Source of the DNA: Siphonodentalium dalli
Lineage: Eukaryota; Mollusca; Scaphopoda; Gadilida; Siphonodentaliidae
NCBI GenBank assembly: GCA_032622095.1
Contig: CP136061.1
Location: forward strand, 44,647,797 to 44,711,796
Length of the DNA: 64,000 nt
Direction of reading: 5' to 3'
The position numbers and the translations under genes are program-made. The notes beneath the pieces were generated by a model. The model worked only from the letters and a program-made list of their open reading frames with translations. It did not search any database and was not told the origin of the DNA. Positions 1-64,000 of the stretch are shown piece after piece. Position 1 is the first letter of the stretch. Every line of letters starts with the position of its first letter.

Positions 1-111
1 TATTCAAATCCCCATAATTCTCGTATATAGGCTGTATGTCCAATGTATATGATCAATTTTTATTTTTATTTTTATGACATCATGATTAACTTTGAAACTG
101 TATACTGATAT

Positions 112-759
112 TTGGCATTCCAGAAGGATATAGTACATATACTTACTGATTCATTCTCTGAATCATTAAAGTGTACATTACCCAACACTTGGATGCAAAT
201 TTTAGCAACATATAACATAAAAGTTAATGACATCGGAAAAATGATTGCAAATGACAAATATATAGTGAATGATTTGAAATCAAGACATATCGAGAAATTT
301 TTACGCGATATATACGATGATGAAAAATCGTCTGGAGCAAATAAGCTTAGTACGTATAGATCTATTAAGGATAAGTATATAGTGGAGCCTTTCCTCGAAC
401 ATACACGATGCCACGAAGCGCGAGAAATGTTTACAAGACTTCGTATTAGTAATCACAATTTGGAAATAGAAAAAGGTAGACATAAACAACCGAAAATCCC
501 AGTTAAAAACAGATTGTGTACAATGTGCGATCAGGCGCGTGTTGAAACTGAATATCATTTTGTCATCGAGTGTATTGCATACTCTGATCTCAGGGCAAGA
601 CTATTTCGAAATATTCAAGAAAATAAGGGTGAATTTTTAAAAATGAGCGATAGTGAAAAATTTCAAACGATTATGAGAAATGATGAAGCAAAGATTATAA
701 ATACCGTATGCAACATGATCCGGTTGTTCTTTCTCAGAAGTGGGTCTTTGAAAGTTTAG
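112..759 (+). pseudogene. LINE reverse transcriptase, C-terminal fragment
   Basis: This is the C-terminal tail of a non-LTR retrotransposon polyprotein, the part beyond the reverse transcriptase core. About 215 codons are open after a stop at 106-108. No ATG marks a natural start, so the piece is 5'-truncated, as usual for LINE copies. Near residues 134-154 it carries R-x-C-T-M-C followed by a His and a Cys (C-x2-C-x9-H-x4-C), the zinc-binding knuckle seen downstream of RT in many LINEs. Upstream, the stretch TRLRISNHNLEIEKGR matches the usual 'lRxSxHxLxIExGR' lead-in. It is not a host gene: the RT and endonuclease domains are missing. The assignment to a LINE is firm; the clade is not resolved. 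Confidence 0.82.
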
Positions 760-949
760 TATATTATAGTGATAAACACGAGAAGTTATTGGTGGTAGTT
801 GAATGACGATGCATTGCATCAAACAGTTATTGAACAAAATTTATTTTAGTTCGTATTTACATGTTTTAAGTTTTAATCCATTTTGTAACTTGCAACTGCC
901 TATATGTTTGGTGTATTGCAATAAATATTCTATTCTATTCTATTCTATA
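112..949 (+). mobile_element. 5'-truncated LINE with pentanucleotide tail
   Basis: The coding remnant is followed by about 160 bp of 3' UTR, an AATAAA at 920-925 and a (TATTC)n tail at 926-948. A short tandem-repeat tail directly after AATAAA is typical of CR1/L2-type and related LINEs, which end in short repeats instead of poly(A). The left boundary is not visible because the window starts close to it. No target-site duplication could be recognised. Confidence 0.75.
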
Positions 950-3674
950 CGGGCTGATCATGCTCGCCCAGCGTCGATATCTGCGCTTGCCAAGCCCAAC
1001 AAAATGCATTGCCATAAATAGTCGCTTAATGATATTCACATACATGATAGATCTACTCTACAAAATTGAAAAAAACATGAATTAAATTTTAAACTGAATA
1101 CACCATATAGATAGATATAAACTACAAACAAAAATGAATAACATGTATATGCGTGATGATGCATGCATGCATAAGTTATGTTGTGTCTGAAATGTCTTAT
1201 ATATGTGTTAGACACTAAAGATGATGATTATTCCACCAAATATAAACAATACTATAATGCCTGACGTCACATATATATGTTATAGGGTCGTTCGTGCTCA
1301 AACTTTATAGTTTTGTATATTTCATATGTCATTTTATTATATTTTATTTTTATTTTTGTATTTATTTATTTATTTTACGGTTTACCTCCCCCTACAACTA
1401 TATATTAAGAATGGCCACACACCCCACCTCTCCGCCTTTAAAAAAAAATATTTTACCCAACACGGTTTCGCAATATTCGCACTATGCTACTCTGCATGCT
1501 GACACCAACGTGACCTTTTCGCTTTTAGTTGGGATTCTGTGTATTTTTAAGCCTATATGCGATCCAAATCCAATCATGAATATCTTATTCGGTTGCACGC
1601 TAATATCGGTTATGGACCTGCATGACTTTTCCAGATTAGCAACTGATAAGAGTGGAAAACTTTCACTGTTGGCAATCTAAGTGAAAATTATCGTACAATA
1701 ATAGACCCAGAAATCCAATTAAGTTTTTATCCGCACAATTTCCTGGGGTCATTTGATATACAAAATGTGCTGTCGTTTTCTTTTTTTCGTTTATGAATCC
1801 GCGTTGCAAGTTGATGAACCATTTAGTCCTCAGCGGGGGGTTGATAATTATTCATCGTTGCATTCAATTTGTGTTCAAGTACCATGTATGCCACTGACCG
1901 GTCAAACAATTAAAGCTGCACATACAGTGTTGGGATATATTTTTTGGAAATTTGTCAATTTCTCATTAAAGGGATCCAATGCCTCGCAGTGGGTAAATGT
2001 GCAAAAATTTAAAGTATGTAAAAACATCACCATGCACCATGCACGAAGAGCATGGATGAATAGATAAACGTTGTTCTTATATTCATTATTGATAGCTCTC
2101 CAAATACGAATTAGGAAAATAAAATAATAATTGCAATAATAATAATTGGACACAAATGTATATCCAGATTGTTTGAAAAATAGTATAGCATCTGCTCGTA
2201 GCTGATAAAATGCTATGTAATCTATCATATCTTAATTTATTACCTTTTAAATCGTTTCTGGTCGCGTTTTAGATCGCTTCGGCCATTTTGAATGCGTGAT
2301 ACTCATCAACTATACAAACCACATGATTCCCCATCATATTACAGACGTCTTAGAAATTTCAACTCTCTGCATATGAATGAGAAAACACTCTTTCTTTTGA
2401 CCATTTCAAGAAAAACGGTTTCGCACGAAGCATGCATTTGAGTGAAACGTTGATTTGTCTCCAGTTCGAGGAAATCCCACCACGACTGGGAAAAGTCTTT
2501 GACTGACATTTCGAAAAATGGGTTCAGTTGTGAATTTTCGGTTTCTTTCCTCACAATCATATGCCACTGTTGTTAGTGCTGAAGAATATGTTTACATATA
2601 ACGTTCAACTGACTTGGTATTTTGAAGAAAAAAAACATTTTTTGAACCTATTTTCCCACACTTGGTGCGATTTCTCGAAATGGGGACATGTTACTCTTTT
2701 TGCTATACATATATAAAAATATAATTAAAAAAATAAAATGTTCACGGACTATAGAGCACTATATGAATATTTACTGGGTTATCCTTACTCCGAATAATCT
2801 CACAAGTGCGTACACGTATTTCTCATATATTTCGAACAAATTTGATCAACAGAACCCGTCCTAACGCGATAAGGGCGATACATTGTTATGTCTGAAGAAT
2901 ATCAGTGTTCATCTTGCTTGAGGTGATCTTGTCTTACGTTTGAATGCTTCTATATATATGAAAACGCGCCATTTTATGCTCCGCGTGCGACAAGCAGTTT
3001 GGATAACAATAAACACAGAATGAATCAAAATACTTCAAATTCAAATAAATAAATTCACAATCAACAGGTGGCAATCCAGCCAAGTATGAAACGCGCCAAC
3101 ACCCACCTGTTGCTTTTACCGCACTAATTTGCCACTAAGCTCTGTTTGTCATCACAATATTCTTTGTTGAAATGCAGTTTCAAATTTTATCGGAGTGTGC
3201 CGCTAACTGTTATATATGGCGCTTAATTTCCGCAAATGCGCACTTCAACCATTTAACGGTTTTTGGCGCAAAAGTCGCGTGCTACACATCTTAACGCCAA
3301 CCGCCCGAGAATTTTACTGTTGACGACAGATACAGCGGAAATAGTTGAATCGCAGATTAACCTTGATTGTTTTATGTAGGTTCCTATAGTGCCGGTGAAG
3401 AAATTTCTCAATTTACACTGAGTATAAGTTTACCGGGTGAAAAACTCTTGAGAAATATTCTAAAATTATTTTCCGCCGATTGTTTTCGCAGAATAATGTT
3501 GTTGTAAACTAAATAATACAACTAAAACCATAAACAATCACCTGGAATCGAGGAAAATTGTATAATGTGATGTATGTTAAAGGAGAATGGAAAAGGCCTC
3601 ATGCAGCTATAGCAAACTGATAATTTTACGCAGAAGCCATCCATGTTTGAGTCATATCTCGCATTGCGAATTAT
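950..3674. other. AT-rich stretch without recognisable genes
   Basis: About 2.7 kb of AT-rich DNA. The only ORFs are short and show no protein-like pattern. A T-rich low-complexity run lies near 1,320-1,380. I saw no paired terminal repeats, tRNA, splice-consistent exon chain or LINE motif here. It may hold old, unrecognisable transposon sequence. Confidence 0.6.
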
Positions 3675-3875
3675 GCATGGGCATATTTTGGCATTATGCA
3701 TCACCATATTTTGGCATTATGCATGGGCATATTTTGGCATTATGAATGGGCATATTTTGGCATTATGCATGGGCATATTTTGGCATTATGCATGGGCATA
3801 TTTTGGCATTATGCATGGGCATATTTTGGCATTATGCATGGACAAATGTAGGCATATGCATGGACATATTTTGCG
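3675..3875. repeat. 23-bp minisatellite
   Basis: About eight tandem copies of a 23-bp unit (GCATGGGCATATTTTGGCAT plus TAT) with a few substitutions; the last copies decay into GCATGGACA variants. The period is not a multiple of 3, so the 82-codon ORF across it changes reading frame from unit to unit and is not a gene. Confidence 0.9.
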
Positions 3876-4300
3876 CCATGCATGCATATGAGTGAAGCGG
3901 CGATCTATGCGTGTATTACACTATCTCAGAAAATAATGTTTGAAGGGTCGTTTGTTGAACTTATTATCTGAACAGTTACTAATCGAACTATTCTTCAATG
4001 AGTATATAGAACGGGTTAAGCTGTTTAGGTTACTCTGAAAGCAAATTAGTGGCATCCAATATTGAATTTCAGTTGTGAATAACCGAGAGATCTGCAACGG
4101 TTGACACGTTATTCACATCATGCAGCCCCACCTTAGGGTGCGTTCACTTGCTGGCAATATATGTCTGGCAATTTACAGGTAATTCGTAGCAGAGATATGT
4201 ATAGTGTGCCAAAATATAAACGGACAACTGCCTGTGAAACGCATATATGCACATCACAGTTTAGTACATATACGCAGTGCCATCTATGTAATTCCATAAG

Positions 4301-4563
4301 TTATCCCTTTCGTGACGGGAGCTGCGCTGGTGCAGCATTAAATGTCATGTGCCAGTGTATTCCCTTATTTATGCGAGTCTCACAAAGGGAGCCTCGCGTG
4401 CGTATAAAATAGAATGCGGTTGCTTACAAGGTCAAGGCAAATATTGTTCGGCCAATATATTCTCTTATATATGCGAGGCTCCCTATTGGAGACCCGCATA
4501 TGAAAGAGAATGCATTGGCACACGGTTTTCGCAAAATTTCAGGAAGCTCCAGTCATCGAAGGG
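4301..4563. mobile_element. Diverged piggyBac-like MITE, subfamily II
   Basis: The left end reads CCCTTTCGTGACGGGAGCT. The right end is the imperfect reverse complement (GAAGCTCCAGTCATCGAAGGG). Inside are two degraded hairpins of the type GCCAATRCATTCTCTTATATATGCGAG found in the 18.1-kb element. The CCCTTT terminus matches the 18-kb family, which is flanked by TTAA. Here the flanks are TTAT and TATT, so the target duplication is lost or unclear. It has no coding capacity and is non-autonomous. Confidence 0.55.
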
Positions 4564-4640
4564 TATTTATACAACTGGCATTTGCCAGAAATTAGCCTTC
4601 AGATAAATGACAAGAATCAATCGTGTAACAACTCGTGACA

Positions 4641-4980
4641 ATCCATCGCCATAATAAGCAATAAGACAATCGAATATTCTGCTATTCCAAAATTTATCAT
4701 TGGAAACTGTACAATAGTTTACCAGCTATGTTTGAAGAATTTACCAGCTATATATGAACAATTCGTCGCCATAATAAGTAATAAGCAATATGCATATTCT
4801 GCTATTCCAAAAATTATCATTGGCAACTGTACAATAGTTTACCAGCTATATATGAAGAATTTACCAGCTATATATGAACAATTCATCGCCATAATAAGCA
4901 ATATGCATATTCTGCTATTCCAAAATTTATCACTGGAAACTGTACAATAGTTTACATGCTATATATATGAACAATTTCAT
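4641..4980. repeat. 120-bp tandem repeat, about 2.8 copies
   Basis: The motif TCGCCATAATAAG recurs at about 4,645, 4,765 and 4,885, giving a 120-bp period. Each unit also contains CCAAAATTTATCATTGG and CTGTACAATAGTTTACCAGC. The short ORF inside is a product of the repeat. Confidence 0.85.
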
Positions 4981-5133
4981 GATATTTTGCTAGGCAAGAT
5001 TGCCAGTTGTGTAGACGTACCATTATATGCTACGACTAGTAGAGTGAGTGGTTCGGGGGGCTAGCCCGGGATTGTCGGAAGCATCGAATGGTAACTCCCC
5101 TTAATCCCTCATTTTTAAGCTTTATTTGAATAA

Positions 5134-5646
5134 TCAGAAAAAAAATAATAATAAAGAAAGAAGCATTTTTTTGATTTCTTTTTTCTTCTTTTTCTTCTTT
5201 TGCCTCTTCGCCGGTGGTGGTGCAGACGAAGAGGCATCTGAGGGAGATGTGTTGCTCAAACTGCTGATGTCTGCGGCAACTTTTGCTCGTATTGCCCTAG
5301 TTTCTTCAATGTTGGCTATTACGCTGTCACGTGCCGGCCCTTTGTTCATGTGTTCCAAGGCACTTTCCATAGTCCTGATCAGCTCATCGGTGTAGATCGG
5401 TGATGTACCCTCGGTGGGAGAAGCCGGCCTTTCCAGGTAATCCGGCGTCGGAGGGGCGTCGGTGTTCGATTCCTCCCCTGGATGGAACTGGCCAGGTGGT
5501 GATTCCAGTTCCACAGCGAAGTTGGCGGCAGGAACGTCCCTGGTGGAATCCGCGTCCCTGTCTCCGCCTGCTTCAGTGACGGCAGCAGGGACCTCCGGTA
5601 GATCAACGGAGTCCCTGCTAGCTGGTCTGATGTCACCTGTCTCCAT
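5134..5646 (-). CDS. Orphan GC-rich ORF, acidic/Pro-Ser-rich with Lys-rich tail
   Basis: I do not recognise this protein. The frame is open on the minus strand from a stop just upstream of 5,718; the first in-frame ATG is at 5,646, giving about 170 residues. The product is rich in Pro, Ser, Asp and Glu, then has a helical stretch around TMESALEHMNKGPARDSV, then PPPAKRQ followed by a run of lysines that could serve as a nuclear localisation signal but coincides with A-rich low complexity. An AATAAA on the minus strand lies about 10 bp after the end. Base composition is clearly GC-richer than the flanks, which suggests a once-coding insert such as a retroelement ORF1/gag-like piece or part of a host exon. 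There is no conserved motif to decide. A chance ORF in GC-rich DNA is also possible. Confidence 0.28.
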   Translation of the reverse strand: METGDIRPASRDSVDLPEVPAAVTEAGGDRDADSTRDVPAANFAVELESPPGQFHPGEESNTDAPPTPDYLERPASPTEGTSPIYTDELIRTMESALEHMNKGPARDSVIANIEETRAIRAKVAADISSLSNTSPSDASSSAPPPAKRQKKKKKKKEIKKMLLSLLLFFF

Positions 5647-5719
5647 GCTGGCCGGGTCGTCTGGGCGTCTCTCAGACAACTCCGGCCTGCCGGCTGTGAC
5701 ACTGGATGGCTGAACCACA

Positions 5720-6124
5720 CGACTATTTTTTGTCAGCGACCCTATGAAGCAACCCGCCGTGTGACCTTATGAACCCACCTGTGATTGGCGCTCTAATTAA
5801 CAGCACGTGCCTGGATTATATTTCACGTCACCGTTGAACAATACGGCTAGCTTGTAATTACGCTACATCACCTGTTGCAGATGGCGGTGTACCATATGTT
5901 GACATATGCCATCATTTCCATATTATATGGAAGCAGCGAAAGTTTGTACGATACATGATATTCTAAACTGTCAAAACAAAGGATTGGGGGTCGAACTAAT
6001 CACAATTTCGGTATACTGGCCTTATATAACTAGAGGTGAAATGCCAACCTCCTTTGTCCGAAAGGTTCGGAAAGGCAGCTATATATTTGTACAATTATGT
6101 CACCCTAACCTATTATCGCATACT
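5720..6124. other. No recognisable feature
   Basis: About 400 bp between the orphan ORF and the start of the duplicated interval. I saw no coding or repeat signature. The last base before GGTTACCTTGATGAAG is the left edge of homology with the sequence after the N gap. Confidence 0.5.
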
Positions 6125-6679
6125 GGTTACCTTGATGAAGAATAGGAAACCCTACAATTGAGTTCAAAGAAAAAAGAACAATGAACATCGACAATTACTT
6201 CCTTCGTAAAATCTAAAAATAATTAATAAGATGCTTCAACTAACGTATGGCAGCGCCAGCAGGTGCCAGGGATAATTACATGTTCACCTGCTTGTGCCTC
6301 AGTATTCCGAGAACCACTATACATATAACACCGAAGTTGGGCTACATCCCAGGTCAGATATTCTGGACTGCCAATTAAAGGTCAAATTCATCGAAGCGCA
6401 TGCATTGACAATTCAACAACAGATCATTGCAAAAGTATGTAGTATGTTCATCATCTATAACATTATTCTATGTATACGGCCAGCGATGGATCGAAAACTA
6501 CGTTGATTGTAAGGCGAATACACAGCAGTTTATATGTTGGGTGGCGTGTGCAGTTTTGTTGATTAAGTCAAACTCGAAGTAAATGAATCACCAGGATACC
6601 AAAAATTATAGTCAAATAATATGTGGCTGAGTACTGTCATATATTCATGTATTGCACAAGCCTTCAACCCATTTTGCGC

Positions 6680-7050
6680 TCACTGTTATGTGCATAATGC
6701 ATAATGTTCACACATGCCGCAGCAAGTGTTTGAAACTATACATTCCTCTCGACATTCGCTGTTCACATTCTCATGACATCTTCAAAAGACTAAAGACGCA
6801 CCTCTTCAAGATTTACGCGCAAACAACTCGCCGTAGATATGGACACAATAGACGTAGATATGGACAAAATAGCCGTATAGATAGGGACATTGCATCATGC
6901 TCCGTATCCATATATTTACTTGTGTGTGATTCTATATCTTCTAATGTTTGCACATGCTTATAACCCGCATATTTTGAGTCCCAATCGCTTCGATCCACAC
7001 CAGGGATGAAGCGGTATATAAATGCTATATAGTATTATTATAATGTCACG
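6680..7050 (+). mobile_element. Decayed LINE 3' end (copy A)
   Basis: A short frame at about 6,720-6,830 reads CLKLYIPLDIRCSHSHDIFK then RLKTHLFK. This resembles the very end of some LINE RT proteins ('...FKxRLKTHLF'). It is followed by GATGAAGCGGTATATAAATGC and ATT-type repeats (to 7,043), resembling LINE 3' ends of the 'cgctatataaatg(ATT)n' kind. It has no intact domain and several frame breaks. A chance resemblance is possible. Confidence 0.45.
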
Positions 7051-7151
7051 ATGGTTATTAGTGACATTGTCAAAACAAAATCACGATTCGTCCATCTCAT
7101 TCTGTGTTTTGATATGCGAATTTCGAACCGGGTTGATTCTCGTACTTGCGA

Positions 7152-7153
<2 letters not shown>

Positions 7154-7205
<52 letters not shown>

Positions 7206-7232
7206 CTCTCTCGCTTCTCTCTCTCTCTCTCT
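7154..7232. repeat. (CT)n microsatellite, copy A
   Basis: An interrupted CT dinucleotide tract. The overlapping SLSLSL- and RERERE-type ORFs are low-complexity artefacts. The copy B counterpart is about twice as long. Confidence 0.97.
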
Positions 7233-7433
7233 GTATCTATACCCTCTATCGCCCGAACAATTCGACTTGCCTCTGCACTAGCACTCGGCTGCCTCTTTTG
7301 TCTTCCTCTCTCCCTCCCCTCTTTCTCTCGATCTCTCCCTCTTTGTCTCGCTTTGCCATCCATATCTCTCGCCCCACTCTTGGTTGCATGAGCCTCTGAA
7401 ATTCCTGCATGCTTATGCACTCCCTCTCTACTA

Positions 7434-7712
7434 GATCATGTCATGAATCTCTGACGGAAAAAATTATAACATTGAACAAAGAACGCAGGGAAATTATTTC
7501 TTTGTTAGTTCCTGTCCCTTAATAATCTATTGCACAGTATATAGGGTTGGTCCCAGTTCGAGATTGCATGAGTTTTATGACTTTTGTGAGTATATATCGC
7601 AATAAACATTGAATTAGTTCCCGTGAGAAATTCCAGAAACATCAAAAAGTTCCCAGATTTTGAACTGATGATCTTTACGGGCGTAGCCTGAGCACTCGAC
7701 CATTTCATCATG
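7434..7712. mobile_element. Dispersed MITE-like repeat, GGCTACGCCCGTA family (copy A)
   Basis: The right half (CCGTGAGAAATTCCAGAAAC through TTTACGGGCGTAGCC) matches the right half of the element at 47,594-47,940. The left edge ATCATGTCATGAATCT matches the left edge there and at 9,692. Termini are imperfectly inverted. No coding capacity. The reverse strand superficially resembles a tRNA-derived SINE, but the match to an inverted-repeat family elsewhere in the window argues for a DNA element. Confidence 0.45.
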
Positions 7713-7734
7713 GCTAAAACTTGCGTCACCTCAG

Positions 7735-8400
7735 ACGCGGGTCATGACCGCCAACCACCTGTTTGCATGGGAAAGCATTCCCCGCCTTATGGTGACCTAG
7801 TTTACCGCATCATCCACGTGGTATTTTACTACGACCCACTTCAACAAGTGTCAGTTGTAAAACGGTAGGAGGTTGTATAGCGGTGTACAGACCCATTCAA
7901 GCAGACCCCACCTGTCTATTGTCGCGCGCTGTGTGTATACAAAAAAATAGTGCTTCCATTCAGCCTAAACGACCGCGCATGCGGTCCAGTTCACAATACT
8001 AGACATGTGTTCCGGGGTCAAATCCAATCTTCTTATTATTTGCAATTAAAAGCAAGAATAGGTGGGCTATGTTTGGCAAACAATTTTTCTGTAAATTGTC
8101 GCTATGACAATTCCCCCCGCTGAGTCCCATCTGTTTGTGTTCGTCCCGTTTAAGTGACCGACTTACAGACAGTACGTATTGGAATATGTTGAAGTGGTTT
8201 TGACATCTCCGAGACACAATGCTGATTGTTTGGCATTTCAATGCATGCCACGATTCTAATTGTCGTAATCGGCCCTATGCCAACAGATTGGAGACAATAA
8301 ACATAATGATTATGATGTCTTGATGCATTAAAGTGTGATTGTTCTGCTGCAATAGTGCACCGAGGTACAGTAATGACACGGTTTGTCATACGCTAAAACA
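7735..8400. other. No recognisable feature (copy A)
   Basis: Two short minus-strand ORFs (about 80 codons each, near 7,999-8,389) are identical in both copies, but the whole stretch from about 7,960 to 8,550 is nearly invariant, so this is not evidence of coding. No motif seen. Confidence 0.5.
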
Positions 8401-8939
8401 TTTTTGGCGGAATCGACAGAAGTCATTCATATCCGTTTGTGGAATGTCGTAAATGATGAAATAACGTCCACGTGGACAGCGTGTGAATCTAGCTGTTCCG
8501 ACCACAGAAGAAACCGTTTGCATTGAAATTTTGACAATAAGATGAATCACATCAAGTGAATATTCATAATATTTGGGATAAGATCATCATACGAGCTGCG
8601 AATGAACTGTCTCATATGTATTCAAATTCATACCATATTATTTATTCAATTCCCACGCTTTACATTCTCAAAATTCAGTCCCTGACGCTTCCATGGTGGA
8701 TTTTAGTGATGTATATATATAATTCGTATGCACAAAATTCCACCCATGCAGTAGTGAGTCAGATATGTTATAATCCCAAACAACGATGCTGCAACAGTTT
8801 TCGTTGGGTTCTTTAGTCGTCGACAGGGATAAATTAAACGTACCATATACATATATGTGCGACCGCTAATCATGTGAAACGTTCTCCTCAATCTAAACTA
8901 GTCCATTATTAGAATTTAGGATTTTGGTGGAATCCAGTG

Positions 8940-9646
8940 AGTCATTCGTGTTTGTGGAATGTCGTAAATCACGAAATGAAGTACCGGCGGACAGCGTGTG
9001 AATCTACTTCAATCTAGCTGCTCCGACCACAAGTTACCAATAGAACCGGGACGGTGGACCAATACCGACCGGGATGATCGCACTTGCGTGTTATGTGATA
9101 CAGGGTTAATTGGTGACGAATTTCACTACCTTCTCGTATGTAAAAAAAATTACCAACGTCCGGCGCAGATTGTTACCAATGTTAACTAGCCGACGCCCTA
9201 ATACAATATTGATGAGTGATTTACTTAACGACGACAATGTAACACATCTCCGCAAGTTGTGCGAATTTATTAAGATTGTAAATCGAGAAATGACCGAATA
9301 ACTCAGCTAGACAATAAGTCGAACAAGCAATGTCAAAATTTATGCAAGAACAGTACCGATATACGCATACACATAGTTATTGATAAATAATTATAAATAA
9401 GTATATGTAGGCATATACAATAAATATATTTAGTTGTATATGCTTATATATATTTACAACATGCATATATGTGTTATAGTATTATACATCTATGTAACGA
9501 TGAAGGTTATGTAATATAATCCATGTATACAACTTTTGTCAACCGGAAGCTCACATGTTTATGTACATATTGTATATATTTAAATTGTTATTATCTCCAT
9601 ACCTATGTATGTATAGGTTTATGAGAAATAAACTGATTGAAGAAAC
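8940..9646 (+). mobile_element. LINE 3' end with frameshifted RT C-terminus (copy A)
   Basis: The frame at 8,998 reads HKLPIEPGRW then R-T-C-V-L-C and H-Y-L-L-V-C: the C-x2-C-x9-H-x4-C knuckle at residues 30-48. A frameshift in the A-run near 9,143 moves the continuation (RRRLLPMLTSRRPNT ... LRKLCEFIK) to the next frame, ending at 9,301. The 3' UTR of about 330 bp ends at AATAAACTGATTGAAGAAA near 9,630-9,646. A related segment of about 75 bp also lies at 8,434-8,508. The element is 5'-truncated and inactive. Confidence 0.72.
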
Positions 9647-9691
9647 AGTTTGGCTTTGAATTGTTGACAATATATAAAGATGACTCACGTT

Positions 9692-9905
9692 AGATAATGT
9701 CATGAATATCTGCTCTGTCTATAACGCTCGTAGAGATCATATTACGCCATCGGAACTTTTTTATGTCCCAACAAGGGTCGAAAGTCAAAAATCAGCATAC
9801 GTGCCTGCAATTTTTTTCCGACTCCCCCCTGGTTTATAACACCATATAGTAACCAGGTTTTGTACTTGGGGAATATGATCTCTATACGGGTGGAGTTGGC
9901 CAGTC
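9692..9905. mobile_element. Short member of the GGCTACGCCCGTA MITE-like family (copy A)
   Basis: The left end GTCATGAATATCTGCTC and CGTAGAGATCATATTACGCC match the left end at 47,597. The right end GAATATGATCTCTATACGGG is roughly the inverse of the left. Internal similarity is weak. Copy B counterpart: about 29,174-29,383. Confidence 0.4.
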
Positions 9906-10250
9906 TGGAGTAAACTACATATACCCACATAAAAAATATAGTATGTTTACAAAAAGCATGGATCTATAGACTCACATTAATACAGATCAACGCGATTTGA
10001 CACCATAAAACTACAATCTATACCAGAAAATAATTAGAACGTGACAATGAGTCCATTAATATTGGATGTTCTGATGTTCAGAAATCGACTTTCAAAAGGA
10101 GAACATTTAATATGGTTTTTGACTTTGTATTGGTCTATTGCAAAAATTCCAATGAATTGATCTTATAAAGGGCGCCCGTGGTTCTATCGTTCAAAGTGAT
10201 AATATAGAGCGTTATCGATTATGAGCATTTATATGATAATTTTCGACGTA
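9906..10250. other. No recognisable feature (copy A)
   Basis: About 345 bp with no coding, tandem or inverted structure seen. Copy B: about 29,384-29,727. Confidence 0.5.
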
Positions 10251-10491
10251 TTAAAAGGGAACTGTAAACTAAATCCGGCCATGTATGGGCCCATCTCATG
10301 TTATACTCAACAGCATATATATGCCACAAATGAATTAATTTGAGCCATGAATTAGTACAAAATAAACTCTTGTGCGATATTAATGATGCAAACGACATGG
10401 TAATTATAATGAAAATGAATTTATGACTGGAGAATTTATAACAGAAGATGGTCCCATAAATGGCCGGATTTAGTGTACAGTACCCTTTTAA
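10251..10491. mobile_element. TTAA-flanked MITE (T2/Kolobok-like), copy A
   Basis: Left end TTAA-AAGGGAACTGTA. The right end is its inverse, TACAGTACCCTT-TTAA. The terminal inverted repeat continues for about 45 bp (through CTAAATCCGGCCAT). The TTAA flank plus AAGGG start recalls T2/Kolobok-type MITEs described in Xenopus; piggyBac-like elements also use TTAA. At 241 bp including flanks it is non-autonomous. Confidence 0.75.
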
Positions 10492-10898
10492 CTTGTGGAT
10501 TGCCTTTGTGAAATGAATGGTGGTGATTGGACGTATATATTCGTGTTCTTTTTCCTGATTTCTGAAGTATTTAGTGACAAATCGGACATATAGCTATAAT
10601 ACTTATATAATAGCCTCCAGTCACACTTTTGAAGGTTTTGTTTACATGGCAGTATACTATACCTTTTTTATTTTATGGTGGATTTTGGGAGAGCATTGTG
10701 CATTCCGCCGAGAGGAGCGGTGGACCATTGTTCCAACACCACTGCGTGTGTAAGAGCTTCGTTGGTGGAAATAATCTTTTGTGTTTGAAACAAACTCGAT
10801 CCGAATCTATTATCAGTTGACGCCACCCGGCCCGCTTACCCAATGCCAGTGAAATTGTGGTGATGCTCAGAAGCGTTTGTCTATGAAATACGCAATGT

Positions 10899-11111
10899 CA
10901 CTAACTCGCGGCATTATTGGATCTACCAGGCCCGGTTCCGTGGTTTTAGTGTTATACAGGTCAAAGTTCTGGAGTCACGGTAGCATTCCATATATGGAAA
11001 TGCTACTCTAGAACTTTGACCGGTAGCACTAAAACCACGGAAGAGGGGCTGTATAAATCTCGGAAACCACTGAACGGAGTTGGATGAATCCAATACGGCC
11101 GCGACTCAGTG
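10899..11111. mobile_element. Foldback element 1 (copy A)
   Basis: Long inverted repeat: CACTAACTCGCGGC ... GGTTCCGTGGTTTTAGTG ... CAGGTCAAAGTTCTGGAG on the left and the inverse on the right, with CATTCCATATATGGAAATG at the centre. The right end is GGCCGCGACTCAGTG. The element can fold over most of its length and has no ORF. Copy B keeps only its left end. Confidence 0.7.
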
Positions 11112-11764
11112 ATCTCGCTTATTCAGCAAAATGAACGTTCCGCCTACTATTCCGTGTTATTCATTAATTTCCACGCTGAGTCGCGGCCATATTGGATTCA
11201 TCCAGCCCTGGTTCCGCGGTTTAAGTCTTACAGGTCAAAGTTCTGGTGTACTTCCATATATGGAACTTTCGAATATTCATGATTCCATATATGAGGCTTT
11301 TAAATATTCATGAATTCCATATATGAATCATGAATATTCAAGAGTTCCATATATGGAATGCACCTCCAGAACTTTGACCTGTAGCATTTAACCGCGGAAA
11401 GGGGGTTGTATGAATCAATTAAATGGCCGCGACTCAGACATCTCGTTGGTGGCTCAGTTTGTGGGGTACATCACCATGCATGTATGGCGCATTAGGCAAA
11501 CATAATTTAAGCCTCCAGCTATTTTGATACGCTGGTTCGAATCCTGACACTTGGTATCGCGCAAATAAAATTACCGCGCGGATTAATACTATTTCGAAAA
11601 GCTGCACATGATACAAACACCATGCAGACATTGCAAAATTATTGCTTTGATCGTTAAAGTTAAATTATTTCAACTTCGTTGTAATATAACGAAAAAAGGC
11701 ACAAAAACAAAGAGGATCATTGGGGGACTATAATTTTCGTCGCCAGTCAATACTGTCGTACATA
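10923..11764. other. Segment present in copy A, absent in copy B
   Basis: Copy B joins TATTGGATCTATTGG directly to ATGTAAGCGTCTCAGCC (30,395-30,415). Copy A has about 840 bp in between, holding most of foldback 1, all of foldback 2 and 320 bp of flank that includes a GGTTCGAATCC box near 11,531. Because copy B retains the left end of foldback 1, a deletion in B fits better than an insertion in A. Confidence 0.75.
11174..11440. mobile_element. Foldback element 2 (copy A only)
   Basis: Same family as 10,899-11,111: CGCTGAGTCGCGGCCATATT on the left and GGCCGCGACTCAGA on the right, with the internal inverted CAGGTCAAAGTTCTGG. The centre holds several TTCCATATATGGAA palindromes and ATTCATGA repeats. 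The whole element is missing from copy B. Confidence 0.7.
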
Positions 11765-12044
11765 CATGTAAGCGTCTCAGCCAACGCCGTGTATATATAC
11801 ATTTTGCATACATTTTTCACCTTCTCTTTGTTAAAAAGGCATAAAGCTGTAGTTTTTTCATGAGTTATAAAAGATCGTCAACTCGTTATGTTGGGATGAA
11901 ACTCGTTTGATACATTAGATCCACAACTTATCTACGACTGGTAAATCAAATTTATCAAACTCGTTTCATAAAATCTTATATCAATGGAGATCATATCTAT
12001 ATATAGCGGTTTCAAGCCTCTGTAAAATGCATGGGTCAACCGGG

Positions 12045-12669
12045 GTATGAGAGTCGGGGTATTAACGATGGTATGAGAGTCGGGGTATTAACGATGGTAT
12101 GAGAGTCGGGGTATTAACGATGGTATGAGAGTCGGTGTATTAACGATGGTATGAGAGTCGGGGTATTAACGATGGTATGAGAGTCGGAGTATTAACGATG
12201 GTATGAGAGTCGGTGTATTAACGATGGTATGAGAGTCGGGGTATTAACGATGGTATGAGAGTCGGGGTATTAACGATGGTATGAGAGTCGGTGTATTAAC
12301 GATGGTATGAGAGTCGGGGTATTAACGATGGTATGAGAGTCGGGGTATTAACGATGGTATGAGAGTCGGTGTATTAACGATGGTATGAGAGTCGGGGTAT
12401 TAACGATGGTATGAGAGTCGGGGTATTAACGATGGTATGAGAGTCGGGGTATTAACGATGGTATGAGAGTCGGAGTATTAACGATGGTATGAGAGTCGGT
12501 GTATTAACGATGGTATGAGAGTCGGTGTATTAACGATGGTATGAGAGTCGGGGTATTAACGATGGTATGAGAGTCGGAGTATTAACGATGGTATGAGAGT
12601 CGGAGTATTAACGATGGTATGAGAGTCGGTGTATTAACGATGGTATGAGAGTCGGGGTATTAACGATGG
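12045..12669. repeat. 26-bp minisatellite, about 24 copies (copy A)
   Basis: Head-to-tail GGTATGAGAGTCGGGGTATT plus AACGAT. One position varies among units (GTCGGGG / GTCGGTG / GTCGGAG). Confidence 0.95.
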
Positions 12670-12699
12670 TAAAGTTATCTTGATTTCGTTTATTGCATA

Positions 12700-12860
12700 C
12701 ATTTGAAAACGCTAAACATCGCATTCAGCCAATACGCACACGATTGGATATCAATGTATACTTAATCGGGGTTCACGATTAGATAGCGATTGATATTAAA
12801 TCGCAATAACACGTGACACGCGAGATTATGCTTGAGTATGGTTATTGACGAAATAACGGA
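12700..12860. repeat. Dispersed core repeat between two minisatellites (copy A)
   Basis: The stretch CATTCAGCCAATACGC ... GGTTCACGATTAGATAGCG ... TTAAATCGCAATAACACG recurs, diverged, twice at 57,230-57,475. Here it separates the 26-bp array from the 47-bp array. Copy B: about 30,830-30,990. Confidence 0.7.
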
Positions 12861-12863
12861 GTT

Positions 12864-13170
12864 GTTTGAAGAAGTGCTTTTAACTAATTTTAAAGAGCGT
12901 TTTTGTGGACGTTTGAAGAAGTGCTTTTAACTAATTTTAAAGAGCGTTTTTGTGGACGTTTGAAGAAGTGCTTTTAACTAATTTTAAAGAGCGTTTTTGT
13001 GGACGTTTGAAGAAGTGCTTTTAACTAATTTTAAAGAGCGTTTTTGTGGACGTTTGAAGAAGTGCTTTTAACTAATTTTAAAGAGCGTTTTTGTGGACGT
13101 TTGAAGAAGTGCTTTTAACTAATTTTAAAGAGCGTTTTTGTGGACGTTTTAAGAAGTGCTTTTAAAATGC
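12864..13170. repeat. 47-bp minisatellite, about 6.5 copies (copy A)
   Basis: The unit starts GTTTGAAGAAGTGCTTTTAA and contains TTTTAAAGAGCG; copies are almost identical. Copy B has 5.5 copies at 30,997-31,255. Confidence 0.95.
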
Positions 13171-15320
13171 AAAAGTCCATGTAGTATTTTATGTACTTAC
13201 CGAGCCATATTCATCTCCAGAACGTGAAAACAGAGGGCAATTACCAGGTTTATTTTTAGACGCTCTTCAAATATATAAATATCTAATTTCTCTCCAAGGA
13301 CAATTTTAACATACGTTTTCTTTGAAATATATTGACTGTAAAGTACTGAAATAAATAAAAGATCGTAAAATGTGCATACAAATATTCTCAGGTTCATGGA
13401 AAGTATGACGCAGAGCATCCGCTGTATGGAACTGTGTCACAATGGTGTCCCACTGACGGATAACCCGCTCATATCAATACTAAATCTCAGTCACATGTGC
13501 CATATGTTTCTTGAACAAAAGACACCAACCAGACGAAAGCTATTAGCGACACAGGTGTACAATTTACTCATTTACAACAAACACAAATGTTAGCAATTTA
13601 CAGAAACATATGGACATTCACTGCCGGGATAGAGATTTCCTTGTGGGATATTTTTGAAATAAAATCGTCGTTTATAACTATTGGTACCGTCCTTCACTGT
13701 ATAATCGTTTGTCTGGTTCTTCGACCACACATCTTGTTCTCTGAATTAAGAGCTGCATCTGATTCTACAATTCCACATATTATAATTCGAGAGTCTCGCA
13801 CAGAAAGGGGCTAAATCAATACCGACAATGAAGGGAGGTACCCCTTTCTGCATGCGACCATTATATACTCTATGTATCCAATGAATTTGCGTCTATGGCA
13901 CATGCAACTGACAAATTTGCGTGGCATTATTGATATCACTCTTTATTATTTTCAGCTTACCAGAAAAAAGGAACATTTTTAAATATTTGCAATTATAATA
14001 ATTCGTATGACACAGACATCGCGAAAAAAAAAAACACAATCATTACTGAGAACGCTCTTTATTATCTACTGCTTGGGGGGGGGGGGGGCGAAAGATTGGA
14101 CGCCCTTTACCGGAGAACAGCATTGGAATGTTTGCTCGCTTGACACAAACACAAACGAGTTAAATCCACTCGGCGGTTTGCGCTCCAAAATACACCTAAT
14201 TATATTCGCTTTTGAAATTTTCCCGGTATCGAAATAAGATCGATAATTACTTAAACTACGTTTCTGCGCGCATTATTTGTCCCAGAAAGACGTATTGAAG
14301 TAATAAAAAATACAACATTGAAGTGTTTCGGTCCCAAACAAACAACAGCCATGTGAACGGCATTGAACAGAAAAGGGCGCTCCTCGTTAGTCTATTCCTG
14401 ATATGGAAGAAATAAAGAGCGTTTCTTTTACTTCTATCCGAATTTTTTTAAAACAACAACTGGAAAATGGTTGTGACGATGGCAAATAAATTTCATAGCA
14501 TATGAAGATGGTATATATCAATATGTCTTGTGTTTATCAACCTATTGTGGACAGGCGAATATATTACACATGTACAGAATGATTCATATTCACTGGTGAT
14601 AACTGTTCAGATTGTAACTTCAACCTATGGCTGTGTGTTGAACTTATTATTATAATATTTCGTAAGGGAGCAACTCGTTAATGAATATTTAGCAAAGAAG
14701 TTGTGCTAATTGCAGGTGATATGCGGAAGAAAGCTGTGAAAAATACATTGTATTGTGGCAACAGTAAAATTGTCAGTCATATATATCTGCAATCTGGTCA
14801 GCATAATTTCTGTCGGTAACATATATATAGACTATATATAGCCGCCAGATAATGTGAAAACCACAAACAAAGGGCGTTTAAAGGCTGCTTATATAAACTG
14901 GTTCAGAATCCGGATCCGGGTTCGCAAAAAAATATTCATTTCTGACGAATGCGTGTCTGAATCCGGAATCCGGGGTTTATCTATAGACCGGATACGAGGG
15001 TGATGGCTGTGCATGCATTCATTCAGGTCATCGTTTGTTTTGAGAGAAGCTCCTCGCCATTATGTTGGGTCTACCATCCGTTTAGTCCACACACGTTGAC
15101 ACCAGGCACATGTATACAACGTAATCCCAGCCACTGGATACATTATTATTGTCGCATGCCGCACGTGGAATACAATAAGCAGGAACTGCTTCAAGTTGTT
15201 ACGTACACGACGTCAAGGATGCACTTCGGGTGATGCACATATAAACTTTACCGGGTTTCCGATCATACTTAGATTACAATAAGGTAGCTACAATATCAAT
15301 GGTATTGTCGCAATCACAGA
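13171..15320. other. No recognisable gene (copy A)
   Basis: Contains two overlapping 73- and 75-codon plus-strand ORFs (13,372-13,814) whose translations are identical in both copies; the first opens with GTG in A and ATG in B. I saw no domain or splice context. A poly-G run at about 14,076-14,089 is shorter in B. Inverted AACGCTCTTTATT motifs at about 14,052 and 14,410 hint at an old foldback. Copy B: 31,256-33,398. Confidence 0.5.
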
Positions 15321-15362
15321 TTAACCCTTTCATTGCGGGAGCTGCGCTGGCGCATCATTAAA
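15321..15362 (+). mobile_element. Solo left end of a piggyBac-like MITE, subfamily II
   Basis: TTAACCCTTTCATTGCGGGA followed by GCTGCGCTGG matches the left end at 4,301. No partner end was found downstream, so this is a truncated copy. Copy B: 33,399-33,440. Confidence 0.5.
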
Positions 15363-15510
15363 GACCCTGAGAAGTTTGGAGTTTGGGATGATACACGGGA
15401 GATTTGAAAGGGCTGACAGCCCTCTCCTACAACCCACTTTTGGATGCTATGATTCCGCTGAAGAGCGTTTATGCATGGGGTTTGTGAGTTTGTAAGTAGA
15501 TTACTATCTG

Positions 15511-15546
15511 CCCATGCACAGTAGATGTTTGCCTACTGTGCATGGG
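15511..15546. other. Perfect 14-bp hairpin
   Basis: CCCATGCACAGTAG, loop ATGTTTGC, CTACTGTGCATGGG. It is conserved in copy B at 33,596-33,631. No flanking features suggest an RNA gene; a precursor-like or recombination-related structure cannot be told apart from chance. Confidence 0.6.
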
Positions 15547-16030
15547 GTGGGATGCTACCGCAGCAAGAAGCAAAGACCCCCTCCATTCCGAACCTGGACC
15601 GGCGATTAAGACTTACCTTGATTCTAAGAGTTTTGTGTGTTGATATATATATTATTTTGAGTTATGGATGGTTGTAATATCGTGTTCTATTTTGTGCTTG
15701 TATATGGACTCCAGTTGCCTTAGTCTGTTGTATTCCGGGCTTGTACTACGGGCTCAACGCTAGGAAAAGGGTGCAATGCCAGCCGGTTGACAAAAGGTCG
15801 GTCGGGGCTCCTCAACTCTTGATGGTGCAATGCCCGCCTTTCACACATGTGCGAGTGGCAGAACCCGTTGACCTGGTTGTGTAATGCGGTCGCGGACTGA
15901 GGAAGCATCTGAGGCCAGACTGGGTCGCTTAGTGTGTTTTCGGAAGGTTTGGAGTGTTAAGTTGTGTTTCCGATTTATCTGTCCCACCCGTCCTCCCATA
16001 GTCACGGGGGTGTGACTAAACACCGCTCGG
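15547..16030. other. No recognisable feature (copy A)
   Basis: Two short minus-strand ORFs only; no motif. GC content is higher than the surroundings. Copy B: 33,632-34,095. Confidence 0.5.
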
Positions 16031-16860
16031 ACCAGTCCGGACCACCCCTGTGGAGTATAGGGGTGATTTTAATGGCAATATATGTGCAGGGGTGTCATTG
16101 AAACCCACTCACGCACGGACAGGGGTCACAGAAGTGTCGCTATTAACCCTCAAAATGCCGGCATCGGCGAATATGTTCGCCGCGAACGAAGCTAACAGCC
16201 CGGACCGCCCCTGTTGTGTCTAGGGGTGATTTTAGTGGCCATATCTGTGTGTGGGTGTCGTCGAAACACACATACACACGGAGGGTGGTCACGGCCCAAC
16301 AGAAGTACCTATATTAACACCTAAAATTGCCAGATTCAGCCAGAATTACAAATGTGTGCCCCCAATAAAAAAAATCACCGACCCCCGTATCGCCCTCGTA
16401 CAGCTAATAAATCCTTACATATATGTTGCGGAACTACCCTCGACTACACTCACGAAGAAACAAGGGCGAATCGCCCACTCAAGCCGGGCAATTAACCCCA
16501 AAAATGCCGCTGTCGTCGAATATGTTTACCGCTAACGAAGCTAACAGCCCGGACCGCCCCTGTTGCGTCTATAGGGGTGATTTTAGTGTCCATATCTGTG
16601 CACTGGTGTCAATGAAACCCACATACGCACGGAGGGTGGTCGCGGTCAAACAGAAGTGCCGAGATTAACCCCATAACTTGTTAGATTCAGCCAGAATTAT
16701 AAAATTGGGGCCTTCAATAAAAAAAACTTACCCCCGTAATGCCCTCGTATTTCAAATAAATTCTTACATATATATTTCGGAACTACACTCACGAAGAAAC
16801 AAAATGGCGGCATTTTGGGGGGTAATTTCCAGGCTGTCTAGTCACACCGGTCACCGGCGC
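16031..16860 (+). repeat. Composite GC-rich dispersed repeat (copy A)
   Basis: Blocks recur at intervals of a few hundred bp: CCCGGACCGCCCCTG, TAGGGGTGATTTTAGTG, ATTAACCCCAAAAATGCCG with ATATGTT and GCTAACAGCC, and CTCGACTACACTCACGAAG. The same blocks appear at 50,035-50,660. The in-frame ORFs repeat with the blocks and look non-coding. Function unknown. Confidence 0.75.
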
Positions 16861-16967
16861 GGGTGAAAGCGTGTATTTGCAAATTTGTATATATATAGGC
16901 AGTTGTTTTGAGAGAGATAATTATTCGACGACTTATACTACGACTACGACAAGCGTTCTCTTATATA

Positions 16968-17625
16968 TCGTCGCCTTACAGTCAAAAGGTCGTAAGTCGG
17001 ATTTTGGACAAAAACGGATTAACTCGTGAAAATACTTTCCCGCTAAAGCTTCGCCTTGTGTCAAAACGTCGTACCTCTAGCTCAATCGGAACCTTGTTTT
17101 TTGTCATGTGGCTATTTTGTCGTATACCGATTTGTGACGTCGTGCTCCAGGCAAAACGTCGTAACTCCTACACACCATAAGCACGTGTGCTACTGTCGCC
17201 GGGAAAAGCTTCAAATTCGGAAGGAATTCAACAAAATTCAACCAAACAGGTATGTTACCTTCTTATAGTACATGCAATGCAGCTTAATGCATAGCATAAT
17301 AGTAGCTACATTCACCAATTAGCAAACGTCGTTAAAAAACATGTTCTCTCTTCCAAATATCGTAATTTAATTCCAAAATTTAGGTTCTGTGACAGTGTCA
17401 GGTAATCATTTCTGGATATTTCCAGTTACGCATTGATAAACACTGGTTCGTGGCGTGCTATAGCGATAATTATGTTAGATACGACATTTTGCATTAACTT
17501 TACTGTTCACCTCATGTCGAGACTTTCGAGATACTGCCTTTTGATGTCTGGTCAGAAAACAGTTTTTTGTCTCTCCTGAAAAGTGACTGAAATCTACTTA
17601 CGACCTTTTGACTGTAAGGCGACGA
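16968..17625. mobile_element. Tc1/mariner-like MITE, copy A-specific insertion
   Basis: Perfect terminal inverted repeat of about 30 bp: TCGTCGCCTTACAGTCAAAA and GGTCGTAAGT on the left, the inverse on the right. Copy B is uninterrupted here (CTTATATATGCGAG), so the insertion is 658 bp and duplicates TA (empty site 35,074-35,075), as for Tc1/mariner. No ORF resembles a transposase. The insert sits in the stem of an older hairpin element. Confidence 0.88.
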
Positions 17626-17679
17626 TATGCGAGTCGACCATAAGTTGCCTCGCATATATACGAGAATTCATTTGCCTGA

Positions 17680-17892
17680 CAATTTTGTTATCATTTGTTA
17701 TAAATGTTTCTTACATTCTTCAACAATTTTTATCATGTTTTATAATTTTTTCTTTTCTTACATTCTGTAACAATTTTCATCATTTTTTATATTTGTTTCT
17801 TACATTCAAGTAACAATTTTTATCATTTTGTCTTATATTCATTAACAATTTTATTATTTAAAAAAAATTCTTACATTCTTTAACAATTGTTT
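17680..17892. repeat. Tandem repeat derived from MITE spacer (copy A)
   Basis: About five degenerate units of TTCTTACATTCTTCAACAAT plus TTTTATCATTTT-type sequence. The reverse complement of this unit is the spacer between the two hairpins of the 18-kb MITE (TTGTTAAAGAATGTAAGAAC). Copy B: 35,140-35,340. Confidence 0.7.
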
Positions 17893-18052
17893 TCGCAAAA
17901 AATCAGGAGGTTGTGTCTATTTAACCATTTATTTTGCCACATGCAGCATTGTTATTATCAAGCAGCTGGATAACGTATATATACATTTTCATTCCTGACC
18001 AATTTTTAGTATTCAACGTCATTGTTACTATACAATGTGGTCTCCATTTTCC

Positions 18053-18452
18053 TTAACCCTTTACCCAACAGAACGGCCCTGTGCCAATGCATTCTCTTAT
18101 ATATGCGAGTCGACCATAGGTCGCCTCGCATATATAAGAGAATGCATTGGCTTAACACATTAACAATTATAAAATTGTTAAAGAATGTAAGAACAAATGG
18201 TAAAAAGTGTTAAAAAAAGATTTTTTTTAGGCCAATGCATTCTCTTATATATGCGAGGCGACCTATGGTCGACTCGCATATATAAGAGAATGCATTGGCA
18301 CAGGGCATAACTGTAACTATCACAATGTGGTCAAGGAGCCGGTTCCAATGATATCCATATTTGTATGGTTCTATTGAGACAGACCGAAGATATTTTAGGC
18401 TGTTGAAGCTTTATTTGGCCGGTTTTGGCCGGTTTGTTGGGTAAAGGGTTAA
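18053..18452. mobile_element. piggyBac-like MITE with two nested hairpins (copy A)
   Basis: TTAA flanks, and an inverted repeat starting CCCTTTACCCAACA and ending TGTTGGGTAAAGGG. The CCC terminus and TTAA duplication fit piggyBac. Inside are two perfect hairpins, each starting CCAATGCATTCTCTTATATA and closed by its inverse, at about 18,078-18,153 and 18,232-18,299. The second hairpin is the reverse complement of the first, so the pair is also one larger palindrome. An AT-rich 75-bp spacer separates them. Element body 392 bp, no coding capacity. Confidence 0.88.
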
Positions 18453-19116
18453 GCCATGGATTTTATGTTTTGCCTAATATTCCTGACATTTTTAGATATG
18501 TCTGGAATTTTATTTTGGGAAGAATGTGATATATGTGATTAATGTGACATATTTTAAGAACAACAAATTAGTTTGAAAATTATTAGACCTGTTTCTAATC
18601 TTTTTGACATGCCAAATCCTTGAAACGTCATTGTTTCCAGGCACCAACGCTTCTGCATGCTGTATTTGTAATTGTCAAGCGAATCAATTGAAACATTGGG
18701 CCGAGATGAGTTCTAGGTCATAAGTACACAACCAATTGCCAGCTGACCACCACATCTTTAGCAAGTGGCCATTTTAGTGGAACAGACTACATAACAATAG
18801 TTGTTTCCATTGGCCTGAACCATTGTGAATTCTTTAATTTCCATATTAATATATGGGGGATGATGTTATATTGTGAAGCGAAATGTTAACTCAACATTGT
18901 TGCACAAATGATGCTCGCTACAGTACATGTATAGAGCCAATGCTATAACCTATATGGCGGTTTGCTTTGCGCGTTTGTCTCGAGGTGAGCTGATTTATAA
19001 CAGTCTGAACATGGGTTCAACATGCGAGACGGAACGAGACTTCTGTTCTCAGAGCAGTACACTGCACTTTCTCCAAAATTGAGTATTGCAACCATTCGAT
19101 TTGTGGCACTGGTGTA
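18453..19116. other. No recognisable feature (copy A)
   Basis: AT-rich sequence between two transposons; no ORF or repeat structure seen. Copy B: 35,898-36,560. Confidence 0.5.
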
Positions 19117-19903
19117 CACTGTAAAATTTAATAACGTTATAACTACGGTAATGCACCGTCAACTTAGTTGCCAGTACAATCCCTGTCGAAATAACAGTGT
19201 ACCGTTGATACATTGTACTGTTGAAGTAAACGGTAGGATACTGTTGAAATAACAGTATACCGTTGATACATTATACTGTTGGAATACACGGTAGGATACT
19301 GTTGAAATAACAGTACACCGTCGATACATTGTACTGTTGGAATCACACATGCAATCTTTCTAAAATTTATTTATGGTACAAAGTAGTAATATAGCTGACT
19401 AGAAGATCCAACAAAAATAATTACTTTGATTCGTTTATTAGTAGAGAAATTAGCGAAAATGTGAAAAGTGATCCGTTATAACTAATACTTATAGAGTGAA
19501 TGACTGCAGTGCAAACCAATTTTACTAGGTGACCTATTTTCGCGGTCGCTATTAAAACATCGCAAGTGGTTAAATAGGGCTTGTTTACACTTTCTTTAGC
19601 CCGTTCGGTAGACCGTTAGTGCTATTTAAACGGCTTGGAACCTGTCCCAAGCTGTTGAAACATATTAAAAAGTAGGCCTACTAAATTATAAAACAAATCT
19701 CCCGCGAATGACGGAGACAGACACTGAGACATCAATTAATGGCGAATTTACCCGAGATGCATTGCGAATCTCACAAGGGAGGTGATCCTATCCATACCTC
19801 GTGTTTGTGCAACGGTACTTGGCCGTCAAAACTAGCAACGGTATAATACCGTAGGCAAACCAACGGTATCATATTGTTAAACCAACAGTGACAAAATACA
19901 GTG
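19117..19903. mobile_element. Tc1/mariner-like MITE, copy A-specific insertion
   Basis: The ends CACTGTA ... TACAGTG are flanked by TA on both sides; copy B has the single TA (36,559-36,560) in otherwise matching sequence, so 787 bp plus one TA were gained. The interior contains three 58-bp tandem units with GAAATAACAGT and ACATTGTACTGTTG (19,188-19,340). Many CAGT/ACTG words resemble the termini, as if the ends had been reiterated. No transposase ORF. Confidence 0.87.
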
Positions 19904-20560
19904 TATACCATTATTTTTACCATATTCCCCATGTAAACGTGTGCGCGGAATCACATTAGGGTTAATTATTTTGTATTTCCAAATGTATATATGTATAATA
20001 AACATTAGCAAAGGGATTGGAGGACAAGTGTGACCCACTGTATAATCTTTTCCCCGAGTCACAGTTAAGACCCCCGTCATCACAAGGGATTGGTTATATA
20101 ATTAATTTTCGTATATATTTATAGTTCTTCTTTGAAGCCTCGTCGGTTATACAACAACCATTCTCTTTCTGGCATGTGTGTCGCAAACCAGAAGCTAGCG
20201 TTTTCCATTTCCTTTAATCCCCGGGGTTACAATTGTTCAATAGAGTCTAGACGGATTTGATCGGTGAAAAACGCCAGACAAGGCCTTTGTCTGGAAAGGT
20301 CGACATTAATTTTAATCGAATGAGAATCCAGTAGATTACAGAATGACTTTTCGTATCACTGGGTTTTTTACTATAGAATTGTCAGCATCGAGTGTCCGTC
20401 TGATCAGGTAGTGCGGCAGCTAATGTCAAACAGGAGTGGCAAACTCATTGAATGCATATATGACGTTGGAAATACAGAGTCATGCCAACAGGGATGTATG
20501 TAGCAAGTGGGTCTTCGATATATATAGGTGTCCTGATTCCATATTTGCACCCCATTTGGG
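19904..20560. other. No recognisable feature (copy A)
   Basis: No coding or repeat structure seen. Copy B: 36,561-37,220. Confidence 0.5.
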
Positions 20561-20900
20561 TCGGAACTTTTTCAACTGGTACCTAAGGTCTCCAACTATT
20601 ATAGAAATAGTTTCAACCAGCCAACCCCCACCCCCCCCCCCCCCCCCCACCCCCCACCCCGCCCACATAAACACAGTATGGTTGGAATGTTCCAACTGAT
20701 AGCAAGTTCAATCCAAACATATTACACCTTTGGTATGAAAACAACAAATTCCGCACCGTATACCGGTTATAAAATCAAACTGTTGGAACATGTTCAACCT
20801 ATTTTGTTTTTGCTTAGATTGCGCCAGGCGTGGATTTTCCAACTGTTGAAGATTTTGACCAAAGATAAGGGGTGAGACACACATCAAACCACCCCTGTCG
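20560..20900. mobile_element. Decayed repeat with TCCAACTG words (copy A)
   Basis: Repeated CCAACTG/CAGTTGG words and the end GGGGTGAGACACACATCAAACC. This end is the inverse of GGTTTGGTGTGTCTTGCCTC at about 25,050 and 41,187. It includes a poly-C run (20,629-20,655), shorter in copy B. The family is uncertain. Copy B: 37,220-37,530. Confidence 0.4.
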
Positions 20901-21186
20901 CAACGTCCCTGAATGTCCGTTTTTACAGAGGCGTGGTTATGTATATAGTCAAAGCATGAAGGCATAAACGGTCGAAGACTGAAGTCTGAATATTTACTGG
21001 TATTGGTTATTCATTGTTTTCGCCGGATAAGGCCTTTATAGAAGTTGGATACAGTGCATGGAAGTACACGATGGACGACCAAATACTCTACATATATCAT
21101 ATAACGAAACGAACCCGTGTCTGATTAGCGGGACATCACGCAGATCACGTACCTGCATGTGTGGAATAAGGCATTGAGAGTTCGAC

Positions 21187-21721
21187 TTAAAGGGATACTG
21201 TACTCAAGTGTTATTGTTGGTTTCTATAGTCTCTGAGACGTAGAATAAGGTAACCAGATTTCCATTATTTGAATGTCTGTTGAGTACGAAGTAATGTTAC
21301 GGATGGCAGATTAGGCGACTAATATTTGGACAGTTTTCAAGCAAATGTATCAAATAAATGTTATTTTATATGCATACTAGTCCCATATACTCATTTAAGT
21401 TATTGTATAGTCAATAATCAGTGAGTGTCTTGAGTTTACGCCCCGTATCAACGATCATGCGTGCCACGCGTTGCCCAATCCACTATCCGTGAATTATTTT
21501 GTATTACGTCTTGTACCCGGAATTTCGTAATTTAATTCATGGCTCCAGCCATAAATTCAATTTATATCAAATTATTAACTTTAATTTTAAGATAAAATAT
21601 TAACCTGAACGTTTAAAGAATACATCTTCGACTCAAATTACTTAGTTTTCTATATATTATCGATATTAGATCGTTGTTATCACTGGGAATTTATTGAAAA
21701 TGGCATACAGTACCCCTTTAA
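21187..21721. mobile_element. TTAA-flanked MITE (T2/Kolobok-like), copy A
   Basis: Left TTAA-AGGGATACTGTA, right TACAGTACCCCT-TTAA. The termini resemble those at 10,251 but the interior is unrelated. Non-autonomous, 535 bp with flanks. Confidence 0.72.
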
Positions 21722-22047
21722 TTATTGGTGTCTTAGTATCTATCATTTGAACGCCATTTGTGTCTGTCCCTTTTAAACGGAAAAAACACCACATCTTGGG
21801 CTCATTAACCTCATGAAGAAACATTTCCCACATTCCGAAAGCGTGGCCGTAAATGAATAACTTGTAAAAAAAATTTACCCTAACGATACTCCAAATATAT
21901 GCAATTCAATTTGTCATATATTATCCGCAGATTATTCTCGGCACGCGATGAGCATCTCGTATATAATTAGTTAATAATAACCAATGAATGTATGCATGTA
22001 TAGATGAGACGACCCTTTGCACAATCATACAGCTCTCTGTAGTTATA
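21722..22047. other. No recognisable feature (copy A)
   Basis: AT-rich; nothing seen. Copy B: 38,304-38,635. Confidence 0.5.
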
Positions 22048-22668
22048 TATAACTAGAAGGTGACCCGACTTCGTCCGGGCTTTGATCTTGACTTGTCCAT
22101 TTTGAAGGTCAAGGTCAAGTGGGGTCGCGATTTGACCAGTCCAAAACACTACCCTGACAAAAGTACCCGACAAACGTGCCCGTCGAAATCCATCCGGTTT
22201 TACCCGATTTGACCTTGAATTTCACCTTGAATTTGAAGGTCAAGGTCAGGTCGGGGTAACGATTTGATCCGTCCAAAACACTCAGTGGACAAAAGTAACC
22301 CTATGTATAAAATTTCGTCGAAATCCCATCAAAATTGGCGATTTGACCTTGAATTGACCCGATTTCAAGGTCAATGTCACATCGCACGGGCAAATGAATA
22401 TTTTTGTGAGACTCCCCATACGAAAGTATCCCCACATACCAAGTTTCATCGAAATCCCGTGATATTCCGGCGTTTGACCTTGAAATGACCCCATTTCAAG
22501 GTCAATGTCACGTCGCACGGACAAATTAATAGGCCCATGCCACCCCCCGACCGAAAATACCACCACATACGAAGTTTCATCGAAATCGGGTCGGCCGTTT
22601 TCGAGTTCATCGCGAACACACACACACACAGACACACACACACAGATCTTCCAAAATATATAATAGAA
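22048..22668 (+). mobile_element. Tandem-core element with CA microsatellite, copy A-specific
   Basis: Starts near AACTAGAAGGTGACCCGACT with a CCGACTTCGTCCGGG near-hairpin. Three to four degenerate units of about 120 bp follow, each with TTTGACCTTGAA, TTCAAGGTCAATGTCAC and AGTTTCATCGAAATC. It closes with a CACACA-rich tract and AATATATAATAG. Core units plus a terminal microsatellite recall pearl/mini-me/Helentron-type or RTE-like 3' ends. It is absent from copy B (junction near 38,636). Class not settled. Confidence 0.6.
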
Positions 22669-22712
22669 AATACGCAGTGTACATTGAATTATAACACACT
22701 TTCCATCACTAA

Positions 22713-23246
22713 AGGGCTCTAGTTATAATTGGAGCCTGTTGGTGGTGGAAAGAGTATAATAATTCACTCGGTGAGCTCGTCGTATTTGTAAAGCCCGTCT
22801 CCACGAGTGAATTATTTCATTATTATTTTTATTTATTCTGATCGTCAAGTTGAGACATTACAGAGATGTATGGATATAATATACAATATATTTCAGTGCA
22901 GGTATACATGTATATATTATATATGGCATAATAATAGAAGATAGAAAGGTTGGACGGTATTCGGTTGTTTCAGTATATATGCCACGCGGGTGGTAATTAG
23001 CCTCGGGTGGACCTGAATATTTCTAGGACCTTCTTAATTAACACTGATAGATCACGTAATCATCGAAACCAATTGATTACTCTCTATGTACTAAATGACT
23101 GGGATTCCGTTGAATACATGTACACCACGTCATACTACATAGACTGGCAGCTTGGAGGACAAGGTCCTGAAACTAGGACGAAACTCCGCTCACCAATGCA
23201 TGTAGAATATATTAAATGCAAGTTTGTCTTAGTACTGGTTGGAAAG
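22713..23246. other. No recognisable feature (copy A)
   Basis: Contains a short inverted pair, AATTCACTCG ... CGAGTGAATT (about 22,761-22,814). The 93-codon ORF at 23,007-23,288 runs into the next MITE and is not protein-like. Copy B: 38,863-39,409. Confidence 0.5.
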
Positions 23247-23768
23247 TTAAAGATACGGGCGGCGTTGGCGGTGGGTATGCTGTTATAATATTCACCTTCG
23301 CCAAAAACCGCCATAAACAGAAAGAATAGTAAAATATAGACATACCTTGTTCTTATACCAATCAGAAATATGGCATAAACAGTTTGTTATTTTTTTTCCT
23401 TTGTTATGTAAAACAAAGCAAAAAACGTTACGTTACCATGGCTTTTGTTTATATCTTGATATGGTAAACATAAAGAGCGTTATGTGTTACTGTTTTCCTG
23501 ATATGGAAATAATAAAGAGCGTTTATATCATGTGTGTGTGATTAACCAATAGAATTGCGCTGTGTTATGTAAACAGAAGCACAACATCTGTAACACGAGC
23601 AGGCTCTTGTTTACGTACACCATATACGTCTTGACGACAATATACTATTTACGCGCTGATTATGTTTGGCATGTGAACACAACTATATATATTTTTAATA
23701 TTCCTTCTGTTGATGGCGATTTGAACAACTATGGATATTTCTGCAACGAACGCCGCCCGTCCCTTTAA
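23247..23768. mobile_element. TTAA-flanked palindromic MITE, GGGCGGCGTT family (copy A)
   Basis: Left TTAA-AGATACGGGCGGCGTT, right AACGCCGCCCGTCCCT-TTAA. The interior carries AACCGCCATAAACAGAAAGA and inverted counterparts, so the element is largely self-complementary. The same interior words occur in the element at 43,744-44,121. Confidence 0.75.
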
Positions 23769-25190
23769 CTTATAATAATAAAAAATGTCAACATTTTAAG
23801 GCTTAAATTTCCATCTGCTGTTCATTCGGTATTCGGAGGTGTTGAACATTTTGACTAACACACATACGTGAGCCTCGACCCCCCCCCCCCCCCCCCCCCC
23901 CCCCCTCGTCGTGCGTCCCCGATTAACATCTGCCGCACAGGGCGTTATGACATCTAACACACTCGGTCACATTACACCAAACTCAAATTAGTATACGGAT
24001 CGTGACCGGTCATGATTGTTCAAAGAGGGAGGGTTTCAACACGCGCGCGTGACAAGACAAGGCCCGTCTCGACTAACCTCCCTCCCACCCATTCACATGT
24101 GACTTTTTCTCACACAAACCAGTCTGTTCTATATATTCACTCCATTGATAGCTAGGTCCGCACGAACTAACTAACTAACTGTTCTCTTTATTGGCGCTGT
24201 ATACAAGTAAACACTAGATCCGCGAGCATTATTAAGTCACCTTGGTCTCCGACCACAACTATTCAAAACTATTCACGCCTACAAGTTCTAGTGCCACGTA
24301 TAGTCACGATGTCAGTGCAGGCTTCAAAAGGTACTAAAGAAATTTCACTCATTCCTAATGGCTTGTATTGTTTTGTGTCATTTATGGTAAAGAATACATA
24401 CTGCATGATATAGACAATAGTGAATGCAATTAGTTCCTAATGTATATAAAAGGCACACTCTATGTGTGGGCGCTGTCTAGACTCTTGTCTTGGTGAATGT
24501 TTAAATACTAAGACTTTTTTTGTTTCGAGGTTTATGTCATGTTCACATAAAGCTGCAAGAAAATATATCTGCAAGAACATATCATACACAAATTTACCCT
24601 GATATTTTATTGCAGCAAAGATTACACCCGTGAGAACGTGGCTGTTTAGATCGCGATGATTGAACTCAATCAGACCAGTATTAGTCGTGCTGGTTGAAGT
24701 CACTTGTTTCGGGCAAACAATATATAGACCATATTGGCAATTCATTGCATTATGAAATTTCCAACTGTTGATTTTTTTTACCGAAGTTGGGTGGTGTGAA
24801 ACACCCCGTCCCTGTCGCCATGTTGCTTCACTCATGTATAAAGTTTATGATATAATTTAATAGTACATGCATATATGGGGTGGCAAAAGTGTTTATGTTT
24901 TTGTTTTTTTTTCTTTTTTTTTAAATAGGATGATCACACCCCATCTACCACATATGAAGTTTTATAGAGTTGGGGATTTTGTTAGGTTTATGGGCCTGTG
25001 ACGTATAGCCCTTGTCTGGCTACCAGACACACATGGCTGTGGCGCCATGGGGTTTGGTGTGTCTTGCCTCACCCCCAACTACGGTTAATTTGGTCAAATG
25101 TTAGAAATTTCATACCGGATACAATACTATTTGTAAATTTTACAACAACAGTTGGTTGAAATTGTTCTCGTTGTTTGGTTTTCCAATCAG
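23769..25190. other. No convincing gene (copy A)
   Basis: Includes a poly-C run (about 23,879-23,905). A 132-codon minus-strand ORF (24,437-24,835) differs from its copy B version at four sites, all amino-acid changing, so it is probably non-coding. TCCAAC/GTTGG words near 24,760 and the GGTTTGGTGTGTCTTGCCTC end near 25,050 suggest an old transposon around the satellite. Copy B: 39,932-41,329. Confidence 0.5.
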
Positions 25191-25191
25191 C

Positions 25192-25441
25192 AATGTATGT
25201 GGAATCAATGTATGTGGAATCAATGTATGTGGAATCAATGTATGTGGAATCAATGTATGTGGAATCAATGTATGTGGAATCAATGTATGTGGAATCAATG
25301 TATGTGGAATCAATGTATGTGGAATCAATGTATGTGGAATCAATGTATGTGGAATCATTGTATGTGGAATCAATGTATGTGGAATCAATGTATGTGGAAT
25401 CAATGTATGTGGAATCATTGTATGTGGAATCATTGTATGTG
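25192..25441. repeat. 15-bp satellite, truncated at the gap (copy A)
   Basis: About 17 units of AATGTATGTGGAATC, with an A/T variant (AATGTATG / ATTGTATG). Eleven uniform units precede the first T variant at about 25,357. The array runs into the N gap, so its true length is unknown. Confidence 0.97.
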
Positions 25442-25541
25442 NNNNNNNNNNNNNNNNNNNNNNNNNNNNNNNNNNNNNNNNNNNNNNNNNNNNNNNNNNN
25501 NNNNNNNNNNNNNNNNNNNNNNNNNNNNNNNNNNNNNNNNN
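25442..25541. other. Assembly gap of exactly 100 N
   Basis: One hundred consecutive Ns, a conventional placeholder length. The left side is satellite DNA and the right side starts abruptly at the homologue of position 6,125. ORFs reported across it contain runs of X and mean nothing. Confidence 0.99.
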
Positions 25542-26079
25542 GGTTACCTTGATGAAGAATAGGAAACCCTACAATTGAGTTCAAAGAAAAAAGTACAATG
25601 AACATCGACAATTACTTCCTTCGTAAAATCTAAAATAAGTAATAAGATGCTTCAACTAACGTATGGCAGCGCCAGCAGGTGCCAGGGATAATTACATGTT
25701 CACCTGCTTGTGCCTCAGTATTCCGAGAACCACTACATATAACACCGAAGTTGGGCTACATCCCAGGTCAGATATTCTGGACTGCCATTAAAGGTCAAAT
25801 TCATCGAAGCGCATGCATTGACAATTCAACAACAGATCATTGCAAAAGTATGTAGTATGTTCATCATCTATAACATTATTCTATGTATACGCCAGCGATG
25901 GATCGAAAACTACGTTGATTGTAAGGCGAATACACAGCAGTTTATATGTTGGGTGGCGTGTGCAGTTTTGTTGATTAAGTCAAACTCGAAGTAAATGAAT
26001 CACCAGGATACCAAAAATTATAGTCAAATAATATGTGGCTGAGTACTGTCATATATTCATGTATTTCACAAGCCTTCAA

Positions 26080-26436
26080 CCCATTTTGCGCTCACTGTTA
26101 TGTGCATAATGCATAATGTTCACACATGCCGCAGCAAGTGTTTGAAACTATACATTCCTCTCGACATTCGTCGTTCACATTCTCATGTCATCTTCAAAAG
26201 ACTAAGACGCACCTCTTCAAGATTTACGCGCAACAACTCGCCGTAGATATGGACAAACTAGCCGTATAGATAGGGACATTGCATCATGCTCCGAATCCAT
26301 ATATTTACTTGTGGTGTGATTCTATATCTTCTAATGTTTGTACATGTTTATAACCCGCATATTTTGAGTCCCAATCGCTTCGATCCACACCAGGGATGAA
26401 GCGGTATATAAATGCTATATATTATTATTATAATGT
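26080..26436 (+). mobile_element. Decayed LINE 3' end (copy B)
   Basis: Counterpart of 6,680-7,050. It differs by a 21-bp deletion in the GTAGATATGGACAAA tandem stretch and a slightly longer ATT tail. Confidence 0.45.
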
Positions 26437-26539
26437 TGGTTATTAGTGACATTGTCAAAACAAAATCACGATTCGTCCATCTCATTCTGTGTTTTGATAT
26501 GCGAATTTCGAACCGGGTTGATTCTCGTACTTGCGAACC

Positions 26540-26712
<173 letters not shown>

Positions 26713-26912
26713 TATCTATACCCTCTATCGCCCGAACAATTCGACTTGCCTCTGCACTAGCACTCGGTTGCCTCTTTTGTCTTCCTCTCTCCCTCCCTCT
26801 TTCTCTCGATCTCCCCCTCTTTGTCTCGATTTGCCATCCATATCTCTCGCCCCACTCTTGGTTGCATGAGCCTCTGTAATTCCTACATGCTTATGCACTC
26901 CCTCTCTACTAG

Positions 26913-27191
26913 ATCATGTCATGAATCTCTGACGGAAAAATTTATAATATTGAACAAAGAACGCAGGGAAATTATTTCTTTGTTAGTATCCTGTCCCTTA
27001 ATAAACTATTGCACAGTATATAGGGTTGGTCCCAGTTCGAGATTGCATGAGTTTTATGACTTTTGTGAGTATATATCGCAATAAACATTGAATTAGTTCC
27101 CGTGAGAAATTCCAGGAACATCAAAAAGTTCCCAGATTTTGAACTGATGATCTTTACGGGCGTAGCCTGAGCATTCGACCATTTCATCATG
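26913..27191. mobile_element. Dispersed MITE-like repeat, GGCTACGCCCGTA family (copy B)
   Basis: Allelic counterpart of 7,434-7,712, nearly identical. Confidence 0.45.
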
Positions 27192-28416
27192 GCTAAAACT
27201 GGCGTCACCTCAGAGGCGGGTCATGACCGCCAACCACCTGTTTGCATGGGAAAGCATTCCCCGCCTTATGGTGACCTAGTTTACCGCATCATCCACGTGG
27301 TATTTTACTACGACCCACTTCAACAAGTGTCAGTTGTAAAACGGTAGGAGGTTGTATAGCGGTGTACAGACCCATTCAAGCAGACCCCACCTGTCTATTG
27401 TCGCGCGCTGTGTGTATACAAAAATAGTGCTTCCATTCAGCCTAAACGACCGCGCATGCGGTCCAGTTCACAATACTAGACATGTGTTCCGGGGTCAAAT
27501 CCAATCTTCTTATTATTTGCAATTAAAAGCAAGAATAGGTGGGCTATGTTTGGCAAACAATTTTTCTGTAAATTGTCGCTATGACAATTCCCCCCGCTGA
27601 GTCCCATCTGTTTGTGTTCGTCCCGTTTAAGTGACCGACTTACAGACAGTACGTATTGGAATATGTTGAAGTGGTTTTGACATCTCCGAGACACAATGCT
27701 GATTGTTTGGCATTTCAATGCATGCCACGATTCTAATTGTCGTAATCGGCCCTATGCCAACAGATTGGAGACAATAAACATAATGATTATGATGTCTTGA
27801 TGCATTAAAGTGTGATTGTTCTGCTGCAATAGTGCACCGAGGTACAGTAATGACACGGTTTGTCATACGCTAAAACATTTTTGGCGGAATCGACAGAAGT
27901 CATTCATATCCGTTTGTGGAATGTCGTAAATGATGAAATAACGTCCACGTGGACAGCGTGTGAATCTAGCTGTTCCGACCACAGAAGAAACCGTTTGCAT
28001 TGAAATTTTGACAATAAGATGAATCACATCAAGTGAATATTCACAATATTTGGGATAAGATCATCATACGAGCTGCGAATGAACTGTCTCATATGTATTC
28101 AAATTCATACCATATAATTTATTCAATTCCCACGCTTTAAATTCTCAAAATTCAGTCCCTAACGCTTCCATGGTGGATTTTAGTGATGTATATATATAAT
28201 TCGTATGCACAAAATTCCACCCATGCAGTAGTGAGTCAGATATGTTATAATCCCAAACAACGATGCTGCAACAGTTTTCGTTGGGTTCTTTAGTCGTCGA
28301 CGGGGATAAATAAAACGTATCATATACATATATGTGCGACCGCTAATCATGTGAAACGTTCTCCTCAATCTAAACTAGTCCATTATTAAAATTTAGGATT
28401 TTGGTGGAATCCAGTG

Positions 28417-29122
28417 AGTCATTCGTGTTTGTGGAATGTCGTAAATCACGAAATGAAGTACCGGCGGACAGCGTGTGAATCTACTTCAATCTAGCTGCTC
28501 CGACCACAAGTTACCAATAGAAACGGGACGGTGGACCAATACCAACCGGGATGATCGCACTTGCGTGTTATGTGATACAGGGTTAATTGGTGACGAATTT
28601 CACTACCTTCTCGTATGTAAAAAAAATGACCAACGTCCGGCGCAGATTGTTACCAATGTTAACTGGCCGACGCCCTAATACAATATTGATGAGTGATTTA
28701 CTTAACGACGACAATGTAACACATCTCCGCAAGTTGTGCGTATTTATTAAGATTGTAAATCGAGAAATGACCGAATAACTCAGCTAGACAATAAGTCGAA
28801 CAAGCAATGTCAAAATTTATGCAAGAACAGTACCGATATACGCATACACATAGTTATTGATAAATAATTATAAATAAGTATATGTAGGCATATACAATAA
28901 ATATATTTAGTTGTATATGCTTATATATATTTACAATATGCATATATATGTTATAGTATTATACATCTATGTAACGATGAAGGTTATGTAATATAATCCA
29001 TGTATACAACTTTTGTCAACCGGAAGCTCACATGTTTATGTACATATTGTATATATTTAAATTGTTATTATCTCCATACCTATGTATGTATAGGTTTATG
29101 AGAAATAAACTGATTGAAGAAA
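28417..29122 (+). mobile_element. LINE 3' end with frameshifted RT C-terminus (copy B)
   Basis: Allelic counterpart of 8,940-9,646, with the same frameshift near 28,620 and IETGRW where copy A has IEPGRW. The shared frameshift shows the decay predates the split of the two copies. Confidence 0.72.
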
Positions 29123-29727
29123 CAGTTTGGCTTTGGATTGTTGACAATATATAAAGATGACTCACGTTAGATAATGTCATGAATATCTGCTCTGTCTATA
29201 ACGCTCGTAGAGATCATATTACGCCATCGGAACTTTTTTATGTCCCAACAAGGGTCGAAAGTCAAAAATCAGCATACGTGCCTGCAAATTTTTTCCGACT
29301 CCCCCCTGGTTTATAACACCATATAGTAACCAGGTTTTGTACTTGGTGAATATGATCTCTATACGGGTGGAGTTGGCCAGTCTGGAGTAAACTACATATA
29401 CCCACATAAAAAATATAGTATGTTTACAAAAAGCATGGATCTATAGACTCACATTAATACAGATCAACGCGATTTGACACCATAAAACTACAATCTATAC
29501 CAGAAAATAATTAGAACGTGACAATGAGTCCATTAATATTGGATGTTCTGATGTTCAGAAATCGACTTTCAAAAGGTGAACATTTAATATGGTTTTTGAC
29601 TTTGTATTGGTCTATTGCAAAAATTCCAATGAATTGATCTTATAAAGGGCGCCCGTGGTTCTATCGTTCAAAGTGATAATATAGAGCGTTATCGATTATG
29701 AGCATTTATATGATAATTTTCGACGTA

Positions 29728-29968
29728 TTAAAAGGGAACTGTAAACTAAATCCGGCCATGTATGGGCCCATTTCATTTTATACTCAACAGCATATATATG
29801 CCACAAATGAATTAATTTGAGCCATGAATTAGTACAAAATAAACTCTTGTGCGATATTAATGATGCAAACGACATGGTAATTATAATGAAAATGAATTTA
29901 TGACTGGAGAATTTATAACAGAAGATGGTCCCATAAATGGCCGGATTTAGTGTACAGTACCCTTTTAA
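29728..29968. mobile_element. TTAA-flanked MITE (T2/Kolobok-like), copy B
   Basis: Allelic counterpart of 10,251-10,491; same ends, same length. Confidence 0.75.
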
Positions 29969-30678
29969 ATTGTGGATTGCCTTTGTGAAATGAATGGTGG
30001 TGATTGGACGTATATATTCGTGTTCTTTTTCCTGATTTCTGAAGTATTTAGTGACACATCGGACATATAGCTATAATACTTATATAATAGCCTCCAGTCA
30101 CACTTTTGAAGGTTTTGTTTACATGGCAGTATATTATATACCTTTTTTATTTTATGGTGGGTTTTGGGAGAGCATTGTGCATTCCGCCGAGAGGAGCGGT
30201 GGACCATTGTTCCAACACCACTGCGTGTGTAAGAGCTTCGTTGGTGGAAATAATCTTTTGTGTTTGAAACAAACTCGATCCGAATCTATTATCAGTTGGC
30301 GCCACCCCGCTTACCCAATGCCAGTGAAATTGTGGTGATGCTCAGAAGCGTTTGTCTATGAAATACGCCATGTCACTAACTCGCGGCCATATTGGATCTA
30401 TTGGATATGTAAGCGTCTCAGCCAACGCCGTGTATATATACATTTTGCATACATTTTTCACCTTCTCTTTGTTAAAAAGGCATAAAGCTGTAGTTTTTTC
30501 ATGAGTTATAAAAGATCTTCAACTCGTTATGTTGGGATGAAACTCGTTTGATACATTTGATCCACAACTTATCTACGACTGGTGAATCAAATTTATCAAA
30601 CTCGTTTCATAAAATCTTATATCAATGGAGATCATATCTATATATAGCGGTTTCAAGCCTCTGTAAAATGCATGGGTC

Positions 30679-30802
30679 AACCGGGTATGAGAGTCGGAGT
30701 ATTAACGATGGTAACCGGGTATGAGAGTCGGAGTATTAACGATGGTAACCGGGTATGAGAGTCGGAGTATTAACGATGGTATTAACGGGGTATTAACGAT
30801 GG
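30679..30802. repeat. 34-bp minisatellite, about 3 copies (copy B)
   Basis: Allelic to 12,045-12,669 but with a 34-bp unit that includes AACCGGG, and only the GTCGGAG variant. The unit structure, not only the copy number, differs between the copies. Confidence 0.9.
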
Positions 30803-30996
30803 TAAAGTTATCTTGATTTCGTTTATTGCATACATTTGAAAACGCTAAACATCGCATTCAGCCAATACGTACACGATTTGATATCAATGTATACTTAATC
30901 GGGGTTCACGATTAGATAGCGATTGATATTAAATCGCAATAACACGTGACACGCGAGGTTATGCTTGAGTATGGTTATTGACGAAATAACGGAGTT

Positions 30997-31255
30997 GTTT
31001 GAAGAAGTGCTTTTAACTAATTTTAAAGAGCGTTTTTGTGGACGTTTGAAGAAGTGCTTTTAACTAATTTTAAAGAGCGTTTTTGTGGACGTTTGAAGAA
31101 GTGCTTTTAACTAATTTTAAAGAGCGTTTTTGTGGACGTTTGAAGAAGTGCTTTTAACTAATTTTAAAGAGCGTTTTTGTGGACGTTTGAAGAAGTGCTT
31201 TTAACTAATTTTAAAGAGCGTTTTTGTGGACGTTTGAAGAAGTGCTTTTAAATTG
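30997..31255. repeat. 47-bp minisatellite, about 5.5 copies (copy B)
   Basis: Allelic to 12,864-13,170, one unit shorter. Confidence 0.95.
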
Positions 31256-34095
31256 CAAAAGTCCATGTAGTATTTTATGTACTTACCGAGCCATATTCAT
31301 CTCCAGAACGTGAAAACAGAGGGCAATTACCAGGTTTATTTTTAGACGCTCTTCAAATATATAAATATCTAATTTCTCTCCAAGGACAATTTTAACATAC
31401 GTTTTCTTTGAAATATATTGACTGTAAAGTACTGAAAAAAATAAAAGATCGTAAAATATGCATACAAATATTCTCAGGTTCATGGAAAGTATGACGCAGA
31501 GCATCCGCTGTATGGAACTGTGTCACAATGGTGTCCCACTGACGGATAACCCGCTCATATCAATACTAAATCTCAGTCACATGTGCCATATGTTTCTTGA
31601 ACAAAAGACACCAACCAGACGAAAGCTATTAGCGACACAGGTGTACAATTTACTCATTTACAACAAACACAAATGTTAGCAATTTACAGAAACATATGGA
31701 CATTCACTGCCGGGATAGAGATTTCCTTGTGGGATATTTTTGAAATAAAATCGTCGTTTATAACTATTGGTACCGTCCTTCACTGTATAATCGTTTGTCT
31801 GGTTCTTCGACCACACATCTTGTTCTCTGAATTAAGAGCTGCATCTGATTCTACAATTCCACATATTATAATTCGAGAGTCTCGCACAGAAAGGGGCTAA
31901 ATCAATACCGACAATGAAGGGGGGTTACCCCTTTCTGCATGCGACCATTATATACTCTATGTATCCAATGAATTTGCGTCTATGGCACATGCAACTGACA
32001 AATTTGCGTGGCATTATTGATATCACTCTTTATTATTTTCAGCTTACCAGAAAAAAGGAACATTTTTAAATATTTGCAATTATAATAATTCGTATGACAC
32101 AGACATCGCGAAAAAAAAAAACACAATCATTACTGAGAACGCTCTTTATTATCTACTGCTTGGGGGGAGATTGGACGCCCTTTACCGGAGAACAGCATTG
32201 GAATGTTTGCTCGCTTGACACAAACACAAACGAGTTAAATCCACTCGGCGGTTTGCGCTCCAAAATACACCTAATTATATTCGCTTTTGAAATTTTCCCG
32301 GTATCGAAATAAGATCGATAATTACTTAAACTACATTTCTGCGCGCATTATTTGTCCCAGAAAGACGTATTGAAGTAATAAAAAATACAACATTGAAGTG
32401 TTTCGGTCCCAAACAAACAACAGCAATGTGAACGGCATTGAACAGAAAAGGGCGCTCCGCGTTAGTCTATTCCTGATATGGAAGAAATAAAGAGCGTTTC
32501 TTTTACTTCTATCCGAAAAATTTAAAAACAACAACTGGAAAATGGTTGTGACGATGGCAAATAAATTTCATAGCATATGAAGATGGTATATATCAATATG
32601 TCTTGTGTTTATCAACCTATTGTGGACAGGCGAATATATTACACATGTACAGAATGATTCATATTCACTGGTGATAACTGTTCAGATTGTAACTTCAACC
32701 TATGGCTGTGTGTTGAACTTATTATTATAATATTTCGTAAGGGAGCAACTCGTTAATGAATATTTAGCAAAGAAGTTGTGCTAATTGCAGGTGATATGCG
32801 GAAGAAAGCTGTGAAAAATACATTGTATTGTGGCAACAGTAAAATTGTCAGTCATATATATCTGCAATCTGGTCAGCATAATTTCTGTCGGTAACATATA
32901 TATAGAGTATATATAGCCGCCAGATAATGTGAAAACCACAAACAAAGGGCGTTTAGAGGCTGCTTATATAAACTGGTTCAGAATCCGGATCCGGGTTCGC
33001 AAAAAAATATTCATTTCTGACGAATGCGTGTCTGAATCCGGAATCCGGGGTTTATCTATAGACCGGATACGAGGGTGATGGCTGTGCATGCATTCATTCA
33101 GGTCATCGTTTGTTTGAGAGAAGCTCCTCGCCATTATGTTGGGGTCTACCATCCGTTTAGTCCACACACGTTGACACCAGGCACATGTATACAACGTAAT
33201 CCCAGCCACTGGATACATTATTATTATTGTCGCATGCCGCACGTGGAATACAATAAGCAGGAACTGCTTCAAGTTGTTACGTACACGACGTCAAGGATGC
33301 ACTTCGGGTGATGCCCATATAAACTTTACCGGGTTTCCGATCAGACTTAGATTACAATAAGGTAGCTACAATATCAATGGTATTGTCGCAATCACAGATT
33401 AACCCTTTCATTACGGGAGCTGCGCTGGCGCATCATTAAAGACCCTGAGAAGTTTGGAGTTTGGGATGATACACGGGGAGATTTGAAAGGGCTGACAGCC
33501 CTCTCCTACAACCCACTTTTGGATGCTATGATTCCGCTGAAGAGCGTTTATGGGGTTTGTGAGTTTGTAAGTAGATTACTATCTGCCCATGCACAGTAGA
33601 TGTTTGCCTACTGTGCATGGGGTGGGATGCTACCGCAGCAAGAAGCAAAGACCCCCTCCATTCCGAACCTGGACCGGCTATTAAGACTTACCTTGATTCT
33701 AAGAGTTTTGTGTGTTGATATATATATTATTTTGAGTTATGGATGGTTGTAATATCGTGTTCTATTTTGTGCTTGTATATGGACTCCAGTTGCCTTAGTA
33801 TGTTGTATTCCGGGCTTGTACTACGGGCTCAACGCTAGGAAAAGGGTGCAATGCCAGCCGGTTGACAAAAGGTCGGTCGGGGCTCCTCAACTCTTGATGG
33901 TGCAATGCCCGCCTTTCACACATGTGCGAGTGGCAGAACCCGTTGACCTGGTTGTGTAATGCGGTCGCGGACTGAGGAAGCATCTGAGGCCAGACTGGGT
34001 CGCTTAGTGTGTTTTCGGAAGGTTTGGAGTGTTACGTTGTGTTTCCGATTTATCTGTCCCACCCGTCCTCCCATAGTCACGGGGGTGTGACTAAA

Positions 34096-34975
34096 CACCG
34101 CCCGGACCAGTCCGGACCGCCCCTGTGGAGTATAGGGGTGATTTTAGTGGCAATATATGTGCATGGGGTGTCATGGAAACCCACTCACGCACGGACAGGG
34201 GTCACAGAAGTGTCGCTATTAACCCTCAAAATGCCGGCATCGGCGAATATGTTCGCCGCGAACGAAGCTAACAGCCCGGACCGCCCCTGTTGCGTCTAGG
34301 GGTGATTTTAGTGGCCATATCTGTGTGTGGGTGTCGTCGAAACACACATACACACGGAGGGTGGTCACGGCCCAACAGAAGTACCTATATTAACCCCTAA
34401 ACTTGCCAGATTCAGCCAGAATTACAAATGTGTGCCCCCAATAAAAAAAAAACTCACCGACCCCCGTATCGCCCTCGTACAGCTAATAAATCCTTACATA
34501 TATGTTGCGGAACTACCCTCGACTACACTCACGAAGAAACAAGGGCGAATCGCCGACTCAAGCCGGGCAATTAACCCCAAAAATGCCGCTGTCGCCGAAT
34601 ATGTTTACCGCTAACGAAGCTAACAGCCCGGACCAGCCCGGACCGTCCCTGTTACGTCTATAGGGGTGATTTTAGTGTCCATATCTGTGCACTGGTGTCA
34701 ATGAAACCCACATACGCACGGAGGGTGGTCACGGTCAAACAGAAGTGCCGATATTAACCCCATAACTTGTTAGATTCAGCCAGAATTATAAAATTGGGGC
34801 CTTCAATAAAAAAAAACTTACCCGCGTAATGCCCTCGTATTTCAAATAAATTCTTACATATATATTGCGGAACTACCCTCGACTACACTCACGAAGAAAC
34901 AAAATGGCGGCATTTTGGGGGGTAATTTCCAGGCTGTCTAGTCACACCCGGTCACCGGCGCGGGTGAAAGCGTGT
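34096..34975 (+). repeat. Composite GC-rich dispersed repeat (copy B)
   Basis: Counterpart of 16,031-16,860, with small indels such as an extra GGACCAGCCC unit. Confidence 0.75.
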
Positions 34976-35054
34976 ATTTGCAAATTTGTATATATATAGG
35001 CAGTTGTTAGTGGTTTTGAGAGAGATAATTATTCGACGACTTATACTACGACTA

Positions 35055-35125
35055 CGACAAGCGTTCTCTTATATATGCGAGTCGACCATAAGTTGCCTCG
35101 CATATATACGAGAATTCATTTGCCT
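35055..35125. mobile_element. Uninterrupted hairpin (copy B) hit by the MITE in copy A
   Basis: CTCTTATATATGCGAGTCGA ... CCTCGCATATATACGAG forms a stem like those in the piggyBac-like MITE at 35,498. In copy A the same hairpin is split into 16,955-16,967 and 17,626-17,665. Confidence 0.75.
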
Positions 35126-35497
35126 GACAATTTTGTTATCATTTGTTATAAATGTTTCTTACATTCTTCAACAATTTTTATCATGTTTTATAATTTTTTC
35201 TTTTCTTACATTCTGTAACAATTTTCATCATTTTTTATATTTGTTTCTTACATTCAAGTAACAATTTTTATCATTTTGTCTTATATTCATTAACAATTTT
35301 ATTATTTAAAAAAAATTCTTACATTCTTTAACAATTGTTTTCGCAAAAAATCAGGAGGTTGTGTCTATTTAACCATTTATTTTTGCCACATGCAGCATTG
35401 TTATTATCAAGCAGCTGGATAACGTATACATTTTCATTCCTGACCAATTTTTAGTATTCAACGTCATTGTTACTATACAATGTGGTCTCCATTTTCC

Positions 35498-35897
35498 TTA
35501 ACCCTTTACCCAACAGAACGGCCCTGTGCCAATGCATTCTCTTATATATGCGAGTCGACCATAGGTCGCCTCGCATATATAAGAGAATGCATTGGCTTAA
35601 CACATTAACAATTATAAAATTGTTAAAAAATGTAAGAACAAATGGTAAAAAGTGTTAAAAAAAGATTTTTTTTAGGCCAATGCATTCTCTTATATATGCG
35701 AGGCGACCTATGGTCGACTCGCATATATAAGAGAATGCATTGGCACAGGGCATAACTGTAACTATCACAATGTGGTCAAGGAGCCGGTTCCAATGATATC
35801 CATATTTGTATGGTTCTATTGAGACAGACCGAAGATATTTTAGGCTGTTGAAGCTTTATTTGGCCGGTTTTGGCCGGTTTGTTGGGTAAAGGGTTAA
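35498..35897. mobile_element. piggyBac-like MITE with two nested hairpins (copy B)
   Basis: Allelic counterpart of 18,053-18,452; nearly identical, TTAA on both sides. Confidence 0.88.
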
Positions 35898-37755
35898 GCC
35901 ATGGATTTTATGTTTTGCCTAATATTCCTGACATTTTTAGATATGTCTGGAATTTTATTTTGGGAAGAATGTGATATATGTGATTAATGTGACATATTTT
36001 AAGAACAACAAATTAGTTTGAAAATTATTAGCCCTGTTTCTAATATTTTTGACATGCCAAATCCTTGAAACGTCATTGTTTCCAGCCACCAACGCTTCTG
36101 CATGCTGTATTTGTAATTTTCAAGCGAATCAATTGAAACATTGGGCCGAGATGAGTTCTAGGTCATAAGTACACAACCAATTGCCAGCTGACCACCACAT
36201 CTTTAGCAAGTGGCCATTTTAGTGGAACAGACTACATAACAATATTTGTTTCCATTGGCCTGAACCATTGTGAATTCTTTAATTTCCATATTAATATATG
36301 GGGGATGATGTTATATTGTGAAGCGAAATGTTAACTCAACATTGTTGCACAAATGATGCTCGCTACAGTACATGTATAGAGCCAATGCTATAACCTATAT
36401 GGCGGTTTGCTTTGCGCGTTTGTCTCGAGGTGAGCTGATTTATAACAGTCTGAACATGGGTTCAACATGCGAGACGGAACGAGACTTCTGTTCTCAGAGC
36501 AGTACACTGCACTTTCTCCAAAATTGAGTATTGCAACCAATCGATTTGTGGCACTGGTGTATACCATTATTTTTTACCATATTCCCCATGTAAACGTGTG
36601 CGCGGAATCACATTAGGGTTAATTATTTTGTATTTCCAAATGTATATATGTATAATAAACATTAGCAAAGGGATTGGAGGACAAGTGTGACCCACTGTAT
36701 AATCTTTTCCCCGAGTCACAGTTAAGACCCCCGTCATCACAAGGGATTGGTTATATAATTAATTTTCGTATATATTTATAGTTCTTCTTTGAAGCCTCGT
36801 CGGTTATACAACAACCATTCTCTTTCTGGCATGTGTGTCGCAAACCAGAAGCTAGCGTTTTCCATTTCCTTTAATCCCCGGGGTTACAATTGTTCAATAG
36901 AGTCTAGACGGATTTGATCGGTGAAAAACGCCAGACAAGGCCTTTGTCTGGAAAGGTCGACATTAATTTTAATCGAATGAGAATCCAGTAGATTACAGAA
37001 TGACTTTTCGTATCACTGGGTTTTTTACTATAGAATTGTCAGCATCGAGTGTCCGTCTGATCAGGTAGTGCGGCAGCTAATGTCAAACAGGAGTGGCAAA
37101 CTCATTGAATGCATATATGACGTTGGAAATACAGAGTCATGCCAACAGGGATGTATGTAGCAAGTGGGTCTTCGATATATATACGTGTCCTGATTCCATA
37201 TTTGCACCCCATTTGGGTCGGAACTTTCAACTGGTACCTAAGGTCTCCAACTATTATAGAAATAGTTTCAACCAAACCCCCCCCCCCCACCCCGCCCACA
37301 TAAACACAGTATGGTTGGAATGTTCCAACTGATAGCAAGTTCAATCCAAACATATTACACCTTTGGTATGAAAACAACAAATTTCGCACCGTACACCGGT
37401 TATAAAATCAAACTGTTGGAACATGTTCAACCTATTTTTTTTTTTGCTTAGATTGCGCCAGGCGGGATTTTCCAACTGTTGAAGATTTTGACCAAAGATA
37501 AGGGGTGAGACACACATCAAACCACCCCTGTCGCAACGTCCCTGAATGTCCGTTTTACAGAGGCGTGGTTATGTATATAGTCAAAGCATGAAGGCATAAA
37601 CGGTCGAAGACTGCAGTCTGAATATTTACTGTCATTGGTTATTCATTGTTTTCGCCGGATTATAACGAAACGAACCCGTGTCTGATTAGCGGGACATCAC
37701 GCAGATCACGTACCTGCATGTGTGGAATAAGGCATTGAGAGTTCACAGGGTCGAC

Positions 37756-38303
37756 TTAAAGGGATACTGTACTCAAGTGTTATTGTTGGTTTCTATAGTC
37801 TCTGAGACGTAGAATAAGGTAACCAGATTTCCATTATTTGAATGTCTGTTGAGTTCGAAGTAATGTTACGGATGGCAGATTAGGCGACTAATATTTGGAC
37901 AGTTTTCAAGCAAATGTATCAAATAAATGTTATTTTATATGCATACTAGTCCCATATACTCATTTAAGTTATTGTATAGTCAATAATCAGTGAGTGGCTT
38001 GAGTTTACGCCCCGTATCAACATAATTTTTTTAACGATCATGGTGCCACGCGTTGCCCAATCCACTATCCGTGAATTAATTTTGATTACGTCTTGTACAC
38101 GGAATTTCGTAATTTAATTCATGGCTCCAGCCATAAATTCAATTTATATCAAATTAGTAACTTTAATTTTAAGATAAAATATTTACCTGAACGTTTAAAG
38201 AATACATCTTCGACTCAAATTACTTAGTTTTCTATATATTATCGATATTAGATCGTTGTTATCACTGGGAATTTATTGAAAATGGCATACAGTACCCCTT
38301 TAA
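37756..38303. mobile_element. TTAA-flanked MITE (T2/Kolobok-like), copy B
   Basis: Allelic counterpart of 21,187-21,721, slightly longer because of a small insertion near 38,022. Confidence 0.72.
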
Positions 38304-38636
38304 TTATTGGTGTCTTAGTATCTATCATCTGAACGCCATCTGTGTCTGTCCATTTTAAACGGAAAAAACACCACATCTTGGGCTCATTAACCTCGTGAAT
38401 AAACATTTCCCACATTCCGAAAGCGTGGCCGTAAATGAATAACTTGTAAAAAAAATTATCCTAACGATACTCCAAATATATGCAATTCAATTTGTCATAT
38501 ATTATCCGCAGATTATTCTCGGCACGCGATGAGCATCTCGTATATAATTAGTTAATAATAACCAATGAATGTATGCATGTATAGATGAGACGACCCTTTG
38601 TACAATCATACAGCTCTCTGTAGTTATATATTATAT

Positions 38637-38862
38637 CATACTATAATACGTAGTGTACATTGAATTATAACACACTTTCCATCACTATAATACGCAGTGT
38701 ACATTGAATTATAACACACTTTCCATCACTATAATACGCAGTGTACATTGAATTATAACACACTTTCCATCACTATAATACGCAGTGTACATTGAATTAT
38801 AACACACTTTCCATCACTATAATACGCAGTGTACATTGAATTATAACACACTTTCCATCACT
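38637..38862. repeat. 44-bp tandem repeat, five copies (copy B)
   Basis: Unit ATAATACGCAGTGTACATTG plus AATTATAACACACTTTCCATCACT. Copy A has a single unit at 22,669-22,712, next to its extra element. Confidence 0.93.
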
Positions 38863-39409
38863 AAAAGGCTCTGGTTATAATTGGAGCCTGTTGTTGGTGG
38901 AAAGAGTATAATAATTCACTCGGTGAGCTCGTCGTATTTGTAAAGCCCGTCTCCACGAGTGAATTATTTCATTATTATTTTTATTTATTATTAGTTTATT
39001 CTGATCGTCAAGTTGAGACATTACAGAGATGTATGGATATAATATACAATATATTTCAGTGCAGGTATACATGTATATATTATATATGGCATAATAATAG
39101 AAGATAGAAAGGTTGGACGGTATTCGGTTGTTTCAGTATATATGCCACGCGGGTGGTAATAAGCCTCGGGTGGACCTGAATATTTCTAGGACCTTCTTAA
39201 TAAACACTGATAGATCACGTAATCATCGAAACCAATTGATTACTCTCTATGTACTAAATGACTGGGATTCCGTTGAATACATGTACACCACGTCATACTA
39301 CATAGACTGGCAGCTTGGAGGACTAGGTCCTGAAACTAGGACGAAACTCCGCTCACCAATGCATGTAGAATATATTAAATGCAAGTTTGTCTTAGTACTG
39401 GTTGGAAAG

Positions 39410-39931
39410 TTAAAGATACGGGCGGCGTTGGCGGTGGGTATGCTGTTATAATATTCACCTTCGCCAAAAACCGCCATAAACAGAAAGAATAGTAAAATAT
39501 AGACATACCTTGTTCTTATACCAATCAGAAATATGGCATAAACAGTTTGTTATTTTTTTTCCTTTGTTATGTAAAACAAAGCAAAAAACGTTACGTTACC
39601 ATGGCTTTTGTTTATATCCGGATATGGTAAACATAAAGAGCGTTATGTGTTACTGTTTTCCTGATATGGAAATAATAAAGAGCGTTTATATCATGTGTGT
39701 GTGATTAACCAATAGAATTGCGCTGTGTTATGTAAACAGAAGCACAACATCTGTAACACGAGCAGGCTCTTGTTTACGTACACCATATACGTCTTGACGA
39801 CAATATACTATTTACGCGCTGATTATGTTTGGCATGTGAACACAACTATATATATTTTTAATATTCCTTCTGTTGATGGCGATTTGAACAACTATGGATA
39901 TTTCTGCAACGAACGCCGCCCGTCCCTTTAA
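39410..39931. mobile_element. TTAA-flanked palindromic MITE, GGGCGGCGTT family (copy B)
   Basis: Allelic counterpart of 23,247-23,768. Confidence 0.75.
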
Positions 39932-41329
39932 CTAAATAATAATAAAAAATGTCAACATTTTAAGGCTTAAATTTCCATCTGCTGTTCATTCGGCATTCGG
40001 AGGTGTTGAACATTTTGACTAACGCACAGACGTGATCCCCCCCCCCCCTCGTCGTGCGTCCCCGATTAACATCTGCCGCACAGGGCGTTATGACATCTAA
40101 CACACTCGGTCACATTACTCCAAACTCAAATTAGTATACGGATCGTGACTTGTCGTGATTGTTCAAAGAGGGAGAGTTTCAACACGCGCGCGTGACAAGA
40201 CAAGGCCCGTCTCGACTAACCTCCCTCCCACCCATTCACATGTGACTTTTTCTCACACAAACCAGTCTGTTCTATATATTCACTCCATTGATAGCTAGGT
40301 CCGCACGAACTAACTGTTCTCTTTATTGGCGCTGTATATACAAGTAAACACTAGATCCGCGAGCATTATTAAGTCACCTTGGTCTCCGACCACAACTATT
40401 CAAAACTATTCACGCCTACAAGTTCTAGTGCCACGTATAGTCACGATGTCAGTGCAGGCTTCAAAAGGTACTAAAGAAATTTCACTCATTCCTAATGGCT
40501 TGTATTGTTTTGTGTCATTTATGGTAAAGAATACATACTGCATGATATAGACAATAGTGAATGCAATTAGTTCCTAATGTATATAAAAGGCACACTCTAT
40601 GTGTGGGCGCTGTCTAGACTCTTGTCTTGGTGAATGTTTAAATACTAAGACTTTTTTTGTTTCGAGGTTTATGTCATGTTCACATGAAGCTGCAAGAAAA
40701 TATATCTGCAAGAACATATCATACACAAATTTACCCTGATATTTTATTGCAGCAAAGATTACACCCGTGTGAACGTGGCTGTTTAGATCGCGATGATTGA
40801 ACTCAATCAGACCAGTATTAGTCGTGCTGGTTGAAGTCACTTGTTTCGGGCAAACAATATATAGACCATATTGGCAATTCATTGCATTATGAAATTTCCA
40901 ACTGTTGATTTTTTTTACCGAAGTTGGGTGGTGTGAAAAACCCCATCCCTGTCGCCATGTTGCTTCACTCATGTATAAAGTTTATGATATAATTTAATAG
41001 TACATGCATATATGGGGTGGCAAAAGTGTTTATGTTTTTTTTTCTTTTTTCTTTTTTTTTAAATAGGATGATCACACCCCATCTACCACATATGAAGTTT
41101 TATAGAGTTGGGGATTTTGTTAGGTTTATGGGCCTGTGACGTATAGCCCTTGTCTGGCTACCAGACACACATGGCTGTGGCGCCATGGGGTTTGGTGTGT
41201 CTTGCCTCACCCCCAACTACGGTTAATTTGGTCAAATGTTAGAAATTTCATACCGGATACAATACTATTTGTAAATTTCACAACAACAGTTGGTTGAAAT
41301 TGTTCTCGTTGTTTGGTTTTCCAATCAGC

Positions 41330-43375
41330 AATGTATGTGGAATCAATGTATGTGGAATCAATGTATGTGGAATCAATGTATGTGGAATCAATGTATGTGG
41401 AATCAATGTATGTGGAATCAATGTATGTGGAATCAATGTATGTGGAATCAATGTATGTGGAATCAATGTATGTGGAATCAATGTATGTGGAATCAATGTA
41501 TGTGGAATCAATGTATGTGGAATCAATGTATGTGGAATCAATGTATGTGGAATCAATGTATGTGGAATCAATGTATGTGGAATCAATGTATGTGGAATCA
41601 ATGTATGTGGAATCAATGTATGTGGAATCAATGTATGTGGAATCAATGTATGTGGAATCAATGTATGTGGAATCAATGTATGTGGAATCAATGTATGTGG
41701 AATCAATGTATGTGGAATCAATGTATGTGGAATCAATGTATGTGGAATCAATGTATGTGGAATCAATGTATGTGGAATCAATGTATGTGGAATCAATGTA
41801 TGTGGAATCAATGTATGTGGAATCAATGTATGTGGAATCAATGTATGTGGAATCAATGTATGTGGAATCAATGTATGTGGAATCAATGTATGTGGAATCA
41901 ATGTATGTGGAATCAATGTATGTGGAATCAATGTATGTGGAATCAATGTATGTGGAATCAATGTATGTGGAATCAATGTATGTGGAATCAATGTATGTGG
42001 AATCAATGTATGTGGAATCAATGTATGTGGAATCAATTTATGTGGAATCAATGTATGTGGAATCAATGTATGTGGAATCAATGTATGTGGAATCAATGTA
42101 TGTGGAATCAATGTATGTGGAATCAATGTATGTGGAATCAATGTATGTGGAATCATTGTATGTGGAATCAATGTATGTGGAATCATTGTATGTGGAATCA
42201 TTGTATGTGGAATCAATGTATGTGGAATCATTGTATGTGGAATCAATGTATGTGGAATCAATGTATGTGGAATCAATGTATGTGGAATCAATGTATGTGG
42301 AATCAATGTATGTGGAATCAATGTATGTGGAATCAATGTATGTGGAATCAATGTATGTGGAATCATTGTATGTGGAATCAATGTATGTGGAATCATTGTA
42401 TGTGGAATCAATGTATGTGGAATCAATGTATGTGGAATCAATGTATGTGGAATCAATGTATGTGGAATCAATGTATGTGGAATCATTGTATGTGGAATCA
42501 ATGTATGTGGAATCAATGTATGTGGAATCAATGTATGTGGAATCAATGTATGTGGAATCATTGTATGTGGAATCATTGTATGTGGAATCAATGTATGTGG
42601 AATCATTGTATGTGGAATCAATGTATGTGGAATCATTGTATGTGGAATCATTGTATGTGGAATCAATGTATGTGGAATCATTGTATGTGGAATCAATGTA
42701 TGTGGAATCAATGTATGTGGAATCAATGTATGTGGAATCATTGTATGTGGAATCAATGTATGTGGAATCATTGTATGTGGAATCATTGTATGTGGAATCA
42801 ATGTATGTGGAATCATTGTATGTGGAATCAATGTATGTGGAATCATTGTATGTGGAATCATTGTATGTGGAATCAATGTATGTGGAATCAATGTATGTGG
42901 AATCAATGTATGTGGAATCAATGTATGTGGAATCAATGTATGTGGAATCAATGTATGTGGAATCATTGTATGTGGAATCAATGTATGTGGAATCAATGTA
43001 TGTGGAATCATTGTATGTGGAATCAATGTATGTGGAATCAATGTATGTGGAATCAATGTATGTGGAATCATTGTATGTGGAATCAATGTATGTGGAATCA
43101 TTGTATGTGGAATCAATGTATGTGGAATCAATGTATGTGGAATCAATGTATGTGGAATCATTGTATGTGGAATCAATGTATGTGGAATCATTGTATGTGG
43201 AATCATTGTATGTGGAATCAATGTATGTGAAATCATTGTATGTGGAATCAATGTATGTGGAATCATTGTATGTGGAATCAATGTATGTGGAATCAATGTA
43301 TGTGGAATCAATGTATGTGGAATCAATGTATGTGGAATCAATGTATGTGGAATCATTGTATGTGGAATCATTGTT
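41330..43375. repeat. 15-bp satellite, about 136 copies (copy B)
   Basis: The first about 55 units are almost uniform (one G-to-T change at about 42,037). After 42,150, A and T variants alternate irregularly to the end. The 15-bp period keeps three plus-strand frames and at least two minus-strand frames open for hundreds of codons; these ORFs are artefacts. The array lies inside a decayed repeat with CCAACAGTTG words on both sides. Confidence 0.97.
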
Positions 43376-43743
43376 TTTAGACCAACAGTTGAATACCTTC
43401 CTACCTTTGGTCAAAATATTGGTTTGAAATGGGCATCAGTTGGAATATTTTGCCAACACGTCGAGAGCTGCATAACATGGGGTAAGTCATGATGCTAGAA
43501 TTGTGCATGCAGTTTTCATGCTCAGATTTCAAACTTTTCTCACTTAGGGCTGAACTGATCCAGCGGGTTCTGGTCCCTCTCCGATCGGTGGCTGATCAAG
43601 GACTACTAATCTAATAAAGAAAACAAATGGTGTTTTTATTGTGCAGTTTTCAATCACATATTTAAAACATCCTCTACATTGTATATACAGGTCCATCCCT
43701 CTTGTGTGCATATTTAAATACCAAGAATTTGTATTTTTTAGGG
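43376..43743. other. Flank of the satellite; no gene
   Basis: CCAACAGTTGAATACC and CAGTTGGAATATTTTGCCAA suggest the right part of the element that hosts the satellite. Otherwise nothing recognised. Confidence 0.45.
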
Positions 43744-44121
43744 TTAAAGGCACAAATGGCCTTCACGGTGAGTATGCTTTTAAAATAGTCACATCCGTTA
43801 AAACCGCCATAAACAGAAAGAATATTAAAATAGACAGACTTTGTTCTTATAACAATCATAAATATCGCATAGATAGTACGTTATTGTCAAGTTCGTATGC
43901 TTTGTTATGTAAATAAAAACCAAAAATGTTACAGAACCTGGTTTTTGTTTTCATAACACAGCGTACAAACTTGACAATAACATAATATTTACACGATGTG
44001 TATGATTGGTATAAGAACAAAGGATGTCTATATATTAATATTCATTCTGTTTATGGCAGTTTTAACAGATGTGACTAATTTAAATATATACATATACCTC
44101 AAAGGCCATAAGTGCCTTTAA
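43744..44121. mobile_element. TTAA-flanked palindromic MITE
   Basis: Left TTAA-AGGCACAAATGGCCTT, right AAGGCCATAAGTGCCT-TTAA. The interior is self-complementary (AACTTGACAATAAC and its inverse; ACCGCCATAAACAGAAAGAA and GTTTATGGCAGTTTTAAC). It shares interior words with the 23,247 family. Confidence 0.75.
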
Positions 44122-45168
44122 CATCGTATAATTTATAAGACATGGGAACACATGCACTAAGCTGAGTTTTAAATATGTATGCATGCTTCGGATCGCGTAT
44201 ATAGAACCATACCTAAAGTAGTCAATGTCATTAAATTTTGTTTGCGTATATCGTTTCACGGGCTGACGTTAATGACGTTTTGAAATTGAATGATTGGACT
44301 GTTTATCATGCACATCATTATCGCGTCTGATGAATATGGATGGGTTATTCTATTTCATATAATTGGCATTAATGGTTCATATGTATCTACAATCTAAATA
44401 TAAGTAAAATCAAGTGCGCTAAGACCCGTTTGTCCCGAATGAGGTCAACACTGGAACACATGATAACATGAGCGCCATATGTTCCATCAGATGGTTATCT
44501 CACACACATGCAAATGTGTGATGGTGTGTGTGTGGGTGCATGTGTGTATATGTGTGGTTTATATATAATATGCGTATGACTGAATAAACACCCGAGCTCA
44601 AGTGTCTTACAGCTCTCATCCTTTTGACCAATCGGTCTCGTTTTAACACGAGACACACCTGGAACCTATTCCACAGATAAGCAAAATGGGCGTTTTGGAG
44701 ATTGGAGGTGTCATTGAAATATTTCATATCATGCATTAATATTTATATACGGCAACTACGAAGCTTGAATCACAGCAGTATTTATTGTATACGTGCGTAG
44801 ATAGATCTTATTTAGTAAAGGCAAGTAAATGTCTAATGTTTGTAAGCATGTCACACGAAATTTACCTACATCAAAGTGAGACGCCTTTTTAAAACATGAA
44901 AACTGGAGCAAGTTCCTTTGTAGTAAATTCGGCATTCACCCGAGCTGTTTGGGGCCATGAAGGTGACGTGTTTAAACGATCCCATCCCCTAATATAGTTA
45001 CAATATGCGTTGTAATTTTTGACGCCTATGTATTCAATGTGACAGTTGTCGCCGTGATGACCGAACACTTCCTTTGACACTCAATCTCTCGTCCGGCGAA
45101 GTCTTTCTCAAATCATATCGCAAACCCGGGGACAGGAAAGACTACCGCCCAACTGGGTCAGTCATAAT
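44122..45168. other. No recognisable gene; TG microsatellite
   Basis: A degenerate TG tract lies at about 44,512-44,560. The rest shows no coding, inverted or tandem structure. Confidence 0.5.
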
Positions 45169-45567
45169 ATAACCCTTTACACAACAGAAGGGCCCTGTGC
45201 CAATGCATTCTCTTATATATGCGAGTCGACCATAGGTCGCCTCGCATATATAAGAGAATGCATTGGCTTAACACATTAAAAATTATAAAATTGTTAAAGA
45301 ATGTAAGAAAAAATGGTAAAAAGTGTTTAAAAAAGATTTTTTTAGGCCAATGCATTCTCTTATATATGCGAGGCGACCTATGGTCGACTCGCATATATAA
45401 GAGAATGCATTGGCACAGGGCATAACTGTAACTATCACAATATGGTCAAGGAGCCGGTTCCAATTATATCCATATGTGTATGGTTCTATTGAGACAGACC
45501 GAAGATATTTTAGGCTGTTGAAGCTTTATTTGGCCGGTTTTGGCCGTTGTGTTGGGTAAAGGGATAA
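45169..45567. mobile_element. piggyBac-like MITE with nested hairpins, ATAA flanks
   Basis: Third copy of the 18,053 family, with the same two reverse-complementary hairpins. The body runs CCCTTTACACAACA to TGTTGGGTAAAGGG, 391 bp. Both flanks are ATAA instead of TTAA. Confidence 0.85.
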
Positions 45568-46991
45568 CACAATCAGATCTCAAATTTTCGAAAAAGCTAC
45601 GCGTTACAGAGTCTAACGAAAATCGATCGGCATCCATTACCATCAGGACGCACTACGTCGGTGTCTGCCAATCACAACATTTAACGATAAAGCGACTAAA
45701 CCAATCAGGCGATTGTCCTAAATTCTATATAGCGACAGGTCAATTCGCCCACATAGCTAAAAATAGCACAACAAATTTTCCGTCATATTAATAAATTTTA
45801 CACATTGTTTACAAAATTAGAGGCCGAAGAATAGAGCATAAATTATTTCCAAGAATTTCAACAGTTGAACGAAACCTAAAGGATTTTTATGTCAATCGTA
45901 AATCTGTTTGTGCGCTGTGACGTCATATACTACATGGATTGCGCGCAGATGCTATTTATAGCGGCGGTAATGGAGTGCCCAGATAATTTCTTTAGACTCA
46001 GTAATGCGTAGCTTGTTCGAGAGTCTACTTTTAATTAGAACTGTACCACAATATGCATGCGCGGGATTTTTATTCCGCCTTCGGTGTCTCTTCGCTCCGG
46101 GAAGAATATTGCCATGGCCAAGAATAATGTGATCTCAAATTGAAAAGGCGGATTGCAAAAAAATACATCAGAAACAAGTTATTTTCATATGTGTGGTGAA
46201 CATTAGCGGCCAGATGGCGGTATAGTCTGTATATTTTACACATGATTACATGTGTATGTGATATATACACAAGCAAACCACGCTTTATATTTTGTATCGA
46301 CAAGCCATGTGATGTGTATTCTGATGTCACTTTTTTTTATTGTGAGGTCTCTAAAAACCCTTAAACCTACAATGCGATTTCCTCACACTCCTGTTGTGAA
46401 TAAAATAAAATTTAAATATTCCATACCACTTTAAAAACACAAGATAGAACAATCATATTCGCAGGCACCGAAATTATCAAAGGTCTACCACTCAAGTGAG
46501 TCATACCTTTGAATAAACAATTTAGTTGCAAACTAGAGAAGTCAAATCTTTGTCATCTAAAGGGCGATGCCTAAATATTTCAATTGTCAGCAAACAAACG
46601 TTGGGAGTTATTTCATTTAGAAAAAAAGGAGCTGGGTTTTAAATCGCAAGACAAGAACATGCACATGCACCGTTGTTAAAAGTATTACGAATAGATAATT
46701 AAAGTACAGAAGGATTCGTGTTCTTTGGTTGGAAATGTTGAGATAAAAAATTCAACAAACGACATGTATATATAATTGCCAAGGCAGGGATATATACAAC
46801 ATGAAGTGTTGGCTAACTTGATATGACACTATCGCGACCACCATGAACCTGCTAGCATCAATAGCATCACCACTGCTCCAAACGACGTATATATATTAAG
46901 TATAATGTATCATTTGGACAGCTTAAGCATGTGTATGAAATGTATGTGAAATCTTTTATAATAGATTGCATCTTCACGTGAAGCCAATTTA
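45568..46991. other. No recognisable gene
   Basis: AT-rich. The 83-codon ORF at 45,540-45,791 starts inside the MITE and has no motif. No paired termini seen. Confidence 0.5.
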
Positions 46992-47136
46992 TGTTGTTGT
47001 TGTTGTTGTTGTCGTTGTCGTCGTTGCCTTCGCCGCCGCCACCGTCGTCGTCGTCGTTGTTGTTGTCGTAGTTGTTGTTGTTGTTATTGTTGTTGTTGAT
47101 AGTGGTGGTGGTGGTGGTGGTGGTGGTGGTGGTGGT
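46992..47136. repeat. Trinucleotide tract (GTT/GTC/GTG)n
   Basis: Successive blocks of GTT, GTC/GCC, GTT and a pure GTG run. Poly-Val on one strand and poly-His/Asn on the other are low-complexity artefacts. Confidence 0.95.
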
Positions 47137-47593
47137 GTTTATCCAACTGACGAACCTCAATAAGGACGAACACTGACCATCCGTTGTCCACAATAGACCG
47201 GGCAACGCGCCGGATTGGGTATTTTAAATTGTCAGCCATCGTGATTGTTCTTTCCATGCATTTGCTGAACAATTATGTCCTGTATACATTGTAGATAATT
47301 GTCTTGCAGAGCGTGTGATCGACACACCTTAAGCAATCATCCATAGAAACAAGAACCTGGACAAATCACGTGGCAAAAGGTATTATAAAAGTGCATGTAA
47401 TTGGAGTGTATCTTGCAAGGCTGAAGTGGCCTGAAAACTTCAGTCGGGCCATCCTACCCGCCTTCGGTCGGACACGACCCAACTATACGTGTATCTTGCA
47501 TGTTCTACTAATTCAATCTGACAAACAGTGGACACGCCATGATGCTTTCTCAATGTGTATCAATTTATGAACGCATTGACGTAAAACGAAATT
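47137..47593. other. No recognisable feature
   Basis: Nothing beyond an inverted pair around CTTCAGTCGGGCC and its neighbourhood; no coding signal. Confidence 0.45.
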
Positions 47594-47942
47594 ATATCAT
47601 GAATCTTTCTTCTGGCTACGCCCGTAGAGATCACATTCCACCAGATTAAGACCTGGACACTTACTGATGGTCTGACCAGTTCTGATGGGGAACTTTATAA
47701 CAGTGAACAAACAACGCAAAGCAAAGTCATCTAAAATCATGCGAGTTAAATCTCGAGTTGTGACAGACATTCGTCTACTGTGAAATACATATTAAGGAAC
47801 AGGTATTAACTAACAGATATATTACCTGCACGCATGCTATAAACTTCCCTGTGAGAACATCAACAAGTTCCCAGGTTTTAAACTGAAGGATTATGATCTC
47901 CACGGGAGTTTCTAAAATACAGATTCGTGACATGATATAAAC
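47594..47942. mobile_element. MITE-like element, GGCTACGCCCGTA family
   Basis: Imperfect inverted termini of about 50 bp: TTATATCATGAATCT ... CCCGTAGAGATCACATTCC on the left, and GATTATGATCTCCACGGG ... CGTGACATGATATAA on the right. The interior matches the repeat at 7,434-7,712. No ORF. Confidence 0.6.
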
Positions 47943-47969
47943 TAAAGCATGTCTTCAGAGACGCGGCGA

Positions 47970-48330
47970 TATATAGGGGACTTGGTGTGTTTCAACACCC
48001 GCCCCATCTTCGGCCAACAGTTGGAAATTTCATGCCTCATACAGCATTAGTTCGAAATTTCAGACCCATAGTAGGTTGAATTATTTTCTGACAGTTTGAT
48101 ATTCCAATCAGTATTCGGTGTGAAATTTTTTAAACAAAAAGTCAAATAATTTCCAAGTTTAGGTCCAATTTTTTACTCTAATAGCATGCAGTCAGTTGGA
48201 AATTTCCAACCATAGATGTGTTAGGTTTGAGATTTACAAGTTCGATGTACCAGTTAGATAATTCCAACCCAAGGGGGTTGCAAAAGGAAGTTGTTGGGGT
48301 GTTGGGGATGTAGTTGGAATTTCCCATGTG
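47970..48330. mobile_element. Decayed repeat related to the satellite host element
   Basis: TTGGTGTGTTTCAACACCCG, CCAACAGTTGGAAATTTCAT and CATACAGCATTAGTTCG parallel 41,187-41,330 (TTTGGTGTGTCTTGCCTCAC ... TTAGAAATTTCATACCGGAT). It ends near GGAATTTCCCATGTGCACAC. Family unknown. Confidence 0.45.
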
Positions 48331-50034
48331 CACACCCCAACAGAGACTATTTATTGACGCCCCTGCATCTCTTTCTGTCATTTTCACACCGATTTTAGTT
48401 TTATTGTTTGTTTTTGTGAAATAATCGTTGTTGATGTCGTCCAACATTTTATTACTCTATATCTGTTGCGATTCCGAGATACTATTTCAGAGTGAACAAG
48501 ACCGTGTTAGACTGGCTCCCATAACCCAGTACTCCAATGCTATTTAACTATATCAATGCTTACGATCACAAAAATAAGCTATAGATTTGCAGATTTCGGT
48601 TATGGTGACCCCAGACTCAGTTCTATGCGTAATTAAATGATCAATAAGTTTAATTTGCATATTTGTACCCGATTATGTTCTTTTCAGGTGTTAGCATGTC
48701 CACAAATGGCCTTATCTAGACAAACTATACCAGACTGAGACGCTATTTGCTAGACAGCTAGGCTCTTGATCCAAACACACACACTGAAACAGTCACCCCC
48801 GGCGCCATTCAGATGACATATTTTCTAAGGCGTTTTCTGAATGAGACCTGTTTCTTGAATCGATGCCCACCCATCCATTCCTTTCCCGCCCATCTCAGAT
48901 TCAAACACCGTGATTGAGATGTCAAACACTGTTAAAGCTGATATGTAAATGCGACAACATTTGAATGAATAGGCCATGTATACAAAATAAGTATAATCCC
49001 ATATTCGACAAGTGGTTTCATATGTTAACTCCCATGTCCATTTGCTTTCTATTAAATTTGCTGTATTATTCACAACAAAGATATATCATATACGAGCGCA
49101 ATACACAATTTCAACACAATGAGCTCCATGACAGCCCGTCTCTTTGATCTTAGGTTGTGACATAATGAAGTATGTGCGTTCTGCTTTATGGGTAGAATTT
49201 TCTCACACGGCCGTAGGTCCATTCACATGCCCTTCCACTCGGTCTTAGTAGGTCAGTAGTGTTATGTAAACACTTCCAGGCAAATTAAAAACGAAACCAG
49301 TCAAAACATGTTAGGGGCTATCCAGTATAGGTTACGGATTACAGGCCTGGCTCATCTAATTGCTTTCAGCTATATAATAATTATTTGTAGAGGCATATGC
49401 GATGGTGCAGCTTTAGGTCTTGGACGCGGGTCCCCTGGTGCAATAACCCCACTATGACTATATTATATAGATAATGAATGGCTTGGAGTTGACTATGCCA
49501 AAATAGTGGTCCTCGAGGAGGAATAGTCCACGAGCCGCAGGCAAGATATTTATTATTTATTATATTATATTGAACATTGGTGCCAATTCTCACACAATTT
49601 CTGTGTCTGATTTTGTCACATTTTTATTTACCTTGAATTTTGGAAATCGGTCTCAGATTTTACAATTTACGGCAATCGTTTGACGATGGCAGGGGAGCAT
49701 AATTATGTTATTAGTTACATCTAACAGCATCTCTTCATGATTCATGTATTTATTTCTATAAATACGTCATTAGCAAATACAATTTGGCGAAATTTTATAA
49801 GTTAACTTGCTTATCTTAAACGGAAAAGTATGTTATAAATAACGTCCACTGGCATTACAAAATTAGGACTGGCCGCTTGCCAACTAAACGGACAAACTAT
49901 TAAATATATTGGCTAGCTATGGTCGGACATTTGTAAGATCATTACAATTCACCAATAAATCTAATGATATACCGATATTGCAACAAGTATCGTACAAGGT
50001 TTAGTTTAAGATTGGCCGTATCTTCAGGCGGCAC
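48331..50034. other. No recognisable gene
   Basis: About 1.7 kb AT-rich. Only short ORFs without motifs; no tandem or long inverted repeats seen. Confidence 0.5.
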
Positions 50035-50660
50035 CCGAACCAGCCCGGACCAGCCCGGACCAGCCCGGGCCAGCCCGGACCAGCCCGGACCCCCCATATG
50101 GACTATATGAGTGATTTTAAGGGCAATATAAGTGCAGGGGTGTCATGGAAACCCACTCAGTGTCGCTATTAACCCTCAAAATGCCGGCATCGGCGAAAAT
50201 GTTCGCCGCGAAATGAAGCTAACAGCCCGGACCGCCCCTGCTGCGTCCAGGTGTGATTTTAGTATCCATATCTGTGCGAGGGTGTTAATGAAACCCAAAT
50301 ACGTGCGGACAGTGGTCAAGGTCAAACGGAAGTGCCGTTTATTAACCCCTAAACTTCCCAGATTCATCTAGAATTACAAAATTGCGCCCCAATAAACAAA
50401 CTCACAGCCCGGACCCCCTTAATGTCTTCGTACTTCTAATAACTCCTTACATATGTGTTGTGGAACTACCCTCGACTACACTCACGAAGATACAAGGGCG
50501 AGTCGCCCACAAATGCCTGGCAATTAACCCCCAAAATGCCGCCATCGCCGATTATGTTTACCGATAACGACGCTGACAGCCCGGACCAGCCCGGACCATC
50601 CCGGTCCAGCCCGGACCCCCCATATGGACTATATGAGTGATTTTAAGGGCAATATAAGTG
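50035..50660 (+). repeat. Composite GC-rich dispersed repeat, second locus
   Basis: Opens with about six units of the 10-mer AGCCCGGACC, then the same block series as 16,031-16,860, then a second CCCGGACC cluster at about 50,577-50,618. The 3' copy is interrupted after GGCAATATAAGTG by the palindromic element starting at 50,661; the intact order in the first unit continues AGGGGTGTCATGG. Confidence 0.75.
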
Positions 50661-52148
50661 CATGCATAATAAAGGCGTCATTCAACCTGACATTGTCATA
50701 TTTTGAAGATAGTAGCAACCCAGGCTGACCAAATTGGAAATTTATCACCTTTTGTACCAAAAACATGAAATTTTGTCATATAATCATTCTCGTTTCAATG
50801 ATTTCAGAATAATAAACAGACAATTTCTCAAAAATATTTCAGTGTAGATCAAAGGTTAAGGTCTTACCATTTTTGGACATGTATACTCTAATCAAAACGT
50901 ACAATATCTAGGAAACATTCTTAACCGTATTTTAGAAATTTTGGATTATGTTACCCCTCACCCCAAAAATCATGAAATATTGTTTTTGTGATAAACATCC
51001 GATAGAACATGGATGAGAATCTATAAAGGACACTATTTGATCACATTTCTAAATACTGCAATGGCAATTACATACACAATGACCAAAGTTGAAATATAAC
51101 ATCTTTTTCGACAAAACATATGGAATTTTGTAAGAAAATCCTCTTCATTTCAAATATTTCGGTCCAATAAATGGTCATTTACTCATAGGATATTTGCGAT
51201 AGTTCACAATGTTCGGTCTTATATGTTTTGGACATATATACTGAAAACGATGAATACATTGGATGTGTTTAATATGTAACAACGTTTCAGAAAACTTGGT
51301 TTATGTTACCCCTCACCCCAAACATCACGAAAATGTGACTTGTTGTAAGGATTCAATAAATCTTTGGTTAAATCTTATAAAGTGAGTTTGTCGATCGCCA
51401 TTCGTCATATATTATAATGTAACAATCTCATTGTCAGTATACTGTTGAAATTAACAATTGTATGCCTAATAAAAATTTATTTGATCATTTCAAATATGTT
51501 CAACCAATAGAATGGCAATATGCAATAATATACAATATGCGGTCTTAAAAGTTTCGAAAATGAACATCGAATATATATACAACACATATAAGGGTATATA
51601 CATGTAATGTTTTGGTGAAATACAATAAAAGTAAAAGAATCTATAATACCATTAATGGATATATTTGACCCAATATCATTGACTTATGTAATCTAGCATT
51701 CAAGAGGGGTGTATATATAGATATGCATTTCAGGTCACAACTATAAATTGCAGACTGATAATACCAGCCGATAGATAGCAACTCATAGATTGTCATGTTA
51801 TAATCACCGCTGCCTGTGTTTATACGTTGAACACAATTACATCTACATAACTCTGTGTATGGTAAATCAGCGTTTACACATTTGCATCTGTTACAAGTTT
51901 GTGATTTGCAACAACACTTAATGAGTTCTGAGCACACAGCTGCAGCTTGTCATGACAAGTGTACCACAATCCTACCTGGTAGGCAGCTCGTTTCATATGT
52001 CCCACACTACATATATGACAGTAACACTTCTTAGTCTGTGGAGTAGAAACTTCATTAGTGACTGGGCGTAATCATTAAAAGTAGATACTATATCGCAGGT
52101 ACAATCATATCCACAAGAACGCCTCCATCAAATATCTTGCACTGAACA
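50661..52148 (-). repeat. Left, internally deleted arm of the palindrome
   Basis: The reverse complement aligns with 52,480-55,320. The first deletion joins GTGTGGGA to CATATGAAA and removes what is about 52,631-53,417 in the right arm. The second joins GTCATGACA to AGCTGCAGC and removes about 84 bp (53,467-53,550). Confidence 0.72.
51797..51940 (-). pseudogene. CXC-type cysteine-rich region, left-arm copy
   Basis: The minus strand reads CSELIKCCCKSQTCNRCKC followed by NADLPYTELCRCNC. This C-x-C, C-x4-C-x2-C-x-C, C-x-C spacing recalls one half of Tesmin/TSO1-like CXC (CRC) DNA-binding domains. It is about 90% identical to the right-arm copy at 53,560-53,690, but here LPYTELC is uninterrupted and one Cys is changed to Tyr. 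It lacks the preceding PLWTTLPEA segment because of the 84-bp deletion. It is a fragment without a gene around it. Confidence 0.6.
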
Positions 52149-52240
52149 TTTTTTAGGTGGGTCCGATATATCTCCAATTGCTTCCCGGATACATCCCAGC
52201 AAATCAGATTGTGTCCCCTTGAATTTACCTCCCGTTGATA

Positions 52241-52479
52241 CTAGTAAGGCGGGGGAAATAGCCGACTCTCATGAGAGAAAAACACGTCTGGTTCGGGGAG
52301 TTCTAGCCATCTCGTTATTGTTGATGAGCTCTCTGTTAAACCTACCAACCCTCCATTTCCTTTCAATTTGATGTTCTCCTGTTCCTGCACTTGATCGTTT
52401 GGAATAGCGGAGAAGCGTTTTCGGGTTTTTTGAACTGCCCAAATGTTGTTCGAACACACTATTACAAGAAATAAAATAT
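52241..52479 (-). pseudogene. Upstream block of the nuclease/CXC protein, in the loop
   Basis: The minus strand reads KTRKRFSAIPNDQVQEQEN followed by IKLKGNGGLVGLTESSSTITRW. From memory this matches a conserved block ('FSxIPxDQAxEQxN ... KGxGGxVGLTExxxAxRRW') in uncharacterised multi-copy proteins of marine invertebrates, upstream of their nuclease-like region. Here it lies on the opposite strand from the nuclease block at 52,624, so the ancestral order has been broken by an inversion around the loop. The surrounding frame is open from 52,576 but only this block looks conserved. A search is needed to confirm family membership. Confidence 0.5.
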
Positions 52480-52623
52480 TGGAAGTACGTGCAAGATATT
52501 TGATGGAGGCGTTCTTGTGCATATAATTGTGCCTGCGATAGGATCTACATGTACTTTTAATGATTAAAGTCACCAATGAAGTTTCTACTCTACAAACTAA
52601 GAAGTGTTAATGTCATGTGTGTT

Positions 52624-53225
52624 GTGTGGGATAGGTATTTTTGAAGTCAGCACAAAAGGCAGCACTAATGAGAATCGTGGTATAGGTCTTGGACGAAAAG
52701 TTGGTGGCCAAACTAAGATTCCAAAAAAATGGAACGACTTCCTCCGTAATTCTGACAATAAGCTTGAAATTGTTGTATTCCTGACAAGTAATGCATCAGA
52801 ACATGATGATAAAGTGTTAAACATGACAGAATGTTCGTCAACTCTCAAAATAGCAAATTCTTCCTAGTAAATCTTGAGAAACAGGAGAAAGCTGATATTA
52901 GAATTGTGCTGCACATTATCCATGCGCTTTCTTGTGGGCTGACGACCATCTGTGTTTGGATTGTTGACACATATGTCCTGGTAATGGTCATCGGTCTGTT
53001 TTCAAAGTTTACGGATGCTAACAGTGGTGGTGACACATGTGTTTCTCTAGGAACAGGCAAAACTAAAACATTGTACCATGACAACAGCACATTTTCCGCT
53101 CTGGGCGATGACAATTGTTATCACTACCCAATTTTCATTCGATATCTGGTTTTGATACCACTTTGTTCTTCCATATAAAGGGCAGAAAAAGTTTCTGGAT
53201 AGCATGGAAATATTATTCCGTTATC
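52624..53225 (+). pseudogene. FEN/PIN-like nuclease-type region, frameshifted
   Basis: Three reading frames must be followed. VWDRYF (52,624) is followed by STKGSTNENRGIGLGRKVGG and IPKKWNDFLR (frame from 52,643). Then QEKADIRIVLHIIHAL and CVWIVDTYVLVMVIGLF, then SLGTGKTKTLYH (frame from 52,831). Finally GFDTTLFFHIKGRKSFWIAW from about 53,148. The spaced acidic pattern resembles 'EEADTRI ... VRTVDTDV ... FTGCDTTSxFxGKGKKSAW' of a widespread invertebrate family, which I read as FEN/PIN-like. In this copy EEADT is EKADI, DTDV is DTYV and GCDTTS is GFDTTL, so it is broken by both frameshifts and loss of likely metal-binding residues. Family and fold assignment are from memory. Confidence 0.58.
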
Positions 53226-53455
53226 ACAGATAAATGTACATTTCTTCTATAGGCGAATCAACCTTTTATTCAACTAGATTCGTCCTCATATATTTTCAAA
53301 GAACTCGAACGTTTCATTACCATTAATTATAATAAAGGTTGTCAAAAGTTGCTGATAACGAGGCATATGAAGAGAATTCTCCAAAACTTGTCGCTCAAAA
53401 GGGGACCTAATACAGCATATGAAATGAGCCATATACCAGGCAGGATTGTGGTACA

Positions 53456-53695
53456 CTTGTCATGACATAACAATTCCAATACATGGCCCGCATGACTGGG
53501 AATGGACAGCTGAAGATCATGGATGTAAACCATTGTGGACTACATTACCAGAAGCTGCAGCTGTGTGTTCAGAACTCATCAAGTGTTGTTGCAAATCCCA
53601 AACTTGTAACAGGTGCAAATGTGCAATAGCTGATTTACCATGCACATAATTATGCAGTTGTAACAGTAATTGTAATATTAAGAATGCCTAAAATA
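53456..53695 (+). pseudogene. Tesmin/TSO1-like CXC region, right-arm copy
   Basis: Reads HGPHDWEWTAEDHGCKPLWT then TLPEAAAVCSELIKCCCKS, QTCNRCKCAIADLPCT, an in-frame TAA (53,647-53,649), then LCSCNSNC. The left arm has Glu (TELC) where this copy has the stop, so the stop is a point mutation. The cysteine spacing is that of CXC/CRC domains, which bind DNA in tesmin, LIN54 and TSO1. In related multi-copy proteins, as I recall them, this module follows the nuclease-like region, as here. About 220 bp of decayed linker separates the two. Confidence 0.6.
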
Positions 53696-55539
53696 TTTGT
53701 TCAATGTATCAACATGGTCACCGGTGATTATAACATGACAATATATGAGTTGCTATATATCCGCTGGTATGATCAGACTGTGCACATTATAGTTATACAG
53801 GTACAACATAACAAACGTGAATTTAAGAACAGAGTTTATCACATAATTTGGCCATAAAAGCAGTTTCATAATTATCGGTAATAGACACGTTTAATGTCAG
53901 CGCGTGCGATGACGTCACGGCGTTCTTCAAATAACTTGCGATCGCTCTAGTTTATGATTGTTGTTTTCGATGAATATTTCGCGTTGCTTCGGTTTTATTT
54001 GATCATGTGATAAAAGGTATCTCACACTCGTCCTATTTTATACGTAATTTATCAACCTCGTCCTCTAAATTCTATTTGAGCCTCGGTAAACCTCGGCTCA
54101 AATCGAATTTAGTGAACTCGGTTATTAAATTCCGTATAAAATAGAAACTCATGTGAGATCCTCTATATAAACAAAGATAGACCATCTTTATGTTATGTGT
54201 ATTATTGATAGACAAATTAAAGTTGTGATCTGAACTACATGTCTATATATACCCCTCCTGTATGCTACATTTGTAGATTATATAAGTCAACACCTTCAAA
54301 TTATTTATGGTATAATATATTTTTAGAATTTTATTCTATTTCACCAAGACATGACATGTATACACCTTTAAATGTGTTGTATTCGACAGTCATTTTCAAA
54401 ACTTTCAAGGCCCCATGTGGTATACGATCTTGGGAAATGTTTGAGAAATTGCCCATATAATGGTTGAAAATATTTGAAATGATGGTTATTTTACCATAAA
54501 ATATAGCTGTTATTAGGCATACAATTGTAAATTTAAACAGTATACTGTCAATGAGATTGTTACATAACAATATATGACTAATTGTCATCGACAAACTCAC
54601 TTTATAAGATTTAACCAAAGATTTATTGAATCTTTACAACCAAGTCACATTTTCGTGATTTTTGGGGTGAGGGGTAACATAAATCAAATTTTCTGAAACG
54701 TTGTTACATATTAACCACATAAAATGTATTCGTTGTTTTCAGTATATATGTCCAAAACATTTAAGACCAAACATTTTGAACTATCGCAAATATCCTATGA
54801 GTAAATGACCATTTATTGGACCAAAATATTTGAAATGACGAGGATTTGTTTACCAAATTGCATATTTTAGTCGAAAAAGTTGTAAATTTCAACTTTGGTC
54901 ATTGTGTGTGTAATTGCAATTACAGTATTTAGAAATGTGATCGAATAGTGTCCTTTATAGATTCTCATCCATGTTCTATCGGATGTTTATCACAAAAACA
55001 AAATTTCATGATTTTTGGGGTGAGGGGTAACATAATCCAAACTGTCTAAAATATGGTTACGAATTTGTCCTAGATGTTGTATATTTTGTTTGCAGTATAC
55101 ATTCTGAAATTTTTAAGATCTTAACCTTTGATCTACACTGAAACACTTTTGAGAAATTGTCTGTTTATTATTCCAAAATAATTGAAACGAGAATGATTTT
55201 ATGACAAAATTTCATGCTTTTGGTCCAAAAAGTGATAATTTTCAAATTTGGTCATCCTGGATTGCTAATATCTTCAAAATATGACAATGCCGGATGGAAT
55301 GACGCCTTTATTATACATGTGCCTTAAATTGTATACCAGTTGGAACGTCATGGTGAAATAATGATTGAATTTGGCCACAATCTTGGATTTATACTGGAAA
55401 CAAGGGTTAATATTGATCAGAAACCTGTTTCTAGTTCACTTTCTGAAAGAGCACACATAACTTGACATAATATAAAAAAAATGGCACTTTTGGCCAGTCC
55501 GTTCCAATATGACAAAATTTTGTCGCTAAGTCACTACAC

Positions 55540-55760
55540 TACTAACACAATATACTGACAAAACGTTAATAGTTTAATTCCGCCAATTTGCGACTTCAGT
55601 TATACTGAATTACTAAATTATTTTGCCACTTGTCAATAGATTGAGAGAAGGAATTCACCTTGACCAATATATTTACATTAATTAATGTAATTAATTAACG
55701 TGCGATTACGCTTTTTGTGCCCGCGTTATAGTATGGGAAAAACGTCTCCTGTTGATATTT
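55540..55760 (+). repeat. Dispersed repeat, GCGTTAATAGTTTAATTCCG family
   Basis: AACACAATATACTGACAAAA through GTTAATAGTTTAATTCCGCC, ATTGAGAGAAGGAATTCACC and TTAATTAACGTGCGATTACG recurs at 63,705-63,865 and partly again at 63,890-64,000. No coding or clear inverted ends. Confidence 0.7.
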
Positions 55761-55926
55761 CACCTTGATTATATAGGTTTATTTGTCACTAAATCTCTGG
55801 GCCGTTATTTAGAAGTGAAAACCAATACCCCTTCCCCACAACACATTCAATTACACGCCACAGGCACCAGGGCCATATATATATATATACAATTACAAAT
55901 GTACAGTGAGTTGAGCCGAGCAGAAG

Positions 55927-56560
55927 GTGTCGAGTACTGTAACATCGATAATTGAATGGCCTTCGGGACATATTGTTCTTGGTTCTTGGTACTCAGAACG
56001 AAGATGCACTCTTTGTATGGAGGAACTCGGCGTTGAATGCCACCTTATTGTGAACTGCCCTCAGTTAACTGTCATCAGAACGAAATATTTGAAAGCCTAC
56101 TATCACAACCGACCGAACACAATTAAATTGCATGACCTATTCGATATATATAACAAAAAGATCATAGTAAATCTATCAAAATATCTAAACAAACAAAGAA
56201 GAAGAAAAAAGACCCAAACATTAATGATACACTCCTGATGCTCAAGGAAAAATGCCCACCCTCATACACTATATATATATACAGGGAATCGTCCCACATA
56301 AATCATATTCCACTAACACGTATACCATAGTATTATCATACACATATTTATACCCATGCATATGAACGTCTACATATACACATGTACAGCTTCACCCCTC
56401 GATGATATTCACATTTATATTTATGAAATACCTTCTTCTGTATATTCCCCATATTTGATATGTATTTATATTATTCGTTCATGTGTAAACGAGGACAATG
56501 GTATACACATAAATGCCAAATTAAACGATGCATTTATAATAATAAATTGAATTTAATTGT
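55927..56560 (+). mobile_element. LINE 3' end with RT C-terminal knuckle
   Basis: The frame 55,927-56,238 (no ATG; a GTG in the raw frame) has R-R-C-T-L-C at residues 25-30 and C-H-L-I-V-N-C after it: C-x2-C-x8-H-x4-C, then a basic tail KQRRRKK. It is the same part of a LINE RT as at 112-759 and 8,998-9,189 but a separate, diverged copy. The 3' UTR continues to AATAATAAATTGAATT near 56,545-56,558, similar to the end at 9,630. 5'-truncated. Confidence 0.65.
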
Positions 56561-57229
56561 AAATTACCACACCAGACAAATCGAGAACCATCGGCCTCGA
56601 CATATGGACCATTCAGACCCTCCATTCGCCCCCAAATACTACGAGTTCCTTGGTGTAAACAATATTTATTAAAAAATCAAACATATCACACAAACACAAT
56701 ACACATAGAGATACATAGAGTTTTAGGAGGAGGATTGGACAACAAGCAAAACGCTTTTTTAAAGTCCTCTCCTCGTGGAACAAAGAGTTACGTATTCAAG
56801 TGAATCTCGGTAAATAGATGCATCAGACCAAAGAAAAACATACTTGTGGTTTAGGTTTCCCTATATATACCTACCCTATTTTAAACCCCTACCCTAAAGT
56901 TTTTTTCATGGTTTTCAAGAATTTTTTCTTAAATGTTTTACAAAATAAAATAAAAATATTTTCAATGTTTCAAAATGAGTTGTTATCGAAGCATTTCTTT
57001 TATTGCTGTTTATACAAAGATAATCAAAATTACTGTTATGGAAATCTTCCACAACATTTGAAAATCCAAAAGACTATGTCAAAATAAAATAAAAATTTAA
57101 CAAAATAAAATGTCAAGCCTCCCTGCCGACCCTATTATTTTTACTTGTAACCCAAACCATATGTTTATTTTTCTTTGGCCTCACCAAAAATATCATATTT
57201 ATCATTTGTTATCGATGCATTGTGTATAT
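56561..57229. other. No recognisable feature
   Basis: AT-rich. The 89-codon ORF at 56,818-57,087 is Phe/Lys/Asn-rich and reflects composition. Confidence 0.5.
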
Positions 57230-57475
57230 ATTCAGCCAATACGCCAATAATTGGATAGAAAATAATATCTAATTGTGGTTCACGATTTGATAGCGATTTG
57301 TGTTTAATCTGAGTAACACGCGATATTAGGATTGTATTTCAAAATGAGTATCCTGATTTAATCGAATGGGATGGTTATATATATCAGCCAATAAGCACAT
57401 GATTGGATGGCGAAAGATACCTAATCTGGGTTCACGATTGGATGGTGATTGATTTTAAATCGCAAAAAAAGCGAA
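57230..57475 (+). repeat. Dispersed core repeat, two tandem copies
   Basis: Two diverged copies of the 12.7-kb core (CAGCCAATACGCCAATAATT ... GGTTCACGATTTGATAGCGA; then CAGCCAATAAGCACATGATT ... GGTTCACGATTGGATGGTGA). Directly followed by GCGAAATA-rich sequence and a minisatellite. Confidence 0.7.
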
Positions 57476-57593
57476 TTATCGAAATATGAACAATGAAAAG
57501 GCGAAATAGGAAATACAACGAAATAGCGGAATAGGAAATGCCGCGAAATTACGAAATAGTGCGAAAAGGGCGAAATATAGAAACAGGAAATAC
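57476..57593. repeat. Degenerate GCGAAATA-rich stretch
   Basis: Irregular repeats of CGAAATA and GGAAATA with variable spacing, grading into the regular 28-bp array. It looks like the seed or eroded edge of that array. Confidence 0.75.
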
Positions 57594-58186
57594 TGCGAAA
57601 TAACGATATACACTACTACACAGCGAAATAACGATATACACTACTACACAGCGAAATAACGATATACACTACTACACAGCGAAATAAAGATATACACTAC
57701 TACACAGCGAAATAACGATATACACTACTACACAGCGAAATAACGATATACACTACTACACAGCGAAATAACGATATACACTATTACACAGCGAAATAAC
57801 GATATACACTACTACACAGCGAAATAACGATATACACTACTACACAGCGAAATAACGATATACACTACTACACAGCGAAATAACGATATACACTATTACA
57901 CAGCGAAATAACGATATACACTATTACACAGCGAAATAACGATATACACTACTACACAGCGAAATAACGAGATACACTACTACACAGCGAAATAACGATA
58001 TACACTACTACACAGCGAAATAACGATATACACTACTACACAGCGAAATAACGATATATACTACTACACAGCGAAATAACGATATACACTATTACACAGC
58101 GAAATAACGATATACACTACTACACAGCGAAATAACGATATACACTACTACACAGCGAAATAACGATATACACTACTACACAGCGA
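57594..58186. repeat. 28-bp minisatellite, about 21 copies
   Basis: Unit GCGAAATAACGATATACACT plus ACTACACA; rare variants (ACTATT, AAAGAT, GAGATA). No ORF. Confidence 0.97.
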
Positions 58187-58231
58187 TTGATTATTAACTT
58201 AACCAGCTGAAACAGACTCCCGAAGGACGCC

Positions 58232-58597
58232 TTTAGTGAACTTTCAAACGACCACGATTCAATCGTAAGTGGAAAGATTTCCGCCGTAGGAAGTAGCCGA
58301 TAGTTGGACTGTGCATGCTCACGTCAAGATCGCAAGTCAAGACATAATATCAAGCACTGTTTGATTTTTAGAAGCGAAATCGTTGGCTACCTCAACTTGC
58401 GACGTAGTCGCAGCTGTGTGTACGTTAAAATCGTAGCTGGAAAGATCGTAGGGTAATCAATCACATGCTTACGAACAAACCACGATATCATCATCTACGA
58501 CGACATCGCAATCGTGTGAACAAACTATCCACGATTTTGTCGGGCCCGATTCCTCCACTTATACGATTGAATCGTGGTCGTCTGAACGTTCACTTAT
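58232..58597. mobile_element. MITE with 40-bp inverted ends
   Basis: Left TAGTGAACTTTCAAACGACC and ACGATTCAATCGT; right ACGATTGAATCGTGGTCGTC and TGAACGTTCACTTA. The interior holds more inverted ACGAT/ATCGT words. No clear target duplication, no ORF; superfamily undetermined. Confidence 0.7.
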
Positions 58598-58730
58598 ATC
58601 TGCGGCCCCTTTGTGCGTTAGGGGCTTCGAGCACATTTTGATCGTTTAAAAAGTTTGATTTAAAAACAAAATAATTTTTTTTTTAGGTTGATACGGAAGC
58701 ACTGTAGCGCCACAAATAAAATAAAAATTA

Positions 58731-58856
58731 CGGCGTTTAAACGTAATTAGGGCGTTTAAACGCCGTAATTAGGGCGTTTAAACGCCCTATTACGGCGTTT
58801 AAACGCCCTAATACGGCGTTTAAACGCCCTAATTACGGCGTTTAAACGCCCTAATG
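58731..58856. repeat. GGCGTTTAAACGCC array, left arm, six copies
   Basis: The 14-bp perfect palindrome GGCGTTTAAACGCC recurs with 3-4 bp AT spacers (period 20-21 bp). The flanking bases make units directional (AGGG...CCGT). The orientation flips after the second or third unit. Confidence 0.92.
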
Positions 58857-59189
58857 CGACATATATGGAATGACTAGTGAACATTCGGACTACTGAACCC
58901 TACCCGATCAATGTCTGAACAGAATGAGGTCCCCTAGCAAAGGGTGAATTTGGTGATGCTAGCCGCTATGCGGGGTAATATCTCTAAATTCACCCTCTGT
59001 GGACCTCATTCTGCAAATGTCAGGCACCTTATTTCCGGGCTTGATACCACCACTGGTATATGCGTTGGTTTGGGTGCAATGTGTCTAACCGTGAAACATG
59101 TGGTCCCCTGCTATAAGCATATACCCTTCGCTATGTGCATGTTCGACTACATGGGGGTGTTTTGAGTGCATTCTAGTTCATTTTGGATT

Positions 59190-59317
59190 TTCGGAGAACC
59201 GGGCCTTCGGAGAATCGGGCCCTCGGAGTTATGGGCTTTCGGAGAATCGGGCTTTCGGAGAATCGGGCCTTCGGAATTATGGGGTTTCGGAGAATCGGGC
59301 CTTCGGAGTTATGGGCT
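59190..59317. repeat. 16-bp tandem array, left arm
   Basis: Eight units of TTCGGAGAATCGGGCC (type a) or TTCGGAGTTATGGGCT (type b) in the order a-a-b-a-a-b-a-b. The mirrored array is at 61,713-61,845. ORFs through it (FGESGLRR-like) are artefacts. Confidence 0.88.
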
Positions 59318-59645
59318 TTCCAGGGCTGGCATTCTCAGAAATCCGGGCGGGCTAAGACCAACCCTCCTCAATCAGCCTAGGTGGGCTATAGCCCTCCTCA
59401 GTGAATGATGTCATAGCATGGACATTTTAGCCAACTACAGCGAAATCACATTCACGACAATGGAAATAGTCATTATCTGAACTAAACTGCGTTAATACAT
59501 TTTACAAAGGGACCCATTCCAAAATGTACCTCACCCCATAGACTTTACCCACCCGAATAAAGGCCATCGGTTATAGGGTGATAGAGCCAGAAACATTAAT
59601 CGTGAGTCACTACTCATATAATGCAGTGGTCTTGTTATTGTGTTT

Positions 59646-60168
59646 GATGCACCAACTAATGGCTAAAATGTAGACAGTCATTTAATCTTATTAATGGTTC
59701 TCAATCCGATTAAGCACCCCTAAATTACTATTTCTTTGACTTCGGGGGTACAAAATAATTGATTCGAGTCGACGAACCTACCCATCAACGCTCAGAGTGA
59801 TCAGATATCAATTTTTCAAGTTTTTTTTACATCTATTGTTTGTGGCACAGAACACGCCGTCAAAAGGATGTTCTCAGTCAAAATTGCGTTAGTATTACCA
59901 TTTATTTTTAGTTATCCACCTTCGTCCGTTTGAATAAGTGTTTCTGTGGCAATTATCAGTACACATCTCGAGAAAATTACAAACTTGAAAAATCAATATC
60001 TCATCACTCTGAGCTTTGATGGATGGGTTCCTCGACTCGAATCAAATATGTTTTACCCCTGAAGCCAAAGAAATAGTAATTTAGGGGTGCTTAATCGGAT
60101 TGAGTACCATTAATAAGATTAAATGACTGTCTACATTTTAGCCATTAGTTGGTGCATCAAACACAACA
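59646..60168. mobile_element. Foldback element in the loop
   Basis: Inverted arms of about 180 bp: GATGCACCAACTAATGGCTA ... TTAAGCACCCCTAAATTACT ... AATTTTTCAAG against CTTGAAAAATCAATATCTCA ... AGTAATTTAGGGGTGCTTAA ... TAGCCATTAGTTGGTGCATC. Central spacer about 160 bp. No ORF. Confidence 0.82.
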
Positions 60169-61392
60169 AGCCGTCGGAGACGGCGGTATCCCCCGCCGAA
60201 ATGTGCAGTTGGGGAAGTGCATTCTCAATAAAGTTTACGTTCTCAGTACGTGGTCAATAAGAGGTGGGATTTTGTCAAAAAGCCAGGCTCGCGAACTCAT
60301 TTTAGGTACTAGTCATGGGAACAAATATACCAAAACTCTTTTAAATCCGTTGATATAAATTTTGAGCAAAATTTAAAAAATATATATATTTGATAAAATA
60401 TACCTCAATATCTCCATAATCATGCATAAATATTCTTAGAATGACATTTTACTTCTTGACAGCCCATATCACATGGTGGTCTGTGTACAGAACTGGAAAA
60501 GCATGTGTGTCCATTTTAATATTAGAGAGAAGTAGGTCGAGTGTTCCTTCAAGTATATGTGTCGGCTGCACAACAGATTGATGTATTTTGAAGATGTTTT
60601 CAAGTTGGGACACATATTTCTCCTGATGGATGTTGAAATTGAAATCACCAGTGCAGATTATTGTAACAAATTTTAAAAAGTCCAATAACTCTGCTTAAAA
60701 TAACCGGCCGGACCTGGTTTGCGAACTCATTCTAGATACTGGTCATGTGAACTCATTTACCGAATATCTCTGAAATCCATTGACATTTGTGGAAATGAGC
60801 CCTGTGACGTCGTCCATTTGCACACACAAAAATAAACAATGTCCAATAACTCTGCTTAAAATATCCTGCCGGACCTGGTTTTCGAACTCGTTCTAGATAC
60901 TGATCATGTGAACACAAATAACAAAAATCTTTGAAATCCGTTGACATTTGTGGAAATGAGCCCTGTGACGTTGTCTATATGCTATTTGGTAAATAATAAA
61001 CAAAGTACAATAACTCCGGTAAAAATAACCGGCCGGACCTGGCATGCGAACTCGTTCTAGGTAATGGTCAGGTGAACTCATATACCAAATATCTTTGAAA
61101 TCCATAGAGATTTGTGGAAATGAGCCCTGTGACGTCGTCTATATGCTATTTGGTAAATTCAACAAAAATAATAAACAAAGTCCAATAACTCTGGTAAAAA
61201 TATCCTGCCGGACCTGGCTTGAGAACGCATTCTAGGTAACGGTCAGGTGAACTCATATACCAAATATCTTTGATATCCGTAGACATATGTTCAAGTTCTA
61301 ACTCGATCAAATTCGGGACAGACGGACGGACGAACGGACGGACAGACGGAACCCATTCCTATATCACCCGCAAATTTTCAATTTGGCGGGGG
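60164..61392 (+). mobile_element. Pearl/Helentron-like tandem-core element
   Basis: Begins near ACAAGCCGTCGGAGACGGCG. A partial core unit (60,265-60,360) and four units of about 165 bp (60,679-61,318) follow, each with CCGGACCTGG, CGAACTC and GGAAATGAGCCCTGTGACGT. Then a (GACGGACG)-type microsatellite (61,317-61,350) and a hairpin (CCCGCAAATTTTCAATTTGG then CGGGG) close the element at GATAATAAC. Tandem core units plus an ACGG-type microsatellite match the design of bivalve pearl and dipteran mini-me elements, now regarded as Helitron/Helentron relatives. Assignment is by architecture only. Confidence 0.5.
60449..60652 (-). pseudogene. LINE-type (APE-like) endonuclease fragment
   Basis: The minus strand reads CTGDFNFNIHQEKY, then QSVVQPTHILEGTLDLLLSN, then PVLYTDHHVIWAV. 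GDFN, QxVxxPTHxxGxxLDL and (S/T)DHH are the C-terminal motifs of the endonuclease/exonuclease/phosphatase fold in LINEs. The N-terminal half of the domain is absent. It lies within the tandem-core element, on the opposite strand. Helentrons also encode a related endonuclease, so this could be a Helentron remnant or a LINE insertion; the LDLLLSN form leans to LINE. Confidence 0.65.
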
Positions 61393-61712
61393 ATAATAAC
61401 AAGAGCACTGCATTATATGAGTAGTGACTCACGATTAATGTTTCTGACTCTATCACCCTATAACCGATGGCCTTTATTCGGGTGGGTAAAGTCTATGGGG
61501 TGAGGTACATTTTGGAATGGCTCCCTTTGTAAAATGTATTAACGCAGTTTAGTTCAGATAATGACTATTTCCATTGTCGTGAATGTGATTTCGCTGTAGT
61601 TAGCTAAAATGTCCAAGCTATGACATCATTCACTGAGGAGGGCTATAGCCCACCTAGGCTGATTGAGGAGGGTTGGTCTTAGCCCGCCCGGATTTCTGAG
61701 AATGCCAGCCCT

Positions 61713-61845
61713 GGAAAGCCCATAACTCCGAAGGCCCGATTCTCCGAAACCCCATAATTCCGAAGGCCCGATTCTCCGAAAGCCCGATTCTCCGAAAGCC
61801 CATTACTCCGAGTGCCCGATTCTCCGAAGGCCCGATTCTCCGAAA
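61713..61845. repeat. 16-bp tandem array, right arm
   Basis: Inverse of 59,190-59,317 with the same unit order and a few substitutions. Confidence 0.88.
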
Positions 61846-62177
61846 ATCCAAAATGAACTAGAATGCACTCAAAACACCCCCATGTAGTCGAACATGCACA
61901 TAGCGAAGGGTATATGCTTATAGCAGGGGACCACATGTTTCACGGTTAGACACATTGCACCCAAACCAACGCATATACCAGTGGTGGTATCAAGCCCGGA
62001 AATAAGGTGCCTGACATTTGCAGAATGAGGTCCCCAGAGGGTGAATTTAGAGATATTACCTCCCATAGCGGCTAGCATCACCAAATTCACCCTTTGCTAG
62101 GGGACCTCATTCTGTTCAGACATTGATCGGGTAGGGTTCAGTAGTCCGAAGGTTCACTAGTCATTCCATATATGTCG

Positions 62178-62442
62178 CATTAGGGCGTTTAAACGCCGTA
62201 ATAGGGCGTTTAAACGCCGTATTAGGGCGTTTAAACGCCGTAATTAGGGCGTTTAAACGCCGTAATAGGGCGTTTAAACGCCGTAATTAGGGCGTTTAAA
62301 CGCCGTATTAGGGCGTTTAAACGCCGTAATAGGGCGTTTAAACGCCGTAATTAGGGCGTTTAAACGCCGTAATTAGGGCGTTTAAACGCCGTATTAGGGC
62401 GTTTAAACGCCGTAATAGGGCGTTTAAACGCCGTAATTATTA
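62178..62442. repeat. GGCGTTTAAACGCC array, right arm, twelve copies
   Basis: Twelve units, all in one orientation (AGGGCGTTTAAACGCCGT), spaced by AAT, ATT or AATT. Confidence 0.95.
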
Positions 62443-62471
62443 TTTTATTTGTGGCGCTACAGTGCTTCCGT

Positions 62472-63129
62472 AGGTTGAGCTGGTAGACATTTTTTTTATT
62501 TTTTTTATTTATATATTTTTTATATAAATTTGTTTTTAATACCCGAGTCAACACACCAAATTTGGTTGAAATCGGACAAGCAGTCTGAGAAAAAATACGG
62601 ACGGACGGACGGACGGACAGACAGATCCTACTCTTTTATAGCAACCACCAAGGGTGCTTATACCTAAGGCATGTGAATTACGTCATATAATTTTTCCTAT
62701 ATCCATCAGTGATTTTTCAAGATCGCGGGTATAGAATTTGGAGAAATTGTCACGTGAATTCCGGATAGCAACCGTGTGGAGATTGCAAAAAACCCGGAAT
62801 TGGAAATGAAGCATCGCGATCAAAATGAAAGTAACTACTTCACAAATTACGAAGAATTCACACGTGATTTAAGTCTATTAATTTAATTTAGACCAATTTC
62901 GTTGGTCAGCTTAGTGAAAACGAAAAATGAAGAAGACATGACGATAATGTAGGCAAGATTTTACAATCCACGGCACGTCTTGTCAATTTGGCATGTCATC
63001 TCCGTCGTGACCACTGCATAATGTTACATAAATTACTCTTAGCGTAATGTCGCCGAAAAAAAGGCAAATTTGAGGCACATCATGTGTGGTTGCTCCACTA
63101 CGTGTCACGTATGATTCATATTATATTGA
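62472..63129. other. No gene; ACGG microsatellite and CXX-free flank
   Basis: Contains AATTTGGTTGAAATCGGACA and a GACGGACG tract at about 62,589-62,625, the kind of tail seen on retroelement or Helentron 3' ends. Otherwise AT-rich without features. Confidence 0.45.
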
Positions 63130-63355
63130 AGATCATGTGCCAGTGCATTCTCTTATTATGCGAGTCTCCCATGGGTAACCTCACATATATAAGAGAATTC
63201 ACTGGTTTTCAATTAAGGTCAATGTAAATATTGTTAGGCCAATATATGCTCTTATATTATACGAGGCTCCCTATAGGAGACTCGCATATATAAGATTATT
63301 CATTGGCACAGGGTTTTCGCAAAATACCAGGAAGCTCCAGTCATGGAAGGGTTAA
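63130..63355. mobile_element. Partial piggyBac-like MITE, subfamily II
   Basis: Two diverged hairpins (GCCAGTGCATTCTCTTATTA ... AAGAGAATTCACTGG; GCCAATATATGCTC ... CATTGGC) and the right end GAAGCTCCAGTCATGGAAGG-GTTAA, matching 4,301-4,563. The left CCCTTT terminus is missing. Confidence 0.55.
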
Positions 63356-63704
63356 GAGTTATCGATATATGCTGAATCCAAATCAACAAGCTAAGGAAAG
63401 AACTACACTGCTAGAAGTTCAGTCGAATACTATAAAACACAAAAGTGTATTACAAAATTAGTAAATTGCAAAGGACCGCTCATAATACCATAATCATGTG
63501 TTTTAGTATAGGGCCATGGATAGTTCTCAGAATCATGTATTATAGTATAGGGTCTTCGATAGTTCTCCCACAGGTGATGTATATTGGTGTGCCCAACGTT
63601 CCAGCTACACACCTGCCTGTCTGTGGTCACGTCACAATGCAAAAAAAATCGAATTAGGCTAGATTTACATTAATATATCTCTGTTCTGCCGTGCCCCGCT
63701 GGTT
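63356..63704. other. No recognisable gene
   Basis: Contains two short near-repeats, ATCATGTGTTTTAGTATAGG and ATCATGTATTATAGTATAGG (about 40 bp of similarity each). No coding motif. Confidence 0.5.
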
Positions 63705-64000
63705 CCATTAACACAATACTGTCAAAGCGTTAATAGTTTAATTCCGCTAATTTACCATGTGTCAATACATTGAGAGAATGAATTCACATTGACTAATAGA
63801 TTTACATTAATTAATTAACGTGCGATTACTCGTTTGGTTGCTAGCGTCCGTCGGGGAAAAAGGTCTCAGCTATATATATATACTGTATTGTTAAATTATT
63901 TTTCAACGGGTCAACACATTGAGAGAAGCAATTCACCTTGACCAAATGACTTACATCAATTAAAGTGCGGCTACCCTTTTGTGTGCGAGCATTCGTCGGA
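63705..64000 (+). repeat. Dispersed repeat, GCGTTAATAGTTTAATTCCG family, tandem pair
   Basis: One copy matches 55,540-55,760. A second, partial and more diverged copy (ACACATTGAGAGAAGCAATT ...) runs off the window end. Confidence 0.65.

What the first reader, a model, noticed from the sequence alone, without database searches (positions are those of the whole stretch)
50661..55320. 4.7-kb palindromic element carrying a nuclease-like plus CXC DNA-binding protein
Long inverted arms, a decayed FEN/PIN-like region and a Tesmin/TSO1-like CXC region sit within one bounded unit that appears inserted into another repeat. I recall this protein family as multi-copy and uncharacterised in marine invertebrates. 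If the arms are the termini of a mobile unit, this may be an undescribed transposon type using a FEN-like nuclease and a CXC domain in place of a known transposase.
Basis: partly seen in the sequence, partly recalled or inferred. Interest (0 to 1): 0.78.

Follow-up and report, generated by a model that had tools for sequence, protein, structure and literature searches.

The report
Palindromic parasite of a nuclease-bearing transposon
The region is a damaged copy of a young, high-copy jumping element that is almost wholly palindromic and carries only broken pieces of the enzyme gene of a larger transposon family, so it probably moves by borrowing that family's enzyme rather than being a new kind of transposon itself.

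Summary
The palindrome is real, but its stated outer ends are wrong and the nuclease/CXC gene is not a substitute transposase. Other copies (39 scored, 96-99% alike) run about 210 bp further left and 220 bp further right, end in TAGTGTAGTGACTTAGCG...CGCTAAGTCACTACACTA (391 exact termini in the genome) and have exact 3-bp target duplications in 16 of 20 fetched copies. The window copy has lost its left end; its right end is 55541. None of 21 copies read has an ORF above 160 aa between the stated ends. The broken blocks (IPxDQ, nuclease-like, CXC) match the C-terminal part of a multi-copy gene; six frames of 862-1,534 aa contain, in order, a putative DDE region, IPxDQ, nuclease-like and CXC. The element shows no significant DDE match. 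Best reading: a non-autonomous fold-back derivative of an AcademX-like transposon, with both ends taken from the parent's 3' end. Similar 3'-ends-out inversions occur at other loci. No autonomous partner was found. The Academ, DDE, FEN and CXC labels rest on recall and motifs; no HMM confirmed them.

The parts
50661..55541 (.). whole remaining element; about 210 bp of the left terminus are missing
   Evidence: comparison with 20 fetched copies
50661..51656 (+). left arm, truncated at 50661
   Evidence: inverted repeats I1-I4, I7; 96-99% like the 39 other scored copies over about its first 1,090 bases
54303..55541 (-). right arm, complete to the terminus
   Evidence: inverted repeats; extension 55320-55541 shared with the 20 fetched copies, in L009 tandemly repeated and in L024 shortened
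55524..55541 (-). true terminus TAGTGTAGTGACTTAGCG
   Evidence: exact, the only match in the window with up to 3 mismatches, 0.03 expected; 194+197 exact matches in the genome, backwards control 0+0
55542..55544 (+). right half (CTA) of the presumed 3-bp target duplication; left half lost
   Evidence: by position, from the 3-bp duplications of other copies
50661..51725 (+). about three approximate direct repeats of about 355 bp in the left arm (mirrored at 352-356 bp in the right arm)
   Evidence: direct-repeat families D2, D4, D5, D7, D8
52304..52441 (-). IPxDQ/HEQNN-like coding block, in the unique centre
   Evidence: tblastn of a recalled family sequence, 50% identity over 46 aa, E 1.8e-11 against the window
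52885..53198 (+). nuclease-like block (EKADIR, DTYV, GFDTT), in two frames
   Evidence: tblastn of a recalled family sequence, two pieces, E 1.8e-10 against the window
53407..53667 (+). CXC-like block, right arm, with two in-frame stops
   Evidence: tblastn E 1.4e-20 against the window; stops:
51839..51949 (-). CXC-like block, left arm (inverted copy)
   Evidence: tblastn E 1e-7 against the window; inverted repeat I5 51837-51948 / 53552-53663, 89%
52143..52488 (.). spacer between the innermost inverted pair 52091-52142 / 52489-52540: the presumed fold-back loop
   Evidence: inverted repeat I10, 94%, 346 nt between the arms
53836..54165 (.). about 330-bp insertion relative to copy L018; holds a small hairpin (54033-54144)
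   Evidence: break in the alignment with L018; inverted repeat I12

Best explanation
A truncated copy of a non-autonomous, long-armed DNA transposon derived from an AcademX-like parent. Shown: many copies, fixed termini, 3-bp target duplications, near-complete palindrome, no intact gene in the copies read, coding remnants that match the C-terminal part of a larger multi-copy ORF family. Inferred: a parent copy broke inside its gene just upstream of the IPxDQ block; the broken strand folded back, leaving a loop of about 350 bp, and was copied out to the 3' terminus. That gave an inverted duplication in which both ends are the parent's 3' end. The left arm later lost the nuclease block. The product keeps two good termini and repeated subterminal sequence, so a transposase made by a relative moves it by cut-and-paste with 3-bp staggered insertion; one such copy then amplified recently.
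For: Copies: 737 first-look candidates; 40 scored, the window and 39 others at 96-99% over about 1,090 bases. Exact terminus 194+197 times, backwards control 0+0; of the first 100 listed sites, 32 form facing pairs under 20 kb, 20 of these 4.6-5.02 kb apart. Exact 3-bp duplication in 16 of 20 fetched copies; of the 19 parsed, 16 match at 3 bp, 1 at 2 bp, 0 at 4 or 5 bp; about 0.4 of 20 expected. One-kb left arms are 97.5% alike among copies, right arms 97.0%, left against right within a copy 88% (15 of 21 copies), so the palindrome is older than the burst. Parent architecture: 70 of 150 scored DDE-query hits have a scored nuclease-query hit downstream on the same strand within 6 kb (62 at 1.5-2.0 kb; about 0.01 expected within 2 kb), 14 with the same frame length, hence one frame; six frames (1534, 1533, 1533, 1133, 1029, 862 aa) hold all four blocks in order. 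A fetched 253-aa piece of the 1,534-aa frame reads ILDGAFIVQ, EEADTR, DTDVVV, GCDVVSFF. DDE-region queries give nothing significant in the window and 49 loci. AcademX makes 3-4 bp duplications and is described as encoding a nuclease (PMC10045372, passages).
Against: No autonomous copy with the same termini was found: in the extended query the element copies match only from residue 55-57 on, while hits spanning the whole query are 41-59% identical (150 of 1,712 candidates scored); only 4 sites have the terminus followed by C or G, which does not test partners with A or T there. Other listed copies have frames up to 247 aa; the one fetched has the same inverted arrangement, the rest were not read, so an intact copy is not excluded. 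Pfam and PDB found no match for the nuclease-like piece, and Pfam none for the recalled CXC and DDE segments. Weak 12-23-aa matches of the DDE-type queries to the element exist (E 0.02-0.03 in a 5-kb search). Four of 20 copies lack a parsed 3-bp duplication (L009, L024, L026, L027).
Confidence: 0.72

Rival explanations
1. The element belongs to another superfamily with 3-bp duplications (for example Zator, PIF/Harbinger or CACTA-like; the last two recalled) and merely captured a fragment of the nuclease/CXC gene as cargo, then duplicated it in inverse.
For: 3-bp duplications are not unique to AcademX (Zator also has 3 bp: PMC10045372); no autonomous partner with the same termini found.
Against: The CXC block sits at the inner end of both arms and the arms run from it to the terminus in one alignment block without a visible junction (L018: 23-1603 against 4831-3212), as expected if the arm is the 3' end of that gene's own element.
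Confidence: 0.17
2. An undescribed transposon type in which the FEN-like nuclease plus CXC protein is the whole transposase.
For: The remnants recognised in the element cover only IPxDQ, nuclease-like and CXC blocks.
Against: In relatives with long frames the same blocks share a frame with an upstream region, up to 1,534 aa; the gene is broken in the 21 copies read.
Confidence: 0.04
3. Assembly or tandem-duplication artefact, or a host gene family with inverted copies.
For: The window does hold an assembly-type duplication elsewhere (6125-25441 / 25542-41579 around an N gap).
Against: Same ends, same palindrome and different flanks with 3-bp duplications on several contigs.
Confidence: 0.02

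Closest known systems
AcademX lineage of the Academ superfamily (PMC10045372, passages; the AcademH paper PMC7165386 is not held and was not read)
   Same: 3-bp target duplications; the relatives' gene couples a putative DDE-type region with a nuclease-like domain.
   Different: This element has no intact gene in the copies read and is a near-complete palindrome; a C-terminal CXC block was not mentioned in the passages read; the parent genes were not compared with reference Academ sequences.
Galileo / Foldback-like elements (PMC3573991, passages)
   Same: [quoted passage not shown] arms extended by recruiting internal sequence; the longest arms occur in copies without the transposase ORF.
   Different: Galileo is a P-superfamily element with 7-bp duplications; here 3 bp, another gene, and arms that contain part of the coding region.
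MITE-like and other non-autonomous DNA transposons (recalled)
   Same: Moved in trans by a relative's transposase (inferred).
   Different: About 4.87 kb long, with about 1.6-kb arms and decayed coding blocks.

Membership tests
AcademX (Academ) | 3-4 bp target-site duplications | tested here: met
   3 bp exactly in 16 of 20 fetched copies; published value from PMC10045372
AcademX (Academ) | gene encodes a nuclease (XPG type, recalled) | tested here: inconclusive
   motif series ILDG / EEADTR / DTDV / GCDVVS in a long-frame relative, but no Pfam or PDB match
AcademX (Academ) | DDE transposase of the Academ lineage in the autonomous relative | tested here: inconclusive
   two recalled DDE-region queries hit at 33-76% identity, the second in the same frames as the nuclease block; that it is an Academ DDE domain is recalled, no reference sequence was compared
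AcademX (Academ) | the element itself encodes the transposase | tested here: not met
   no frame above 160 aa in the 21 copies read, no significant DDE match: at most a non-autonomous derivative
Foldback/Galileo-like structure | long terminal inverted repeats with internal repeats | tested here: met
   about 1.6-kb arms in L018 and L010, about 355-bp subterminal repeats
P superfamily (Galileo) | 7-bp target duplications | tested here: not met
   3 bp
CACTA/EnSpm | element begins 5'-CACTA (recalled) | tested here: not met
   element begins TAGTG and ends CACTA
Zator | Zator-type DDE transposase | not tested
   3-bp duplications would fit (PMC10045372); no Zator sequence was compared

The most novel reading that the evidence does not exclude
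In this genome the nuclease-bearing transposons repeatedly turn themselves into 3'-ends-out palindromes: breakage in the gene, fold-back and copying to the 3' terminus is a regular by-product of their transposition, perhaps linked to the structure-specific nuclease, and the double-3'-end products out-compete their parents. The window element would be one burst of such a cycle. Among 150 scored CXC hits there are 13 opposite-strand pairs within 10 kb with 3' ends outward (12 separate ones, 2.4-4.2 kb apart, and one that spans two neighbours) against 2 inward (one of them the gap between those neighbours) and 4 same-strand pairs; for the nuclease block 5 outward, 1 inward, 2 same-strand.
Probability: 0.2. 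Interest if true: 0.68.

Novelty: new variant of a known kind. Interest (0 to 1): 0.42.

Why it matters
It shows one reason why fragments of this nuclease/CXC protein are so abundant in this genome: they ride on transposons. It gives a young, high-copy example of an element made mostly from one end of its presumed parent. The repeated 3'-ends-out geometry makes a concrete question testable: whether a transposase that carries its own structure-specific nuclease generates palindromic parasites.

Tried and rejected
An apparent GTGC duplication at those ends (my first idea): rejected for the same reason. A longer open frame of 247 aa at C9:40164820 looked like a possible active copy; fetched, it has the same inverted arrangement. 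Viral-contig searches with window pieces, recalled family pieces and the L050 frame confirmed no relative (5 scans). Pfam with window frames, L049 frames, the recalled segments and the L050 frame gave no match at a curated cut-off; weak ones were NicO E 0.011, DUF4716 E 0.16 and tRNA_edit E 0.0093; none. PDB sequence searches: 0 matches; 3 (designed ankyrins, E 0.18 or more) and 7 (E 0.51 or more). Literature: 8 searches answered; in their listings I saw no paper on a CXC domain in such a transposon, which is a statement about those listings only. Papers seen as passages: PMC10045372, PMC10294476, PMC10799480, PMC9587614, PMC3573991; others only as search listings; Kojima 2020 (PMC7165386) not held.
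Full report
OBSERVATION. The inverted arms exist: 50661-51656 pairs with 54303-55319 in ungapped blocks of 84-92% complementarity, and shorter inverted matches continue inwards through the coding remnants to 52091-52142 / 52489-52540, which leave a 346-nt spacer. The arms hold direct repeats spaced about 355 bp. The nuclease-like and CXC-like blocks are there but broken; the CXC block occurs in both arms, and the IPxDQ block lies on the opposite strand from the nuclease block.

THE REAL UNIT. A search of the window's own genome (2,226,750,531 bases, 9 contigs) with 50661-52000 gave 737 first-look candidates; 40 were scored: the window itself and 39 others at 96-99% identity over about the first 1,090 bases. 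I fetched 20 of those 39 with flanks. In all 20 the stated end CATGCATAATAAAGGCG (one base different in L014 and L024) is internal. Shared sequence continues about 210 bp further left and about 220 bp further right (in L009 repeated in tandem, in L024 shorter), to TAGTGTAGTGACTTAGCG...CGCTAAGTCACTACACTA. Of 19 copies parsed, 16 have an exact 3-bp direct duplication directly outside these ends (16 match at 3 bp, 1 at 2 bp, 0 at 4 or 5 bp; about 0.4 of 20 expected by chance), 83% A/T. L024, L026 and L027 do not match; L009 could not be parsed. Twelve of the 19 parsed copies measure 4.77-4.91 kb, six are longer and one is shorter. The exact 18-base terminus occurs 194 times forward and 197 reverse, backwards control 0 and 0; among the first 100 listed sites there are 32 facing pairs under 20 kb, 20 of them 4.6-5.02 kb apart. 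In the window the right terminus is at 55524-55541; the left terminus is lost, and 50661 is a junction with another repeat, not an insertion boundary.

AGE AND STATE. One-kb left arms of different copies are 97.5% identical on average, right arms 97.0%, but left against right within one copy only 88% (15 of 21 copies). The palindrome therefore formed before a master copy amplified. Other listed copies have frames up to 247 aa around the IPxDQ block; the one of these that I fetched has the same inverted arrangement. The family is non-autonomous as far as read; an intact copy elsewhere is not excluded.

WHERE THE CODING PIECES COME FROM. I recalled a family of large animal proteins with these motifs and typed short segments of it as queries; the queries are from memory, the hits are computed. 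The IPxDQ, nuclease and CXC segments match the window (E 1.8e-11, 1.8e-10 and 1.4e-20) and the fetched copies listed (best 25 rows per query shown). DDE-region segments give nothing significant in the window or 49 loci, many of which are partial copies: no row at E 0.05, best E 0.61 over 23 aa for the first query and none at E 1 for the second; in a 5-kb search the best chance-level rows are E 0.02-0.03. In the whole genome the second DDE-region query scored 150 of 867 candidates (top hit 73% identity), the nuclease query 150 of 2,585, the CXC query 150 of 3,154. Of the 150 DDE hits, 70 have a nuclease hit downstream on the same strand within 6 kb, 62 of them at 1.5-2.0 kb (about 0.01 expected within 2 kb), and 14 have the same frame length, hence one frame of 694-1,534 aa. 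Sixty-five nuclease/CXC pairs are collinear within 3 kb, 55 of them 445-553 bp apart. The IPxDQ segment lies between DDE and nuclease in the same frames. Six frames contain all four blocks: C3:20746537 on (1,534 aa), C3:15310069 (1,533), C8:134656444 (1,533), C8:170185497 (1,133), C5:103506454 (1,029), C7:42955105 (862). A 761-base piece of the first was fetched; it reads through without a stop and shows ILDGAFIVQ, EEADTR, DTDVVV and GCDVVSFF, a series of acidic motifs that I recognise as FEN/XPG-like, although Pfam and PDB sequence searches found nothing.

MECHANISM. Shown: the element's two ends are similar arms that each include the gene's CXC end. Inferred: the parent element broke in its gene between the DDE and IPxDQ blocks, the strand folded back with a loop (the 346-nt spacer), and copying ran to the 3' terminus, so both ends are the parent's 3' end; the left arm then lost the nuclease block. 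Such an element needs a transposase from elsewhere. The 3-bp duplication fits AcademX, for which 3 or 4 bp and a nuclease are published (PMC10045372, passages); that the nuclease is of XPG type is recalled. Academ elements are reported as numerous in bivalves with a mean length of 5,565 bp (PMC10294476, passages), a size that would fit a gene of about 1,500 codons. Long, internally repeated arms that grow by recruiting internal sequence are known from Galileo (PMC3573991, passages).

RECURRENCE. Among the 150 scored CXC hits, 13 opposite-strand pairs within 10 kb face outward (12 separate ones; one spans two neighbours), 2 face inward (one is the gap between those neighbours) and 4 are on the same strand; for the nuclease block 5 outward, 1 inward, 2 same-strand. 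Seven DDE/nuclease pairs lie on opposite strands about 1.3-1.4 kb apart, several at the same loci. By eye, none of these positions is among the 150 and 150 places of the window family listed. So 3'-ends-out inversions occur at other members of the wider family too; how many independent times was not tested, and none of them was read.

WHAT FAILED. No autonomous copy with the same termini was found: in the extended query the element copies match only from residue 55-57 on at 91-96%, and hits spanning the whole query are 41-59% identical (150 of 1,712 candidates scored); only 4 sites have the terminus followed by C or G, which leaves partners with A or T there untested.

VERDICT. A real, young, mobile palindrome; ordinary in being a non-autonomous DNA transposon, unusual in being built mostly from one end of a presumed nuclease-bearing parent. 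The evidence is against a transposon that has replaced its transposase by a FEN nuclease and a CXC domain. Filing the parent under AcademX is likely but not proven.

Noticed in passing
6125-25441 and 25542-41579: Two stretches of 16-19 kb, 93-99% identical in collinear blocks, lie on either side of a 100-base N gap (25442-25541): probably unmerged overlapping contig ends or alleles, not a biological duplication.
   Followed up: partly
G000 C3:134645956, C3:227751578, C4:168999999, C4:245274236, C6:1015731, C7:22897051, C7:140225543, C8:103762339 and others: Other opposite-strand pairs of the CXC block with 3' ends outward, many 3.9-4.2 kb apart: possible further palindromic derivatives of the same transposon type; none was read.
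   Followed up: partly
53836-54165: About 330-bp insertion in the right arm relative to copy L018, holding a small hairpin (54033-54144); perhaps a nested short element.
   Followed up: no
50001-50660, 16025-16790, 34108-34902: A CAGCCCGGACC-containing repeat with an internal period of about 349-355 bp, close to the 355-bp spacing of the element's subterminal repeats; no sequence relation was tested.
   Followed up: no
12044-12671 and 41560-41700: Minisatellite arrays: 26-bp period at 12044-12671, 15-bp period near 41560.
   Followed up: no
G000 C3:209094193, C3:89589575, C2:50896063, C4:134329584, C7:59115308: A second subfamily (FDQAIYAKAQ-type query) with frames up to 1,616 aa and identical frame lengths (1,141 aa) on three contigs: apparently recently active relatives.
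   Followed up: no
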